Shown here: positions 1 through 64,000 of the stretch, one piece after another
Position numbering within the stretch: position 1 is the first letter of the stretch
Layout of the letters: each line of letters begins with the position of its first letter
Assembly (NCBI RefSeq): GCF_003355515.1
Contig: NZ_CP031367.1
Span: forward strand, 1,364,001-1,428,000
Direction: 5' to 3'
DNA length: 64,000 nt
Origin: Aliarcobacter trophiarum LMG 25534
GTDB lineage: Bacteria; Campylobacterota; Campylobacteria; Campylobacterales; Arcobacteraceae
Program-made: the position numbers and the translations under genes
Notes under the pieces: model-generated
Databases searched by the model: none
What the model was told of the DNA's origin: nothing
The model's input: only the letters and a program-made list of their open reading frames with translations

Positions 1-792
1 TTTTTTATCAAAAATAAAGTTCTTTATAGCAGTTTTATCCAAATCTTTTGGATGACGTGCTAATAAATCCTCTACTGTTATATCTTTTAGCTGTTTTGAG
101 AAGTTCTCATCTTTTAGGATATTATTCATAGATGGAAGAATTTTAATAGTCTCAAAACTACCTTGCATATCTTCATAGATTTTATTTATCTCATATTTTT
201 TTGCTGAAGGCATAGCTATAATCATCAAATCAAATTTTGTTTTATTATAATTACTTTTGTATTTCTCTTTTGAAAAAATTGAAATTCCATCTATACTTCT
301 ATGGTGTAAAATCTCATCATCATCTATAAAACAAAGAAGCTTATATTCACTACTTAAAAACTCTCTTTGGAGTTGAAGCCCCGCTCTTCCAGCTCCATAT
401 ATCACAAATATTTTTGTCTTTTTATTTCCTTTTATTGAATGATAATATTTGTAAACATAGACTAATATATTTGTAATAAAAGTATAAAAAATCAAATCTA
501 TAAATAAAATATTAAAATGAACTTTAAAAACATAATACAAAATAGGAGTATAAACAGCAAAACTAATCACTGCTAATATTATTTTCATTAAACCTGTTTT
601 TGTAGAAGCTTTTGACCAAGAGAGTTTATAGTCATCAAAAAATATAAAAGAGGCTAATATTCTAAATCCTATCACTACAAGTAAAATAATAAGAGTAAGC
701 TCTTTATTTAGTAAAAAGGTAACTAAATAAAGTGAAAATACAGATACTACTACATTTACAATTACCCCTAAAAATCGTTTATCTTTTAACAT
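1..792 (-). CDS. Nucleotide-sugar 4,6-dehydratase, WbpM/PglF type (3' end outside window)
   Basis: Reading from ATG at 792, the frame is open for 264 codons to the left edge, so the C-terminal part is missing. About four hydrophobic segments fill residues 5-115. A first nucleotide-binding fold follows with YGAGRAG near residue 131, then a linker ending DLLARHPKDLDKTAI, which in this family directly precedes the catalytic Rossmann domain. WbpM/PglF proteins are inner-membrane enzymes that convert UDP-GlcNAc to the 4-keto-6-deoxy sugar for QuiNAc, FucNAc or bacillosamine. The ATG overlaps the stop of the broken rfbC remnant upstream (ATGTTAA). Family is clear; the exact product is not, because the catalytic domain is cut off. 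Confidence 0.85.
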   Translation of the reverse strand, partial: MLKDKRFLGVIVNVVVSVFSLYLVTFLLNKELTLIILLVVIGFRILASFIFFDDYKLSWSKASTKTGLMKIILAVISFAVYTPILYYVFKVHFNILFIDLIFYTFITNILVYVYKYYHSIKGNKKTKIFVIYGAGRAGLQLQREFLSSEYKLLCFIDDDEILHHRSIDGISIFSKEKYKSNYNKTKFDLMIIAMPSAKKYEINKIYEDMQGSFETIKILPSMNNILKDENFSKQLKDITVEDLLARHPKDLDKTAIKNFIFDKK

Positions 793-1387
793 ATTATTTG
801 TTCCTTGGCTATCATTTTATATAAATTATTTTCATAAAGAAAAAGTGATTTTACATCTTTAAAACTTTTTAAGTCCTTATCACCATCACCCAATATTATA
901 TTTTCTTTTTCTATTTTCCAATCAATATTTAAATCTCTATCATCCTATCTAACACCAATACTCCTCCAGATGCAAAATATCTATCTATTTTTATATTTAC
1001 AATAACATCTTGGCTTAATACTAAAAAACCATGTAAAAATTCTCTAGGAATAAAAAGTTGCTTATTTTCTTCACTATTTAACTTTATACTTACTACTTTA
1101 CCAAAACTTGGACTTCCAAGCCTAAAATCAACTACTACATCTAAAATCTTTCCTTTTAATACACTTACAAGCTTTGATTGAGCATAGTTTAAAGTATTTG
1201 TATGAAGTCCTCTGATAACTCCATATTTACTGTATGAGATATTATCTTGACAGAAATCTACTTCAAATCCAACAAATGAATTAAAACTCTCTTTTTTAAA
1301 AGCTTCAAAAACATAACCTCGATTATCTTTGTGTAATTTTGGTTCACAAAGAATAAGCTCGGGTATATCTAATCTTTTATAATCAAT
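786..1387 (-). pseudogene. rfbC-like dTDP-4-dehydrorhamnose 3,5-epimerase, frameshifted
   Basis: Reading left from 1387 gives about 152 codons of an RmlC-like cupin: KRLDIPELILCEPKL, then NRGYVFEAF, RGLHTNTLNYAQSKLV and IPREFLHGFLVL, including the family histidine in RGLH. The frame stops at 929-931. The expected C-terminal continuation (DDRDLNIDWKIEKENI and on) is in the next frame and runs to a TAA at 786-788, overlapping the next gene's ATG as intact neighbours do. In that second frame a TAG sits where family members usually have tyrosine before DDRDLNIDW. No ATG, GTG or TTG is available at the 5' end; after the TGA come ATA and ATT. No rmlA, rmlB or rmlD is in the window, so the gene may have lost its pathway. 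A sequencing error could explain the frameshift but not the start. Confidence 0.75.
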
Positions 1388-2349
1388 TATTCAAATACTT
1401 TTTTAGTATCCACAAACTTCATACTTAAAGCTAAAACTATCAAAGCTAGTATAAGAGCTACAAAAATATTTCCTATAAAATAAACTATTATAAATAAACC
1501 TAAATTTAATCCTATAGAATAATTTGTAACTTTATAGTGACTCCACCCTGCTTGAGTTAATCTTTGATATGCATGTTTTTTGTGTGCTTGAGATAATTTT
1601 TCTTTATTTAATTTTCTTCGTATTAAAGTCAAAGTTGCATCAAACCAATAGACACCAAATAATATTATCCATATCCAAAAGTTTGTTGCTTCTTGATTTG
1701 CATAATATATTGTAAAAATAGCTATATTATATCCTAAAAGCGTACTTCCAACATCTCCCATAAATATCTTAGCCCTATTCCAATTCCAATATAAAAATCC
1801 TAAAACTGCAACAGCTAAAACTAAAAAATGATTTCCACCAAATAAAATAAATCCAGCAAGACTTAAAAAAACTGCTTCACTTCCTGCATAGCCATTTATA
1901 CCATCTAAAAAATTATAAAGATTTATAAACCAAATAATAAGTAAAAAAGCAAAAATATTGGCTAATATTTGATTTTGTATATCAAAAATACCAAAAGTAA
2001 GAGTTTCAAATCCACCTAAAAAATATAATCCACCAACAGAAACAATAGCTTGAACTATAAGCCTTAGTTTTGGGCTTAAATCATAAATATCATCAAAAAA
2101 ACTAACTATTGAAATAACTGCACCAAAAAGCAAAGCATAAAAAAGACTTTGTTGTATTTCACCTATAAAATAAAGATAAAACAATCCTATAAACCAAGTA
2201 ATTGAAAGTGCTATTCCTCCACCATGAGGAGTTGGAACTGTATGAGAACTTCTTTCATTTATAGTTGCAACCAATGATTTTTTTATCATATAATTTTTTA
2301 TAAAATATGTTAGTAAAAATGAGATTAAAAAAAGTATTAAATAAATCAA
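1387..2349 (-). CDS. Undecaprenyl-phosphate sugar-1-phosphate transferase, WecA/WbpL family
   Basis: A 320-residue polytopic inner-membrane protein with about ten hydrophobic segments. It carries the MraY/WecA-family marks: PHGGG near residue 42, FFDDIYDLSP near 84, NLYNFLDGINGYAG near 142 and FMGDVGSTLLGYN near 194, followed by a basic HKKHAYQR loop. Family members transfer HexNAc-1-phosphate from UDP-sugar to undecaprenyl phosphate, the initiating step of O-antigen synthesis. Its start overlaps the stop of the SDR gene upstream by 4 bases, so the two are probably translationally coupled. Order SDR, WbpL-like, WbpM-like matches the wbpV-wbpL-wbpM set known in Pseudomonas aeruginosa O6, which suggests QuiNAc or a related sugar as first residue. 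The sugar specificity is inference. Confidence 0.88.
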   Translation of the reverse strand: MIYLILFLISFLLTYFIKNYMIKKSLVATINERSSHTVPTPHGGGIALSITWFIGLFYLYFIGEIQQSLFYALLFGAVISIVSFFDDIYDLSPKLRLIVQAIVSVGGLYFLGGFETLTFGIFDIQNQILANIFAFLLIIWFINLYNFLDGINGYAGSEAVFLSLAGFILFGGNHFLVLAVAVLGFLYWNWNRAKIFMGDVGSTLLGYNIAIFTIYYANQEATNFWIWIILFGVYWFDATLTLIRRKLNKEKLSQAHKKHAYQRLTQAGWSHYKVTNYSIGLNLGLFIIVYFIGNIFVALILALIVLALSMKFVDTKKVFE

Positions 2350-3197
2350 TTCTTTTCTCCTTTTATCATAAGTTTTATTCCATCTTCTACACTATATGGA
2401 TTAGATAAATTTAATTTCTTTTTAGTAAGAGTATTATCTACTTCCAAACTTCCATATAATCGCTTGTGAAATGATGGCTTTACTAGCTTTAGTAAGCTTT
2501 CAAAAAATGGAATTTTTATTAGATATATTTTTTTCTCTAAATTATTAGCTATGAGTTCTATTAGTTTTGAAGTGCTAAGAGGTTGATCATCTGAAGCTAA
2601 AAACACTCCTTCTTTTCTTTGAATTACTATTTCATTTATAATATTTAAAATATTTTGTATTAATATAAAACTTCTTTTATTTCCAATACTTCCTAGAGGT
2701 ATAATAGGCAATTTTTTAACTAATTTTACTAAATTATCTATATTACCTGGAGCATTTTTTCCATATATCATAGGAGGTCTTACTATACTTACTATAAAAT
2801 CACCATCATCTAGTTTCAAAAGCTCTTTTTCTGCTTCTAGTTTACTCTTTCCATATGGTGTAATTGGATTACAGATTGTATTTTCATCTAATTTTTCTAT
2901 ATCTTCACCATAAACAGCAATAGTGCTTATAAATACAAATTGTCTTACTCCATTCTGTTTTGCAAGTTTTGCAAGCTTTACTGGATACTCTACATTTATC
3001 TCATAATATTTTTCATAAGAATACTCTATCTTTTGATGTACAAGTGCAGCACAATGCAAAACTATATTAATATTATCAAATTTTATATCTTCAATTTTTT
3101 GATTTATTAATGAAAATTTTTCAAATATATATTTATCTTTAAACTGATTTATAAAGTTACTTCCTAAATAACCATTTGAACCTGTAATTAAAATTAT
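2346..3197 (-). CDS. NAD-dependent epimerase/reductase (SDR, WbpV-like) with a non-canonical start
   Basis: Extended SDR protein of about 283 residues. The nucleotide-binding ILITGSNGYLGSNF lies at the very N-terminus, upstream of the first possible TTG (3059); starting at that TTG would delete the Rossmann motif. Downstream are STIAVYG and YGKSK (catalytic YxxxK). No ATG, GTG or TTG occurs in frame between the TGA at 3211-3209 and the ITG motif. A strong Shine-Dalgarno run (GAGGGGG, about 3204-3210) precedes ATT at 3200 and ATA at 3197, so translation probably starts at one of these. P. aeruginosa WbpV-type enzymes act with WbpM in UDP-QuiNAc formation, and the neighbouring WbpL- and WbpM-like genes fit that. 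Function by analogy. Confidence 0.8.
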   Translation of the reverse strand: MILITGSNGYLGSNFINQFKDKYIFEKFSLINQKIEDIKFDNINIVLHCAALVHQKIEYSYEKYYEINVEYPVKLAKLAKQNGVRQFVFISTIAVYGEDIEKLDENTICNPITPYGKSKLEAEKELLKLDDGDFIVSIVRPPMIYGKNAPGNIDNLVKLVKKLPIIPLGSIGNKRSFILIQNILNIINEIVIQRKEGVFLASDDQPLSTSKLIELIANNLEKKIYLIKIPFFESLLKLVKPSFHKRLYGSLEVDNTLTKKKLNLSNPYSVEDGIKLMIKGEKN

Positions 3198-3213
3198 AAT
3201 GACACCCCCTCAA

Positions 3214-4029
3214 TTATAATTTTCTTATAAAATAATAAATTATTCTTATAACCATTTTTGGTAAAAATCTTATTGGGATTTTAATAATATTTCTTAAATA
3301 TTCAAATGAAGAATTAAAAAAACCATTTTTCCTAAATTCATTTAACAAAATAAATTCATTTTTAGCATAATTTAAACCACTTCTTCTCTCAATCTGTCCC
3401 TGCCCAGCTCTCATCTTTACTAAAACTTCTTGTAAATTATAAAATCTTGATTTATTCAATATCATCCTTACCCAAAGATAATAATCTTCAAAATAGATCA
3501 TTCTTTTATATCCTCCTGCTTTTAAAACAAAAGATTTTTTATACATTACTGCTGGATGATTTATTGGAGACCTTATTTTTGCATACTTTATTATTTCTTC
3601 GTGCATTTCTGGAAGTCTTCTATATCCTAAATTTTCATTTTCATCACCATTAAACTCACTTATCCATGAACTACAAATATCAATATTACCATTTTTAAAG
3701 ACATTTAACTGTTTTTCAAACCTATTTGGCAACGATATATCATCTGTATCCATTCTAGCAATAAGTTCATAGCTACAATGTTCCATCCCAATATTTAATG
3801 CATCCCCTAAACCTAAATTTTCTTTCAAAGGAATAATTTTTAAAATACCAACAAGTTTATTCTTCCATTCATCAATTGCATAATACAATTCATCTGTCAA
3901 TTTACCATCTTGAACCAATACTATCTCATCTGGTTTTACAGTTTGTTCATCCCAAATACTTTCCATCGCTCTATTAAAATATTTTACTTTTTCTTTATAA
4001 TAAATTGACATCAATAATGAAAAATTCAT
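3214..4029 (-). CDS. Family 2 glycosyltransferase
   Basis: A 271-residue GT2 (GT-A fold) enzyme. N-terminal FSLLMSIYYKE matches the start of the nucleotide-sugar binding fold, PDEIVLVQDG carries the first acidic motif, and ARMDTDDISLPNRF near residue 91 holds the metal-binding DxD. The acceptor-side motif FEDYYLWVRM (ED-Y type) is near residue 180. GT2 enzymes of this type add a sugar to a lipid-linked glycan on the cytoplasmic face. The gene starts inside the last codons of the preceding GT2 gene (4-base overlap), so the pair is probably coupled. Donor and acceptor cannot be told from sequence. Confidence 0.88.
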   Translation of the reverse strand: MNFSLLMSIYYKEKVKYFNRAMESIWDEQTVKPDEIVLVQDGKLTDELYYAIDEWKNKLVGILKIIPLKENLGLGDALNIGMEHCSYELIARMDTDDISLPNRFEKQLNVFKNGNIDICSSWISEFNGDENENLGYRRLPEMHEEIIKYAKIRSPINHPAVMYKKSFVLKAGGYKRMIYFEDYYLWVRMILNKSRFYNLQEVLVKMRAGQGQIERRSGLNYAKNEFILLNEFRKNGFFNSSFEYLRNIIKIPIRFLPKMVIRIIYYFIRKL

Positions 4030-4994
4030 CTCTTATTACTTCTTTTTAATTCAATATTTTCAAAGAATTTATACATTTTTAAATATAAGTTTATTTTTAT
4101 ACTTAAATAAACCGAATTTGAAGATATACTTGCTTTTATAATTTTTAACATAGAAGCAAAATATTTCTTTCTATTTAACTTTTGTCTCGCTTCAACCATT
4201 AGTATTTGTTTTTTATTCAATTTGTTTTTTTCTTTTTCACTTATGACAAAATATTCCTTATAATTATCGTCAAAAATATACTTTCCTGTTGCCAAACTCT
4301 TTTTAAAGATTTCCGTACAATACTGTGCTGTTTTATACATTATATAAGCATTTGTTTTAGTTACACTATTGTTTCTATATCTGCAATTGAGAAGAACATC
4401 CTTTATATTTCCAACTTTGAAACCAAAAAAAATAGCTCTCGATAAAAATTCCATATCTTCTGCGTGAAAAGCATTATTATACCCACCAAGTTTATCAAAG
4501 ACCTTCTTCCTAACAAAAAATGTTGGATGTACTATGCCTATAGCACCTCTCATTAATAATCTTTTTAAATATTTATGTGTCAAAAGCTTATCAGTTTTAA
4601 AAAATACTTCTTTATTACTAAATAGTGTTATGTTAGAGCCAATTAAATCTAAATTATTATCAACTAAATACTGAAGTTGCTTTTCAAATCTATTTTTGTG
4701 AGAAATATCATCTGCATCCATTCTAGCAATATATAAACCTTCACATTCTTTTAAAGCTCTATTCAAACTAAATATTAAACCACTATTTTTTTTATTTATA
4801 ATTATTTTTATTCTTTTATCTATAAATTGATATTTTATTAGAATCTCTTTCAATATTTTATTTTCCGGATTATCTAATACTATTATAAATTCAAAATTTG
4901 AATAAGTCTGATTTAAAATTGAATCTATTGACTCTATAATCCATTCTTCTTTTTCATTATAAACACTCATTATAACTGAAATCAGGTCTCGCAT
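4026..4994 (-). CDS. Family 2 glycosyltransferase
   Basis: A 322-residue GT2 enzyme beginning LISVIMSVYNEKEEW, with FEFIIVLDNPEN as the first acidic strand and ARMDADDISHKNRFEKQ as the DxD region. AEDMEFLSRAIFFG near residue 180 is the catalytic-base region. The C-terminal 90 residues are lysine-rich and carry no recognisable domain. It resembles the next gene in overall plan but is too diverged to be a recent duplicate. It lies 14 bases after the DUF115 gene and overlaps the next GT2 by 4 bases. It probably adds one residue of the repeat unit; which one is unknown. Confidence 0.87.
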   Translation of the reverse strand: MRDLISVIMSVYNEKEEWIIESIDSILNQTYSNFEFIIVLDNPENKILKEILIKYQFIDKRIKIIINKKNSGLIFSLNRALKECEGLYIARMDADDISHKNRFEKQLQYLVDNNLDLIGSNITLFSNKEVFFKTDKLLTHKYLKRLLMRGAIGIVHPTFFVRKKVFDKLGGYNNAFHAEDMEFLSRAIFFGFKVGNIKDVLLNCRYRNNSVTKTNAYIMYKTAQYCTEIFKKSLATGKYIFDDNYKEYFVISEKEKNKLNKKQILMVEARQKLNRKKYFASMLKIIKASISSNSVYLSIKINLYLKMYKFFENIELKRSNKR

Positions 4995-5008
4995 TAATTT
5001 TCCTAAAT

Positions 5009-5815
5009 TTAAAAAAGTTCGTAATAGTTTTTTCTATCAAACAACTCTAGCTTGCCACCTACAGTACTGTTATATATTTTTCTTCCATCTATTTCAAACA
5101 TTGTTTTACAAAGTTTATAACTTTTTAGTACATTGTATATTTTTGGATCATGCCATTTTTTACCTACTCCAAAATATGTTTTATCAAAATGATTCGGATC
5201 ATCTTCTGTAGAAATAATTGTGTCACCATCGATAATTGCAGATTCTGGAATTTCATATGAAAAATCCATTCCAATTAAATAAACTTCTGAAAAACCTAAA
5301 TAATATGCTAGTTGTAGATTTAGTATAGTTACAGATTGTCCACAATATAACTGTTCAGAAATATCTATTGAAAATCTTGGTATCTCATAGTATGGTGAAT
5401 TAACTTGATAAAATCCAGTATTCATATTAAAAAAATATGTATTTTTTTTATTCTTTATTAAAGATTTATATTTTGTTGGAAAAAATTTGTACATAACATC
5501 GAAATCATTTATATCTTTTAGATTATCATAAAAAACATGCTTATCTTCTACTATGTAAAATGTTGGTTTAAAATTATCAGATCTATTTTTTAAAAATATA
5601 CTATTTACCCCAAAAGTATACTCATTTTTTAATAACGTTAGATCTATATCATTAAGGGAAGGACCATTTCCAATTATAAAGCATCTTTTATTTTTAAATT
5701 TATTTTTTAGCAATATTAACTTATTTATATCCGCTTTTGGAAGCCAAAATGGAACTTCAAACCATTTATAAGAAATTATTCTTTTATTTATTAAACTCTT
5801 TATAAAATTTTTCAT
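5009..5815 (-). CDS. DUF115/CstII-like protein, possible CMP-sugar transferase (copy 1)
   Basis: 268 residues. The key stretch is RCFIIGNGPSLNDIDL near residue 44, then FGVNSIFLKN, and YYLGFSEVYLIGMDFSY near residue 170. The same motif order (GNGPSL, then an ALG-EIYLSGIDFY-like strand) occurs in the Campylobacter sialyltransferase CstII (GT42) and in the DUF115 core of Maf proteins, which transfer CMP-pseudaminic or CMP-legionaminic acid. A conserved His-containing DDPNHFDKTYFG stretch follows and also appears in the paralogue at 13499-14401. Two such proteins in a cluster that also encodes a CMP-sugar synthetase suggest they transfer that sugar. Database labels for this family (MptE-like, DUF115) are uninformative. 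Transferase activity is inference. Confidence 0.72.
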   Translation of the reverse strand: MKNFIKSLINKRIISYKWFEVPFWLPKADINKLILLKNKFKNKRCFIIGNGPSLNDIDLTLLKNEYTFGVNSIFLKNRSDNFKPTFYIVEDKHVFYDNLKDINDFDVMYKFFPTKYKSLIKNKKNTYFFNMNTGFYQVNSPYYEIPRFSIDISEQLYCGQSVTILNLQLAYYLGFSEVYLIGMDFSYEIPESAIIDGDTIISTEDDPNHFDKTYFGVGKKWHDPKIYNVLKSYKLCKTMFEIDGRKIYNSTVGGKLELFDRKNYYELF

Positions 5816-5817
5816 AA

Positions 5818-6444
5818 TTAATAACTCTGTAAATTAATCTCAACAAATTTATCTATATATGTATTGTTTTTTTTAAGTTTTACATTATTATAACCAAAAA
5901 ATTCAATGTGATTTTCTTCAGCTGCTTCATAATCATTTATACTATCACCTATTAAAATAGTTTCCTCTTTTTTATAATTATTCATTTCTAAAATATTTTT
6001 TACTATTTTTGATTTCATGATTGGAGATCCAGTTATAGATAAAAAATATTTTGTCAAGTTTAATCTTTCACAGATATATTTTAAATCATTTTCATCTGCA
6101 CCAGATGCTATATGCATATTATATTTTTTATAATTATGATTTATAAAGCTTACTGTATCTTCAATAATATATTTTGAATTTGTCAATTCTTCTTTTGTTA
6201 TTAAAGAGTACCTATTAGCATACTTTAAAATATCATCTTCTGAAATATTTTCATTTAATAATTTATTAAAAAAATATTTAATTTTTATATATCTAGATTT
6301 TCCACCATTTAATTCGTGATATTGAATAAACTCTTTTACTTTGTTTTTTGGAAATCCTTCAAAAAGTTTTTTAAACCCTTCAGTTTTTATAGGGACAGAA
6401 TCAAGTATTACTCCATCAAAATCAAATATTATATTTTTTATCAA
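5818..6444 (-). CDS. HAD-superfamily phosphatase
   Basis: A 208-residue HAD hydrolase of the beta-phosphoglucomutase/phosphoglycolate phosphatase type. Motif I is IFDFDGVILDS at residues 5-15 (nucleophile and acid Asp), motif II the Ser in HIASGADEND, the motif III lysine probably in IMKSKIVK, and motif IV ILIGDSINDYEAA near residue 164. A helical cap lies between residues 16 and 90. It overlaps the upstream YhcH-like gene by 4 bases. In ulosonic acid pathways a HAD enzyme such as KdsC removes the phosphate before CMP activation; a similar step is likely here. The substrate is unknown. Confidence 0.83.
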   Translation of the reverse strand: MIKNIIFDFDGVILDSVPIKTEGFKKLFEGFPKNKVKEFIQYHELNGGKSRYIKIKYFFNKLLNENISEDDILKYANRYSLITKEELTNSKYIIEDTVSFINHNYKKYNMHIASGADENDLKYICERLNLTKYFLSITGSPIMKSKIVKNILEMNNYKKEETILIGDSINDYEAAEENHIEFFGYNNVKLKKNNTYIDKFVEINLQSY

Positions 6445-6929
6445 ACTTTAACCTTTACAACAGTTTTAATAACTTTTATTGGTTCATTTATTTTAATACA
6501 AGGCATATGGGCATCATCTGGAAAGAAAATAGCTATATCACCTTTTTTTAGTTTAATAGATGATGAAAAATTTGAATCTCCATACTTAATTAAATCCATA
6601 TTTTCATTGTATTTAAAATATACATTAAGATTTTTTATATTATCAACTTCTATAATCTCTTCACCTTCAAGGATAAACTGAACATCTATATTTTTTATAT
6701 GTGCTTCAAAAAAACATTTTTCTCTATCTTTTGAAAAATATGTTTGTTCTAGTGCAAAGTTATTTTTATCTAAAACTATTTTTTCAAATGCATTTAGATT
6801 ATATGACTTTAATCTTTTATACTCTTCACTTTTTTCATTTAAAACTTTTGTTAAATATTCAAAAGCAGTAGAAAATCTAGTATCTTTAATTTGTTTTTTT
6901 AAAATTTCTATATTACCAAATATTGCCAT
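6441..6929 (-). CDS. YhcH/NanQ/TabA-family (DUF386) sugar anomerase-like protein
   Basis: A 162-residue cupin-like protein. It has the family's FEAHIKNIDVQFILEGEE block (about residues 73-90) and FFPDDAHMPC near residue 135, whose His and acidic residues bind the metal. E. coli YhcH (NanQ) speeds the anomerisation of sialic acid, and YhcH-like proteins often accompany sialic or related acid genes. Here it sits between the HAD phosphatase (4-base overlap) and the cyclase (stop and start adjoin), within the CMP-sugar block. A role in presenting the right anomer of a 2-keto sugar acid to the cytidylyltransferase is my inference. Confidence 0.75.
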   Translation of the reverse strand: MAIFGNIEILKKQIKDTRFSTAFEYLTKVLNEKSEEYKRLKSYNLNAFEKIVLDKNNFALEQTYFSKDREKCFFEAHIKNIDVQFILEGEEIIEVDNIKNLNVYFKYNENMDLIKYGDSNFSSSIKLKKGDIAIFFPDDAHMPCIKINEPIKVIKTVVKVKV

Positions 6930-7607
6930 TTATTCTATTTCTCCAATTATTGTACAAGGTAATCCATCACAATTTGATATTCTTAATGGTGCAATAATTA
7001 CTCTTTTAAATTTTGTATTTATATCTATTTGCTTTAAATCCATATCTTCAAGCAATAAAATAGGGTTTTTAGGATTTAAGAAAGCCTTATGAGCTTCTCT
7101 TCCTATCATTCTATTTTGGAAACTTGATACCGAAATACTATCAAATCCAATCACTCTTATATTTGGAAATGAGTTTCTTAAATATTCAGCTATCGACGGA
7201 TCAAATCCATAATTTAATTCCCAAAATTCTTGAGTATCTCTTTTATAACAAATACCTGTTTTTACTATCAGAATCTCATATATATTTTTGTCTTTTATTT
7301 TATCCAATTGTTCTATGAGTTTAGCCCCTATAACAAGCTCTTTAGGAACAAATTCTATGAATAGCACATTTTCAAAATTAAAATATCCACAATCAAAATT
7401 TTCAATGGTCTGCCCATATTCAAAAAAATGATAAGGCATATCTATATGAGTGCCTATATGAACTGTTGTTTCTATTGTTGTATCATTTGCAATATCACCT
7501 TTTGAAATATCAGATTTTTTACTAGAAATAAATTTATTCTTATTTCCATAACTAGGTGTATTATTATCTAAAATATGTGAAAGATACACAAATTTACTCA
7601 AATTCAT
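6930..7607 (-). CDS. Cyclase-family metal-dependent hydrolase
   Basis: 225 residues of the Cyclase family (kynurenine formamidase-like). The metal site motif HIGTHIDMPYHFFE near residue 51 fits the family HxGTHxDxPxH pattern, and a second characteristic stretch, VIGFDSISVSS, is near residue 152. Known members hydrolyse amide or lactone bonds. No tryptophan-catabolic genes are nearby; the neighbours are an SDR (14-base overlap), the YhcH-like protein, a hydroxyacid dehydrogenase and an aldolase. It may open a lactone or remove an acyl group in the CMP-sugar pathway. Family is clear, the reaction is not. Confidence 0.8.
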   Translation of the reverse strand: MNLSKFVYLSHILDNNTPSYGNKNKFISSKKSDISKGDIANDTTIETTVHIGTHIDMPYHFFEYGQTIENFDCGYFNFENVLFIEFVPKELVIGAKLIEQLDKIKDKNIYEILIVKTGICYKRDTQEFWELNYGFDPSIAEYLRNSFPNIRVIGFDSISVSSFQNRMIGREAHKAFLNPKNPILLLEDMDLKQIDINTKFKRVIIAPLRISNCDGLPCTIIGEIE

Positions 7608-8475
7608 TATTTTTCTCTATTTCTTTCATACACTCTAAGATTCCTTGTCCCATGTCGATATATGGATTTGCTACTAGTTTTTTACTTCTTGTAGGATGAA
7701 ATGAATATGGTGTAGTTTGATAGTGATTGTGATATCCATCATTATTTAAATTTATTTCTATTTTATTACCCAATATTTCATTAATCATAGTAAATAATTC
7801 TTTTCTATGCATTCTCTCAACTCCTGTAAGAATAAGATGTTCATTTACAAAATCTTCACTCTTTATGACTTGAATTGCTAACTTTGCAACATCTGCTGCA
7901 TGAATATATTCTCTTACTTCTTCTCCATCTCCACTATGATTGATAGTTCTTGTTAGCATAGCACTTTTTACTAAATTGTAAATATAATTATTTTGATAAT
8001 CTCTTTCTCCATATACTGAACCGTATCGAATAATAGTAAATTCTAAACCAAACTTTTTGTAATACTCTTCTGTAAGTTTTTCTGATGTAAGTTTACTAAT
8101 TCCATAAAAAGAGCCCTTATCGCTCATAGAATAAGCACTACTTGCATAAATAAATCTTTTTATATTATTTATTTTACAAGCTTCTAAAATATTTAAATTT
8201 CCCATTACATTCAATTCTAAGGCTTTTGTAGGATTAGCTATAGCATCATCAAGGTTTGCAAACCCTGCAAAATTATAAACTATATTTGCACCTTTTATAA
8301 CTTCATTCACATTTTTAACATCTAAAATATCACACTTGATAAAATATTTTATATTTACATATTTAGAAATATTTAGATCAGCTGCTACTACATCGTATCC
8401 ATTATTAATAAGTTCTTCAACTACATAACTTCCTATAAATCCACAACCACCAAAAACTACTACTTTTTTAGTCAT
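7594..8475 (-). CDS. NAD-dependent epimerase/dehydratase (extended SDR)
   Basis: I start this gene at the ATG at 8475 (MTKKVVVFGG), which has a GAGG 9 bases upstream and overlaps the stop of the hydroxyacid dehydrogenase gene by 8 bases; an upstream start only adds residues inside that gene. The protein is about 293 residues, with GGCGFIGS near residue 8, NFAGFANLDDA near 72, ASSAYSMSDKGSFYGISK with catalytic Ser and YxxxK near 112-130, and REYIHAADVA near 182. It belongs to the UDP-sugar epimerase/dehydratase group, but the nucleotide of its substrate cannot be told from the sequence. It could act on a CMP-, UDP- or free sugar in this block. Confidence 0.85.
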   Translation of the reverse strand: MTKKVVVFGGCGFIGSYVVEELINNGYDVVAADLNISKYVNIKYFIKCDILDVKNVNEVIKGANIVYNFAGFANLDDAIANPTKALELNVMGNLNILEACKINNIKRFIYASSAYSMSDKGSFYGISKLTSEKLTEEYYKKFGLEFTIIRYGSVYGERDYQNNYIYNLVKSAMLTRTINHSGDGEEVREYIHAADVAKLAIQVIKSEDFVNEHLILTGVERMHRKELFTMINEILGNKIEINLNNDGYHNHYQTTPYSFHPTRSKKLVANPYIDMGQGILECMKEIEKNNEFE

Positions 8476-9421
8476 TGTTAAATACCTCATTTTTCAAAGG
8501 TTCATTGTTTTTAAATCTTATTACTTCTTCTACTGCTTGAATTTCCATATCTCTTCTGCTATCAATAGTACTTGCTCCCATATGACATGTTAGCAAACAA
8601 TTATCTAATTGACAAAGATTACCTTTATATGGTTCTTCTTCAAATACATCTACAGCAGCACCTGCTATTTGTTTATTTTTCAATGCAATATATAAATTAT
8701 TTTCATTTATAATTCCTCCACGGGCAGTATTTATTAAAATAGTATGTGAAGTCATCATAGATAATTCTTTTGTAGTAATATAATTTAAAGTGTCTTTTTT
8801 AAGAGGAATATTAACTGAAATAATATCACTTTTTTTTAGAACTTCTTCTTTTGAAACAAAATTTACATTGTATAATCTTCCAAAAGCAATATCAGGATTA
8901 GTATCATGCACTAAAAACTTAATATTAAAAGAAGACAAAAGATGTACTAAACTTTTACCAATTCTTCCCATTCCAAAAATACCAATAGTTTTTCCATATA
9001 GTAAAGTTCCCATATGTCTTTTCCAAATACCAAGTCGAATATTCTTATCAGTAATTGTAATTTGTCTAGCTAAATCTAAAATCATACCAACACAAAGTTC
9101 AGCTACAGCCATAGTAGGAGCATCTGGAGTATATGTAACTCTTACACCATATTTTTTACATAATTCAAAATCAACTCCATCAAGTCCTATACCTACTCTT
9201 GAAATAAGTTTTAGATTTGGAGCATTTTGAAATACTTCTTCTGTGATTTTTTCAGTTCCTGCAATAAGAATTTCAGAATCTTTTATTTCTATTGCCAACT
9301 CTTGAGAATTCATTTTATGCTCAAGAGGATTTAATTTAACTTCAAAATCATTATTCTTTAGTAATTCCATTGGTTCTTTTGATGTTGAGCTAAAAGGGTG
9401 AGTTGATACAAAAACTTTCAT
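8468..9421 (-). CDS. D-2-hydroxyacid dehydrogenase (phosphoglycerate dehydrogenase-like)
   Basis: Start chosen at ATG 9421, which shares a base with the upstream stop (TAATG). A start at 9511 would add 30 residues inside the aldolase gene with no homology-like features. The product is about 317 residues, with RVGIGLDGVDF, the NAD-binding GIFGMGRIGKSL near residue 144, and the catalytic set Arg in NTARGGIIN, Glu in DVFEEEP and His in CHMGAST. It lacks the ACT/ASB regulatory domains of SerA, so it is a short-form enzyme. Placed between an HpaI aldolase and an SDR, it more likely works on a 2-keto or 2-hydroxy acid intermediate of the sugar pathway than in serine synthesis. Substrate is inference. 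Confidence 0.85.
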   Translation of the reverse strand: MKVFVSTHPFSSTSKEPMELLKNNDFEVKLNPLEHKMNSQELAIEIKDSEILIAGTEKITEEVFQNAPNLKLISRVGIGLDGVDFELCKKYGVRVTYTPDAPTMAVAELCVGMILDLARQITITDKNIRLGIWKRHMGTLLYGKTIGIFGMGRIGKSLVHLLSSFNIKFLVHDTNPDIAFGRLYNVNFVSKEEVLKKSDIISVNIPLKKDTLNYITTKELSMMTSHTILINTARGGIINENNLYIALKNKQIAGAAVDVFEEEPYKGNLCQLDNCLLTCHMGASTIDSRRDMEIQAVEEVIRFKNNEPLKNEVFNND

Positions 9422-10185
9422 TAATTTAATCCTTCTTTTAATTTTTTCATACCGTTCATAGCTGAATCTCTCAAAAAAAAGTAATCTATTCCATAGGCTA
9501 AAAAAGTACACCCTTGATCAATTTTTTGTTTTAAATTTTCTGGATTTGTATCTACTACATGAAATCCTGATGGAATATTATGAATTTTGCATCTATCCAA
9601 TACTTTTTGAACAGCAATTTTTACATCTTTTCTTTCAAATTCACCTGGATATCCCATAGAACCAGATAAATCATATGGTCCAATTATTGTTCCGTCAATA
9701 CCAGCAACCTGTAAAATATCATCTATATTATTTACTGCTTCAATATGTTCTATTTGAGCTATTATTACTAACTCTTCATTTACCCATTTTTTATACTCTT
9801 CAAATCTCGTACCATATCCAGAAGCTCTATATAAACCAACACCTCTTTTACCAATAGGTGGATATTTTGCATAATTTACAGCAGTAATTGCATCTTCTTT
9901 AGAACATACCATAGGCACTATTATTCCATCTGCTCCCATATCTAATATTCTTTTTATGATTACTTCTTCATTCTTACTAACTCTAACGAGTGCTTTTATA
10001 CAATTTGCTTGAATAGTTCTTATTAGATTTTCAGCAGTTTGCAAATCTATGGAAGTATGTTCTATATCAATAACAAGCCATTCAAATCCTGCCAATGCCA
10101 TCACTTCAATACTCAAGGAATTTCCCATCATTACCCATGAACCAATTGTAAGTTCACCATTTTTTAATTTTTGTTTTAAACTCAT
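9421..10185 (-). CDS. HpcH/HpaI-family class II pyruvate aldolase
   Basis: A 254-residue TIM-barrel protein of the HpaI/RhmA/GarL group. Family residues are visible: Glu-His in VIDIEHTSID near residue 44, Arg in KALVRV near 70, metal-binding Glu in IAQIEH near 147, and metal-binding Asp in IIGPYDLSGSMGYPGEF near 173. These enzymes reversibly join pyruvate to an aldehyde, giving 2-keto-3-deoxy or 4-hydroxy-2-keto acids. It lies 13 bases after the CMP-sugar synthetase gene. No catabolic genes are near, so a biosynthetic role making a 2-keto sugar acid for CMP activation is plausible. That role replaces the usual NeuB/KdsA step and is inference. Confidence 0.85.
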   Translation of the reverse strand: MSLKQKLKNGELTIGSWVMMGNSLSIEVMALAGFEWLVIDIEHTSIDLQTAENLIRTIQANCIKALVRVSKNEEVIIKRILDMGADGIIVPMVCSKEDAITAVNYAKYPPIGKRGVGLYRASGYGTRFEEYKKWVNEELVIIAQIEHIEAVNNIDDILQVAGIDGTIIGPYDLSGSMGYPGEFERKDVKIAVQKVLDRCKIHNIPSGFHVVDTNPENLKQKIDQGCTFLAYGIDYFFLRDSAMNGMKKLKEGLN

Positions 10186-10198
10186 TTTATATCCTAAA

Positions 10199-10873
10199 TT
10201 ATAGTTTATCTTTATTTTTATATAAAAGTTCTGCCATTATAAAATCTTCTGGCTCATCTATATCTACTGCTTCTAGTTTATTTACTTCAAAAATTTGAGG
10301 TTTTAATCCTATTCTTTTATTATTGGAATTTTTAAATGCTTCTTTGGAAAAAATATAAAAATTTGAATTCTCTTCATACATAGGTTCTAAATCTTGTGTT
10401 CTTAATAACTCATTTGGATTGTGATTGATTGCCTTTGCATTTTTGTCATAAAATCTTGTCTGAACCTTTGTAACACCAAAAACACTATCAAAATTATCTA
10501 TTTTAGTAAAATAGTTTTCTATTGCACTATCAATAGTCTCACTCTTCAAAAGAGGATTTGTACTATGAGTTTGTAAAAAATGCTCTCCATCTAATTTTGA
10601 TAAATCATAAGCTATGATATCATTCATAGAAACGAAATCTCCTTGAATCTCAGTTGGCCTATCAATTATTATAATTTTATCTCCAAAAGTTTTTTTTGCA
10701 TCTTTTGCTATAACTTCACTATCTGTATTTATAACAACATTATTTATATACTTACTAGCCAAGAGTGATTTTACTATAGCATGATAAAGTGGTGAACCAT
10801 TAAAACTCTTCATGTTTTTATTTGGAACTCTTTGCGAATTTCCCTTCATTGGTAATAGTGCTTTTATGTTCAT
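10199..10873 (-). CDS. CMP-sugar acid synthetase (acylneuraminate cytidylyltransferase family)
   Basis: 224 residues with the nucleotidyltransferase start ALLPMKGNSQRVPNKNMKSF (the CTP-binding loop with the R-PNKN signature of NeuA/PseF/KdsB relatives), INTDSEVIAKDAK near residue 49, HFLQTHSTNPLL near 98 and VDIDEPEDF near 205. The family joins CMP to a 2-keto sugar acid (sialic, pseudaminic, legionaminic, KDO). The loop is KGNSQR rather than the more usual RGGSKG, so it is a diverged member. No neuB, neuC, pseI or legI homologue is in the window. The start overlaps the stop of the SGNH gene by 4 bases. Specific substrate unknown. Confidence 0.85.
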   Translation of the reverse strand: MNIKALLPMKGNSQRVPNKNMKSFNGSPLYHAIVKSLLASKYINNVVINTDSEVIAKDAKKTFGDKIIIIDRPTEIQGDFVSMNDIIAYDLSKLDGEHFLQTHSTNPLLKSETIDSAIENYFTKIDNFDSVFGVTKVQTRFYDKNAKAINHNPNELLRTQDLEPMYEENSNFYIFSKEAFKNSNNKRIGLKPQIFEVNKLEAVDIDEPEDFIMAELLYKNKDKL

Positions 10874-12003
10874 TGTTTTCCTTTACTTATTTCTAGTTTC
10901 TTATAATATATTTGATTATATGAATTTATGTTATTTATCATATTTTTTAGATATTCATTTATATTTTGTTCATTTAATAAATTTTCTTTCTTTATCATTG
11001 AAGTCATGATTAAATCATTTATACTAGCTCTATAATGTCCATAGTCTTTATAATTATATATATTATTTACAATTTCATAAATATTATCAAAGGCATATAT
11101 GTTTAAATTATTAAACTCCTTTAACTTACTAACTAAATATATTCTTCCATATAAAAATCTATTAACATCTTCTACCTTACTATTCCTATAAAACCATGTT
11201 GAATATGGTGGGAAATATACATTAAACTCTATATCTGGAAATTCTTTAATTACACTTAATATATAATTTTCTATATTAGGATATTCATAATTTTTATGAA
11301 TTATTTCTTCATAATTAATATTTCTATGTATAATATTTTTATTTAATTTGTCTAAATTATTATCATTTCCATATAATTCAAATTTTTTGTTTTTAACATC
11401 TCTATCATACCAAAAATAAAGTGTATCTAAACTCTCGCTCCATTTTGTCCAATTAACTTTTCCAATAAATATATCCCATGAATATCTTATATAATCTTCA
11501 TTAAATAGATAAAATCCAATTTGAATAAATAAATTATTTGAATAAAGTTCATAAGGAAAATTGTGTTTTTCATCTTTTTGTGTCTCATTTAAATATATAT
11601 AATAAGAATGTATATCCCAAAAAACTTTTTTTATTTTTCCTGTTTCCAAAGCTTTTCTTATTAATGTATATTGTTCTAGTGGTCTTCCTCCACTCATAGT
11701 TAATTTTAATACTTTATCTCCATTATTCAATAACTTTTCAAATTTTGATGGAATAAAGTTTTCTGACATAGATGTACCCATAATTATTGTATTATAATTT
11801 TCATCACTTCTATTTATAAAGTTATTTATCAAACCTATATTTTGATATCTTTGTTCTTTAAAATATTTTATTTTACTATTATTTAAAGAAATTTGACTAT
11901 GATAAATTTGAATTGGATCCACAATAAAAACAAAAATCGCCGGACTTAATATAATAACTAAAATTATACTTAAACTTAAAATTATATTTCTTTTTACTTT
12001 CAT
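10870..12003 (-). CDS. SGNH-like O-acyltransferase partner of the MBOAT protein
   Basis: Start chosen at ATG 12003 (MKVKRN), which has AGGG 5 bases upstream; an earlier ATG at 12021 overlaps the MBOAT gene. About 377 residues: one N-terminal membrane anchor, then a periplasmic domain. IIMGTSMSENF near residue 74 has the position of the SGNH block I serine, MSGGRPLEQ follows, and a late DYGHY near residue 328 can supply the Asp-His pair. Such proteins (AlgJ/AlgX, PatB, DltD-like) receive an acyl group from an adjacent MBOAT protein and place it on a polysaccharide. Location just after the MBOAT gene supports this. The exact fold was not computed. Confidence 0.7.
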   Translation of the reverse strand: MKVKRNIILSLSIILVIILSPAIFVFIVDPIQIYHSQISLNNSKIKYFKEQRYQNIGLINNFINRSDENYNTIIMGTSMSENFIPSKFEKLLNNGDKVLKLTMSGGRPLEQYTLIRKALETGKIKKVFWDIHSYYIYLNETQKDEKHNFPYELYSNNLFIQIGFYLFNEDYIRYSWDIFIGKVNWTKWSESLDTLYFWYDRDVKNKKFELYGNDNNLDKLNKNIIHRNINYEEIIHKNYEYPNIENYILSVIKEFPDIEFNVYFPPYSTWFYRNSKVEDVNRFLYGRIYLVSKLKEFNNLNIYAFDNIYEIVNNIYNYKDYGHYRASINDLIMTSMIKKENLLNEQNINEYLKNMINNINSYNQIYYKKLEISKGKQ

Positions 12004-12010
12004 AATTACC

Positions 12011-13486
12011 CTAAAAATCAAAATATAAAAATTCAGAAACTCTATTTTGCAAATATACTATATAGTATAAAGGAATTACAGAGAGAATTATCATATAAAA
12101 CATATAAGTATAATTAGCTTTAAAACTACTATTCAAATAAGTCATAGAATTTTTAAAGCCTAAGACTAAAATAAAGGCTATACAAATCCAAATAAAAATT
12201 TCACTATTTTTTGCACCTATATCAATAAACATTTTTTCACCATTAATACCAATTTCTCTTAGAAACTTAAATTTAGTAAGTAATTTCTCAGATAACACAA
12301 CATTATCCAAACTAAACATACTTCCTAATAATTTTATTGCACTCTCAAAATCTTTTGCTCTAAAAAATATCCATGTTATATTTATAAAGTTAAAAGTAAT
12401 AAACCAAGCCAAAATCTTATTTAGTTTAAATCCTAATCTTTGCCAAAATCTATGAATAGCTAATGCAACTCCATGCAATGCTCCCCATACTATAAATGTC
12501 CATCCAGCTCCATGCCAAAGCCCACCTATTAAAAAAGTTGCCAATAAATTTGTATATGTTCTAAATTCACCTTTTCTATTACCACCCAATGGAATATAAA
12601 TATAATCTCTAAGGAACCTACTTAGAGTCATATGCCATCTTCTCCAAAAATCTTGAATACTTAGAGCTTTATATGGAGAATTAAAGTTTATTGGAAGTTT
12701 TATATTAAACATTAAAGATATCCCAATTGCCATATCTGTATATCCAGAAAAATCAAAGTATAGTTGGAATGTATAAGATAATGATGTCGCCCATGCTTCT
12801 ATTAAATTTAAAGTTGTTGCTGTATCAAATCCAGCATTTGCCCATACTGCAAAGGTATCTGCTATTACAACTTTTTTAAACAACCCAATAGAAAATATAA
12901 ATAATCCTAATGCTATATTTCTATAATTCTTTACCCAATTATATTTACTTGCAAATTGTGGCATCATCTCTTTATGATGAAGAATTGGACCTGCAAGTAA
13001 GTGTGGAAAATATGTTACAAACAGCATATAATTTACTAAACTATACTCTTTTGCTTCACGTCTGTATGCATCTACTAAAAATGCTATTTGAGTAAAGGTA
13101 AAGAAGCTAATACCTAAAGGAAGAATAATATGTGGCAATGGAATGTTTGATCCAAATATACCATTAAAGTTTTCAAGCAAGAAATCTGTATATTTAAAGT
13201 ATCCTAGTAATCCTACATTAAACAATATACCAAATATTAAAATTGTTTTACTGTTTACTTTTATCTTCTCATGATTTACTAAACTTAACCCTACACTATA
13301 GTTTACAAATATTGATAATAGTATCAAAGGAACATAATTAAAATTCCAATATCCATAAAAAAACAAACTTGCTATTACTAAAAATATCTTTGCACCAAGA
13401 ATTAATCTTTGGCTCAATAGATAAAAATATACTATAAAGGTTATTGGTAAAAATATAAAAATAAATTCATAACTATTAAATAACAT
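12011..13486 (-). CDS. MBOAT-family O-acyltransferase (AlgI/PatA-like)
   Basis: A 491-residue polytopic membrane protein. It begins FNSYEFIFIFLPITF, typical of the AlgI group, and carries QDFWRRWHMTLSRFLRDYIYIPLGGNRKG near residue 278 and GLWHGAGWTFIVWGALHG near 318, with the conserved MBOAT histidine. The family moves acyl groups, usually acetyl, across the membrane to a periplasmic partner. The SGNH-like gene follows 7 bases downstream. Inside an ABC-exported polysaccharide cluster, this pair most likely O-acetylates the chain after export. Alginate itself is unlikely because no alg genes are present. Confidence 0.9.
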   Translation of the reverse strand: MLFNSYEFIFIFLPITFIVYFYLLSQRLILGAKIFLVIASLFFYGYWNFNYVPLILLSIFVNYSVGLSLVNHEKIKVNSKTILIFGILFNVGLLGYFKYTDFLLENFNGIFGSNIPLPHIILPLGISFFTFTQIAFLVDAYRREAKEYSLVNYMLFVTYFPHLLAGPILHHKEMMPQFASKYNWVKNYRNIALGLFIFSIGLFKKVVIADTFAVWANAGFDTATTLNLIEAWATSLSYTFQLYFDFSGYTDMAIGISLMFNIKLPINFNSPYKALSIQDFWRRWHMTLSRFLRDYIYIPLGGNRKGEFRTYTNLLATFLIGGLWHGAGWTFIVWGALHGVALAIHRFWQRLGFKLNKILAWFITFNFINITWIFFRAKDFESAIKLLGSMFSLDNVVLSEKLLTKFKFLREIGINGEKMFIDIGAKNSEIFIWICIAFILVLGFKNSMTYLNSSFKANYTYMFYMIILSVIPLYYIVYLQNRVSEFLYFDF

Positions 13487-13498
13487 ACTTTTTTATCC

Positions 13499-14401
13499 TT
13501 AAAACAAACTATTATAATCCACTCTTTCCAAAACTTCTAACTTTCCACCACTTGTTGCATTATAAATTTTTCTTCCATGTTTTTCGAAAAACTCACCTGC
13601 TTTAGCATATCCTTGCTCCATTCTATCAACCATCGGGTCATGCCATCTATAACCTTTACCAAAATAATCTGGATGAAAATGATTTGGATCATCACTTTGA
13701 GATGTAATTTGTAATCCTTCAATATCAGCATCATCTGGAATATCATAATGATGATCAAAGCCAATTAAATAAAGTTCTTTTATACCTAAATAAAATGCTA
13801 GTTGCATACAAATATATGTTACAGAACCTCCTGTCCATGCCTGTCTTGCTATATTTTCTGAGAAATATGGGAAATTTGGATAATTATCATATCTCATTCT
13901 CACATTTATCCAATTTACCTTATCATCTTTTTCACTATTCAGACAATACTTTAGATAATTACCAAACCATTTTTGTGGTCCTCTCATTGTATTTATTTCA
14001 TTTGCTCTATCTTCTGCAACATAGTTATCTTCAACCACATAGTGTGTAGGTAAAAATCCCATTTTATCTTTATTTAAGTAAATACTATTTACTCCTATTG
14101 TAATTTCATCTTTTAACTTTGTTAGATCAAGTTTATTTAAACTAGGTCCATTGCCTATTAAAAATGCTCTTTTCCCTTTATATACATTATGGTATTTAAG
14201 TATATCTTTATGATTTTGTGTTATTGGCATATTTCTAGATGCCATTTTATAGCCAAATGTTTCAAATGCTAAATATAAATTTGAAGAATTATATTTATCC
14301 TTATATGGTCTTGTATACCCATCTATTAATTTACTTCTAATATTACGATATAATCTATAAGTTTCATATATTGGTGTAATTCTTTTTAATTGTTCTCTCA
14401 T
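13499..14401 (-). CDS. DUF115/CstII-like protein, possible CMP-sugar transferase (copy 2)
   Basis: 300 residues, clearly a paralogue of the 5009-5815 product. It shares RAFLIGNGPSLNKLDLTKL near residue 78, the VNSIYLNKD strand, the YVVEDNYV strand, YLGIKELYLIGFDHHYDIPDD near 205, the SDDPNHFHPDYFGKGYRWHDP block and the C-terminal ATSGGKLEVLERVDYNSLF. It has an extra 40 residues at the N-terminus. It starts inside the last codons of the GT4 gene (4-base overlap). The two copies may add the same CMP-activated sugar at two positions or act on different acceptors. Evidence for glycosyl transfer is motif similarity to CstII/Maf plus context only. Confidence 0.72.
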   Translation of the reverse strand: MREQLKRITPIYETYRLYRNIRSKLIDGYTRPYKDKYNSSNLYLAFETFGYKMASRNMPITQNHKDILKYHNVYKGKRAFLIGNGPSLNKLDLTKLKDEITIGVNSIYLNKDKMGFLPTHYVVEDNYVAEDRANEINTMRGPQKWFGNYLKYCLNSEKDDKVNWINVRMRYDNYPNFPYFSENIARQAWTGGSVTYICMQLAFYLGIKELYLIGFDHHYDIPDDADIEGLQITSQSDDPNHFHPDYFGKGYRWHDPMVDRMEQGYAKAGEFFEKHGRKIYNATSGGKLEVLERVDYNSLF

Positions 14402-15603
14402 CTTTGATCCTTTTTTAACTCTTTATATAGTGTTGTGTAACTATTAATCATTTTATCCTCGCTAAATTTATTTATTACTGAATTTCTACATTCTTCTGTT
14501 TTATTAATAATACTATCACGATGATTATAAAGAAACTCAATTTTTATTGCTAAGTCACTTGCTGAATAAGGATCAAAACTCCATCCTGTTTTATCATTTA
14601 TAATCATTTCTTGAATTCCTCCTTTATTTGAACCAAGTACTGGTATCCCACATAATAAACTTTCAAGAACAGTATTTGGTAAATTATCCAATACAGAAGG
14701 AATACAAAAAACATCAGCAGAATTGTATACTTCTCTTAATTCTTCTGAAGTATAAACTGCACCTTTATTTATGATTCTATTATCATCAAATTTATATTTT
14801 GTAACAGATCCTATAGCTACAACTTGAATATCCAAATCTGGTATTAATTTTAAAGCCTTAAAAATTATAATTGAATTTTTCCTTTCCCAAGCTCCTGTTC
14901 CAGCTAAAAATAGGAATGTAAACTTATTTTTTAATCCTAAATTAGTTCTTGCCTTTTTTTTATCAATTGGAAAAAACTCATTAATATCAATTCCATTATG
15001 AATTACTTCTATCCTTTTTCTACCATTAATTACTGTTTTACCTAAATCAGCTAACCACTGAGATGGTGGAGTAAAGACTATATTAGCATCATTATTATTT
15101 AAAAGTTTATCAACATCATAAAATTTTCTTCGCCAATCATTAATAGGACAATATACTTTTTCATTACCATCAAACTTAATTACTTTATAATTATATAAAA
15201 AAAGAGCAAACTGATCATGCATTGTCCAAACCACAGGAAAATTCTCGCTTAACTTTGCTATTTGTTCATGTGTAAAATATGTATTATGAAAATGAATAAT
15301 ATCTGGCTTAAAATCTTTTATTTTTTTATAAAATACTTTAAATAAAAACCATCTGTTTATATTTGTCTTAGTTAGTTTTGATAATATATTGAAGCCTATA
15401 AATATACTATTTTTAAATATACTAGTAGATTTTCCTAAATGCCAAACACTAAATTTAATATTTCTAAATATATTAAACTTAGCTCTATTTTTTTCATAAA
15501 TAAAAAAAACTTCATTATTTTTTGACAAACCTTTTACCAACCTATAAGCTGCTATTGAAGCACCACAGCCATAATTGTTTTCACTAAAAACTACTATTCT
15601 CAT
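14398..15603 (-). CDS. Family 4 glycosyltransferase
   Basis: 401 residues with GT-B layout. The N-terminal SENNYGCGASIAAYRLVKGL is the glycine-rich acceptor-side loop, DIIHFHNTYFTHEQ and VVWTMHDQF form the middle motifs, and the C-terminal domain has FTFLFLAGTGAWERKN, then the retaining GT4 signature DVFCIPSVLDNLPNTVLES with LCGIPVLGSNKGGIQEM near residues 300-340. Retaining GT4 enzymes use nucleotide-diphospho sugars. It abuts the methyltransferase gene (shared base at 15603) and overlaps the DUF115 gene. It is likely one of the chain-building transferases; donor unknown. Confidence 0.88.
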   Translation of the reverse strand: MRIVVFSENNYGCGASIAAYRLVKGLSKNNEVFFIYEKNRAKFNIFRNIKFSVWHLGKSTSIFKNSIFIGFNILSKLTKTNINRWFLFKVFYKKIKDFKPDIIHFHNTYFTHEQIAKLSENFPVVWTMHDQFALFLYNYKVIKFDGNEKVYCPINDWRRKFYDVDKLLNNNDANIVFTPPSQWLADLGKTVINGRKRIEVIHNGIDINEFFPIDKKKARTNLGLKNKFTFLFLAGTGAWERKNSIIIFKALKLIPDLDIQVVAIGSVTKYKFDDNRIINKGAVYTSEELREVYNSADVFCIPSVLDNLPNTVLESLLCGIPVLGSNKGGIQEMIINDKTGWSFDPYSASDLAIKIEFLYNHRDSIINKTEECRNSVINKFSEDKMINSYTTLYKELKKDQR

Positions 15604-16790
15604 TAACTTTTTAAATCTCCTAATATTTTAAATAATTCTTTTAATTCAGAAATTTTTCTAATATAACTTGCTCTTTTAACTTTATCATATTGAATACAAA
15701 TTTTTTCCAACTTCTTATTATTTTGTTGATTCCATCTTTGATATTTTTCTCTCTTTGATTTTTCTGTCTCATGCCATCTTTTTAAAGTTTTATAAAAATT
15801 GGTTAAAATACCTTCTGATAATAACTCTAAATAATTTAAAACTTTAGAATATGAGTTTTTTATAAAATTATTTTGTATACTTCCATTAATATTATGCTTT
15901 AAAGAATAAACTGACTCAACTTTTTCATTAATAAATTTTGATTCAAAACCACTCATATGCATTAAATTATTTAACGAATCCTTATTAAAATTAAACATAT
16001 GTGCATGAATATGATAGCCTAAAAATGAATTATTATAATAATCTTTTTCATGAATCACAAACAATCCAGGCACTTCAACATATAATAAAGTTTTGTCTAC
16101 CATAAGTTGTTTTAAATCATCTAGTTCTTTATTCAAATCTATAAAATGTTCAAATACATGACTTAATATAATTAAATCAAATTTCTTATTTAAGCCTATT
16201 ACAGTTTGGATATTCCCAAAAATTGTATTTATACTTTTTTCTTTACATTTATTGATACAATTATTATTATACTCTGTACCAAGTTCCTCAACTATAATAT
16301 TTTCTTTTTTAGCTTCTTCCTTAAACTCAGAAAGTACATTTCCTGTACCTGCTCCAATTTCAAGAACACTTATTTTCTCTTTTTTGGGTAAAAAATCTTT
16401 TATAATAGTAAATATCTTTTTACCTTGTCCATCCTCAAAAAGTGCTACTTGATTTTCTAAGTGTTCCTCCCCATAATTTAGAGGATGATAATATTTATCG
16501 TAATAATAAGATAATGATTCTTGAGACATTCTAGGATTTGTCATAACTAAACCACAATCTCTACAAATCAAACTACCAAAAGGTAAACCAAACCTATCAA
16601 TTTTTGTTAGTTCTTCAAGATTAAGACTTCCACATTGACATTTTTCTACAAGTTCCGTTTTTATTACTTTATTTTTAAAATCTTCTAAAAACATATTTCT
16701 ATATTTCTGAGATATTTCATTTAATTTTCTAGGAATAATATCCGTTCTAAGAAGTTCTTTTCTAAAATCTTGATTTAATAAATTATCCAT
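15603..16790 (-). CDS. SAM-dependent methyltransferase, possible polysaccharide chain-end modifier
   Basis: 395 residues. A zinc-finger-like Cys set (CQCG near residue 51 and CRDCG near 77) precedes a class I methyltransferase fold with VLEIGAGTGNVLSEF near 147, LIILSHVFEHFIDL near 210, and a later LLYVEVPG strand. The last 90 residues (about 305-395) are strongly charged and helical (KTLKRWHETEKSKREKY), possibly a coiled coil. It overlaps wzt by 8 bases. In ABC-exported O-antigens such as E. coli O9a, a methyltransferase ends the chain and the Wzt C-domain reads that end. This gene is in the right place for such a role, but the sequence alone cannot show it. Confidence 0.75.
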   Translation of the reverse strand: MDNLLNQDFRKELLRTDIIPRKLNEISQKYRNMFLEDFKNKVIKTELVEKCQCGSLNLEELTKIDRFGLPFGSLICRDCGLVMTNPRMSQESLSYYYDKYYHPLNYGEEHLENQVALFEDGQGKKIFTIIKDFLPKKEKISVLEIGAGTGNVLSEFKEEAKKENIIVEELGTEYNNNCINKCKEKSINTIFGNIQTVIGLNKKFDLIILSHVFEHFIDLNKELDDLKQLMVDKTLLYVEVPGLFVIHEKDYYNNSFLGYHIHAHMFNFNKDSLNNLMHMSGFESKFINEKVESVYSLKHNINGSIQNNFIKNSYSKVLNYLELLSEGILTNFYKTLKRWHETEKSKREKYQRWNQQNNKKLEKICIQYDKVKRASYIRKISELKELFKILGDLKS

Positions 16791-17973
16791 TTATCTCCCA
16801 TTCATGATTTAATGTTACATATCCAAATACTCTCTCTCTATTTGCTACAGTAAAATTTTTATTTAATTGTCTATATAAAAACTCACTTCCATCAACTACA
16901 ACAAACATTGAACTATACTCATTTGGATTAAAATAACAATTGGTTTTTAAACTACCTTTAATTTTATATCTATCTTTAAATAATCTTATTTTATAAAAAT
17001 CACTATTAAATGAAGTTATATTATTTCCTAAATTATCCCAAATAGGTAAACCAATTATCAAATTCTTTGGATCAAATTTTAATTCAAAACTAAAATCTAA
17101 AATCATCTCTTCTTGGAGTTTATACATCACCTTACTCCAACTATGTTTTACATTTATAATTTTTTCTTTATTATGAAATAAATCTCCATAAAATGGTTTA
17201 ACAACTTTAGGTGTATTTTTCTTATTCAATTCTTGTTTTTCATTTTCTTCTTGTTCAATATAATACTTTATGCCATCATCTGCGTTTCCATAAAAAACTT
17301 TTTTACCTTTTTCTAATACCAATACATTATCACAAAAAAGTCTTACGCTATTCATAGAATGAGAAACAAATATCATTGATATATTTTCTCTCATTGCATT
17401 TATTTTAGATAAACATTTTTGCTGGAAATTAAAATCTCCCACGGCTAACACCTCATCAAGTATAAGGATATCTGGCTTACTAGAAATTGCTATACCAAAA
17501 CCTAGTCGAGACTTCATACCACTACTATATGTTTTTACTGGTTGAGTAATAAATTCTCCAATTTCAGCAAATTCTTCTATCTCTTTTATCTTTTCTTTTA
17601 ATTCATTTTTATTAAAACCACTTATTTTAAGATTTAATTCTATATTTTCAAGACCTGTTAATTCCGGTTTCAAGCTTGAGGTAAGTTCAAGTATAGCTGA
17701 AATTTTACCTTTAGTGTTTACATGTCCTTTTGTTGGAGTCAATACTCCTGATATTATTTTTAAAAGAGTTGATTTACCATTTCCATTTCTTCCTATAATA
17801 CCTAGTGTTTCTCCACGTTTTAACTCAAAAGAGATATCATTTAGTGCATAAAACTCTTTATGATATTTCTTTTTAAATGGGTTTAATGTTTCTTTAACTC
17901 TATCAATTGGTTTATTATATAATTTATATGTTTTAGAAATATTTTTTACTTTTACTATAGTTAATTTGTTCAT
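16783..17973 (-). CDS. wzt: ABC transporter ATP-binding protein for polysaccharide export (Wzt-like)
   Basis: 396 residues. The nucleotide-binding domain has Walker A IIGRNGNGKSTLLK near residue 60, the Q-loop region, signature YSSGMKSRLGFG near 150 and Walker B DILILDEVLAVGDFNFQ near 170; VGDxxFQ is typical of Wzt. A linker at 235-260 leads to a 135-residue C-terminal beta-rich domain of the Wzt_C type, which binds the modified non-reducing end of the O-antigen. That domain is absent from capsule-type KpsT. It starts at the stop of wzm (shared base). This points to chain-end-controlled export. Confidence 0.9.
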   Translation of the reverse strand: MNKLTIVKVKNISKTYKLYNKPIDRVKETLNPFKKKYHKEFYALNDISFELKRGETLGIIGRNGNGKSTLLKIISGVLTPTKGHVNTKGKISAILELTSSLKPELTGLENIELNLKISGFNKNELKEKIKEIEEFAEIGEFITQPVKTYSSGMKSRLGFGIAISSKPDILILDEVLAVGDFNFQQKCLSKINAMRENISMIFVSHSMNSVRLFCDNVLVLEKGKKVFYGNADDGIKYYIEQEENEKQELNKKNTPKVVKPFYGDLFHNKEKIINVKHSWSKVMYKLQEEMILDFSFELKFDPKNLIIGLPIWDNLGNNITSFNSDFYKIRLFKDRYKIKGSLKTNCYFNPNEYSSMFVVVDGSEFLYRQLNKNFTVANRERVFGYVTLNHEWEING

Positions 17974-18788
17974 TATAATACATCTCCAAAATGAGGTCTA
18001 AGTCTTCTAAATACAACAACTCCTAATATCAAAAGAAATAAAGTTATTGATAAAAAACAAATCAAATAATCTGTTGACTCCCAAAACCACTTATTATATA
18101 AAAAGCTATTTCTATATCCTTCAACTATATACACCATAGGATTAAGATTTAATACGAACATATATTTTTCTGGAACCATTTTTATAGACCAAAAAATAGG
18201 TGTTACCCAGAAACCTAGTTGTAATACTACACTTATTATCTGTGAAATATCTTTCATAAAAACTCTCAAAGCAGAGGTAAACCAACTTATACCCAAAACT
18301 AAAATAAACATCATAAAAGTGTAAAAAGGTAACTGCAACCAATAGATAGTAGGACTATATCCATACAAAAACAATACCACTATTAAAATTAGTAAAAAGA
18401 TTATATGAAGAAATAAAGCAGATAATATCTTTACAATTGGTAAAATACTTACTCTAAAATTTACTTTTTTAACTAAATATTTATTTGTGATAATGGAATT
18501 CATTCCTCCACTTATAGCATCGGAAAAAAAGAACCATGGTATGTACCCACACATTAAATAAAGTATGAAAGGTATTTCTGAATTTTCTAAATGTCTTTTA
18601 AAACCAATAGAAAAAATAAACCAAACAATAATCATAAATAGTATTGGTCTAAGAATAGCCCAAAGTATACCTAGGTAAGAACCTAAAAACTGCTCCTTAA
18701 AATCATTTTTTGCTAAAACATATAATAATTGTTTGCTTTTTATCAAATCTTTAAAAAATCTAAAAAAACTTTTTAATATAATAATCAA
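17973..18788 (-). CDS. wzm: ABC-2 type polysaccharide export permease (Wzm-like)
   Basis: 271 residues with six predicted membrane segments. [37 protein letters not shown] is cut here to its core: [12 protein letters not shown] near residue 30, the usual amphipathic entry helix of Wzm/Kps[20 protein letters not shown] and the C-terminal ending [10 protein letters not shown] are also typical. The start is TTG at 18788, whose TTGA overlaps the TGA of galE. Works with the following wzt to export the undecaprenyl-linked glycan across the inner membrane. Confidence 0.9.
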
Positions 18789-19831
18789 TATAAATCCTTA
18801 TACCCATTTTGGTTATTACTCTGCCATCGCCAGTTATCAGTACACATATCATCCAAGGTTAATTTCGCTTTCCAGCCTAAAATCTCTTTTGATTTTTTTG
18901 GATTTGAATAACATTCAGCTATATCACCTACTCTTCTATCAACTAATCTATATGGCACTTTTTTTCCACTTACTTTTTCAAAAGCTTTTATCATCTCTAA
19001 AACACTATACCCAATTCCTGTTCCAATATTTAGTCTTGAATTTTCAAAACTATAGTTACTACTGCTTAAATACTCTATTGCTTTAACATGGGCAGATGCT
19101 AAATCTACGACATGGATATAATCTCTTACTCCAGTACCATCTCTTGTTTCATAATCACTTCCAAAAACACTTAGTTCTTTCAATTTTCCTACAGCAACTT
19201 GAGAAATATATGGCATAAGATTATTTGGAATACCATTTGGATTCTCCCCTATCAATCCACTTTCATGTGCTCCAACAGGATTAAAATATCTTAAAATGAC
19301 AATTTTAAAGTTATTATCACTAATATACAAATCTTCTAAGATTCTTTCAATAATATATTTGCTAGTACCATATGGATTTGTAGTACCACCAAGTTCAAAA
19401 CTCTCATCTATTGGGCATCTTTTTGGATTTCCATATACTGTTGCTGAACTAGAAAAAACTATTTTTTTGCAGTTAAATTCTCTCATTACTTCTAAAAGTA
19501 TAATAGTCCCTACAACATTGTTATCATAATAATTTAGTGGTTTTGCAACACTCTCCCCTACAGCTTTAAGTCCTGCAAAGTGAATAACAGAGTCCAGATT
19601 ATATTTCTCAAAAACCATTCTCAAAGATTTTTTATCTCTTATATCACCTTTTACAAACTTTACTTTTGAACCAATAATTTTTTTTACATTTTTTAGAGCT
19701 TCTTTTGAAGAATTTGATAGATTGTCATATACTACAAAATCAAACCCTTCTTTGTGTAACTCTATTAAAGTATGTGTTCCTATATATCCAGCTCCACCTG
19801 TAATTAATATTTTTTTATTTTTTATTTTCAA
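18785..19831 (-). CDS. galE: UDP-glucose 4-epimerase
   Basis: 348 residues. [14 protein letters not shown] near residue 13 binds [14 protein letters not shown] near 37, [12 protein letters not shown] near 86, [10 protein letters not shown] near 129, catalytic YGTSKYIIE near 155, [16 protein letters not shown] near 183 and [10 protein letters not shown] near 230. Length and motifs are standard for GalE, which interconverts UDP-Glc and UDP-Gal (or the HexNAc forms). It lies 17 bases after the MarR-type regulator gene and overlaps wzm, so it opens the structural part of the polysaccharide operon. Confidence 0.93.
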
Positions 19832-19848
19832 ATTTTATTTCCCATTTA

Positions 19849-20172
19849 TTAAGTTTTTTTACTCAATATCTCAAGCTCTTTTTGAAGTTCATCATACTCA
19901 AGCTTTTTTCTCTCAATAAAATACTTTGTAAGCTCAAATTTTTCTATTACACCTTTTTGAGTTAGAAGGTATCTATATGCTATTTTATTATTTGAGTTTT
20001 TAAAGTTTTCTACTTTTATAAGTCCCTTATCTATTAAGGCATTTAATACATAGTTTACTTTACCTATACTAATATCTAACTCTTTTGCTAGTGACATTTG
20101 TCCACTGCTGTCTGGGACTTTTCTTAAAATATCAAAACTAGTCTCATCTAAAACTTCACGATTTTTTTGCAA
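19849..20172 (-). CDS. MarR-family EPS-associated transcriptional regulator
   Basis: 107 residues. A winged helix occupies residues 10-85: DILRKVPDSSGQMSLAKELDIS, then the recognition helix region SIGKVNYVLNALIDKGLIKVE and the wing LIKVENFKNSNNKIAYRYLLT. The C-terminal 25 residues form a charged helix. This matches the small EPS-associated MarR-like regulators found at the head of exopolysaccharide loci. Start is TTG at 20172 with AAGGA 7 bases upstream. It is the first gene of the cluster and is separated from a divergent gene by 105 bases, so it probably controls the whole operon. Ligand unknown. Confidence 0.85.
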   Translation of the reverse strand: MQKNREVLDETSFDILRKVPDSSGQMSLAKELDISIGKVNYVLNALIDKGLIKVENFKNSNNKIAYRYLLTQKGVIEKFELTKYFIERKKLEYDELQKELEILSKKT

Positions 20173-20277
20173 AAAGCTATCCTTTTTTATCTTTTCAAAG
20201 ATTGAATTCTACTTTTATTTATATAAAGATAATATTAAATAATCTAAATTAATAACTTTTTTAGATAAAATCTAAAA

Positions 20278-21228
20278 ATGAATATAATTAAAATAAAAGT
20301 AGCCACATTTAACCTTTTCCAATTTTGTGAACCAAACTTCTCTTTCTACTCAAAAAAAGAGAAATTTACAATACAAGATTGGGAAGAAAAAAAGCTTTGG
20401 ATAAAAAATCAAATTCTAGATTTAGATGCACATATTATTGGTTTTCAAGAGGTTTTTTCACAAAAAGAGCTTGAGATTTTAGTAAAGGAGTGTGGCTTTA
20501 AAAAGTTTATTGTAGCAGATATTCCACTTTTAGACGAACAAACAAAAACCTACAAAACTACAACTGTAGCAATGGCTAGTAAGTTTCCTATAACAAATAT
20601 AGAAAAATTAAAAACAAAAAATAATTTCTCTTTTGCAAGAGAACCAATAAAAGCAAAAATAATAATAAATAACAAAAAATTGAATATATATGTAGCACAT
20701 CTTAAATCAAATCGTTTAAATGAGTTTGAGTATAAGTTCACAAAAAACTCTAATTTTGAAGAAAAGATAGAAAAACTAAGAATTTCTCAAAAAAACTCCT
20801 ATAGCAAATCATTAAACCAAAGAATAAATGAAGTAAAACATCTTCACTTTGATATAAAAAATAGCGATATTCCCGCTATTTTACTTTGTGATTTAAATGA
20901 CAAAGAGTTTTCTATTACTATTGAAGCATTGTGTAATCATAGGTTTTATAATAAAGATTTAAAAAAAGATGAGTTTATTCTTTTTGATACCTATAATCTT
21001 GCACCAAAAAAAATTTACAATCCTCATCCTGAACTTAAAGAGATTAAAAGAACACCTACAAGCTATTTTGTAGGATATGGGAATACTCTTGATTTTATTT
21101 TTGTATCAAAAGAGTTAAAAAACAGTGTAACAAGCTATAAAGTTTTTGATAAACATCTAGAAAAAAATAGAAATGGAAGCCTAAAAACAAGTGACCATGC
21201 ACAAGTTTTATGCGAAATAGAGATTTAA
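20278..21228 (+). CDS. Endonuclease/exonuclease/phosphatase-family protein
   Basis: 316 residues of the EEP (DNase I-like) fold. Visible marks are VATFNLFQF at the first strand, metal-binding Glu in IIGFQEVFS near residue 60, VAHLKSNR near 141, LCDLND near 203 (Asp-Asn pair) and the terminal SDHAQVLCEIEI with the catalytic Asp-His. There is no signal peptide, so it is likely cytoplasmic. The family covers nucleases, phosphatases and phosphodiesterases, and nothing here decides among them. It is transcribed away from the polysaccharide cluster and converges on the response regulator gene 6 bases downstream. Confidence 0.82.
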   Translation: MNIIKIKVATFNLFQFCEPNFSFYSKKEKFTIQDWEEKKLWIKNQILDLDAHIIGFQEVFSQKELEILVKECGFKKFIVADIPLLDEQTKTYKTTTVAMASKFPITNIEKLKTKNNFSFAREPIKAKIIINNKKLNIYVAHLKSNRLNEFEYKFTKNSNFEEKIEKLRISQKNSYSKSLNQRINEVKHLHFDIKNSDIPAILLCDLNDKEFSITIEALCNHRFYNKDLKKDEFILFDTYNLAPKKIYNPHPELKEIKRTPTSYFVGYGNTLDFIFVSKELKNSVTSYKVFDKHLEKNRNGSLKTSDHAQVLCEIEI

Positions 21229-21234
21229 AAAAAG

Positions 21235-21915
21235 TTATACATCAATATAATAACCAACTCCTTGAATATTTTTCAAATAGTTCAAAGGTAGTTTTTTTCT
21301 AAGATTTTTTATAAATTGTCTCATTGCATTTTGGCTCATTATTAGATTATCATCACAAATATGATTGAAAATCTCTTCATACGAGATAACTGATTTTTTT
21401 GAAAGTAAAAGCTCCAAAAACAGAATCTCTTTTTTTGTCAAAATAAACTCTTCAATCTCATTTGAGATGATAGATTTTTTACTATTAAAATACCAATTAT
21501 CTTTTAAAATATGTATTGTTTCATCACTATTTGACTTTAAAAAAGAGTCAAATGCCTCAAAAAGTTTTGCATTTGTGATAGGTTTTACTATATATTTAAT
21601 CAAATTAAGTTCAGCTGCAACCAAAAGATAATCCAAATTTGTATATGCTGAAGTTATTATAATTTTTATATTTTTATCTGTTTGTCGAATCTTTTTTATT
21701 AAATCAATTCCTGACATATTCTCCATCTTTATATCAGTTATTAATAAATCAGGTTTTTGCTTAATATAGCTTTGATACGCCTCTTTGGAACTCTTTGCAA
21801 CAAAAACATCTTTGAAATAGTGTTTTAAAATCTCTTTAAAATTCTCTCTTATTCCACTATCATCTTCAACATATAAAATTGTAAAAACTTTAAGTTTTTT
21901 AAGTTGATTGTTCAT
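21235..21915 (-). CDS. Response regulator, OmpR type
   Basis: 226 residues. The receiver domain has the acidic pair in ILYVEDDSGIRENF, phospho-acceptor Asp in DLLITDIKMENMSG near residue 57, Thr/Ser in IIITSAYTN near 86 and Lys in YIVKPITN near 109. A winged-helix domain follows (about 140-226) ending LKNIQGVGYYIDV, as in OmpR/PhoB regulators. It is divergent from the adjacent histidine kinase gene, with 66 bases between the starts, and the TRAP transporter operon lies just beyond. It probably controls the TRAP genes in answer to that kinase. Confidence 0.9.
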   Translation of the reverse strand: MNNQLKKLKVFTILYVEDDSGIRENFKEILKHYFKDVFVAKSSKEAYQSYIKQKPDLLITDIKMENMSGIDLIKKIRQTDKNIKIIITSAYTNLDYLLVAAELNLIKYIVKPITNAKLFEAFDSFLKSNSDETIHILKDNWYFNSKKSIISNEIEEFILTKKEILFLELLLSKKSVISYEEIFNHICDDNLIMSQNAMRQFIKNLRKKLPLNYLKNIQGVGYYIDV

Positions 21916-21981
21916 ATTTTATAAAAATCCATATTAGTTAAGATATGGTATTATAGCAAACTGTTAATTAATGAGGTTATC

Positions 21982-23460
21982 TTGAACAACAAAATAGAAA
22001 AAAATCTACTCAAAACAATAATCTTTACATTTATTGCCATAAGCTCATCTATGATTTTAGCAATATCTTTTTTCTATGTAGAAAATACAAAAGATTATTT
22101 TGATAAACAGATGTTAAAGTACAAAGATGACTATTATCTTGAGATAAAAGATACACTAAAGATGAAACTAAGAATGGTAACTGATATTTTAGATTACAAC
22201 ACAAAACATCTAAACTTAAGCCAAGAAGAGATAAAAAACTACACAATAGATTTTCTAAGCAATCTTACTTTTGAGCAAAATAGCAGTAACTATATTTTTG
22301 TTTATGAGATAAATAATTGGGAGGGTGGAGATAATTTTGCAAAAATGTTGGTAAACCCAAATAGACCAGATTTATTTGGTAAAGATATCTCAACAAATGA
22401 GGAAGATGGAAATGGAAAAAAATTTAGAGAAGAGTTTTTAGAAGATATAAAAAAGTATGGAGAATCATATACTAGATACTCATATAAAAAACCAGATAGC
22501 AAAGATTTCCAATATAAGCTCTCATATTTCAAATATTATCCCACATTCAACTGGATATTAGCAGCTGGAGTCTATATTGATGATATTGAAAATGAACTCA
22601 AAATTAAAAATGATGAACTTAGAAAAGAGATAAAAAAGCAGATTTTACAAAATATTATCCTATTTGTACTCTTTTTAATTATTGCACTTTTAGCATTAGC
22701 TCTTCTTTCAAATGCAATATATAAAATCTTAAAAAAATATAGACAAAAAGTTAAAGAAAATGAAAAAGAGCTAAAAGTTTTAAACAAATCACTTGAAGAG
22801 ATGATGAGCAATATAGCTCACCAATGGAGGCAACCTTTAGCTGAGATATCATCTATTTTAATGCTAATAAAAATAAAATATGATACAAACTCTCTTGATT
22901 TTAAAACTATGGATAAAAAAATAGATGAAGCAAATAATGTTTTGGAGTATATGTCAAAAACAATTGATGATTTCAAAGGATTTTTCTCTACAAACAAAGA
23001 GAAAGAGGAGTTTTATCTAAAAGACCTTATTGAAGATGTAATAAATATAAATAGAAATATACTTGAATTAAACAGTATCGAAATAGATATAAATATAGAT
23101 AAAAATATAAAAATAAACAATTTCCTAAATGAATATCAGCAAGTAGTTTTAAATATTTTAAAAAATGCAAAAGATGTTTTGATAGAGAAAAATATAGAAA
23201 AACCAACTATTAAAATCTACTCAAAAACTAATCAAGATAGTATCTCTCTTTTTATAGAAGATAATGCAGGAGGTATAAAAGTAGAGCCTATAAATAAAAT
23301 ATTTGAAGCCTATTTTTCTACAAAAGAAGATGGTCTTGGTACTGGAATTGGTCTATATATGTCAAAAATGATAGTAGAAAAAAGTCTAAAGGGAAATATA
23401 AAAGTAAAAAATAGTGATTTTGGTGCAGTTTTTGAAATATCAGTTTTGAAAAATTGCTAA
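21982..23460 (+). CDS. Sensor histidine kinase with periplasmic Cache domain
   Basis: 492 residues; TTG start with GAGG 5 bases upstream. A first membrane helix is at 10-32, a periplasmic Cache-type domain at about 35-215 (NPNRPDLFGKDIS and FNWILAAGVYIDDIE are typical), and a second helix at 222-245. A coiled linker leads to the H-box MSNIAHQWRQPLAEIS near residue 278, then N-box NILKNAKDVL, G1 EDNAGGI and G2 GTGIGLYMSKMIVE. The HQWRQPL form is common in Arcobacter-type kinases. Its partner is the divergent OmpR-type regulator. Position beside a TRAP dicarboxylate system suggests it senses an organic acid. Confidence 0.9.
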   Translation: MNNKIEKNLLKTIIFTFIAISSSMILAISFFYVENTKDYFDKQMLKYKDDYYLEIKDTLKMKLRMVTDILDYNTKHLNLSQEEIKNYTIDFLSNLTFEQNSSNYIFVYEINNWEGGDNFAKMLVNPNRPDLFGKDISTNEEDGNGKKFREEFLEDIKKYGESYTRYSYKKPDSKDFQYKLSYFKYYPTFNWILAAGVYIDDIENELKIKNDELRKEIKKQILQNIILFVLFLIIALLALALLSNAIYKILKKYRQKVKENEKELKVLNKSLEEMMSNIAHQWRQPLAEISSILMLIKIKYDTNSLDFKTMDKKIDEANNVLEYMSKTIDDFKGFFSTNKEKEEFYLKDLIEDVININRNILELNSIEIDINIDKNIKINNFLNEYQQVVLNILKNAKDVLIEKNIEKPTIKIYSKTNQDSISLFIEDNAGGIKVEPINKIFEAYFSTKEDGLGTGIGLYMSKMIVEKSLKGNIKVKNSDFGAVFEISVLKNC

Positions 23461-23480
23461 AATAGGAAAAATCCTATTTT
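23459..23480. terminator. Bidirectional terminator between kinase and dctM genes
   Basis: A perfect 9-bp stem, AAAATAGGA at 23459-23467 with TCCTATTTT at 23472-23480, around a 4-base A loop. It lies exactly between the convergent kinase and dctM genes, and each side gives a run of T after the stem. It should end transcription from both directions. Confidence 0.75.
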
Positions 23481-23485
23481 AACTA

Positions 23486-24769
23486 TTAATATCCAAACAT
23501 TAAATTTGGTAACCATAGAGATATAGCTGGAATATATGTTATTAAAACTAATCCAAATAATAAAACTAAAGTCATAGGAATAGATGCTTTTATTACTTGT
23601 CCCATAGATAATCCTGTGATTCCACTTGCAACAAACAAGTTTAATCCAACAGGTGGGGTTAGCATTCCTATTTCCATATTTACAACCATTATAACTCCCA
23701 AATGAATAGGGTCAATTCCAAGAGCCATTCCAATAGGAAGAAGTAGTGGAACTGTAATCATAACAACTGAACTAGGTTCCATAAATTGTCCCATAATTAA
23801 AAGTAAAATATTTACAATTAAAAGGAACATTAAAGGACTTACTTGTGCATCTATTATCATTTGAGTAATTTGTTGTGGAATTTGCTCATCTGTTAAAAAA
23901 TGTGCAAAAATCATAGCATTTGCAATGATAAAGAAAATCATAGAGCTTGTTTGTGCTGAATCTAATGCAATTTTGTATAAATCTTTTATTTTTATATCTT
24001 TATAAACAAAGAAAGAGATAAAAAAGGCATACATAACACTAACTGCACCTGCTTCTGTTGGAGTAAATATACCACCATAAATTCCCCCAATAACAACAAA
24101 TATAATTAGTAAAGCCCAAAATGACTCTTTAAAAGCTTTAAAGATTTCAGATACACTAGCCATTTTTTCAGCTTTAAATCCACTTCTTTTTGCTAGGATA
24201 TATGTTGCAAGCATCATCATACCACCTATCATAAGACCTGGAATTACACCAGCCATAAATAGTTTTCCGATAGATTGATCAGCACTAACTCCATATACAA
24301 TAAATACAACAGAAGGTGGAATTAAAATTCCTAATGTTCCAGAAGTTGTAATTGTACCAATAGCGAACTGTTCATTATAACCAGCACTTTTAATAGCTCC
24401 ATACATTACTGAACCAATAGCAGCAACAGTTGCAGGAGAACTTCCACTAATAGCAGCAAAAATAATAGATGCCAAAATAGCAGCTATTGGTAAACCACCT
24501 GGAAGATGCCCAACCAAACTTTTAGCAAAATTTATAATTCTTGCAGCTGCACTTCCTCTTGAAAGTAATGAACCAGCCAAAACGAACATAGGAATTGCCA
24601 TAAGTGTATATTTGTTTAATCCATCAAAAATATAAGATGAAATTCCCATCAAATCATTATTTGTAAACAAAAATGCAGAAACTAATGTACTAGCTCCTAA
24701 TGCTACAGCAACTGGAACTCCAACCAACATCAAACCAAAAAGTAAAATAAAAAGTGTTGCAATAACCAT
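23486..24769 (-). CDS. dctM: TRAP transporter large membrane subunit
   Basis: 427 residues with about twelve membrane segments. Family stretches are GVPVAVALGAS near residue 17, AAISGSSPATVAAIGSVM near 106, ILIPPSVVFIVYG near 149, and ELGMLTPPVGLN-like EIGMLTPPVGLNLF near 366. DctM is the ion-driven channel subunit of TRAP importers. The gene starts at the last base of dctQ. Start codon and length are as expected. Together with DctQ and DctP it should import a C4-dicarboxylate or another organic acid. Confidence 0.93.
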   Translation of the reverse strand: MVIATLFILLFGLMLVGVPVAVALGASTLVSAFLFTNNDLMGISSYIFDGLNKYTLMAIPMFVLAGSLLSRGSAAARIINFAKSLVGHLPGGLPIAAILASIIFAAISGSSPATVAAIGSVMYGAIKSAGYNEQFAIGTITTSGTLGILIPPSVVFIVYGVSADQSIGKLFMAGVIPGLMIGGMMMLATYILAKRSGFKAEKMASVSEIFKAFKESFWALLIIFVVIGGIYGGIFTPTEAGAVSVMYAFFISFFVYKDIKIKDLYKIALDSAQTSSMIFFIIANAMIFAHFLTDEQIPQQITQMIIDAQVSPLMFLLIVNILLLIMGQFMEPSSVVMITVPLLLPIGMALGIDPIHLGVIMVVNMEIGMLTPPVGLNLFVASGITGLSMGQVIKASIPMTLVLLFGLVLITYIPAISLWLPNLMFGY

Positions 24770-25317
24770 TATTTATTTTCTCCTTTAATCTCTTCTATTA
24801 TAGCTTCATGCTCACTAAATAGTTTGATGTTTTCAGCATCAGTTCTATAAATCTCTACTAGTTTTTCTGCAACTCTATAAGCTGCTAATAAAAATGCTAT
24901 TGGGATAACCAATTGTGGTATCCAAAGTGGAACTTGTAAATCTACATTGATTTCACCAAAATCCATTAACATTAAAATTAGTTTATAGCCAAAATATGAA
25001 ATTAGAAGAAGATAAATAATAGAAAGAAGGTTTGCAAAGATTAAAAACCCTTTCATGACAGTAGGAGAAAACTTCTCTATTAATAAAGTAACAGAGATGT
25101 GAGCCCCTTGTTTAAATCCGTAGGCCGCACCAAAGAGTGCTGACCAAATAAAAAAATAGTTAGTAAGCTCAGCAGCCCAAGGAAGGCTCATGTCAAAGAC
25201 ATATCTGAGAACTACATTTATAAATGCCAATAAAACACCCAAGACCATACCGTAAACGGCTATGGTTTGGTTTATTGTACCAACTATAATATCCATAATT
25301 TTAAAAATTTTACTCAT
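24769..25317 (-). CDS. dctQ: TRAP transporter small membrane subunit
   Basis: 182 residues with four membrane segments. FINVVLRYVFDMSLPWAAELTNY is cut to its core: VVLRYVFDMSLPWAAEL near residue 35, the DctQ signature (N-x-x-x-R-Y-x-F with W-x-E-E/L). AYGFKQGAHISVTLL near 62 is also typical. It begins 13 bases after dctP and shares a base with dctM. It forms the membrane complex with DctM; its own exact role in transport is not settled for the family. Confidence 0.9.
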   Translation of the reverse strand: MSKIFKIMDIIVGTINQTIAVYGMVLGVLLAFINVVLRYVFDMSLPWAAELTNYFFIWSALFGAAYGFKQGAHISVTLLIEKFSPTVMKGFLIFANLLSIIYLLLISYFGYKLILMLMDFGEINVDLQVPLWIPQLVIPIAFLLAAYRVAEKLVEIYRTDAENIKLFSEHEAIIEEIKGENK

Positions 25318-25330
25318 TATTCCGCTTTAC

Positions 25331-26323
25331 TTATTTTGTCTCAATAGCTTTTTTGATTAAATCTTCACCAATTACATCATAAAATTCTGGATAGATAACT
25401 TCCATAACTTTTCTCCAATTTGCAATTTGCTCTTTATTTAATTCAAAAATCTCAAGTCTTTTTGACTCTTCTGCATATTTTTTTAATCCAGCCATAATTT
25501 TTGCATCATCTTCTTCAGTTGCTTTTCTTTCAAACTCTGTTGCTTCTTTCATAGCAATTGAAACTTTTTCTTGTAAATCTTTTGGTAATTTATCCCAAAA
25601 TTGTTGATTCATTACAACTAAATATCCTAAATATCCATGACTACTTAAAGTAAGGCTAGATTGAACTTCATTGAATTTTTTTGTATAGAAGTTTGATAGT
25701 GGATTTTCAGTTGCATCAACAACACCTTGTTGAAGTGCTGAGTAAACTTCTGAGAATGGTAAAATTTGTGGATTTCCACCAACAGCTTTAAACTGAGCTT
25801 CTAAAACTTTTGAAGATTGAATTCTAAATTTTTGACCTTTTGCATCTTCTGGGTTTAAGATAGCTTTTTTACTACTTGAAAAATGTTTAAATCCAGCATC
25901 CCAATAATCAAATGCTTTCATCTGTTTTTTTGCATCTACATAAGATTTAAGTTTTGCTCCAACTTCTCCATCCATAACTTTGTATAAATGATCTTTATCT
26001 CTAAATAAGAATGGTAAATCAAAAAGTTGAATTTGAGGTACAATAGATGGGAATTTTGATAAACTTGGCATAATTAATTGAACATTGTTCATAGCCAAAG
26101 CTTTCATCTCATCTGCATCACCATATAGTTGAGAGTTTGGGAAAACTTGAACATCAATTTTTCCAGCAGTTAACTCCTCTATTCTTTTTTCTAAATAGTC
26201 AGCAGCCATACCTTTTGGTGTGCTAGAACTTACAACATGGCTAATTTTCATAACATAATCAGCACCAAAGCTTGATGTTGCAAGTATTGCAGCAGCAGCT
26301 ATTCCAAATATACTTCTTTTCAT
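25331..26323 (-). CDS. dctP: TRAP transporter periplasmic substrate-binding protein, DctP family
   Basis: 330 residues. A signal peptide is clear: MKRSIFGIAAAAILATSSFG then ADY at about residue 20. The mature part has KISHVVSSSTPKGMAADYL, VFPNSQLYGDADEMKAL, LFDLPFLFRDKDH and PEDAKGQKFRIQSSKV, where the conserved Arg binds the substrate carboxylate, then VDATENPLSNFYTKK. This is the C4-dicarboxylate-type DctP group. First gene of dctP-dctQ-dctM; the nearby two-component system is the likely regulator. Confidence 0.93.
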   Translation of the reverse strand: MKRSIFGIAAAAILATSSFGADYVMKISHVVSSSTPKGMAADYLEKRIEELTAGKIDVQVFPNSQLYGDADEMKALAMNNVQLIMPSLSKFPSIVPQIQLFDLPFLFRDKDHLYKVMDGEVGAKLKSYVDAKKQMKAFDYWDAGFKHFSSSKKAILNPEDAKGQKFRIQSSKVLEAQFKAVGGNPQILPFSEVYSALQQGVVDATENPLSNFYTKKFNEVQSSLTLSSHGYLGYLVVMNQQFWDKLPKDLQEKVSIAMKEATEFERKATEEDDAKIMAGLKKYAEESKRLEIFELNKEQIANWRKVMEVIYPEFYDVIGEDLIKKAIETK

Positions 26324-26457
26324 AAATACTCCTAAATTAAAAGTTTGATTTTAAGTTTATCCAAAAATTATGTAAATATTGTGTCACAATAGATAAATTT
26401 TTGATAAATTATTAATCTTTATAAATTAAATTAAGTATAAATTTAGAATTTTGCTTT

Positions 26458-27225
26458 TTAAAATAGAGCTAAAATCAAAATTCCAAATAAAATTCTATAA
26501 ATTCCAAAAGCAACAAATGTAAATTTCTCTAAAAACTTTAGAAATAATTTTATTACAAATAGAGCAACTAAAAAAGATACAACAAAACCAACAGCTAAAG
26601 TTAAAAAATTTCCATCTTGCAGTATCTCTTCATGGTGTTTATAAATATCATAAAATGTTGTAGCAACCATAACAGGAAAAGCAAGTAAAAAAGAGAACTC
26701 AGCACTTGCTTTTCTATTTAGCCCAACAATCATAGCTCCAATTATACTAGCTCCTGCTCTACTAGTTCCAGGTATTAAAGCAAAAACTTGAGCCAAACCT
26801 ATATAGAAAGCTTGTTTAAAACTAACATCTTCAACATCATTTATATGTTTTTTACTCTCATCATAAAACTTTTCAACAATTAAAAAAATAACTCCACCAA
26901 TAATAAACATATATGCAACAATTTCCATGCTAAATAGCTCTTTTACTTGTTTTGAAAAGATAAATCCAACCATCCCAATAGGGATAAATGCCAAAGCTAT
27001 TTTAAGCCAAAGATTAATGTGTTTAAATGTAAATTTACTAGGGTATACAAAAATTAAAGCCAAAATTGCAGCAAACTGTATTATTATCTCAAAGGCTTTG
27101 TTTACATTGTTTTGTTCAAGTCCTAAAAGTTCACTTAAAACTATTAGGTGTCCAGTTGAAGATACAGGGATAAACTCTGTTAACCCTTCTATTATTCCTA
27201 AATATATTGCATCAAATATTGTCAT
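26458..27225 (-). CDS. uppP: Undecaprenyl-diphosphatase
   Basis: 255 residues with about seven or eight membrane segments. The two active-site motifs are present: GIIEGLTEFIPVSSTGHLIV at residues 10-29 and ALIPGTSRAGASIIGAM near 150. UppP (BacA) removes a phosphate from undecaprenyl diphosphate, returning the carrier for peptidoglycan and O-antigen synthesis. Its start overlaps the stop of mqnA by 4 bases, so it is transcribed with mqnA rather than with the polysaccharide cluster. Confidence 0.94.
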   Translation of the reverse strand: MTIFDAIYLGIIEGLTEFIPVSSTGHLIVLSELLGLEQNNVNKAFEIIIQFAAILALIFVYPSKFTFKHINLWLKIALAFIPIGMVGFIFSKQVKELFSMEIVAYMFIIGGVIFLIVEKFYDESKKHINDVEDVSFKQAFYIGLAQVFALIPGTSRAGASIIGAMIVGLNRKASAEFSFLLAFPVMVATTFYDIYKHHEEILQDGNFLTLAVGFVVSFLVALFVIKLFLKFLEKFTFVAFGIYRILFGILILALF

Positions 27226-27887
27226 AAAACTCCTTTTTCTTTTGAAAGTTTTAAAAAGAGCTTTAAAGCTCTTTTCTCTTTATAGCCTAAATCATAATCT
27301 ATTTTTGTAAGATAGTTTAAAATATCATTTTTACTTATTCCACTTCGTTTTGAATAGATTTCCAAAATATATTGTGGAATTTTTATCTTTTTCTTATCAA
27401 AGTTTTTTGTGAGGTTCTTCAATCTTTTTTCGTATTTGTTATAACACAAAGTTGCAAAAACAAAAGGAAGATTATATCTATTTTGCCACTCTTTTGCTAA
27501 ATCTATAATCTTTTCATCTTTATTTTCAAGATAAAATTTCAAAGCTTTATCTCCAATAATAACCTCACCTTCTAACTCTAAAACTTTTGCTAAAGCATTT
27601 GAAGTTTTAGACTGAAAATCATCTTTTGCCTCTTTATTTGGTAAAACCAAAACAGATAAAACTTCATCTCTTGCAACTATTCCAAAGTCCAAAAACTTCT
27701 CAGCTCTTGAGCCAATTGAAGAGATAAAAGCACTATGCACTTTTCTTTTTTTAAAATTATTTGTAATTTTTGCTGGGTATGATTTTTTGTACTCTATTAT
27801 TGACTTAAGTTGGTTTGATTTTATATTTTTTTTGATATAAATGTGAAAAGGTAATAGGTTTATAAAATCAATTTTTGAAAATATCAT
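27222..27887 (-). CDS. mqnA: Futalosine-pathway chorismate dehydratase MqnA
   Basis: Start chosen at ATG 27887 (MIFSKIDFINLLPFHIY). A longer frame reaching 28145 would run antisense through moaD and adds nothing MqnA-like. About 221 residues: the N-terminal INLLPFHIY, then FISSIGSRAEKFLDFGIVARDEVLSVLVLPN (core ISSIGS and GIVAR), GDKALKFYL and LPFVFATLCYN. MqnA/MqnD proteins have a periplasmic-binding-protein fold but act in the cytoplasm on the alternative menaquinone route of Campylobacterota. The protein is somewhat short for the family. Divergent from moaD; uppP follows with a 4-base overlap. Confidence 0.82.
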   Translation of the reverse strand: MIFSKIDFINLLPFHIYIKKNIKSNQLKSIIEYKKSYPAKITNNFKKRKVHSAFISSIGSRAEKFLDFGIVARDEVLSVLVLPNKEAKDDFQSKTSNALAKVLELEGEVIIGDKALKFYLENKDEKIIDLAKEWQNRYNLPFVFATLCYNKYEKRLKNLTKNFDKKKIKIPQYILEIYSKRSGISKNDILNYLTKIDYDLGYKEKRALKLFLKLSKEKGVL

Positions 27888-27923
27888 AAAATTGTTGCCT
27901 TTAGTCTTTAAAATTAAAGTCGA

Positions 27924-27929
27924 TATAAT
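27924..27929 (+). promoter_or_regulatory. -10 box upstream of moaD
   Basis: A perfect TATAAT lies 28 bases before the moaD ATG. The hexamer 17 bases further upstream (TTAGTC at 27901) matches TTGACA only weakly, as is usual for Campylobacterota promoters. An AAGGG Shine-Dalgarno site precedes the ATG. Confidence 0.55.
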
Positions 27930-27957
27930 AGTATAAAAATAATTATAAGGGATTAAA

Positions 27958-28179
27958 ATGGTAAAAATAGAGTTTTTAGGACCTATAAATAAAGAGAGTA
28001 TTAATTTAGATATAAAAAATTTGAATGAATTATCAAATATTTTAAAAAATGATGAAAAAATATCATCTTGGCTTGAAACTTGTGCAGTTGCAGTAAATGA
28101 TACACTGGTTTTTTCTAAAGATTTTGAACTAAAAGGTGGAGACAAAGTTTCACTTCTTCCTCCTGTTTGTGGAGGTTGA
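27958..28179 (+). CDS. moaD: Molybdopterin synthase small subunit
   Basis: 73 residues, ubiquitin-like fold, ending LLPPVCGG. The C-terminal Gly-Gly is the residue pair that carries the thiocarboxylate sulfur for molybdopterin synthesis, so the length is complete. AVNDTLVFSKDFELKGGDKVSLLPPV has the usual MoaD end (core GGDKVSLLPPVCGG). The large subunit gene starts 3 bases after the stop, and its Shine-Dalgarno site is formed by the last moaD codons. Confidence 0.92.
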   Translation: MVKIEFLGPINKESINLDIKNLNELSNILKNDEKISSWLETCAVAVNDTLVFSKDFELKGGDKVSLLPPVCGG

Positions 28180-28181
28180 TT

Positions 28182-28631
28182 TTGTTTAGCAAAGATTTAC
28201 AAATTCATAATGGAAGTTTAGAGATAGAAAAAATTCACAACTCTTGGTATGAAAAATATAAGAACCTAAATTATGGTGCTTTTATTACATTTGTAGGAAT
28301 TATAAGAGATGAAAACAGTATAGATGGTTTAAGTTTTGATGTATATGAACCACTTTTAGAAAAATGGTTTAAATCGTGGCAAGAAAGAGCAAAAAAACAA
28401 AATGCAATAGTATTTTTAGCTCATAGTCGTGGTGATGTTTTAAATCATACAAGTTCATATATTGCAGGAGTTTGTAGCCCACAAAGGCGAGTTGCTTTAG
28501 AGCTTATTGATAGTTTTGTAGAAGATTTTAAGAAAAATGCTCCTATTTGGAAATATGATATGAGAAATAAACAGAGAATTTATGCCAAAGATAGAAGCCA
28601 AAAAATAGATGGTGCAGGAATTTTAGCATGA
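28182..28631 (+). CDS. moaE: Molybdopterin synthase large subunit
   Basis: Start chosen at TTG 28182 (MFSKDLQIHNG). A GGAGG at 28171-28175 gives a 6-base spacing to it, while an earlier TTG at 28167 lies before that site. The product has about 149 residues: GAFITFVGIIRDEN near 33 and RRVALELIDSFVEDFKKNAPIWKYD near 105 with the lysines that contact molybdopterin (core FKKNAPIWKYD). MoaE with MoaD converts cPMP to molybdopterin. The PHP-family gene follows with an ATGA overlap. Confidence 0.9.
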   Translation: MFSKDLQIHNGSLEIEKIHNSWYEKYKNLNYGAFITFVGIIRDENSIDGLSFDVYEPLLEKWFKSWQERAKKQNAIVFLAHSRGDVLNHTSSYIAGVCSPQRRVALELIDSFVEDFKKNAPIWKYDMRNKQRIYAKDRSQKIDGAGILA

Positions 28632-29431
28632 GTAAAAAAATAAGAGTAGATTTACATAATCACACAAAACTTTGTAACCATGCAACTGGTAGCGTTGATG
28701 AGTATGTAAAAAGAGCTATAGAGCTAAAAATTGATGAATATGGTTTTGCCTGTCATGCACCAATGAATTTTGACCCAAAATATAGAATGAAACTAGAAGA
28801 GAGAGCTTTATATGAAAATTGGGTAAATGAAGCAAAAGATAAATATAAAGATAAGATAAAAGTTCTTTTAGCTTATGAAGTTGATTATCTAAAAGGTTTT
28901 ATGCTTGATGAGATTTTAAATGCAAATGTTGATTATCTAATAGGATCAATACATTTTTTACAAAATAAAAATGAACTATGGGGATTTGATAACCCTGAGT
29001 TTATAGGTGTTTATGAAAGTGTTGATATAAATAAGATTTGGGAAGATTATTTTAGTGCAATTGAAGCTATGGCAAAAACAAACTATTTCCAAATAGTTGG
29101 TCATTTGGATTTAATAAAGGTTTTTAAATTTTTACCAAAAAAAGATGTTAGATTATTAGCAAGAAATGCTCTAAAAGAGATAAAAAAAGCAAATATGGTT
29201 TTGGAGATAAATCCAGCAGGTCTTAGAAAGCCTATAGGAGAAACTTATCCTTCAAAACAACTATTAGAAGAAGCCTATAATTTAGGAATTGAGATTACTT
29301 TTGGTTCAGATGCCCATAGTGTAGAGCATGTTGGATTTGGATATGAAGATGCTATAAATTTAGCAAAAGATATTGGTTATAAAAAGTGTGCTACTTTTTA
29401 TAAAAAAGAGATGAGTTTAATAGATTTTTAG
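28628..29431 (+). CDS. PHP-family histidinol-phosphatase
   Basis: 267 residues with the PHP metal-binding motifs: DLHNHTKLCNHATGS at residues 8-22 (HxH plus His), FACHAPMNF near 41, the Glu in LLAYEVDYL near 82, SIHFLQN near 106, GHLDLIK near 157 and FGSDAHSVEHVG near 224. This is the HisJ/HisK monofunctional histidinol-phosphatase type, acting in histidine synthesis. It overlaps moaE by 4 bases, although no other his genes are adjacent (hisH-hisA are at 48310). Another phosphoesterase activity is possible. Confidence 0.82.
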   Translation: MSKKIRVDLHNHTKLCNHATGSVDEYVKRAIELKIDEYGFACHAPMNFDPKYRMKLEERALYENWVNEAKDKYKDKIKVLLAYEVDYLKGFMLDEILNANVDYLIGSIHFLQNKNELWGFDNPEFIGVYESVDINKIWEDYFSAIEAMAKTNYFQIVGHLDLIKVFKFLPKKDVRLLARNALKEIKKANMVLEINPAGLRKPIGETYPSKQLLEEAYNLGIEITFGSDAHSVEHVGFGYEDAINLAKDIGYKKCATFYKKEMSLIDF

Positions 29432-29466
29432 ATAAAATCTTACCTTAAAATTTTTTGGAGTTAAAA

Positions 29467-30894
29467 ATGGGAAAATTTGTAAATAGTATAGAAGAGTTTT
29501 TTAAGTTTTGTAGTGAAAATGAAGTAAAGTTTGTAGATTTTAGATTTACAGATTTAAAAGGTACATGGCATCATGTGACTTATAATATCAAAGCAGTAAA
29601 TAGTGATTTACTAGCAAATGGAATGCCTTTTGATGGTTCATCAATAGATGCATGGCAACCAATTCATAAATCAGATATGATATTAAAACCAGATGTTCCA
29701 ACTGCATTTTTAGACCCATTTACAGCTGATAGTACAATAATAGTAATTTGTGATGTTTATGATATTTATGAAAAAAATATGTATGAAAAATGTCCTAGGT
29801 CTATAGCAAAAAAAGCTGTTGAGTACCTAGAAGAAGCAAACATTGGAGATGTTGCATATTTTGGACCTGAAAATGAATTTTTTGTTTTTGAAGATGTAAA
29901 AATTAAAGATCATGGAAATGAGTCTTACTATAGAGTTGATAGTGAAGATGGTGAGTGGAATAGTGCAAAAAATTATGAAGGTGGAAATATTGGACATAGA
30001 AGTGGTCTAAAAGGTGGATATTTCCCTGTAGCTCCTATTGACAATGGAGTTGATTTAAGAGCAGAAATGATGCAAGTTTTAGAGCAAGTTGGTCTTGAAG
30101 TAATTTTAGGTCACCATGAAGTTGCACAAGGACAACACGAGATTGGAATAGTTTATGGAGATTTAATTGAAGCTAGTGATAATGTTCAAAAATTAAAATA
30201 TGTTATCAAAATGGTAGCTCATTTAAATGGAAAAAGTGCAACATTTATGCCAAAACCACTTTATGGTGACAATGGAAGTGGAATGCATGTTCACCAAAGT
30301 ATTTGGAAAAATGGTAAAAATCTATTTTATAAGCAGGGTGAATATGGAAATTTAAGTGATATTGCACGTTGGTATATTGGTGGAATTTTTAAACATGCAC
30401 GTGCTGTTGCTGCATTTACAAACCCATCTACAAACTCTTATAAAAGATTAATACCTGGTTTTGAAGCACCATCAATTTTGACTTATTCATCTCAAAATAG
30501 AAGTGCCTCTTGTAGAATTCCTTATGGCGCAGGAGAAAAAGCAACAAGAGTTGAGATGAGATTTCCAGATTCAACTGCTTGTCCGTATTTAGCATTTTCA
30601 GCTATGCTTATGGCTGGACTTGATGGAATAAAAAATAAATATGAGCCAATTGGTCCTATGGATGATGATTTATTTGAACTATCTTTAGATGAAATTAGAG
30701 AAAGAGATATTCCTCAAATGCCTCATACATTAAGAGGTTCTTTAGAGGCTTTAATCAGACACAATGACTTTTTAAGACCTGTATTTACTAAAAAAATGAT
30801 AGATACATATCAGCACTTTAAATTCTCTACACAAGTTTGGCCTTATGAAGCTAGACCTACACCATTTGAGTTTAAAACTATGTACTCTTGCTAA
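29467..30894 (+). CDS. glnA: Glutamine synthetase type I, lacking the adenylylation tyrosine
   Basis: Start at ATG 29467, with GGAG 8 bases upstream; an upstream TTG is less likely. 475 residues with [11 protein letters not shown] near 49, [11 protein letters not shown] near 134, [14 protein letters not shown] near 213, [10 protein letters not shown] near 269 and [17 protein letters not shown] near 320. In the region of E. coli Tyr397 (NLYDLPPEE) this protein reads DLFELSLDE, so Phe403 takes the place of the tyrosine. The same loss is known from Helicobacter pylori. The enzyme is therefore probably not controlled by GlnE adenylylation. Confidence 0.96.
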
Positions 30895-30927
30895 TATTAA
30901 GATAAGGGTTAATCTCTTATCTTAATA
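30895..30927 (+). terminator. Terminator after glnA
   Basis: A 12-bp stem starting one base after the stop codon: TATTAAGATAAG at 30895-30906 pairs with CTTATCTTAATA at 30916-30927, with a 9-base loop. The following bases are A/T-rich rather than a pure T run, so strength is moderate. Confidence 0.6.
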
Positions 30928-30997
30928 ATTTATATTCAATTTACTCCAATATCAAAATCAATTTATAATTATCTTTTTATATAACAATTTAATACTT

Positions 30998-31026
30998 TTA
31001 ACAATTAAGCACTATTTTTGTATAAT
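30998..31026 (+). promoter_or_regulatory. Promoter for ribH-nusB-pyrF
   Basis: TTAACA at 30998-31003 and TATAAT at 31021-31026 are 17 bases apart, a good sigma-70 match. The ribH ATG at 31059 lies 33 bases downstream, with TTGGAG as Shine-Dalgarno site. The glnA terminator is upstream. Confidence 0.7.
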
Positions 31027-31058
31027 GTAAGCTATTATTAAAGATTTTGGAGTTTAAA

Positions 31059-31529
31059 ATGAGAGTAATAGAAGGTTCTTTAAGGCTAAAAGGAAACGAA
31101 AGAGTAGCCATAATAAATGGAAGATTCAACCATATAATAACTGATAGATTAGTAGAAGGTGCAAAAGATTCATTCAAAAGACACGGAGGAAATGAAGCAA
31201 ACTTAGATTTGATTTTAGTTCCTGGAGCTTTTGAAATTCCCTTTGCACTTGAAAAAGCACTATCAAGTGGAAAATATGATGCTGTTTGCTGTGTTGGTGC
31301 AGTTATAAGAGGAGCAACTCCTCATTTTGATTATATTAGTGCAGAAGCAACAAAAGGAATAGCAACAGTTGCTTTAAAATTTGGAAAACCTGTATCAAAT
31401 GGTGTTTTAACAACAGATACAATAGAACAAGCGATAGAGAGAGCTGGTTCAAAAGTAGGAAACAAAGGTGCAGAAGCTATGCTTACAATAATCGAAATGC
31501 TAGATTTATATAGCGAAATGGAAAAATAA
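31059..31529 (+). CDS. ribH: 6,7-dimethyl-8-ribityllumazine synthase
   Basis: Start at ATG 31059 with TTGGAG before it. 156 residues: [17 protein letters not shown] near 18, [15 protein letters not shown] near 54, [17 protein letters not shown] near 78 with the catalytic His, and [17 protein letters not shown] near 113. RibH makes the lumazine precursor of riboflavin as an icosahedral or pentameric enzyme. nusB follows after one base; ribH-nusB-pyrF is a typical Campylobacterota operon. Confidence 0.95.
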
Positions 31530-31530
31530 T

Positions 31531-31926
31531 TTGGCAACAAGAACACAAGCAAGAGAGTCAGTAATTGGTCTTTTATATGCATATGATTTAGGTAATACTG
31601 AAATAGCGAAATTTGTCGACGATATTTTAGAAGAGAAAAAAATCAGAAATAGCCAAAAAGAGTTTGCTTTAAATCTATTTAATGGAACAGTTAAGAACTT
31701 AAACTCTATAGATGAGGATATTATTAAACATCTTACTCAAGGAACTTTAGAAGATGTTGGAAGTGTAGAAAAATCTATTTTACGACTTGCGATTTATGAA
31801 ATACAATTTGAAAAATTATCAAAAGCAATAGTTATAAATGAAGCAATAGAGTTGGCAAAAAAACTAGCAAGTGATGGTGCTCCAAAGTTTATAAATGCAA
31901 TTTTAGATCAACTAAAAAAGGTTTAA
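31531..31926 (+). CDS. nusB: Transcription antitermination factor NusB
   Basis: 131 residues; TTG start one base after ribH. It has the all-helical NusB plan: TRTQARESVIGLLYAYDLG at the N-terminus, LTQGTLEDVGSVEKSILRLAIYEI (core VEKSILRLAIYEI) near 80, and VINEAIELAKKLASDGAPKFINAILDQ (core KFINAILDQ) at the end. NusB with NusE binds boxA in the rRNA leader; a boxA-like site is present in this window at 40915-40927. pyrF follows after one base. Confidence 0.93.
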   Translation: MATRTQARESVIGLLYAYDLGNTEIAKFVDDILEEKKIRNSQKEFALNLFNGTVKNLNSIDEDIIKHLTQGTLEDVGSVEKSILRLAIYEIQFEKLSKAIVINEAIELAKKLASDGAPKFINAILDQLKKV

Positions 31927-31927
31927 A

Positions 31928-32626
31928 ATGAAAAAGGATATGAAACTTTGTGTATCTTTAGATTTAGAAAATAGTAGTGAAAATCTAGCTTTAGTAGAAA
32001 AAATAAAAGATTTTGATGTTTGGCTAAAAGTTGGCTTTAGAACATATTTAAGAGATGGCAAAAAATTCTTAGAAGATTTAAAAGCAATAAATCCAAACTT
32101 TAAAATATTTTTAGACCTAAAACTATATGATATTCCAAATACAATGGCAGACGCTGCTTTTGATATTTCAAACTTTGGACTAGTTGATATGTTTAATGTT
32201 CATGCAAGTGCTGGTAAAGAAGCTATGAAGACAGTTATGCAAAGAATTAAAGATATTCCAAACAGACCATTAGTTTTGGCTGTAACTGCTCTTACATCCT
32301 TTGATAATGATAGTTTTAAAAAAATATATGGTGAAGATATCGAAGTAAAAGCAAGAGAGTTTGCAAAAGAGACATTTGAAGCTGGACTTGATGGTGTTGT
32401 TTGTTCTGCTTATGAGAGTTTAGATATTAAAAATAGCACAAATAAAGATTTTATTACCCTATGCCCTGGGATTCGTCCTTTTGGAGAAGATAATGGTGAT
32501 CAAAAAAGAGTTGCTGATATAAAGTTTTCAAAAGAAAATTTAGTAGATTTCATAGTTGTAGGTCGTCCTATATATAAAGATGAAAACCCAAGAGATATAG
32601 TAAAAAAAATAATAGATAATATCTGA
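31928..32626 (+). CDS. pyrF: Orotidine-5'-phosphate decarboxylase
   Basis: 232 residues, TIM barrel. LCVSLDLENSSENLALV at the N-terminus holds the first Asp, VWLKVGFRTYL a substrate lysine, FLDLKLYDIPNTMADA near 62 the catalytic DxKxxD set, and VVGRPIYKDENPRD near 213 the phosphate-binding motif. It completes pyrimidine synthesis, making UMP. Last gene of ribH-nusB-pyrF; the tRNA-Ser promoter begins within 40 bases of its stop. Confidence 0.95.
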   Translation: MKKDMKLCVSLDLENSSENLALVEKIKDFDVWLKVGFRTYLRDGKKFLEDLKAINPNFKIFLDLKLYDIPNTMADAAFDISNFGLVDMFNVHASAGKEAMKTVMQRIKDIPNRPLVLAVTALTSFDNDSFKKIYGEDIEVKAREFAKETFEAGLDGVVCSAYESLDIKNSTNKDFITLCPGIRPFGEDNGDQKRVADIKFSKENLVDFIVVGRPIYKDENPRDIVKKIIDNI

Positions 32627-32662
32627 TTTATTTAATTAAGGGGGTTTTAAGGGGTTTTTCCT

Positions 32663-32668
32663 TATAAT
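32663..32668 (+). promoter_or_regulatory. -10 box of the tRNA-Ser/tRNA-Met unit
   Basis: TATAAT followed by TCCCGTCCAAATT. The same discriminator sequence follows the -10 box of the rRNA operon in this window. No good -35 hexamer is visible; the upstream bases are a G-rich tract. Confidence 0.6.
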
Positions 32669-32703
32669 TCCCGTCCAAATTTAATCAATTTAAATTTAGA
32701 AAC

Positions 32704-32793
32704 GGACAGTTGGGTGAGTGGCTGAAACCACCTCCCTGCTAAGGAGACGTACTGGCAACGGTACCGAGGGTTCAAATCCCTCACTGTCCGCCA
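32704..32793 (+). tRNA. tRNA-Ser (GCT)
   Basis: 90-nt class II tRNA. The 7-bp acceptor stem GGACAGT pairs with ACTGTCC, the anticodon is GCT at 32738-32740, there is a long variable arm, a TTCAAAT T-loop and an encoded CCA end. Confidence 0.95.
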
Positions 32794-32795
32794 CT

Positions 32796-32872
32796 GGGTC
32801 GTTAGCTCAGCTGGTTAGAGCACTCGGCTCATAACCGAGTGGTCGAAGGTTCGAGTCCTTCACGACCCACCA
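32796..32872 (+). tRNA. tRNA-Met (CAT)
   Basis: 77-nt tRNA with acceptor GGGTCGT/ACGACCC, anticodon CAT at 32830-32832, TTCGAGT T-loop and encoded CCA. The fully paired acceptor end argues against initiator tRNA. A CAT-type tRNA-Ile cannot be fully excluded. It lies just before a tyrosine integrase, so its 3' end is a likely attachment site. Confidence 0.88.
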
Positions 32873-33047
32873 GCTATTAATTCTTCAAAATCCAACAAAG
32901 TACTATAACGTTTTAAACTTACCATAGAATAGGGATTCTTAAGTCCTATGACGTTCATCAAAATACTACTAAATTCAGTTATAACAAAAAAAAATTGCGG
33001 TACAATTTACGGTATAAACTTTATAAATAGGATTTGTACCGTAAAAA
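32873..33047. other. Spacer between tRNA-Met and the integrase gene
   Basis: 175 bases without a gene. Near the integrase start there is an interrupted inverted repeat, GGTACAA at about 33000 and TTGTACC about 33 bases later, plus two copies of a TTTACGGTA/ACCGTAAA-like word. These could be integrase arm or operator sites. No second att copy can be shown because the other end of the element is missing. Confidence 0.4.
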
Positions 33048-33878
33048 ATGCCTAAACACATTAAAACACTTACTGATACTGAAGTAAAAAATTTAAAACC
33101 TAAAGAGAAAGATTATAAATTAAGTGATGGAAACAATCTTTTTATAGTTGTTAGAAAAAGTGGGAGTAAATATTTTAGATTTGATTTTACTTTTAATAAC
33201 AAAAGACAAAGTATGAGCTTAGGATCTTATCCTGAAGTTACTTTAAAAGATGCTAGAGAAAAAAGAAATAAAGCAAAAGAAAATTTAAAAAATGGAATTA
33301 ATCCCATTGAAACAAAAAATTCTAATTTTAAATTAGAAACTACATTTAAATATATTTCTGATAAATGGCTTGAACTACAAAAAAATGGCTGGAGCATATC
33401 TAATTATAATAAAATTAAAAGTAATTTAGAAAATAATGCTTATCCATTTATTGGTAATAAAAATATCCAAGATATTACTAGAAGAGATATTTTATTACTT
33501 GCAGAACGTATGGAAAAAAGAGATGCAATTGAATATGCAAATAGATTGCTAAATAATATACAAAGAATATATAAATATGCTGTTACAAATGAGTACACTG
33601 AACACAATATAATATCTGACATTGATAAGAAAAATTCTTTAAAACAAAGGCAAAGTAAAAATGTACCTGCACTAACCAAAGACTCAGAAGTGCAACAATT
33701 AATTTTAGATATTGATAGTTATGGAATTAATTTTAAAGCAGATATAAGCACCATTTATGCTTTAAAACTATCTCCTTATCTTGCTTTACGTCCTTATAAT
33801 TTAAGAAAATTGGAATGGTCAGAAATAAATTTTGAAAAAGAATATATTGAAATATCTGCAGATAAGATGAAAATGAAC
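33048..33878 (+). pseudogene. Phage/island tyrosine integrase (P4 type), truncated by an IS
   Basis: About 277 residues remain. The N-terminus has the arm-binding domain of P4-type integrases (TDTEVKNLKPKEKDYKLSDG, then SMSLGSYPEVTLKDAR), the core-binding domain follows at about 105-190, and the catalytic domain begins with the first active-site Arg in LALRPYNLRKLEW near 249. The IS element at 33879 cuts the gene before the second Arg motif and the nucleophilic Tyr, so the enzyme cannot be active. The final residues of the open frame are IS-encoded. Its place directly after tRNA-Met fits an integrated island whose remainder is lost. Confidence 0.88.
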
Positions 33879-33908
33879 TGGAATGACCCCAAGTTAGTAG
33901 ACACTTTT

Positions 33909-34745
33909 TTAATCAGTTAACACCTTGGGTTGAGTAACACTATCATTGTATCTTTTCTCAAATTCATTTGGACTTATAAAATCTAAAAAACTATGTCGTC
34001 TTTTTGAGTTATAAAACATTTCTATATATTCAAATATTTTATCTCTAGCTTCTGCTCTTGTATGAAATATAGTTTTTCTAACTAATTCTTTTTTTAATGT
34101 CTTAAAAAAACTCTCTGCTACTGCATTATCATAACAATTACCTCTACGGCTCATACTTGGGATAATATTATGATGCTTTAAAAATGTTTGGTATTCATAA
34201 GAACTATATTGGCTACCTTGATCTGAATGAAGAATTACTTTATGATTTTTAATTCTGTGAGTTGTTTTTTTCAAAGCTTTAATAATTAAAGATGTTGATT
34301 GTCTATGTCCTGTTGCCCAACCAATTATTTTTCTTGAATAAAGATCTATAACTGTAGCTAAATATAACCATCCTTCATAAGTTCTGATATATGTGATATC
34401 ACTAACCCAAGATTCATTTGGTTTATATGTTAAAAAACATTGTTTTAAATGATTTGGATGTGCTTTATGAATTGAACCAGCCTTATGCTTTGGTTTTCTT
34501 TTATAATTTCCTATTCCACAAAGTTTTGCTTCTTTCATTAATCTTGCAACTCTTTTCTTATTTACATGTATATTTGAAGCCTTTAAATCTTTATGAATAT
34601 TTCTATATCCATATATCCCATTTGACTCTCTATATGCTTTTTTTATCTCTTGTAAAATTTGTTGATTTTCAATCTCTAAATTTGAAATAGGTTGTTTTAA
34701 CCATTTATAATACCCACTAGGATGAACTTTCAATACAGTACACAT
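33909..34745 (-). CDS. IS3-family transposase OrfB (DDE integrase)
   Basis: The 278-residue part from the first ATG holds the HTH_21-like segment (AYRESNGIYGYRNIH) and the rve catalytic domain: first Asp in WVSDITYI near 115, second Asp in ILHSDQGSQYSS near 175, and Glu in NAVAESFFKTLKKEL near 210, giving a complete DDE triad. The frame is open well upstream of this ATG (VLCKQPKLKYAFIKEYQ and on to IRRMCTVL), meeting orfA at the A6G site. The working transposase is therefore probably an OrfAB fusion made by -1 frameshifting. The stop lies inside the left inverted repeat. Confidence 0.92.
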   Translation of the reverse strand: MCTVLKVHPSGYYKWLKQPISNLEIENQQILQEIKKAYRESNGIYGYRNIHKDLKASNIHVNKKRVARLMKEAKLCGIGNYKRKPKHKAGSIHKAHPNHLKQCFLTYKPNESWVSDITYIRTYEGWLYLATVIDLYSRKIIGWATGHRQSTSLIIKALKKTTHRIKNHKVILHSDQGSQYSSYEYQTFLKHHNIIPSMSRRGNCYDNAVAESFFKTLKKELVRKTIFHTRAEARDKIFEYIEMFYNSKRRHSFLDFISPNEFEKRYNDSVTQPKVLTD

Positions 34746-34792
34746 TCTTCTGATTGTGTACTGTATTTGATACTCCTTTATAAATGCGTACT

Positions 34793-35077
34793 TTAATTTG
34801 GGTTGTTTGCAAAGTACGCTGCGGCCTTTTTTAAAATATCCCTCTCTTCTGTAACTCTCTTTAATTCTTTTTGCAATCTTTTTATTTCAGCTGTTGTATC
34901 TTGAGTTTTTTTTATTTCTACTTCAGCTTCTGGTGATTTGTATTTTTTTATCCAGTTTCTCAAAGAATCATAATGGACACCTAACCTCTCAGCTGTTTCA
35001 ACAACCCCATATCCATTTTCTATAACTTGTTTTACAGCATCTCTTCTAAACTCTTCACTATATTCTCTTCTTGCCAT
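34793..35077 (-). CDS. IS3-family OrfA (HTH DNA-binding protein)
   Basis: Start at ATG 35077 (MARREYSEEF), preceded by a GAAGGA site. 94 residues with a helix-turn-helix (FRRDAVKQVIENGYGVVETAERLGVHYDSLRNWIKKY, core VETAERLGVHYDSLRNWI) at 10-48 and a leucine-zipper-like helix at 65-85 (IKRLQKELKRVTEERDILKK). It binds the inverted repeats and pairs with OrfB. The A6G slippery site lies 12 codons before its stop. Confidence 0.9.
   Translation of the reverse strand: MARREYSEEFRRDAVKQVIENGYGVVETAERLGVHYDSLRNWIKKYKSPEAEVEIKKTQDTTAEIKRLQKELKRVTEERDILKKAAAYFANNPN
34826..34832 (-). promoter_or_regulatory. A6G slippery site for -1 frameshifting (orfA to orfB)
   Basis: AAAAAAG read in the orfA frame as A AAA AAG (Leu-Lys-Lys-Ala region). 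A -1 slip joins the orfB frame, which is open from here to the orfB stop. A6G is the usual IS3 signal. Confidence 0.75.
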
Positions 35078-35167
35078 TTTTAATTCCTTCAATTGTTTAC
35101 AATTTTCTCTAAATTGTTATTTTAATTAACTGAATAAATTTCTGTCTACTTTTTTGGGGTCATTCCA

Positions 35168-35237
35168 AGTATTAGAGACTATTGATGAAAGTATTTGGGT
35201 AAAAGAGATAGAGGCACTGTATAGTTTGATAAAATAA
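35168..35237 (+). pseudogene. Remnant C-terminus of an unknown gene after the IS
   Basis: In the frame from 35169 the bases read VLETIDESIWVKEIEALYSLIK and then TAA at 35235-35237. The composition looks coding, but it does not resemble an integrase C-terminus (no HxxR or Tyr motif). It therefore appears to be the tail of another gene, joined to the integrase through the IS. I do not recognise its family. Confidence 0.4.
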
Positions 35238-35274
35238 GAATATATTTTAAAAGAGAGGATTGTAGGGAATAAAA

Positions 35275-35319
35275 AAGCTTACCTTGAATTACTAAGAAAG
35301 AGTAAAAGAAGGTAAGCTT
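35275..35319 (-). terminator. Terminator of the rRNA operon
   Basis: A perfect 11-bp stem, AAGCTTACCTT at 35275-35285 and AAGGTAAGCTT at 35309-35319, with a 23-base loop. On the minus strand it is followed by a run of six T, and it lies 26 bases after the end of 5S rRNA. Confidence 0.75.
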
Positions 35320-35345
35320 ATTGTAAAAGTTAAAAACTCAATAAG

Positions 35346-35460
35346 CTGGCGGCGACCTACGTTTCCACAGGGGGACCCTGCAGTATTATCGGCGATGAAG
35401 TGCTTGACTACCAGGTTCGGAATGGGGCTGGGTATTTCCACTTCTCTTTAACCACCAGCA
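35346..35460 (-). rRNA. rrf: 5S ribosomal RNA
   Basis: About 115 bases. On the minus strand it begins near GCTGGTGGTTAAAGAGAAG, contains the conserved CCGAACCTGGTAGTCAAG-like loop and CCTGTGGAAACGTAGGTCGCC, and ends CGCCGCCAG, pairing with the start. Ends are estimated to a few bases. Confidence 0.93.
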
Positions 35461-35627
35461 AATTTGAGTGCTAAAAGCTTGAGATAAACTCTTAACACTC
35501 AAATTGCGAGATTGAGAAATTTAATGCTAAAGTCTTTTTTGTATATCTATATATATTCAACACATATTAAACATAATAAATATGCTTAATAAGATAGTAA
35601 ACCAAAGAAAAATTGTTAAAAATAAGC

Positions 35628-38532
<2,905 letters not shown>

Positions 38533-38904
38533 AATCTAATAAAATCTTACAACTTTATTTAGATTAGTTTTTCTTGCCTATAAATATAATTCCTTATATT
38601 TATAAATTTGATAATATTCTTTGGCTACTATCTTATTAAACATAAAGTCTAATAATTTAGTTGTGTTATCTATAGTTAAATTTAATTATTACATTAAATC
38701 TTAGATATGAAATTTTTTTATTTAAAATTAAATACTTCTATTTAACTTTACGAAAAAATTTTAAAGACTTTAACATTATATTTTTAAATATCTTGCTACT
38801 TCAAATAACTAAAGTTATCTCAAGGTAACGCTTTCTGATTAAAACCAGATATAAACTCTTATTTATAAAAGCTTATATCTAACTTCTCTTTCTTTATCTC
38901 TATA
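38533..38904. other. Spacer between tRNA-Ala and 23S rRNA
   Basis: 372 A/T-rich bases with no gene. This is the transcribed spacer of the rRNA operon and should hold the 23S processing stem. I see no further tRNA and no open frame with coding character. Confidence 0.6.
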
Positions 38905-38980
38905 TGGTGGAGAATAGCGGGATCGAACCGCTGACCTCCTGCGTGCAAAGCAGGCGCTCTCCCAGCTGAGCTAATTCCCC
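38905..38980 (-). tRNA. tRNA-Ala (TGC)
   Basis: 76-nt tRNA in the 16S-23S spacer. Acceptor GGGGAAT, anticodon TGC in a TTTGCAC loop, TTCGATC T-loop and encoded CCA. Confidence 0.95.
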
Positions 38981-38989
38981 ATAATAATC

Positions 38990-39066
38990 TGGTGGGCCTA
39001 TCAGGACTTGAACCTGAGACCTCACGATTATCAGTCGAGCGCTCTAGCCAGCTGAGCTATAGGCCC
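38990..39066 (-). tRNA. tRNA-Ile (GAT)
   Basis: 77-nt tRNA in the 16S-23S spacer, 9 bases before tRNA-Ala in transcription order. Acceptor GGGCCTA/TAGGCCC, anticodon GAT in a CTGATAA loop and encoded CCA. Confidence 0.95.
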
Positions 39067-39191
39067 CATATTTACCTATAAATTATCTGTTGTTCTTCAA
39101 ATAATCTTTACAAACTAAATATATGTTGTTAAAAGTAAGTTTCTTTATTCATTTTTTATATTAAGAACCAAATCTTAATATTTTTTCTTTG

Positions 39192-40711
<1,520 letters not shown>

Positions 40712-40914
40712 TTTTGATTAAATCTAATTTAATCTTTATGTAGTAGTTGAATCTGACTTTTTTGTTTTTAATTACTTAATTACAAAATTATCACTCAAAT
40801 TTATAGACAAGTTAATAAATACTCTTCAATATTTATCTCTTGTTCAATTTTTTTTACTTTTAACAATCATGATATTTAGTTTACAAAGATTACTTCATTA
40901 AACTCTCAATATCT

Positions 40915-40927
40915 CTTTTAAAGAACT
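40915..40927 (-). promoter_or_regulatory. boxA-like antitermination site in the rRNA leader
   Basis: AGTTCTTTAAAAG on the minus strand, about 35 bases downstream of the rRNA promoter. It resembles the boxA consensus (TGCTCTTTAACA), the site bound by NusB/NusE; nusB itself is at 31531. Confidence 0.55.
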
Positions 40928-40959
40928 CTAATCTAACCCCTCGGTCAAATTGGACGGGA

Positions 40960-40988
40960 ATTATAGTGCCTTTTTTCCTCTTTGTCAA
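40960..40988 (-). promoter_or_regulatory. rRNA operon promoter
   Basis: TTGACA at 40983-40988 and TATAAT at 40960-40965, exactly 17 bases apart, both perfect. The bases after the -10 box are TCCCGTCCAATTT, shared with the tRNA promoters of this window. This lies about 250 bases upstream of 16S rRNA. Confidence 0.85.
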
Positions 40989-41199
40989 GAGCTTATCACT
41001 TAATATACGCTTAAATTCTGAATTTTATAGCTTTTTTAATTCTTTTCTCTTCTTAATGTCGTATTTTTGGGGTTTTTAAAATTATCTGTAGTTTTTTTAT
41101 TGCTTAATTTTGCTTAATTGGTTTTTATAAGAAATTTGGACTTTTTGTCCAACTTCCTTTAAAATTTTAATATTGAATTTATAATACTCTTTTATATTT
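40989..41199. other. Gene-free region between rRNA promoter and copA end
   Basis: 211 bases, very A/T-rich. A small hairpin, TTGGAC and GTCCAA at 41136-41141 and 41147-41152, has no clear T run. It might end copA transcription weakly, or be part of the upstream region of the rRNA promoter. Nothing else is seen. Confidence 0.4.
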
Positions 41200-41406
41200 T
41201 CAAATTTTTATAACTTCATATCCAGCTTCACTTATAGCATCTACAAAAACTTGTTCTTCTATATCTTTTGACATATTTATAATAACCTCTTTTGTTGATA
41301 ATTCAACTTTCACACTATCAACACCATCAATTTTGCTTAAAGCTTTTTCAACTCTTCCACTACAATGTCCACAACTCATACCATCTACTTTTAAAATTTT
41401 TGTCAT
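41200..41406 (-). other. Possible internal translation start giving a free CopZ-like chaperone
   Basis: Inside copA and in the same frame, ATG at 41406 is preceded by AAAGGAG (41412-41418) at 5-base spacing, better than the Shine-Dalgarno site of copA itself. Translation from here gives [20 protein letters not shown] and on, 68 residues, exactly the length and layout of a CopZ copper chaperone. This may be the old copZ start, kept after the copA stop codon was lost, or a working second start. Confidence 0.5.
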
Positions 41407-43719
41407 ATTAACTCCTTTTATATTTTGATTTTCAATTACTTTTATATTTTTGTCTATTGTTGATTTAAAAAACCTTAATCTTAATGCATTTAGAACAACA
41501 GAAACACTGCTTAAACTCATAGCAGCACCTGCAAACATTGGATTTAATTTCCATCCTAAAAAAGAGTAAAAAACTCCTGCTGCTAAAGGAATACCAATAA
41601 TATTATAAATAAATGCCCAAAATAGATTTTGTTTTATATTTTTAAGAGTTGCAGCGCTAAGTTGTATTGCTCTTACTACATCTAATAAATCATTTCTTAC
41701 TAAAACAATATTAGCAGACTCAATTGCCACATCTGTTCCAGCACCAATTGCAATTGCTATATCTGCTCTTGCTAGAGCTGGAGCATCATTTATTCCATCT
41801 CCAACCATAGCAACTTTTTTACCATCTTCTTGAAGTTTTCTGATTACTTTATCTTTATCTTCTGGTAAAACCTCAGCTATAAAGTTTTTTATATTTAATT
41901 CATCTGCTATTGCCTTTGCTGTTTTTTGATTATCTCCTGTTAGCATTATTACTTCTAAATTCATCTTATAAAACTCTTCTATTGCTCTTTTACTTGTAGC
42001 TTTTACAACATCAGCAACAGCAATAACTCCTAATATCTTTTTACTATTAGAGATAAATATTGGAGTTTTACCACTACTTGCTAGTCTTTCACTCTTTTCA
42101 AAAAAATCTTCAAGTAAAATATTGTTTTTTTCAAGTAGTTTTTTATTTCCAATAAATATAGTTTCATCATCAATTTTAGCTTCTATTCCAAAACCATTTT
42201 GCGCTTTAAACTCTTCTACTTTTAAAAGTTCTATATTTTCATCTTCTGCTTTTTTAACAATTGCATCAGCTAAAGGATGTTCTGAATTCTTTTCAAGAGA
42301 ATATGCTATTTGAAGAAGTTTATTGTAACTTATTTCGCTATTTACAAGAATATCAGTAACTCTTGGTTTTCCCTCTGTTATAGTTCCTGTTTTATCTAAA
42401 ACAATAGTATCTATTTTTTCTGCAACTTCTAGTGCTTCCGCATTTTTTATCAAAATACCATTTTGTGCACCTTTCCCTGTTCCAACCATAATTGCTGTTG
42501 GAGTTGCTAATCCTAAAGCACAAGGGCAAGATATAACCAAAATTGCAATTCCTATCCCTAAAGCAAACTCAAAATCATATCCCAAAATTAACCAAGTAAT
42601 AGTGGCTACTACTGAAATTAAAATAACAGTTGGCACAAAAATAGAGCTTATCTTATCTGCAAGTTTTGAAATTGGTGCTTTTGATGAACTTGCCTCTTCA
42701 ACCAACTTTATAATTTGTGACAAAACTGTATCTGGTCCAATTTTTGTAACTTCAAACTTTATAGAACCATATTTATTTATACTAGCTCCAATAACTCTAT
42801 CTCCAACTTTTTTTGATACTGGCAAACTCTCACCTGTAAGCATTGATTCATCTATTGATGTATTTCCTGAAATAATAACTCCATCAGCTGGAATACTAGC
42901 TCCTGGTTTTACAATTACAATATCTTTTAATTTTAATTCTTCAACTGATATTTCAACTTCTATATTATCTCTTAATATTAAAGCTTTTTTTGGAGCTAAA
43001 TCTATAAGTTTATTTATTGCTTCAGATGTTTTTCCTTTTGCTTTTGCTTCAAGATATTTCCCAAAAGTGATCAGAGTTAAAACAATAGCAGCACTTTCAA
43101 AGTACAAATTCATTGAATACTTATGAAGCATATTTAAATCATCAACTCCTAAAGCAAAGCCAATTTTGTATATAGAAAAAACTCCATAAAGCATAGCTGC
43201 TCCTGTTCCAATAGCTATTAAAGAGTCCATATTTGGAGAAGCTTTAAGCAGAGTTTTAAATCCAACTTTATAATATTTTATATTTATAACAACAATAGGA
43301 AGTGCCAACAAAAACTGAGTAAAAGCAAATGTTATTGAATTTTTTTCTCCAAGAAAAATAGATGGAAGTGGCCAATTTAACATATGTCCCATAGCTATAT
43401 AAAATAGTGGTATTGAAAAGATTAAAGATACTATTAATCTATTTTTTAACTCATTTATCTCATCTTCTGCAATATTATCTTTTTTTTCTATTTTTATATT
43501 ATCAACTTTATTTAATATAGCTTCATATCCAGCATCTTCTACTCGTTTTATGATTTTGTCATCATTTAATACTTTATCATCATATTTTACAAGCATACTA
43601 TTACTTAGCAAATTTACATTTACTTCACTTACTCCTTCAAGCTTTTTGATAGCTCTATCAACAGCATTAGAACAAGCACTACAAGTCATTCCTTTAATAT
43701 CAAATTTTTGCGACTTCAT
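41200..43719 (-). CDS. copA: Copper-exporting P1B-type ATPase with extra C-terminal HMA domain
   Basis: Start chosen at ATG 43719 ([11 protein letters not shown]), preceded by AGGA; a TTG at 43743 adds 8 residues. About 839 residues. The N-terminal HMA domain has GMTCSACSN at 10-18. There are eight membrane segments with the CPC metal site in [14 protein letters not shown], then phosphorylation DKTGT, ATP-binding HP ([10 protein letters not shown]), and [13 protein letters not shown]. After the last membrane helices a linker (residues about 745-770) joins a second HMA domain, [18 protein letters not shown]-terminal HMA on CopA is unusual and looks like a fusion with copZ. It exports Cu(I) across the inner membrane. 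Confidence 0.93.
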
Positions 43720-43808
43720 AAATTTTCCTAATTTTTTAATCAATGCAATATTATCAAAGCATAATTAATTATAAATAAACATTCAAGTAAAAATTACAAA
43801 AATTTAGG

Positions 43809-43814
43809 TATAAT
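43809..43814 (+). promoter_or_regulatory. -10 box upstream of lepA
   Basis: TATAAT 44 bases before the lepA start, in the 138-base divergent spacer with copA. No good -35 hexamer is visible. Confidence 0.5.
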
Positions 43815-43857
43815 CGCACTATTTTAAAAAAAGCTACTCAATATATTAGGAAAAAAA

Positions 43858-45645
43858 TTGCAAAAAAATATTAGAAATTTTAGTATCATAGCTCATATTG
43901 ACCATGGAAAATCAACTTTAGCAGATAGAATTATTCAAGAGTGTGGAGGAATTAGTGATAGAGAAATGACTTCGCAAGTTATGGATAATATGGATATAGA
44001 AAAAGAGAGAGGAATTACGATAAAAGCACAAAGTGTAAGATTAGATTACTCTTTAAATGGTGAAAAATATGTTTTAAATCTAATAGATACACCAGGACAC
44101 GTCGATTTCTCTTATGAAGTTAGCCGTTCTTTAGCATCGTCTGAAGGGGCACTACTAATTGTTGATTCAACGCAAGGAGTTGAAGCTCAAACTATTGCAA
44201 ATGTATATATTGCTATGGATAATGATTTAGAGCTTCTTCCTGTTGTAAATAAAATAGATTTGCCAAGTGCTGATCCTATGAGAGTTTTAGGAGAGGTTGA
44301 AGAAGCTATTGGGCTTGATTGTACAGAGCACAATCTTATTTCAGCAAAAACAGGTCTTGGAGTAAAAGATTTAATTGAATCAATTATAAAAAGAGTTCCA
44401 GCACCAATAGGAGATGAAACTGCAGCCACAAAAGCTTTAATCTATGATAGTTGGTTTGATAACTATTTAGGGGCTTTAGCTCTTGTAAGAGTTTATGATG
44501 GAAGCATAAAAAAAGGTCAAACTCTTAGAATGATGAATACAAAAGTTGAACATCAAGTTTTAAGTCTGATGTATCCACATCCTATAAAAAGAGCTGATAC
44601 AATGGAGATTAAAACAGGCGAAATTGGAATTGTTGTATTAGGCCTTAAGACTTTAGATGGAATTGCGGTTGGTGATACAATGACTGATGCAAAAAATCCA
44701 ACAAAAGAACCTATTGATGGTTTTGAACCTGCAAAACCATTCGTTTTTGCAGGACTTTATCCAATTGAAACTGATAAATTCGAGGATTTAAGAGAAGCTT
44801 TAAATAAACTAAAATTAAATGACTCTTCAATCTCTTTTGAGCCAGAAAGTTCAATGGCTCTTGGAAGTGGATTTAGAACAGGATTTTTAGGAATGCTTCA
44901 TATGGAGGTTATAAAAGAGAGGTTAGAGCGAGAGTTTGATTTAGACTTAATAGCGACTGCTCCAACTGTTGTTTATGAAGTTTTAAAGAAAGATGGAGAA
45001 AAAATTGTAATCCAAAATCCAAGTGAATTACCAGAACCAAACTATATAGAAAGCATTTTTGAACCTTATGTAAAAGCTACAATTTTGGTTCCTGATGAAT
45101 TTTTGGGAAATGTTATAAAGTTGCTTAATGATAAAAGAGGAGTTCAACTAAAAATGGACTATATAGGGGCTAGAGTTCTACTTGAATATAATATTCCTAT
45201 GAATGAAATTGTTATGGATTTTTATGATAAATTAAAATCTACAACAAAAGGTTATGCCTCTTTTGATTATGAACCAATTGGTTTTAAAGAGGGAAATCTT
45301 AAAAAACTAGATGTTAGAGTTGCAGGGGATATAGTAGATGCACTTTCAATCATAGTTCCTGAAGATAAATCAGTTTCAAGAGGAAGAGAGTTTGTAAAGG
45401 CTCTAAAAGAGCTTATTCCTAGACAACTTTTTGAAGTAGCAATTCAAGCAAGTATTGGAAATACAATTATTGCAAGAGAAACTGTAAAATCTATGGGTAA
45501 AAATGTAACTGCAAAGTGTTATGGTGGGGATATTACAAGAAAAAGAAAACTTCTTGAAAAACAAAAAGCTGGTAAAAAAAGAATGAAAGCTATTGGAAAA
45601 GTAAATGTGCCTCAAGAGGCTTTTATGGCTGTATTAAAAATTTAA
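43858..45645 (+). CDS. lepA: Translation elongation factor 4 (LepA)
   Basis: 595 residues; TTG start with AGG 8 bases upstream. GTPase motifs are G1 [13 protein letters not shown] at residues 12-24, switch region [10 protein letters not shown]3 [13 protein letters not shown]4 NKIDLPSAD and G5 SAKTGLG. Then follow EF-G-like domains and the LepA-specific C-terminal domain ([20 protein letters not shown] near 555-575). LepA acts on ribosomes during initiation or back-translocation. Length is normal. comF follows after 10 bases. Confidence 0.97.
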
Positions 45646-45655
45646 AACAATAAAT

Positions 45656-46228
45656 ATGAAATGTACAAGTTGTGATAAATTATCTTTTTCTATAATTTGT
45701 GAAACTTGTCAAAATAAACTTTTAGTTCCAAATTTTTATAAAAAAGAGTTAGATAAAGATTTCTTTGTTTACTCTTTTTATGATTATAAAGATTTAGAAG
45801 ATTTAATTCAAAGTAAATACCATTTTTATGGAGATAGAGTTTTTAATATTTTAGGAAAACTTAGTTTTAAAAAGTTTGCTTTAAATTTTGAGTTTACTCA
45901 CCCTATTTTGGCACTTCCCATAGATGACCACACAAGACATGATTTTTCACAAACCGCAATTTTAGCAAAACATCTAAAAAGTACCTTTATCAAACCAGTT
46001 TTTAATAGCTTAAAAGCTTCAAATATTGTCAAATATGCTGGAAAAAACTTAGAATTTAGACAAAAAAATCCAAGAAAATTTACATATAGTGGAGAAAAAA
46101 GTTGCGATGTAATTTTAATAGATGATGTAATTACAACAGGAACAACAATTTTAGAAGCTAGAAAAACTTTAAAAAAACATAAGGTAAATGTACTTTTCGC
46201 TCTTACTCTATGTTCCTTTTTAAGTTAA
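45656..46228 (+). CDS. ComF-family phosphoribosyltransferase-like protein
   Basis: 190 residues. An N-terminal zinc-finger-like set (CTSCDKLSFSIICETCQNK, four Cys at residues 3-19) is followed by a PRTase-like domain with the PRPP-binding loop VILIDDVITTGTTILEA near 153. This is the ComF/GntX plan, slightly short. In naturally transformable bacteria ComF helps single-stranded DNA uptake. The last 26 bases overlap the 3' end of a convergent gene on the other strand. Confidence 0.85.
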   Translation: MKCTSCDKLSFSIICETCQNKLLVPNFYKKELDKDFFVYSFYDYKDLEDLIQSKYHFYGDRVFNILGKLSFKKFALNFEFTHPILALPIDDHTRHDFSQTAILAKHLKSTFIKPVFNSLKASNIVKYAGKNLEFRQKNPRKFTYSGEKSCDVILIDDVITTGTTILEARKTLKKHKVNVLFALTLCSFLS

Positions 46229-46454
46229 TCTTTACTATTTTTTTCTCTATTTTTCTTTTTAAATCATCAACCATTTTTAATTTATCTTCAAGATTTTGCC
46301 TATTTTCTTCTTTAAAATCTTCTTTATTTATCTTTTCCAAAAGTTTTATTTTTTTATCTTCAAGTTTTTGTATAGCTTCAAGTAAACTCTCTTCCTCTTT
46401 TTTATTTATCTCAAAAAACTCTTCTATATTATTTAGAAATTTATTAATCTTCAT
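46203..46454 (-). CDS. Small coiled-coil protein of unknown function
   Basis: Start at ATG 46454 (MKINKFLNNIEEFFEI), with a GAGGAAG site formed by the acidic tail codons of the upstream gene; the two genes overlap by 11 bases. The 83 residues are almost wholly charged and helical (KKEEESLLEAIQKLEDKKIKLLEKI, core EAIQKLEDKKIKLLEKI), predicted as one long coiled coil with no membrane segment. It is probably co-expressed with the Na/Pi transporter gene. I do not recognise a family. Its 3' end overlaps comF on the other strand. Confidence 0.6.
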   Translation of the reverse strand: MKINKFLNNIEEFFEINKKEEESLLEAIQKLEDKKIKLLEKINKEDFKEENRQNLEDKLKMVDDLKRKIEKKIVKINLKRNIE

Positions 46455-48192
46455 CTTCCTCTTCCTCATCTTCTAATATCATACTCTCATCAATAAACAT
46501 TTTTTCTGTTATATTAAGTAAATTTTGACATAGAAGTATAGCAAAAGAGCTATCTTTTAATATTTTTGAACTAACTTTTGCATCTATTTTTCTATTTTCA
46601 AATAAATTATCTACTCTTTGATTTGCCATATTATCAAAAGATATAAGCTTATGTTGGATAGTTTTTATTTTATAAAGTTTATCTATATCATCAAAAGCAT
46701 GATTTGAAATTATATTTTCTATCTCATTTATACAAATTATTAAAATATCTTTTATATTTTTATACTCTTGTTTTAGCTCTATATTTTCATTCTGAGTTCC
46801 AAGATTTAAGGCTTTATTTAAAGTCTTTATATTTTTTAAAAGTAGATATATTTTTTTTGTAAGTGCTTTACTTTTATCTAATACCTTCATATCTTCACTA
46901 TTTATATATTTATTCGCAAAATCTAAATAATCTAAAATTTCATTATGAAGCTCTTTTATTTTTATTTTATAAAGTTTATTAATACTCTCTTTTTTTAGAG
47001 TTTTTTTATCTAAATTTTTTTTACTAATATAAATATCACTATTTATTGAAAGTTGATGTCTTATAGACTTTATTAATTTATTAAATAAAATTTCATTCTC
47101 TTTTTTAAGCCCACTTAAAATTGATTTTGAACTCTCCAAAGAACTAGCATCCAAGAATTCTAATTTTGACCATGATTTTACCTTTGGAATAAACATAGTT
47201 TTCATCTTCAAGATAATTTTATTCAAAAATGGAATCATTATTATTACAGCACTTAAATTAAAAATTGTAATAAATAGTGTAAGCTTTATCACATCACTTG
47301 AAATATCAAATTCTAAAGCTAAAAAATCTATAAAATTTATAATTGGAAATAGGAAAACTATACCAAAAACAGTAGCTATTAGATTTAAAATAAATTGGGT
47401 TAAAGCTAATCTTTTCCCATTTGAATTTGAGTTTAAGCTTCCTAAAATAGTTGTTGTTGTACTTCCTATTTTTCCACCAATAACTAAAGCAACTGCATTT
47501 AAAAATAGTATTTGACCACTTGCAAGTGCTACAAGAGTTATTGCAATACTAGCAGAGCTTGACTGTACAACAAAAGTCATAATAGCTCCTAAAATAAAAA
47601 ACAAAAACATTGTTAAAAAACTATCATTTGAATAAGCCAATAAATCAACACTCTGTTTTAAATCATCAAAACCATTTACCATATAAGAAATTCCCAAAAA
47701 TATAAAACCAAGCCCCAAAAGAATATTCCCAAAACCTTTTTGCTTTAAATTTTTTGAAAATCTAAAAAATATACCAAAAGCAATTATAGGCATTGCATAG
47801 TGTGAAATTTTTATTCTAAGCCCAAAAAGTGCTATTAACCAAGCAGTAGTAGAAGAACCTAAACTAGAACCTAAAAGCACATAAATAGCACTTTCAAGAG
47901 CAATTAATGATGTGGTTAAAAATGAGATTAAAATAACACTTGTAAGTGAAGAGCTTTGCACTATCGAACTTATTAGGAAACCATTTAAAATTCCCTTTGG
48001 CATACTATTTGTAAATTTTTCTAGAATTTTTTCTAAAAAACCACCAGAAAATAGCTTAAAACCATCTTCCATAAAAAACATTCCAACTAAAAAAATTGCA
48101 ATTCCTGCAATAATTACCTTTGCACTCTCATAATTTAACACAAAGTATGCAAGAACCAAAAAAAGTAGCGGAAACATAAATCTTTTTATCAT
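46444..48192 (-). CDS. Na+/phosphate cotransporter family protein with PhoU-like tail
   Basis: Start at ATG 48192, with TTGAGGTG at about 6-base spacing; a GTG at 48198 is too close to that site. About 582 residues. The two repeated transport motifs are IVQSSSLTSVILISFLTT near 80 and VVQSSSASIAITLVALASG near 210, typical of the NptA/YjbB family. About nine membrane segments end near residue 325. The cytoplasmic tail (370-560) is helical like PhoU, and the last residues are a run of Glu and Asp. It probably moves phosphate with sodium; direction is uncertain. Confidence 0.88.
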   Translation of the reverse strand: MIKRFMFPLLFLVLAYFVLNYESAKVIIAGIAIFLVGMFFMEDGFKLFSGGFLEKILEKFTNSMPKGILNGFLISSIVQSSSLTSVILISFLTTSLIALESAIYVLLGSSLGSSTTAWLIALFGLRIKISHYAMPIIAFGIFFRFSKNLKQKGFGNILLGLGFIFLGISYMVNGFDDLKQSVDLLAYSNDSFLTMFLFFILGAIMTFVVQSSSASIAITLVALASGQILFLNAVALVIGGKIGSTTTTILGSLNSNSNGKRLALTQFILNLIATVFGIVFLFPIINFIDFLALEFDISSDVIKLTLFITIFNLSAVIIMIPFLNKIILKMKTMFIPKVKSWSKLEFLDASSLESSKSILSGLKKENEILFNKLIKSIRHQLSINSDIYISKKNLDKKTLKKESINKLYKIKIKELHNEILDYLDFANKYINSEDMKVLDKSKALTKKIYLLLKNIKTLNKALNLGTQNENIELKQEYKNIKDILIICINEIENIISNHAFDDIDKLYKIKTIQHKLISFDNMANQRVDNLFENRKIDAKVSSKILKDSSFAILLCQNLLNITEKMFIDESMILEDEEEEDED

Positions 48193-48309
48193 AGTCACCT
48201 CAATTTTTTAAGAAATTTTATAAAAATTTAATAGCATTAGTATATTATTTAAAATTTAACAAAAATTAAATCTCTTTTAAGATACACTTTTATCTTTAAA
48301 AGGAGCTAA

Positions 48310-48912
48310 ATGCTAGGAATAATAGACTACAAAATGGGTAATCTAGCAAGTGTTTACAATGCTTGTTCTAAATTTACAAAAGATGTAAAAATCATAAAAA
48401 CAAAAGATGATATAACAAAATGTGATAAGATTATTCTTCCAGGAGTTGGAGCATATAAAGATGCTATGAAATATTTAGAAAAAAATGGTTTAAAAGATGC
48501 TATTTTAGAATTCTCAAATAGTAACAAACCACTTTTAGGAATCTGCCTTGGAATGCAACTATTATTTGAAAGTAGTGAAGAGTTTGGTTATACGAAAGGT
48601 TTAGGCTTAATTGAAGGAAAAGTTATAGCTTTTAATAGAGATAAAACAAAAGAGTTAAAAATTCCACACATGGGATGGAATACTATAGAAACAAAAAACA
48701 ATATATTATTTGAAGGTCTAAAAAACCCTTATTTATATTTTGTACACTCATTTCATACTGTTTGTGATGATAAATATATTATTGGAAAAACAACTTATGG
48801 GTATGAGTTTGCAAGTGCTGTAAACAAAAATAATATTTTTGGCTTTCAACCACACCCTGAAAAATCACACAATAATGGATTAAAAGTTTTAGAAAATTTT
48901 ATAAATTTATAG
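48310..48912 (+). CDS. hisH: Imidazole glycerol phosphate synthase, glutaminase subunit
   Basis: 200 residues of the class I glutaminase fold. The nucleophile Cys lies in LLGICLGMQLLFESS near 78, the oxyanion region in LPGVGAYKDAM near 49, and the catalytic His and Glu in FGFQPHPEKSHNNG near 181. HisH delivers ammonia to HisF. hisF is not here, but hisA follows after 9 bases. RBS AAAAGGAG precedes the ATG. Confidence 0.94.
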   Translation: MLGIIDYKMGNLASVYNACSKFTKDVKIIKTKDDITKCDKIILPGVGAYKDAMKYLEKNGLKDAILEFSNSNKPLLGICLGMQLLFESSEEFGYTKGLGLIEGKVIAFNRDKTKELKIPHMGWNTIETKNNILFEGLKNPYLYFVHSFHTVCDDKYIIGKTTYGYEFASAVNKNNIFGFQPHPEKSHNNGLKVLENFINL

Positions 48913-48921
48913 GAGAGAAAA

Positions 48922-49629
48922 ATGGATATATTACCTGCAATTGATTTAAAAGATGGAAAAGCAGTAAGGCTTAGTAAAGGAGTTATGGATAGTGCAAAAA
49001 TCTATTCAGATGAGCCATGGCAAGTTGCTCGTAGATTTGAAGAATTAGGTTCAAAATGGGTTCATATAGTTGATTTAAATGGTGCTTTTATGGGAGAACC
49101 TGCAAATTTAGAACAGATAAAAAAAATAAGAGAAAATTGTAATCTAAAAATCGAATTAGGTGGTGGAATAAGAGATGAAAAAACTATTCAGATGTACCTA
49201 GAATTAGGAGTTGATAGATTAATTTTAGGTTCAATTGCATTAAAAGACCCACAATTTGTAAAAGATATGGCAAAAAAATATCCAATTGCAGTTGGTATTG
49301 ATGCATTAAATGGAATGGTAGCAGTCGAAGGGTGGGCAGAAGTTTCAACAATACAAGCCACAGCTTTAGCAAAAGAGTTTGCAAATGCAGGCGTTGAAGC
49401 AATTATCTGTACAGATATCAGTAAAGATGGAATGCTTTGTGGAGTAAATGTAAACTTTACAGAAGAAATTGCGAAAGAAAGTGGGCTTTATACAATTGCA
49501 AGTGGTGGTGTAAAAGATATAAATGACATAATTTCTTGTAAGAAAAATGGGCAAATAGGTGGTGTAATTGTTGGAAAAGCTTTTTATGAGGGAACTTTAA
49601 ATCTAAAAGAAGCATTTTCTATACTATAG
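48922..49629 (+). CDS. hisA: Phosphoribosylformimino-5-aminoimidazole carboxamide ribotide isomerase
   Basis: 235 residues, TIM barrel. The catalytic Asp lies in [15 protein letters not shown] at 3-17, the phosphate loops in [12 protein letters not shown] near 76 and [11 protein letters not shown] near 192, and the second catalytic Asp in CTDISKDGM near 166. It isomerises ProFAR to PRFAR in histidine synthesis. It forms a two-gene unit with hisH and ends at a hairpin. Confidence 0.95.
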
Positions 49630-49651
49630 TTAAATAATTTATTATTTAACT
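49628..49651 (+). terminator. Possible terminator after hisA
   Basis: An 11-bp stem, AGTTAAATAAT at 49628-49638 and ATTATTTAACT at 49641-49651, starting inside the stop codon. It is A/T-rich with a 2-base apparent loop and only a short T tract, so it may be weak. Confidence 0.5.
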
Positions 49652-49692
49652 TTAGATAGAATCCAATCTTAATCACTAAACAAAGGTTTAAG

Positions 49693-51549
49693 ATGGATTC
49701 AAACAAAAAAATAACACTAATTATATTCTCTTTAGTTGTTATTTTAACTTCTATTATAGTTGTAATAGTTGCCATTGGCTCAAGAGAAACAGGATATAAT
49801 GGAGTTACAAATAAAGCTCACTTAACTGCTGAAGTAGTAAAAAAATCGCTTACTAGCCATATGTTAAATGGGAATATGGATCAAAGGGATGTATTTTTAA
49901 ATAGTATTAGTTCTTTAAAAGATGTTCAATCTCTTTGGCTAGTAAGAGCAAAAAGTGTTAGTGAACAGTTTGGTCCATCACACTTAGCAAACGAAAATCC
50001 TAAAGACCAGATAGATATTGAAGTTTTAAACTCTGGAAAAGAAAAAATTATAATTAATGAGAGTCTTTATGGAGCAACCTTAAGAATTACAATTCCATAT
50101 ACTGCTTCTAGCTTTGATAAACCAAACTGTTTAGCCTGTCATAATGCAAAAGAGGGAGATGTTTTGGGTGCTATTTCACTTAACTTTGATATAAGTGAGG
50201 ATAGAGGCTCAAATATCATGATTTTACTCTATATTATTTTAATCATTGGACTATTTTTAATCTTTTTTCTTATATTTATACAAAAAAAAATAGAACCATT
50301 TACAAACTCATTTAATAGTTTAGTACAAGTTTTAAAAAGAGTTCACGAGGGTGATTATAGTGTAAGAGCTCAAGCAGGTATTTTAAAAGAGGATAAGGAA
50401 GCTAGTTTATGGCTAAATGAATTAATAGAAAAGCTAGAAACTGTACTAACTGGAATAGAGAAAAATCTAACATCTTTTGTACATAACCGTGCTAGTAATG
50501 TAAACCACGATAAGCTAATAAGTGCAAAAGATATTATAGAAGATATTAGTGAGATTTATCACTACAAAAAAACTATTGAAAATGATTTTAGTATTGATGA
50601 TATATATTATAGATTAATTAGTGTTTTAAGGGATAAACTGGGAATCAAACACTTTATTATTTTTGAGACTGATTTGGTAAAAGATGAGAGAAAAACAATT
50701 TTTTCTGCACCAAATACAAAACCTTATTGTAGCCTTGAGAAAAGTATAAAAGAGAGTTGTAGAGCAGAAAGAATAAATAGTATTGTCTCTTCTGAAAATT
50801 TCTCTGAAATTTGTAGAGTAGCAAAATGCAATAAAGATGAGCAACATATTTGTATTCCATTTTATATAAACGATCAAACAAATATAACAATACATATAGT
50901 TTCAAACTCAAAAGAAGAATTAAACAACTTAAAGTATCAAATAGGAATTATCAAAAAATATTTAGAAGAGACAAAACCTATTTTAGAAAGTAAACTTCTA
51001 ATGGATGCTTTAAGACAAAAAAATCTCACAGACTCTCTTACAGGACTATATAATAGAAAATACCTAGATGAAATTGTAGAGAAAAAACTAGCTCTTGATG
51101 TTAAAAATGGAGTTATCTACTCAATTATGTTTTTAGATATTGACTATTTTAAGATGGTAAATGATAGTTATGGCCACGATATTGGAGATGATATTTTAAG
51201 AAAATTAGCAATTACCATGAAAAAATCAATTGGTCCTAATGAGACTTTAATTAGATATGGTGGAGAGGAGTTCTTGATTCTTAAAAAAGATGCCACACAA
51301 GAGAATACAAAAGAGCTAGCAGAAAAGATTAATAATGAATTCTCAAAAATTGTATTTAACTATGGTGGAGATAACTTCACTAAAACTGTAAGTATTGGAT
51401 ACTCTTTCTATCCAATAGATACAGATCAATTTTGGAAATGTATTAAGTTTGCAGATATTTCACTGTATGAAGCAAAGGCAACTGGAAGAAATAGAGTTGT
51501 AAAATTCTCTAAAGATATCCTAAAAAATGGTGATAAACTAGACTACTAA
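49693..51549 (+). CDS. Diguanylate cyclase with periplasmic CxxCH heme-type sensor domain
   Basis: 618 residues. A membrane helix is at 7-28 and a periplasmic domain follows (about 35-170) containing CLACHNAKEGDVLGAISL near 147, a c-type heme attachment motif in a DUF3365/Tll0287-like context. A second helix spans 177-198 and a HAMP-like linker follows. A cytoplasmic GAF-like region covers about 290-430. The GGDEF domain (440-610) has LTDSLTGLYNRKYLDE, DIDYFKMVNDSYGHDIGD and the active site RYGGEEF. It probably makes c-di-GMP in answer to redox state, oxygen or NO sensed by the heme. Sensor ligand is inference. Confidence 0.85.
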   Translation: MDSNKKITLIIFSLVVILTSIIVVIVAIGSRETGYNGVTNKAHLTAEVVKKSLTSHMLNGNMDQRDVFLNSISSLKDVQSLWLVRAKSVSEQFGPSHLANENPKDQIDIEVLNSGKEKIIINESLYGATLRITIPYTASSFDKPNCLACHNAKEGDVLGAISLNFDISEDRGSNIMILLYIILIIGLFLIFFLIFIQKKIEPFTNSFNSLVQVLKRVHEGDYSVRAQAGILKEDKEASLWLNELIEKLETVLTGIEKNLTSFVHNRASNVNHDKLISAKDIIEDISEIYHYKKTIENDFSIDDIYYRLISVLRDKLGIKHFIIFETDLVKDERKTIFSAPNTKPYCSLEKSIKESCRAERINSIVSSENFSEICRVAKCNKDEQHICIPFYINDQTNITIHIVSNSKEELNNLKYQIGIIKKYLEETKPILESKLLMDALRQKNLTDSLTGLYNRKYLDEIVEKKLALDVKNGVIYSIMFLDIDYFKMVNDSYGHDIGDDILRKLAITMKKSIGPNETLIRYGGEEFLILKKDATQENTKELAEKINNEFSKIVFNYGGDNFTKTVSIGYSFYPIDTDQFWKCIKFADISLYEAKATGRNRVVKFSKDILKNGDKLDY

Positions 51550-51552
51550 TAT

Positions 51553-51573
51553 AAAAAAGGCAAAGCCTTTTTT
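51553..51573. terminator. Bidirectional terminator between the cyclase gene and gmk
   Basis: A 9-bp stem, AAAAAAGGC at 51553-51561 and GCCTTTTTT at 51565-51573, with an AAA loop. It has T runs on either strand and sits between convergent genes. Confidence 0.8.
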
Positions 51574-51623
51574 ATTAAGTTAATAACTCAAAATTAATAT
51601 ATTATTATATCGTTTATGATATT

Positions 51624-52247
51624 TTAACTATTTAACCACTCTTTAACTATACTATTTTTATCAAAAAGTTTTGTCTTAGCTCGTGCAATACTTGCAATAG
51701 ATAGTATCTCTTTTGTTGCTTTGTGGATATTATCATTTATAATTAAGTAATCATAATCAAGAAATTCACAAATCTCACTCTTCGCACTTTCAACTCTTTT
51801 TTCAATAATCTCTTTAGTATCTGTATCTCTTGCTACTAATCTTTGTTCTAAAATCTTCAGTGTAGGAGTTGTTATAAAAACAGAAGTTATCAAATTTCCC
51901 AATTTTTCTCTTAAAATTTTATGCCCTTGAACATCTATATCAAAAACTACAAGTTTTCCATCATTTAAAGCTTTAGTAATTGGTTCTAACATAGTTCCAT
52001 AATAGTTATTATGAACTCTTGCATACTCCAAAAAATTCCCAGCTTCTATATTCTTTTCGAACTCTTCAATTGTTACAAAATGATAATCAATCCCATCTTC
52101 CTCTTCGCCTCTTATATCTCTTGTAGTTGTAGAGATAGAGAAATAATAGTTTGGTATATTTTTATATATCTCTTTTAAAAGTGTAGATTTCCCGCATCCA
52201 GATGGACCTGAAATAATTAAAATTGCACCTTTAATCTCTTTTATCAT
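51624..52247 (-). CDS. gmk: Guanylate kinase
   Basis: 207 residues. The P-loop ISGPSGCGKSTLL is at 11-23, the GMP-binding TTTRDIRGEEEDGIDYHFV near 40 (core RGEEEDGIDYHF), EYARVHNNYYGT near 74, and DIDVQGHKIL near 100 in the Walker B position. It phosphorylates GMP or dGMP. It is the last of the lolD-like, unknown protein, gmk series. Confidence 0.95.
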   Translation of the reverse strand: MIKEIKGAILIISGPSGCGKSTLLKEIYKNIPNYYFSISTTTRDIRGEEEDGIDYHFVTIEEFEKNIEAGNFLEYARVHNNYYGTMLEPITKALNDGKLVVFDIDVQGHKILREKLGNLITSVFITTPTLKILEQRLVARDTDTKEIIEKRVESAKSEICEFLDYDYLIINDNIHKATKEILSIASIARAKTKLFDKNSIVKEWLNS

Positions 52248-52294
52248 TTTTATTCCTTTCTAATAGTTCCATTTTATAGAAACTTAAATATAAC

Positions 52295-53083
52295 CTATTT
52301 TATAGATATATTTATATCAATAGACTCACCACTTATCAATTTATCAATTATTGTTTGATCAAGTTTTGTAAGAAGAGGTCTTAACTCATCAACTTTAAAT
52401 TTATTTAAAACTAAATTATATTTGTGGTTATCCAAAGAGAACTCATAATCTTTTACTTCATCTAAAGCTTCATCTATTATCTCGCTTATATCTTTCCAAT
52501 CAGTTTCTTCTTCTATCTCTTTTTTATTATCTTTTAAAATTGTATTAATTTTATTTAATTCAAGATTATCTAAAACCCCACCTTTTTGTAATGCACTTAA
52601 ACTAACAATACTCTCATCTTCTTCTATCTCATCAAAAGAGTCATCAACAAAGCTTAAATCACTGAAATCATCACTATCATCTAAAGTGTCATTTATAAAA
52701 TCAACTACAGGTAGAACTAAATCCTCTTCCTCAAGAGAGATAAATTTTGATAAACTCTTATTCTCTTTTTGTTCATTTATCAAAAACTCTATCTGCTCTT
52801 TTAAAATTGCTTCTAGCTTTGTAGGTAAGAATGGTCTTGGAATTAAAAAATCTCTCTGCTTTTCAAAGCTTAGCTCTTCTGAGCTAATTGCTCCTAATCT
52901 ATATGTTTGTGCTTTTATCTTATTAAATTTATTATCAATAAATGGCTGATCCACTATTATTAAATCATATTTACTCTCAATACTATTCGTTTTTTGAACA
53001 CTTAAATCTATTTTTAACCTCTTACAAACAAGTATAAAAATATGTTCTATTATTGCTGTATCACAAATAAGAAGGATTTTCAC
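52295..53083 (-). CDS. Unknown protein with degenerate receiver-like N-terminus and acidic middle
   Basis: 262 residues. The first 105 look like a worn-down response-regulator receiver: alternating strands (KILLICDTAIIEHIF, YDLIIVDQPFI, YRLGAIS) and RPFLPTKLEAILKEQIEFL near 87, where true receivers have KPF-x4-L. The expected phospho-acceptor Asp pattern is not convincing. Residues 120-170 are very acidic (DDSDDFSDLSFVDDSFDEIEE), and the last 60 form a mixed domain. It overlaps the ABC protein gene by 4 bases. It could be a signalling or scaffold protein. No function can be given. Confidence 0.6.
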   Translation of the reverse strand: MKILLICDTAIIEHIFILVCKRLKIDLSVQKTNSIESKYDLIIVDQPFIDNKFNKIKAQTYRLGAISSEELSFEKQRDFLIPRPFLPTKLEAILKEQIEFLINEQKENKSLSKFISLEEEDLVLPVVDFINDTLDDSDDFSDLSFVDDSFDEIEEDESIVSLSALQKGGVLDNLELNKINTILKDNKKEIEEETDWKDISEIIDEALDEVKDYEFSLDNHKYNLVLNKFKVDELRPLLTKLDQTIIDKLISGESIDINISIK

Positions 53084-53763
53084 TTTTTAATCTCCTTTAA
53101 ATTTAACTCTTCAAGCTTAAAAACTCTATCACATCTAAAGGCCAAATCCTCTTCATGAGTTACTAAAATAAGTGCTGCATCATTCTCTTTTATATATTTA
53201 AAAAGAGTACTCATAACTATACTTGCTGTTTCTTTATCTAAATTTCCTGTTGGTTCATCTGCAAATATTATTTTTGGTTTTTTCATTAAAATTCTAGCAA
53301 TTGATAATCTTTGTTGTTGTCCACCACTTAACTCACCAACACCTTGATTTAAAACATGTGTAATATTTAACTCTTTTAAAAGGTTATAATCAACCTCTTC
53401 ATGGCTTAATAGTGTTGCAATATTTAAATTTTCAATGGCACTAAATCCTCTAAATAAATAGTGAGCTTGAAAGATAATACCAAAATCATCTCTTCTTATT
53501 CGTAAAAGTTCATTCTGTTTTAGAGAGTACAAATCTTTACTTTGAAAAACAACATCTCCAGTTGTTGGCTTTAAAAGTGAAGATAATATATTTAAAAGAG
53601 TAGATTTTCCACTTCCACTTGTTCCAATTATTGCTACTGACTCTTTTTTATGTAAATTTATATTTATATTTTTAAAAAGTTCATAATCAAAACTGTGAGA
53701 TAGATTTTTTGCTTCAAGTAGTAAGGGTGCAAGGAGTGGTCTGTTATTTCTTTCTTCACTCAT
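53080..53763 (-). CDS. ABC transporter ATP-binding protein, LolD/MacB type
   Basis: 227 residues. Walker A IIGTSGSGKSTLLN near 45, Q-loop FGIIFQAHYLFRGFSAIENL, signature ELSGGQQQRLSIARIL near 143 and Walker B KIIFADEPTGNLDKETA near 163, with H-loop LVTHEED. This pattern is typical of LolD and of MacB/FtsE-like proteins. No permease gene is adjacent, so it may pair with a LolC/E-type or FtsX-like protein elsewhere. Lipoprotein release is the likely role but not proven. Confidence 0.82.
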   Translation of the reverse strand: MSEERNNRPLLAPLLLEAKNLSHSFDYELFKNININLHKKESVAIIGTSGSGKSTLLNILSSLLKPTTGDVVFQSKDLYSLKQNELLRIRRDDFGIIFQAHYLFRGFSAIENLNIATLLSHEEVDYNLLKELNITHVLNQGVGELSGGQQQRLSIARILMKKPKIIFADEPTGNLDKETASIVMSTLFKYIKENDAALILVTHEEDLAFRCDRVFKLEELNLKEIKK

Positions 53764-53801
53764 TGCATATCCTTTTTATAATAGTTTTTTAAAACTATAG
53801 A

Positions 53802-54845
53802 TTATTTACCCATTTGTTTTGCAACTTCAGCTGCAAAATCTTCTTCTTTTTTCTCAATTCCTTCACCTAATTCAAATCTTACATAGCCTGTAATTTTGAT
53901 TGATGCATCAACTTCTGCAATTGCTTGTTCAACTGTTTGTTTATCATTCATTACATAAGCTTGAGATAAAAGTGCAAATCTTCCATCTAATTGAGTATTA
54001 TCAGCAATAAATCTCTCAATTTGTCCTGGAATAATATTTGCCCAAATTTTTTCAGGTTTTCCAGAAGCTCTTAATTCATCTTCGAATCTTGCTTTTGCTT
54101 GAGCAATTGCAGTATCAGTTAATTGAGATTTTGAAACAAAATCTGGAATTTTCTTTTGTGGTTTTCCTAATCTTCTTAACTCATCATTTTCAGCTTCAAT
54201 TTCAGCTCTAATAGCTCTGTTTTCACTCTCAACAAAAGCTGGATCTAAATCTTTATAAGAGATAACTGTTGGTTTCATAGCACTTGCGTGCATTGCTATA
54301 TTTCTTAAAAGTGCAGTTGCTTTCTCTTTTACACTAGCATCACAAGAAGCTGCTAAGATAACTCCTGTTCTTCCAGTTACATGCACATAACCATTTACAA
54401 CTTGACCTTCAACACTTTGCAATTTTCTAGCAACTAAATTTTCACCAATAGTTGCAATTTTTTCTGCTAAATATGTTGGAAACTCTTGTCCATTTATAGT
54501 TGAACTATTTAGAGTAGTAGCATCATTTATATTTTTTGCAAATGCATGAGTTGTAATCTCTTTTGTGATATTAATAAAGTTTTCATTTTTTGCAACAAAG
54601 TCTGTTTGAGAGTTTAACTCTAAAATTACAGCTTTTGTGTTATCACTATTTATTTCAATAGCAATAAGACCTTCAGCAGCAACATTTCCAGCTTTTTTTG
54701 CAGCTTTTCCAAGCCCTGCTTCTCTAAGAGCCTGAACTGCTTTATCTAAATCTCCACCAGTCTCATTTAATGCATTTTTACAATCCATCATTCCAGCACC
54801 AGTTAGCTCTCTTAACTCTTTGATTAATTGTGGAGTTGCTGCCAT
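53802..54845 (-). CDS. tsf: Translation elongation factor Ts
   Basis: 347 residues. The N-terminal UBA-like domain has LIKELRELTGAGMMDCKNAL, then KAVQALREAGLGKAAKKAG, and the core has NSQTDFVAKNENF near 80, the EF-Tu-contacting TDFV motif. The later coiled-coil region and C-terminal module are as usual. The gene starts at the last base of rpsB. It exchanges GDP for GTP on EF-Tu. Confidence 0.96.
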   Translation of the reverse strand: MAATPQLIKELRELTGAGMMDCKNALNETGGDLDKAVQALREAGLGKAAKKAGNVAAEGLIAIEINSDNTKAVILELNSQTDFVAKNENFINITKEITTHAFAKNINDATTLNSSTINGQEFPTYLAEKIATIGENLVARKLQSVEGQVVNGYVHVTGRTGVILAASCDASVKEKATALLRNIAMHASAMKPTVISYKDLDPAFVESENRAIRAEIEAENDELRRLGKPQKKIPDFVSKSQLTDTAIAQAKARFEDELRASGKPEKIWANIIPGQIERFIADNTQLDGRFALLSQAYVMNDKQTVEQAIAEVDASIKITGYVRFELGEGIEKKEEDFAAEVAKQMGK

Positions 54846-55642
54846 TATGCCTCTTCTCCTTCACCAAAGTTAATCTCTTCTCCTTCAGCTACTGCTTCAG
54901 CTATAAGTTCATCTTGCTCAGCTTGAGAAATAGGTTCTCCTGAAGTTTCTTCACCACTTTCAGCTAATACAGCTTTACCTTCATTCATAGCAGCTGCCAT
55001 TTCATTACAGAATAAGTGAATACTTCTAATTGCATCATCATTTCCTGGAATTGGTAAATCAACAACATCTGGGTCACAGTTTGTATCAAGAGGAGCTACA
55101 ACTGTAATTCCTAATCTTCTAGCTTCTGCAATAGCAATTTTTTCTTTAACTGCATCAAGTACAAACATCATATCTGGAAGTTTGTGCATCTCTTTAATTC
55201 CACCAAGATAAAGCTCTAATTTCTCCTCTTTTCTTGTAAGCATTAAAGCCTCTTTTTTTGTAAGAAGATCTAACTGTCCCTCTTCTCTCATTTTTTTAAT
55301 AATCTCTAATTTTCTAATTGATTTTTTGATTGTTCCAAAGTTTGTAAGCATTCCACCTAACCATCTGTGGTTTACATATGGCATTCCACAAGATTCAGCA
55401 GCTTTTTTGATAGTTTCACTAGCTTGTTTTTTAGTACCAACAAAAATCATTGTTTGACCTTCAGCCGCTCTATCTCTTACAACATTATATGTATATCTGA
55501 AATATCTTAATGTTTTTTGTAAATCTATAATATAGATATTTTTTCTAACACCGAAAATGAATTTTTTCATTTTTGGATTCCATCTTCTTGTTTGGTGTCC
55601 GAAGTGTACACCACACTCTAATAGGTCTTTCATTGTAACCAT
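54845..55642 (-). CDS. rpsB: Ribosomal protein S2
   Basis: 265 residues. [25 protein letters not shown] (core [13 protein letters not shown]) at the start, IYIIDLQKT near 36, [18 protein letters not shown] near 91 and [15 protein letters not shown] near 200 are all S2 marks. The acidic C-terminal 35 residues are longer than in E. coli. It is first gene of rpsB-tsf and has a roughly 145-base leader. Confidence 0.97.
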
Positions 55643-55790
55643 GTTAATTCTCCTTGAATTATGTTTGTTTTTATTTTTTTCTAGGGTTTAGCCTCTGTAT
55701 CCCTTAATGCTAAGATTTAAACTTAACACAACCCGAGCAAGGATTGATACATGTGAGGTACTACTTCCAAAAATTTGGAAAATAGAACTG
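55643..55790 (-). promoter_or_regulatory. rpsB 5' leader, possible S2 autoregulatory RNA
   Basis: About 148 bases between the putative -10 box and the rpsB ATG, clearly less A/T-rich than nearby spacers. It holds a TTCCAAA/TTTGGAA hairpin (55765-55780) near its 5' end, then GC-rich words such as CTTGCTCGGGTTGTG and AGGGATACAGAGGCTAAACCCT-type pairing (AGGG with CCCT). The Shine-Dalgarno AAGGAG lies in an A-rich stretch. In E. coli S2 represses rpsB-tsf through its leader; a similar role is inferred here. Confidence 0.45.
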
Positions 55791-55792
55791 CG

Positions 55793-55798
55793 ATTATA
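55793..55798 (-). promoter_or_regulatory. -10 box of rpsB-tsf
   Basis: Perfect TATAAT about 150 bases upstream of rpsB on the minus strand. The -35 region is not recognisable. Confidence 0.55.
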
Positions 55799-55922
55799 TC
55801 TAAAAAATATTAAAAGTTGTTTAAGATATATTACTTATAAAAGTTTAACTTTAATATATAGATCTAAATAAGATATAAAGTTTATCTACTATTTTATATA
55901 TTAAAGCTGTAGAGATTTTTAA

Positions 55923-57200
55923 CTATTTAAGAAGATTTAATATCTCTTTCTTATCGCTAAAAGCTATTTTTTTATCTTCTATTATTTGAGTTGCCTCATC
56001 ACCCTTTCCAAGTACCAAGACTACACTATTTTTATTTGTTAAATTTAAAGCCTTTTTTATAGCCTCTTTTCTATCAGCTTCCACAAAAACATTTGACATA
56101 TCTTCTATTCCACTTAAAATATCTTTTATAATCTCATTTGGGTTTTCAAATCGTGGATTATCACTAGTTACCACTACATATTTTGAGTATTTCTTTGCAA
56201 TTTGACCCATAAGTGGTCGTTTTGCACTATCACGGTTACCACCAGCTCCAAAAACACAAACTATATCCTTATTTAGAAAACTTTTTAAAACCTCTTCCAT
56301 TCCATCAGGAGTATGAGCAAAATCAACTATTACCAAAGGTTCTGTAGAAACAACTTCTACTCTTCCACTAACACCTTTAAAATCTTTCAATGCTTCACAA
56401 ATATCATCTATTGGTTTTTTTGTCGCTAAATAAACAGCTGCTATACTTGCTATTTGATTATATATATTAAAAACTCCCAAAAGATTTGAAGAAAAACTAT
56501 AGTTTTTATCTAAAAAACTGAACTCTACACTAAGTTTTTTATCTATTTTATAGTTTAAAACCTTGAAATTTGATAGTTTTTCTAATGAATATGTAAAAGA
56601 ATTTTTCTGATTGTATTTTAGAACCTTATCATCTATATTTACAAGCTTTAAACTTTCATCACTTAAAAATGAATTTTTCACATCAATATACTCTTCTATA
56701 GAGTTATGAAAATCTAAATGATCTCTAGTAATATTTGTATGAATCTTTAAAAAAAACTCTAAGCCTTCTACCCTATTTTGAGAAATTGCATGAGAGCTTA
56801 CTTCCATAATAAAAAAAGAACAAGAGTTTTTCATAGCTTTTTGTATATTTGCAAAGTTTCCTAATTGTACTGGAGTCGTAAGAGAATACTCCTCTACTTG
56901 AACACCATTAATAAAGAATCCTCTAGTTCCTTGAAGAGCAACTTTATAACCCAGATTTAAAAGAAGAGTATAAATTGTTGTAGCAGTAGTAGTTTTACCA
57001 TTTGTCCCTGTAATTCCTATAATTTTTATGCTACTCATATCTAAATAATTCTTTAAATTTTCAGAAGAGATAGTTTCATAACCACTACTCTTTGCCATCT
57101 CTTCAAAAATCTCATTCTGTTTTGAAACTACAAAAGTAGAGCCACTTTTTAGCTCTTTTGTATTGTCTGTAAATATTTTATTCTCTATTTCTAGTATCAT
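55923..57200 (-). CDS. murE: UDP-MurNAc-tripeptide synthetase (meso-diaminopimelate-adding)
   Basis: Start chosen at ATG 57200 (MILEIENKIFTD); an ATG at 57224 adds 8 residues further inside the upstream gene. 425 residues: ATP loop GITGTNGKTTTATTI near 65, STTP-like YSLTTPVQLG near 105, EVSSHAISQNRVEGL near 132, HTNITRDHLDFH near 155 and SDNPRFENPNEI near 342. DNPR is the mark of enzymes adding meso-diaminopimelate rather than lysine. The protein is a little shorter than E. coli MurE. It is last in the ileS to murE series. Confidence 0.93.
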   Translation of the reverse strand: MILEIENKIFTDNTKELKSGSTFVVSKQNEIFEEMAKSSGYETISSENLKNYLDMSSIKIIGITGTNGKTTTATTIYTLLLNLGYKVALQGTRGFFINGVQVEEYSLTTPVQLGNFANIQKAMKNSCSFFIMEVSSHAISQNRVEGLEFFLKIHTNITRDHLDFHNSIEEYIDVKNSFLSDESLKLVNIDDKVLKYNQKNSFTYSLEKLSNFKVLNYKIDKKLSVEFSFLDKNYSFSSNLLGVFNIYNQIASIAAVYLATKKPIDDICEALKDFKGVSGRVEVVSTEPLVIVDFAHTPDGMEEVLKSFLNKDIVCVFGAGGNRDSAKRPLMGQIAKKYSKYVVVTSDNPRFENPNEIIKDILSGIEDMSNVFVEADRKEAIKKALNLTNKNSVVLVLGKGDEATQIIEDKKIAFSDKKEILNLLK

Positions 57201-57774
57201 TTTGTCTCTCTTGTAGTTTTTCATATAGTTTCACTATCTCTTTATCATAGATAAAATACTCATTAAATCCCTCTAGATAATTGTAAGCTGTTGAGTTAAA
57301 ACCATTCTCTATTAATCTATTAATAAAATCATAAAAATCCTCTTTTTTTTCAATAGCAACTTTTGTAGAGAACATGATATCTTCAAAAGCTACTTTAAAA
57401 GAACCTCTTTTTTCTATTAAAGCTTTAAACTCTTCATACTTTATAGCATTTAAATCTTCTACTGTTTGCCTATTTATATCTTTTAGAATACTCATCATCT
57501 TTTCTATATTTCCATCATAAGCCTCTATTGTATCTTCCATATATTTTATAGCATCTTGCAGATTTTCATCTTTTAAAATAGAAAAATAGTCATATAGTGC
57601 CATAGCTTTTTGTATATCTTCAAAAGCAATATCACATAAAAGAATATATATTTTGTACTCTTTATTATCTGGAAAACTACTATATAGTTGTGAATATATA
57701 AAAAGTGCTTCACTAAATCTTTTTTGAAAAAATAGTGAATTTGCCTCTTCTAATCTCTTTTTTTTATTTATCAA
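57178..57774 (-). CDS. TPR-like helical protein of unknown function
   Basis: 198 residues, nearly all helical. The N-terminal 45 residues (RLEEANSLFFQKRFSEALFIYSQLYSSFPDN, core FFQKRFSEALFIYSQL) look like one tetratricopeptide repeat, followed by further helices without a clear motif. No signal peptide or membrane segment. It starts one base after nfu and overlaps murE by 23 bases. A scaffold or assembly role linked to murE is possible but not supported further. Confidence 0.65.
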   Translation of the reverse strand: MINKKKRLEEANSLFFQKRFSEALFIYSQLYSSFPDNKEYKIYILLCDIAFEDIQKAMALYDYFSILKDENLQDAIKYMEDTIEAYDGNIEKMMSILKDINRQTVEDLNAIKYEEFKALIEKRGSFKVAFEDIMFSTKVAIEKKEDFYDFINRLIENGFNSTAYNYLEGFNEYFIYDKEIVKLYEKLQERQNDTRNRE

Positions 57775-57775
57775 T

Positions 57776-58051
57776 TTAATCCTCTAAATAATCACTTTTC
57801 CCAATAGGAACATTTACTATTTTTAAATCTGGATGAATAGCTTCTTTTAGATTTTTTTCTACCACATACTTTAAAGTGCTTCCACTAGCACTACATCCAA
57901 CACATGCACCTTTTAGTTGTATATAAATTTTTGCATTTTTTATAGCCAATAGTTCTATTGCTCCACCATCTCTTGCTATCATTGGAGCTATTTTTATTTT
58001 TATAATATTGCTTACAGGCTCTTGTAAATCTTCATCTGTAAATGGAAACAT
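57776..58051 (-). CDS. NifU-like C-terminal domain protein (Fe-S scaffold)
   Basis: 91 residues, a stand-alone Nfu domain. MIARDGGAIELLAI near 23 and YIQLKGACVGCSASGSTLKYVVE with the CxxC pair at about residues 54-57 (core CVGCSASGSTLK) match the family that holds an Fe-S cluster for transfer. It starts 3 bases after the small membrane protein gene and runs into the TPR-like gene. Confidence 0.9.
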   Translation of the reverse strand: MFPFTDEDLQEPVSNIIKIKIAPMIARDGGAIELLAIKNAKIYIQLKGACVGCSASGSTLKYVVEKNLKEAIHPDLKIVNVPIGKSDYLED

Positions 58052-58054
58052 ATT

Positions 58055-58168
58055 TTAATCCTTTTTTTTCTCAAACCTCTTTACAAGAAATATTCCAATA
58101 GCAATAAATATTAAAATTACCGCTATTGTTTGAAATATAAATGTAAGAGTAACTTCATTTTCAAACAT
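58055..58168 (-). CDS. Small single-pass membrane protein (37 residues)
   Basis: ATG at 58168 shares a base with the ileS stop (TAATG) and the stop TAA is at 58055-58057, 3 bases before nfu. The product has an N-terminal [10 protein letters not shown], one strongly hydrophobic helix (FQTIAVILIFIAIGIFLV at 11-28) and a basic tail KRFEKKKD, so the C-terminus probably faces the cytoplasm. Tight packing between ileS and nfu argues that it is a real gene. Family unknown. Confidence 0.6.
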   Translation of the reverse strand: MFENEVTLTFIFQTIAVILIFIAIGIFLVKRFEKKKD

Positions 58169-60906
58169 TATTTTACTACTTCTTCACATCTAGAACAAAG
58201 AGACTCTTCATTTTTTGAAGTAAATTTCCAACATCTAGGACATTTATATCCACTAGATTTAAATATTTTAAACTCTTTTTCATCTATTTTAAAACTTCCT
58301 AATATTTCACTATTTGAAGTAGTACTTGAAACATTACTTATTTTACTAACCAAGAACCAATCACTTGATTCAACCTCATCTAAAGCCAAAAACTCTTCAC
58401 TATTTGTACTAATTTCTAACTCTAGTGTAGATTTAATTATCTTTTCTTTGCTTAAACTATCTTTAATTTCAGAGAATTTCTCTTTTGCTTCTATAAATAG
58501 CTCTTCGTCAACAGTAAGTTCAATTTTAGGAAGTTCAAACTTTTTGAAATCAAAAATATTTTTTGCATCTTCTTTTATAATACTTGGTGCAAACTCCAAT
58601 AGCTCATCCATAGTATAAGTTAAGATGCAAGCTAATGTACCTATTAGTTTTTTTGTAATAATAGCCATTGCACTTTGACTTGCAACTCTATGAATATCAT
58701 CTTTACTATCACAATACAATCTATCTTTACAAACATCTAAATATATTCCAGATAAATCAGCTACTAGGAAGTTATTTAATCTATTTAAACCTTTTGAAAA
58801 TTCATAAACTTTAAAACTAGACTCAATATCATCAAAAACTCTTTTAGCTTTTGATAAAATCCATTTATCTAAAACACCCATTTTTTCAACTTCAACTATC
58901 TTTTCAAGACCATCTATATTTGCTAATAAAAATCTTGCAGTATTTCTTATTTTTCTATAAAGTTCTGCATTTTGTTTTAAGATATTATCAGAAATCTTAA
59001 GATCACTTTGATAATCACTCATAGCAACCCAAACTCTTAAAATCTCACTTCCATACTCTTTTAAAACTTTATCAGGAGCTACAACATTTCCTTTAGATTT
59101 ACTCATTTTTTCACCTTTTTCATCAACAGTGAATCCATGAGTTAATATAGATTTATATGGTGCAACTTCACTTGAAGCAAGTGTTGTTAAAAGAGAAGAT
59201 TGGAACCAACCTCTATGTTGGTCACTTCCTTCAAGATACATATCAGCTGGGAATGTTCCAGCATCATAGTTTCCACTTCTTAAAACTGCATTTTGAGTAC
59301 TCCCACTATCAAACCAAACATCTAAAATATCTAAAGTTTTCTCTAAATCATCAGGATTTAAGCCACTTGCTGGATTTAATAAATCTTTAATCTCCATATC
59401 ATACCAAGCATCACAACCAAATTTTTCAAAAATCATAGCTGTATAGTTTAAAACTTTTTCATCAAAAACTATCTCATCTGTTTTTTTATTTCTAAAAAAT
59501 GCAATTGGAACTCCCCAGTCTCTTTGTCTTGAGATACACCAATCAGGTCGTCCCTCAAGCATCGCTTTTAATCTATTTCTACCCCATTCTGGATAGAATT
59601 TAAGATTTTCTACAACTTTCATTGCATTTTCTCTTAGAGTTTGGTTTTTCTCTCCATATTTATCATCTATAGAGATAAACCACTGTTTTGTTGCTCTAAA
59701 AATAATTGGAGTATGTGTTCGCCAACAGTGTGGATATGAGTGTCTTATATCTTGCTTCTTAAGAAGTGCTTCTCCTAACTCTTCAAGAATTAAATCATTT
59801 GCTTTAAATACATTTAATCCTAAATATTTATCACTATCTTTAAAAAGCTTTTCTCTTACAATTGTCTCATCATATTTTCCGTATGCATCTACTGGCATAA
59901 TTACTTCAATCCCATATTTAAGAGACACTTTGTAATCATCCTCTCCATGACCTGGAGCTGTATGAACTGCACCTGAACCACTATCCATTAATACATGTTC
60001 TCCAAAAATTACTCTTGAATCTCTACCATTTAAAGGATTTGTAGCATTTGTATTTTCTAGTTTTAATACATCTATTGTTTCAACAACTTCTCCTTTTATA
60101 ACCTCTTGTTCTATTAAAGAGTTATAAAGTTTACGTGCCACTATAAACTTATCACTTGTTAATACATACTCTTCATCTTTATTTAAAGCAATAGCTTGAT
60201 TTGCTGGTAATGTCCAAGGAGTTGTAGTCCAAATAATCACACTTGCATCCATATTTTGAAGCTTAAATGCCACATATATAGATGGAGAAGTTTTATCTTC
60301 ATATTCTACTTCTGCTTCAGCTAATGCTGTTTGTGCTGCCCAAGACCAATAAACTGGTTTACTCCTTTGTACAAGTAATCCTTGTTTAGCAATTGCACAA
60401 AGTTCTCTATAGATATTAGCTTCAAATCTAAAATCCATTGTTAAATAAGGATTTTCCCAATCAGCAATTACTCCTAAAGATTTAAACTCAGCTTTTTGAA
60501 TATCTACAAATTTTGTCGCATGTTCTCTACAAAGTTCTCTTAACTTTGATTTTGCTATAGTTTTTTTCTTTTCACTCCCTATTTTCTCTTCAACTTTTTG
60601 TTCTATTGGAAGCCCATGACAATCCCAACCTGGAGTATATCTTATCGATTTCCCATCAAAATAGTGAAACTTATTTATAATATCTTTTAAAATTTTATTT
60701 AAAGCATGTCCTATATGAATATTTCCATTTGCATAAGGTGGTCCATCATGAAGAGTAAAACTTTCACACCCAACTCTATTTTCTTTCATCTTTTCATAAA
60801 CATTCTCTTCATCCCATTTTTTATATCTTAGTGGCTCATTTTGAGGTAAAGAACCTCTCATTGGGAAATCTGTTTTTGGAAGTAGCAAACTATCTTTATA
60901 ATCCAT
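58168..60906 (-). CDS. ileS: Isoleucyl-tRNA synthetase
   Basis: 912 residues. HIGH motif in [16 protein letters not shown] near 60, editing-domain stretches [14 protein letters not shown] near 225 and [15 protein letters not shown] near 320, IleS-type [14 protein letters not shown] near 450, [10 protein letters not shown] near 540 and [10 protein letters not shown] near 600. The C-terminal [19 protein letters not shown] near 890 is the zinc site. Bacterial-type IleS1 length. It heads the operon with the small protein, nfu, TPR-like protein and murE. Confidence 0.96.
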
Positions 60907-61086
60907 ATTCTTACCTTAATTTATTGTTTCTAGTTTTATTTAAAGCTATGATTGTATCTAATTTTTAGTTAAATTATTAATTTAATCCTATACTTTTTCA
61001 TATATATGGAAAAATCAATCTATTATTTAAAAGTTTATATGTTAAAATCTTTGTCAAATTTCGACTTTTAATTATAGGATAGGAAA

Positions 61087-62445
61087 ATGAGTGCAAAACA
61101 TTATGAAGTAATCGTTGTAGGTGGTGGAATTTCTGGGGCTGCTTTATTTTTTGAATTAGCAAAATATTCAGATGTAAATAGTATGTGTCTTTTAGAAAAA
61201 TATGAGGATTTAGCAACACTAAACTCAAAAGGAACAAGTAACTCTCAAACAATCCATGTTGGTGATATTGAGACAAACTATACTTTTGATAAAGCAAAAA
61301 TCACAAAAAGAACTGCAAAAATGATTGAAAAATTTAATCTTATGTATAATTTACAAGATAAAATTATGTTCAAACATCAAAAAATGGCTCTAGGAGTTGG
61401 TGAAAAAGAAGTTCAATTTATTACTGATAGATATAATAAATTTAAAGAAATCTTCCCATATTTAGAGCTTTGGGATAAAGAAACTTTAAGAGAGAAAGAG
61501 CCACTTTTAGTTTATGCAGACAAAGAGAGAACAAAAGATAGACCAGAACCAATAGTTGCTATGGGAGCTAGTGATCAATATACAACAGTTGATTTTGGAG
61601 CTATGACAAAAGAGCTTGTAAAAGCAGCAACTGAAGCAGATAACTCAAAAATTACAGATGTATTTTTTAACTCAGAAGTTGATGAAATAGAAAAAATTGA
61701 TAAGAAATTTAAAGTAACTACTACAAATGGTACTGTTTATACAGCAGATTTTGTAGTTGTAAACGCTGGAGCACACTCACTATATTTAGCTCATAAAATG
61801 GGTCATGGGAAACATATGGGTTCATTATCTATGGCTGGTTCATTTTACATTACAAATGGTACATACCTAAATGGTAAAGTTTATATGGTACAAAATGACA
61901 AACTTCCATTTGCAGCACTTCACGGAGACCCTGATATTTTATGTGATGGGAAAACAAGATTTGGACCAACAGCACTTGCTCTTTTAGTTTTAGAAAGATA
62001 TAAAGGTGGAAAATCTTTCTTCCAATGCTTAAAAACTATGAATTTTGATGGAAGTATCGTAAAAATCTTCTGGGATTTACTAAAAGATAGCGATATTAGA
62101 AACTATGTATTTAGAAACTTCTTATTTGAAGTTCCTGGAATTAATAAAAAACTTTTTGTTCAAGATGCACAAAAAATCGTTCCATCACTAAGTGTAGATG
62201 ATATTGAGTATGCAAAAGGTTTTGGAGGTGTAAGACCTCAAGTTTTAAATAAAACTGAGAAAAAACTAATGCTAGGAGAGGCTTCAATTACTGAAGAAAA
62301 AGGGATTATATATAATATGACACCATCTCCTGGAGCAACTTCTTGTTTAGGGAATGCAGAAAGAGATATCAAAATAGTTTGTGAATATTTAGGTAAAAAA
62401 TTCAATGAAGAGCAGTTTTTAGCTGATTTTACAGACAATCAATAA
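61087..62445 (+). CDS. mqo: Malate:quinone oxidoreductase
   Basis: 452 residues. FAD-binding VIVVGGGISGAALFFELAKY near 8-27, NSKGTSNSQTIHVGDIETNY near 46-65, NAGAHSLYLAHKMGHG near 219 and GFGGVRPQVLN near 378. The protein fits the Campylobacterota Mqo form, a membrane-associated flavoprotein that oxidises malate and passes electrons to menaquinone. Start at ATG with AGGA before it. It is followed by a strong terminator. Confidence 0.9.
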   Translation: MSAKHYEVIVVGGGISGAALFFELAKYSDVNSMCLLEKYEDLATLNSKGTSNSQTIHVGDIETNYTFDKAKITKRTAKMIEKFNLMYNLQDKIMFKHQKMALGVGEKEVQFITDRYNKFKEIFPYLELWDKETLREKEPLLVYADKERTKDRPEPIVAMGASDQYTTVDFGAMTKELVKAATEADNSKITDVFFNSEVDEIEKIDKKFKVTTTNGTVYTADFVVVNAGAHSLYLAHKMGHGKHMGSLSMAGSFYITNGTYLNGKVYMVQNDKLPFAALHGDPDILCDGKTRFGPTALALLVLERYKGGKSFFQCLKTMNFDGSIVKIFWDLLKDSDIRNYVFRNFLFEVPGINKKLFVQDAQKIVPSLSVDDIEYAKGFGGVRPQVLNKTEKKLMLGEASITEEKGIIYNMTPSPGATSCLGNAERDIKIVCEYLGKKFNEEQFLADFTDNQ

Positions 62446-62447
62446 TT

Positions 62448-62472
62448 AAAAAGGGGTTCCCTGCCCTTTTTT
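62448..62472 (+). terminator. Terminator after mqo
   Basis: Stem AAAAAGGG at 62448-62455 with CCCTTTTT at 62464-62471, loop of 8 bases, ending in a T run. Lies 3 bases after the mqo stop and before pncC. Confidence 0.8.
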
Positions 62473-62487
62473 ACTAAAAGGCTTTTT

Positions 62488-62991
62488 ATGGCAAAAATAT
62501 TCTCAAAAAAAGATATGATAAATCTACAAAATATTTTAAGAAAATCAAAAAAAACAATCACTACTGCTGAATCTTGTACAGGTGGATTAGTAGCAAGTAT
62601 GATTACAAAGATAAGTGGAAGTAGTGATATTTTCAACGGAAGCATTGTTACTTATTCAAATGCAATAAAAAATCAAGAATTAGGTGTATTAAATCAAACA
62701 CTAGAAAGTTTTGGTGCTGTTAGCAAAGAGGTGGTTTCAGAGATGCTAGATGGTGTTTTGAAAAAATTTCAAGCTGATTTTGCAATAGCAATATCTGGAG
62801 TTGCTGGACCAAATGGTGGTACAAAAAGTAAACCTGTAGGAAGTGTTGTAATCGGTATTGCCTCAAAAAATAAATTTAAGAAAATCAAAATATTTCATCT
62901 AAAAGGTAGTAGAATTTCAATCCAAAAACAATCAGCAAAAATATCTCTTAAAAAAATTTTGAAATTTGTCTCAAAAACTATTGACAATTAA
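62488..62991 (+). CDS. pncC: Nicotinamide-nucleotide amidase (stand-alone CinA C-terminal domain)
   Basis: 167 residues. TTAESCTGGLVASMITKISGSS near 24-45, with the catalytic Ser in the ESCTGGL motif, VTYSNAIKNQELGV near 55 and ISGVAGPNGGTKSKPVGSV near 112. This is the PncC-type amidase that turns NMN into nicotinic acid mononucleotide, without the N-terminal molybdopterin-binding-like domain of CinA. Its last codons contain the -35 box of the tRNA promoter. Confidence 0.9.
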   Translation: MAKIFSKKDMINLQNILRKSKKTITTAESCTGGLVASMITKISGSSDIFNGSIVTYSNAIKNQELGVLNQTLESFGAVSKEVVSEMLDGVLKKFQADFAIAISGVAGPNGGTKSKPVGSVVIGIASKNKFKKIKIFHLKGSRISIQKQSAKISLKKILKFVSKTIDN

Positions 62992-63009
62992 TTTAATTTG
63001 CACTATAAT
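62981..63009 (+). promoter_or_regulatory. Promoter of the tRNA cluster
   Basis: TTGACA at 62981-62986 and TATAAT at 63004-63009 are 17 bases apart and both perfect. The spacer ends GCAC and the discriminator is TCCAGTCCATTTT, close to the rRNA promoter. The -35 box lies in the last codons of pncC. Confidence 0.85.
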
Positions 63010-63047
63010 TCCAGTCCATTTTAAGTAAAAGACTTAAAACGGCAAAT

Positions 63048-63123
63048 GACTTGTTAGCTCAGTCGGTAGAGCATCTCACTTTTAATGAGGAGGCCGATGG
63101 TTCGAATCCATCACAGGTCACCA
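63048..63123 (+). tRNA. tRNA-Lys (TTT), copy 1
   Basis: 76 nt, acceptor GACTTGT/ACAGGTC, anticodon TTT at 63081-63083, TTCGAAT T-loop, encoded CCA. Confidence 0.95.
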
Positions 63124-63143
63124 TTGTTTTTGTTATATATCTT

Positions 63144-63218
63144 GGCCCCTTCATCTAACGGTTAGGATTCATGGTTTTCATCCATGCCACAGGGGTTCGA
63201 ATCCCCTAGGGGTCACCA
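63144..63218 (+). tRNA. tRNA-Glu (TTC), copy 1
   Basis: 75 nt, acceptor GGCCCCT/AGGGGTC, anticodon TTC at 63177-63179, TTCGAAT T-loop, encoded CCA. Confidence 0.95.
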
Positions 63219-63234
63219 AGATTTATATACAAAA

Positions 63235-63310
63235 GGTCGATTAGCTCAGTTGGTAGAGCGCTACCCTTACAAGGTAGATGTCAAAAGTTCGAGTCTTTTA
63301 TCGACCACCA
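63235..63310 (+). tRNA. tRNA-Val (TAC), copy 1
   Basis: 76 nt, acceptor GGTCGAT/ATCGACC, anticodon TAC at 63268-63270, TTCGAGT T-loop, encoded CCA. Confidence 0.95.
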
Positions 63311-63322
63311 TTTTTAAAAGGT

Positions 63323-63399
63323 GCGGCCATAGTTTAGTTGGTTAGAATGCCTGCCTGTCACGCAGGAGGTCGCGAGTTCGAGTCTCGTTGGCCGCGCCA
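63323..63399 (+). tRNA. tRNA-Asp (GTC), copy 1
   Basis: 77 nt, acceptor GCGGCCA/TGGCCGC, anticodon GTC at 63357-63359, TTCGAGT T-loop, encoded CCA. Confidence 0.95.
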
Positions 63400-63409
63400 T
63401 TTTATTTTT

Positions 63410-63485
63410 GACTTGTTAGCTCAGTCGGTAGAGCATCTCACTTTTAATGAGGAGGCCGATGGTTCGAATCCATCACAGGTCACCA
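63410..63485 (+). tRNA. tRNA-Lys (TTT), copy 2
   Basis: Identical to the copy at 63048-63123; second unit of the tandem block. Confidence 0.95.
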
Positions 63486-63505
63486 TTGTTTTTGTTATAT
63501 ATCTT

Positions 63506-63580
63506 GGCCCCTTCATCTAACGGTTAGGATTCATGGTTTTCATCCATGCCACAGGGGTTCGAATCCCCTAGGGGTCACCA
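63506..63580 (+). tRNA. tRNA-Glu (TTC), copy 2
   Basis: Identical to the copy at 63144-63218. The spacer after it is longer than in copy 1 (32 against 16 bases). Confidence 0.95.
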
Positions 63581-63612
63581 AGATTAATTATATAACAACT
63601 CCCCCTTTATTT

Positions 63613-63688
63613 GGTCGATTAGCTCAGTTGGTAGAGCGCTACCCTTACAAGGTAGATGTCAAAAGTTCGAGTCTTTTATCGACCACCA
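63613..63688 (+). tRNA. tRNA-Val (TAC), copy 2
   Basis: Identical to the copy at 63235-63310. Confidence 0.95.
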
Positions 63689-63700
63689 TTTTTAAAAGGT

Positions 63701-63777
63701 GCGGCCATAGTTTAGTTGGTTAGAATGCCTGCCTGTCACGCAGGAGGTCGCGAGTTCGAGTCTCGTTGGCCGCGCCA
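63701..63777 (+). tRNA. tRNA-Asp (GTC), copy 2
   Basis: Identical to the copy at 63323-63399; last tRNA of the cluster. Confidence 0.95.
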
Positions 63778-63846
63778 TTTTATTTTTAACAATCTCTTAA
63801 TTTAAATCTAGATAATATTGACCTTTATATTTCAAGGTTGCAAAAA

Positions 63847-64000
63847 TTGTTAAAAGCTAAAAGTCTATACCACTTAATTGTTTACAGTATCTTTTTTATC
63901 ATCATCCTTATATCCTTTTTTACTTTTATTATCATAAATAATGCTCATGATGAGCTTCAAGAAAAAATAAATACTCTAAAAGAGGATTATACAAATAATC
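63847..64000 (+). CDS. Membrane sensor protein, N-terminus only (3' end outside window)
   Basis: TTG at 63847 with AAGG 9 bases upstream opens a frame to the right edge, 51 codons. The product begins MLKAKSLYHLIVY, followed by one strong membrane helix (SIFFIIILISFFTFIIIN) and a periplasmic helical start, AHDELQEKINTLKEDYTNN. This is the usual beginning of Arcobacter-type Cache-domain kinases or chemoreceptors, and the kinase at 21982 starts in a similar way. Too little is present to say which. An in-frame TTG at 63838 is an alternative start. Confidence 0.55.
   Translation, partial: MLKAKSLYHLIVYSIFFIIILISFFTFIIINNAHDELQEKINTLKEDYTNN

Follow-up and report, generated by a model that had tools for sequence, protein, structure and literature searches.

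An HpaI-type aldolase beside a CMP-sugar synthetase in an Aliarcobacter polysaccharide locus: a candidate route to an acidic surface sugar

Introduction

The synthases that build CMP-activated sugar acids depend on PEP, and one gene for these, neuB, is the usual marker in surveys for bacterial "sialic-acid-like" sugars. The usual role of HpaI-type aldolases is cleavage in catabolism. Aldol addition from free pyruvate is reversible whereas PEP-driven synthesis is not, so that only downstream CMP activation could pull an HpaI enzyme toward synthesis. A synthetic role is nonetheless feasible for the HpaI described here, since class II HpaI enzymes join pyruvate and D-glyceraldehyde into 2-keto-3-deoxy sugar acids (PMC8560999) and some of them use hydroxypyruvate (PMC7610986). 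A literature search lying mostly outside the subscription journals, and therefore weak as evidence, found nothing that joins an HpaI aldolase and a cytidylyltransferase in a surface-polysaccharide pathway, and nothing on pentulosonic acid capsules or on the TIGR04425 cyclase.

The cassette in question, from Aliarcobacter trophiarum LMG 25534, resembles the nonulosonic acid pathways (Neu5Ac, Leg, Pse) in having a PseF/NeuA-type PF02348 cytidylyltransferase (CytT) and, close by, a protein predicted to fold like the CMP-sugar transferases Maf and CstII. Unlike them it has no PEP-dependent synthase, hydrolyzing 2-epimerase or aminotransferase, but does have an HpaI-type aldolase and a dehydrogenase like phosphoglycerate dehydrogenase (PGDH), and its CytT scores far under the PseF equivalog cut-off (101 bits to TIGR03584, cut-off 205.7). 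With the Kdo pathway (KdsA, KdsC, KdsB) it shares an aldol-type step, a HAD phosphatase, CMP activation and, in 24 of 62 cassette loci, a KdsB-like alternative partner, whereas KdsA is a PEP-using enzyme of a family other than that of HpaI, the cassette HAD is HAD_2/beta-PGM-like, and the KdsA of this genome is a single gene elsewhere. The cassette HpaI has the Pfam family and catalytic residues of the catabolic class II pyruvate aldolases (HpaI, GarL, YfaU/RhmA), but it sits in its own clade, has activation and polysaccharide genes as neighbors, and stays under every NCBIfam equivalog cut-off (203 bits against 368.8 for HpaI, 188.6 against 406.75 for GarL, 166 against 441 for RhmA). Lastly, the DUF115 neighbor is a PF01973 protein like Maf and GT42 (CstII) and models onto both, but it is a stand-alone protein of 268 aa with low identity to them (14-16%).

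Results

The window, meaning the whole 64-kb stretch of DNA that was analyzed, contains a packed run of minus-strand genes at 10873-5009 (Table 1). The sequence-only reading had described seven adjoining genes followed by a CstII/Maf-like eighth, and their place, order and strand hold for all eight, with intergenic gaps of -14 to +14 bases. Its surroundings, which include glycosyltransferase, WecA-like and Wzm/Wzt genes, are those of an O-antigen locus with an ABC exporter. The dehydrogenase (DHDH) likely starts at the ATG at 9421 (MKVFVST) rather than at a GTG further upstream at 9511. A frameshift considered for an SDR at 2346-3059 was ruled out, the upstream frame being open with an unlisted start codon.

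Table 1. Cassette genes, in order of transcription, and other features of the locus (window coordinates)
Feature	Position	Strand	Family match and remarks
CytT, acylneuraminate/PseF-type CMP-sugar synthetase	10199..10873	-	PF02348, 93 bits
HpaI-type class II 2-keto acid aldolase	9421..10185	-	PF03328, 128.5 bits; catalytic residues invariant
DHDH, D-2-hydroxyacid dehydrogenase	8468..9421	-	PF02826/PF00389
SDR, extended short-chain dehydrogenase, NDP-sugar epimerase/dehydratase type	7594..8475	-	PF01370, 140 bits; YxxxK intact
Cyc, metal-dependent hydrolase, putative lactonase	6930..7607	-	PF04199, 60 bits
YhcH/NanQ-like sugar anomerase	6441..6929	-	PF04074, 95 bits
HAD phosphatase, HAD_2, beta-PGM-like	5818..6444	-	PF13419, 67 bits
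MptE/DUF115 protein, Maf/CstII-like fold, candidate CMP-sugar transferase	5009..5815	-	PF01973, 88 bits
Second MptE/DUF115 protein, also candidate CMP-sugar transferase	13499..14401	-	Locus context
Wzt/Wzm-type ABC exporter pair	16783..18788	-	Points to ABC-dependent O-antigen or similar polysaccharide

The HpaI residues D40, H43, R68, E146 and D172 show no variation in the alignment, and the solved structures nearest to CytT are the CMP-Neu5Ac synthetases 6ifd, 9ftb, 1qwj and 1eyr; the family cut-offs were 25 bits for PF03328 and 22.6 bits for PF02348. A search with the HpaI gene alone gave 62 relatives from many phyla, the loci being gathered by exact matching to peptide patterns of a single HpaI, which under-samples distant members, and the cassette is present in at least 8 bacterial phyla. 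A cytidylyltransferase lies within 4 kb of HpaI in 60 of these 62 loci, and in all 41 that have full flanks. Divergent HpaI loci of the host phylum, a small control set, have one in 0 of 7 cases, so the arrangement is not due to chance. The partner is PseF-like in 36 loci and KdsB-like in the 24 mentioned above, never both together, and its type changes 7 to 9 times on the HpaI tree, with at least 4 changes forced by supported branches. Two cytidylyltransferase families alternating beside close HpaI relatives is what would be expected if both activate an HpaI product.

The distribution is sporadic and not a trait of the genus, since CytT has matches in just 2 of 30 other genomes there, at 31-34% identity. 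No HpaI relatives were found in viral contigs. An Acuticoccus plasmid has a five-gene version, HpaI-CytT-DHDH-HAD-SDR in a single row, at 28-46% identity. The grouping recurs at locus L129, where DHDH-SDR-Cyc-HAD is accompanied by another PF02348 protein and by a PF03328 protein that is only very distantly related. In many Bacteroidota cassettes YhcH separates CytT from HpaI, and the SDR is found in all 11 host-phylum genomes that have a cassette-type HpaI. From the gene families, the intact HpaI residues, the linkage to cytidylyltransferases across phyla, the carriers free of NeuB and the transferase-type fold of the DUF115 protein, we give a probability of roughly 60% to the proposal that this locus obtains from the cassette a CMP-activated 2-keto sugar acid for its surface polysaccharide, with the carbon-carbon bond formed by HpaI and not by NeuB or KdsA.

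The accessory enzymes complicate this picture. DHDH is present in 39 of the 41 full cassette loci, and HAD in 32. The suggestion made at the outset, that a pyruvate aldolase provides the 2-keto acid in another way, gains from the linkage of CytT with HpaI, but a simple replacement of NeuB leaves the near-obligate DHDH unexplained, so that the pathway probably involves more than the exchange of one enzyme. A DHDH linkage almost as strong as that of the cytidylyltransferase counts against centering everything on HpaI, and makes a scheme with HpaI alone incomplete. DHDH is closest to phosphoglycerate dehydrogenase and glyoxylate reductase. The SDR model (pLDDT 90) matches NDP-sugar SDRs. YhcH passes the cut-off of the broader TIGR00022 subfamily (78 bits, cut-off 45.5) and does not reach that of NanQ NF040884 (55 bits, cut-off 160).

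An oxidation route would account for these enzymes differently: the SDR would oxidize C1 of a sugar (phosphate) to give a lactone, Cyc or 6-phosphogluconolactonase (6PGL) would open it, HAD would dephosphorylate, and DHDH would oxidize C2 to give CytT a 2-keto aldonic acid, leaving HpaI to trim or recycle a by-product or to exchange the aldehyde part. In its favor, 6PGL takes the place of Cyc in other cassettes and the two never co-occur, 2-ketogluconate reductase is among the solved relatives of DHDH, and the DHDH-SDR-Cyc set exists without HpaI, adjoining a split transketolase in locus L130, and in L131 together with two cytidylyltransferases and HAD. We nevertheless consider this route unlikely, because no partner accompanies the cytidylyltransferase as constantly as HpaI does, though a collection of loci based on HpaI biases that count, because the HpaI-KdsB-like loci L068, L070 and L071 have no DHDH, SDR or Cyc nearby, and because the SDR fold is of the NDP-sugar type.

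A more conventional source of the sugar acid would be a PEP-dependent synthase acting from a distance. None of the NeuB or KdsA type was found in the 64-kb window, as had been claimed from the letters. The complete 1.92-Mb genome has a single KdsA at 450689 and a single NeuB at 1750191, the latter 322 kb outside the window in a legionaminic-acid (Leg) cluster of NeuD, LegC, NeuB, NeuC, a nucleotidyltransferase and a PseF/LegF-type CytT; a synthase dedicated to the cassette just outside the window, which would have spoken against the first interpretation, was thus not found. On this alternative CytT would activate what the housekeeping KdsA (Kdo) or a remote NeuB makes, and HpaI, DHDH and the rest would make another component, e.g. 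a hydroxy-acid substituent. It fits with KdsA being present in most cassette genomes tested, with a NeuB-family match somewhere in 37 of 47, and with the KdsB-like partners scoring as Kdo cytidylyltransferases in NCBIfam. It is quite improbable in view of the pairing of CytT with HpaI that persists in the 10 of 47 cassette genomes with no NeuB, five of them named isolates; one carrier with no NeuB match is the cultured Maribacter flavus KCTC 42508, and two genomes beyond these ten have only weak partial NeuB matches. Three MAGs of unknown completeness (L086, L088, L093) have neither NeuB nor KdsA above the cut-off, weak partial matches aside, no NeuB lies on the same strand within 9.5 kb of the CytT-type cassettes, and the genome of A. 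trophiarum has separate KdsB and Leg cytidylyltransferases. The check proposed with the sequence-only reading came out in its favor: CytT and HpaI keep together in many phyla, also where neuB is absent.

The DUF115 model (pLDDT 88) superimposes on Maf 5mu5 with Z = 14.1 and on CstII 1ro8 with Z = 12.8, and the profile matches CstI/CstII at E of about 2 × 10−5 to 5 × 10−5. This predicted fold supports the view that the eighth gene encodes a CstII/Maf-like protein and makes the protein a candidate CMP-sugar transferase, a role that the fold alone does not decide because PF01973 also includes the MptE pterin diphosphokinases (8sd5, Z = 11.9).

That the cluster instead degrades or salvages a sugar acid, with HpaI cleaving, is very improbable: most characterized relatives (GarL, YfaU, HpaI) are catabolic and YhcH proteins are often found in catabolic operons, but this is a polysaccharide assembly locus, catabolism offers no obvious use for a protein of the CstII/Maf fold or for an activating enzyme that depends on CTP, and neither a sugar-acid transporter nor a matching regulator was seen.

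Discussion

The product, the direction of the aldolase, and the steps of DHDH, SDR and the hydrolase are inferred. In synthesis by HpaI, the metal-dependent aldolase would run toward aldol addition, joining pyruvate or hydroxypyruvate, as the small 2-keto acid, to an aldehyde. HAD would remove phosphate from the precursor or the product, YhcH would supply the anomer used by CytT, CytT would make the CMP sugar, and the DUF115 protein would transfer it. The least certain steps are those of the remaining enzymes. The PGDH-like DHDH may yield the aldolase donor, e.g. phosphohydroxypyruvate, and then hydroxypyruvate after HAD, while the SDR, together with a hydrolase of the PF04199 or 6PGL type, may provide the acceptor, or modify the product, by way of a lactone. 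With hydroxypyruvate as donor, the sugar would keep its 3-hydroxyl and would not be a 3-deoxy ulosonic acid.

Two other possibilities were set aside. 3-Deoxy-heptulosaric acid (Dha) is the dihydroxy analog of the product of HpaI itself, with an undefined nucleotide form (PMC12168206), and the four-carbon aldehyde acid that it requires has no identified source. For a phosphonate pathway, the PEP mutase was not seen in the cassette.

The cassette is widespread and apparently undescribed. A larger claim, of rather low probability, is that it stands for a widely distributed and so far undescribed route to CMP-ulosonic acids of a new class, in which a class II aldolase replaces the PEP-dependent synthase, DHDH and HAD give hydroxypyruvate, and one aldolase serves two cytidylyltransferase families.

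Surveys that use NeuB as a marker would miss a cassette in which an HpaI aldolase accompanies a CMP-sugar synthetase and which occurs in at least 8 phyla. The findings suggest an uncharacterized way to make an acidic cell-surface sugar, and point to such a sugar and to aldolases that serve biosynthesis. With only five genes in its core, the cassette could be reconstituted in vitro, which makes this a directly testable question.

Gene cassette and its surroundings

The window covers positions 1364001-1428000 of a complete, single-contig Campylobacterota genome of 1.92 Mb. The eight genes of the run listed in the table are separated by intergenic gaps of -14 to +14 bases, and the sequence-only reading was accurate here, as the eight families, their order and their tight packing were all recovered. 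The run sits within a polysaccharide locus. On one side it is flanked by a pair of GT2 genes plus one WecA-like gene; the other side encodes an MBOAT protein, another DUF115 protein, a GT4, and a methyltransferase, along with a Wzt/Wzm exporter pair and a GalE-like gene. A gene for a protein with no Pfam match has a 4-base overlap with the cytidylyltransferase gene (CytT) and lies after one of MBOAT/DltB-like type, a pair that looks like an O-acylation module of MBOAT with, by impression, a possible SGNH/AlgX-like partner. Elsewhere, the reading frame of an epimerase ORF that was called from a TTG at 3059 continues upstream as far as a GSNGYLG motif; its true start is probably a non-ATG codon near 3200. 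The end of a tyrosine recombinase ORF abuts an IS3-type transposase ORF that points the opposite way, an arrangement resembling an interrupted integrase.

Features of the window and of related loci
Feature	Location	Strand	Family
Run of eight genes	window 10873-5009	minus
1, CytT, cytidylyltransferase		minus	PF02348
2, HpaI-type aldolase		minus	PF03328
3, DHDH, D-2-hydroxyacid dehydrogenase		minus
4, extended SDR		minus
5, Cyc, hydrolase		minus	PF04199
6, YhcH/DUF386 protein		minus
7, HAD phosphatase		minus
8, MptE/DUF115 protein		minus	PF01973
Protein overlapping CytT	window 10870-12021
MBOAT/DltB-like gene	window 12011-13486
O-acylation-like pair	window 10870-13486
Epimerase ORF	window 2346-3200
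Recombinase and transposase ORFs	window 33048-34745
IS3-type transposase ORF	window 33909-34745
HpaI with in-frame TGA	L015 (G199:C1:667416-668099)
680-aa protein	L041:8057-10099 (G000:C1 about 1745056-1747098)
DHDH-SDR-Cyc trio	L130:8693-14346
DHDH-SDR-Cyc-HAD row	L131:6543-11321

PEP-dependent synthases

The proposal had been that HpaI takes the place of a NeuB-type synthase, and a genome-wide search found no PEP-dependent synthase dedicated to the cluster close by. The single NeuB lies 322 kb past the window end, in a legionaminic acid cluster with NeuD, LegC, NeuC, a nucleotidyltransferase, and its own PseF/LegF-type cytidylyltransferase; the one KdsA is about 0.9 Mb from the window. At the end of the legionaminic acid cluster is a protein of 680 aa that has no NCBIfam match at the threshold used and is possibly a flagellin Maf transferase.

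NeuB is absent from 10 of the 47 cassette genomes searched (L047, L078, L079, L082, L084, L085, L086, L095, L099, and L106), five of them named isolates (Draconibacterium mangrovi, Hufsiella ginkgonis, Maribacter flavus, Maribacter sp. 4G9, and Facilibium subflavum), and L088 and L093 have weak and partial matches only. KdsA, searched for in 18 cassette genomes, gave no match in L086 and none above cut-off in L088, L093, and L098, so L086, L088, and L093 lack both synthases to the extent that their MAGs can tell.

Distribution and linkage

The cassette HpaI is found at 65% identity or more in 11 of 397 Campylobacterota genomes, counting its own, and seven further ones have a relative at 31-37%. 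The cassette SDR is in only 15 of the 397, among them all 11 HpaI carriers, although in one (G406) it is on a different contig from HpaI. A protein scan of 84,980 species genomes gave 62 HpaI loci in Campylobacterota, Thermodesulfobacteriota, Deferribacterota, Bacteroidota, Balneolota, Ignavibacteriota, Pseudomonadota, Planctomycetota, Bacillota, and Omnitrophota, many from MAGs, and a few phylum labels may reflect binning errors. With neighbors annotated by HMMs built from the loci themselves, a cytidylyltransferase adjoins HpaI in 60 of 62 loci, the others being L052, at a contig edge, and L072, and in all 41 with full flanks. Those 41 also hold DHDH (39), SDR (32), HAD (32), Cyc (23), DUF115 (19), YhcH (14), and 6-phosphogluconolactonase (6PGL; 7). 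No cytidylyltransferase is present at any of seven divergent HpaI loci from Campylobacterota, for most of which the flanks covered reached almost 10 kb in both directions. The otherwise complete type A cassette of L015 has one in-frame TGA in HpaI, owing either to gene decay or to an error in the sequence.

Type A runs CytT-HpaI-DHDH-SDR-Cyc-(YhcH)-HAD, or in Bacteroidota CytT-YhcH-HpaI-SDR-6PGL or Cyc-HAD-DHDH; type B starts with HpaI-KdsB-like and ends with DHDH-SDR-Cyc-HAD, with further sugar genes in between. The third type, C (L082, L083, and L094), combines DHDH with a Gfo/Idh oxidoreductase, a GmhA-like isomerase, a classical SDR, and a cyclase related to AroB (TIGR04425; 459 bits for the L082 protein), ahead of YhcH, CytT, and HpaI, which suggests a cyclitol or heptose-derived building block coupled to the same activation step. 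CytT and KdsB-like partners never share a locus, and mapping partner type onto the HpaI tree takes 7 to 9 switches, of which supported branches force at least 4; the nearest relative of the window HpaI, which is of CytT type, is a KdsB-type HpaI at 86% identity. Close HpaI enzymes thus operate beside two different cytidylyltransferase families, best explained if both families activate what the HpaI step makes.

The pairing extends further. A complete plasmid of the alphaproteobacterium Acuticoccus sp. I52.16.1, found by tblastn of plasmids, has HpaI, CytT, DHDH, HAD, and SDR in one row (44, 46, 34, 28, and 38% identical to their counterparts in the window), and L129 combines DHDH, SDR, Cyc, and HAD with a very distantly related PF03328 protein and with a PF02348 protein of another kind; the pairing therefore arose or persisted well beyond the close clade. 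The HpaI-centered picture fits two further loci less well. In L130, DHDH-SDR-Cyc adjoins a split transketolase as well as a radical-SAM protein, and HpaI and cytidylyltransferase are both absent nearby, so the trio can work with another C-C bond-forming enzyme; in L131, DHDH-SDR-Cyc-HAD is accompanied by two different cytidylyltransferases in a row, and HpaI is absent nearby.

Enzymes and proposed pathway

CytT is closest to CMP-Neu5Ac synthetases, and DHDH to phosphoglycerate dehydrogenase and glyoxylate reductase. The SDR model (pLDDT 90) matches NDP-sugar epimerases and decarboxylases, with a YxxxK motif (Y124, K128) and an invariant R188. The DUF115 model (pLDDT 88) superimposes on Maf (Z = 14.1, rmsd 3.8 over 197 residues) and on CstII (Z = 12.8, rmsd 3.8 over 186 residues), and at the sequence level its profile recovers both CstI and CstII (E about 2e-5 to 5e-5), supporting a candidate CMP-sugar transferase; MptE-type HPPK has the same fold (Z = 11.9), so the fold backs such transfer but cannot prove it.

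HpaI retains D40, H43, R68, E146, and D172, which would correspond to the metal, enolate, and base residues of the family (PMC8560999, PMC7610986). Since the Acinetobacter HpaI condenses pyruvate with D-glyceraldehyde to 2-keto-3-deoxy sugar acids (PMC8560999), and a screen of 571 class II aldolases found 19 that accept hydroxypyruvate, every one from the HpcH/HpaI family (PMC7610986), the synthetic direction is chemically reasonable. The near-constancy of DHDH suggests a donor that is not simply pyruvate; from family knowledge, a phosphoglycerate dehydrogenase-like DHDH followed by HAD would supply hydroxypyruvate. Transketolases, the family of the split gene in L130, would likewise take hydroxypyruvate as donor. 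Cyc and 6PGL are mutually exclusive (together in 0 of 41 loci), suggesting a lactone-opening step in which one or the other may open a lactone intermediate. The same facts are drawn on by the alternative, which we consider less likely, that SDR, lactonase, HAD, and DHDH make the 2-keto acid skeleton by oxidation and not by aldol addition.

The open-access literature, with most subscription journals outside that scope, yielded no description of the cassette. Gene linkage, in NeuB-free genomes as well, supports the proposal of HpaI in place of NeuB, whose chemistry is so far hypothetical. Given the observed gene content, linkage independent of NeuB, intact residues, and folds, the cassette is best read as using an aldolase to reach a CMP-2-keto acid sugar, and we infer the direction and substrates of HpaI, the order of steps, and the product.
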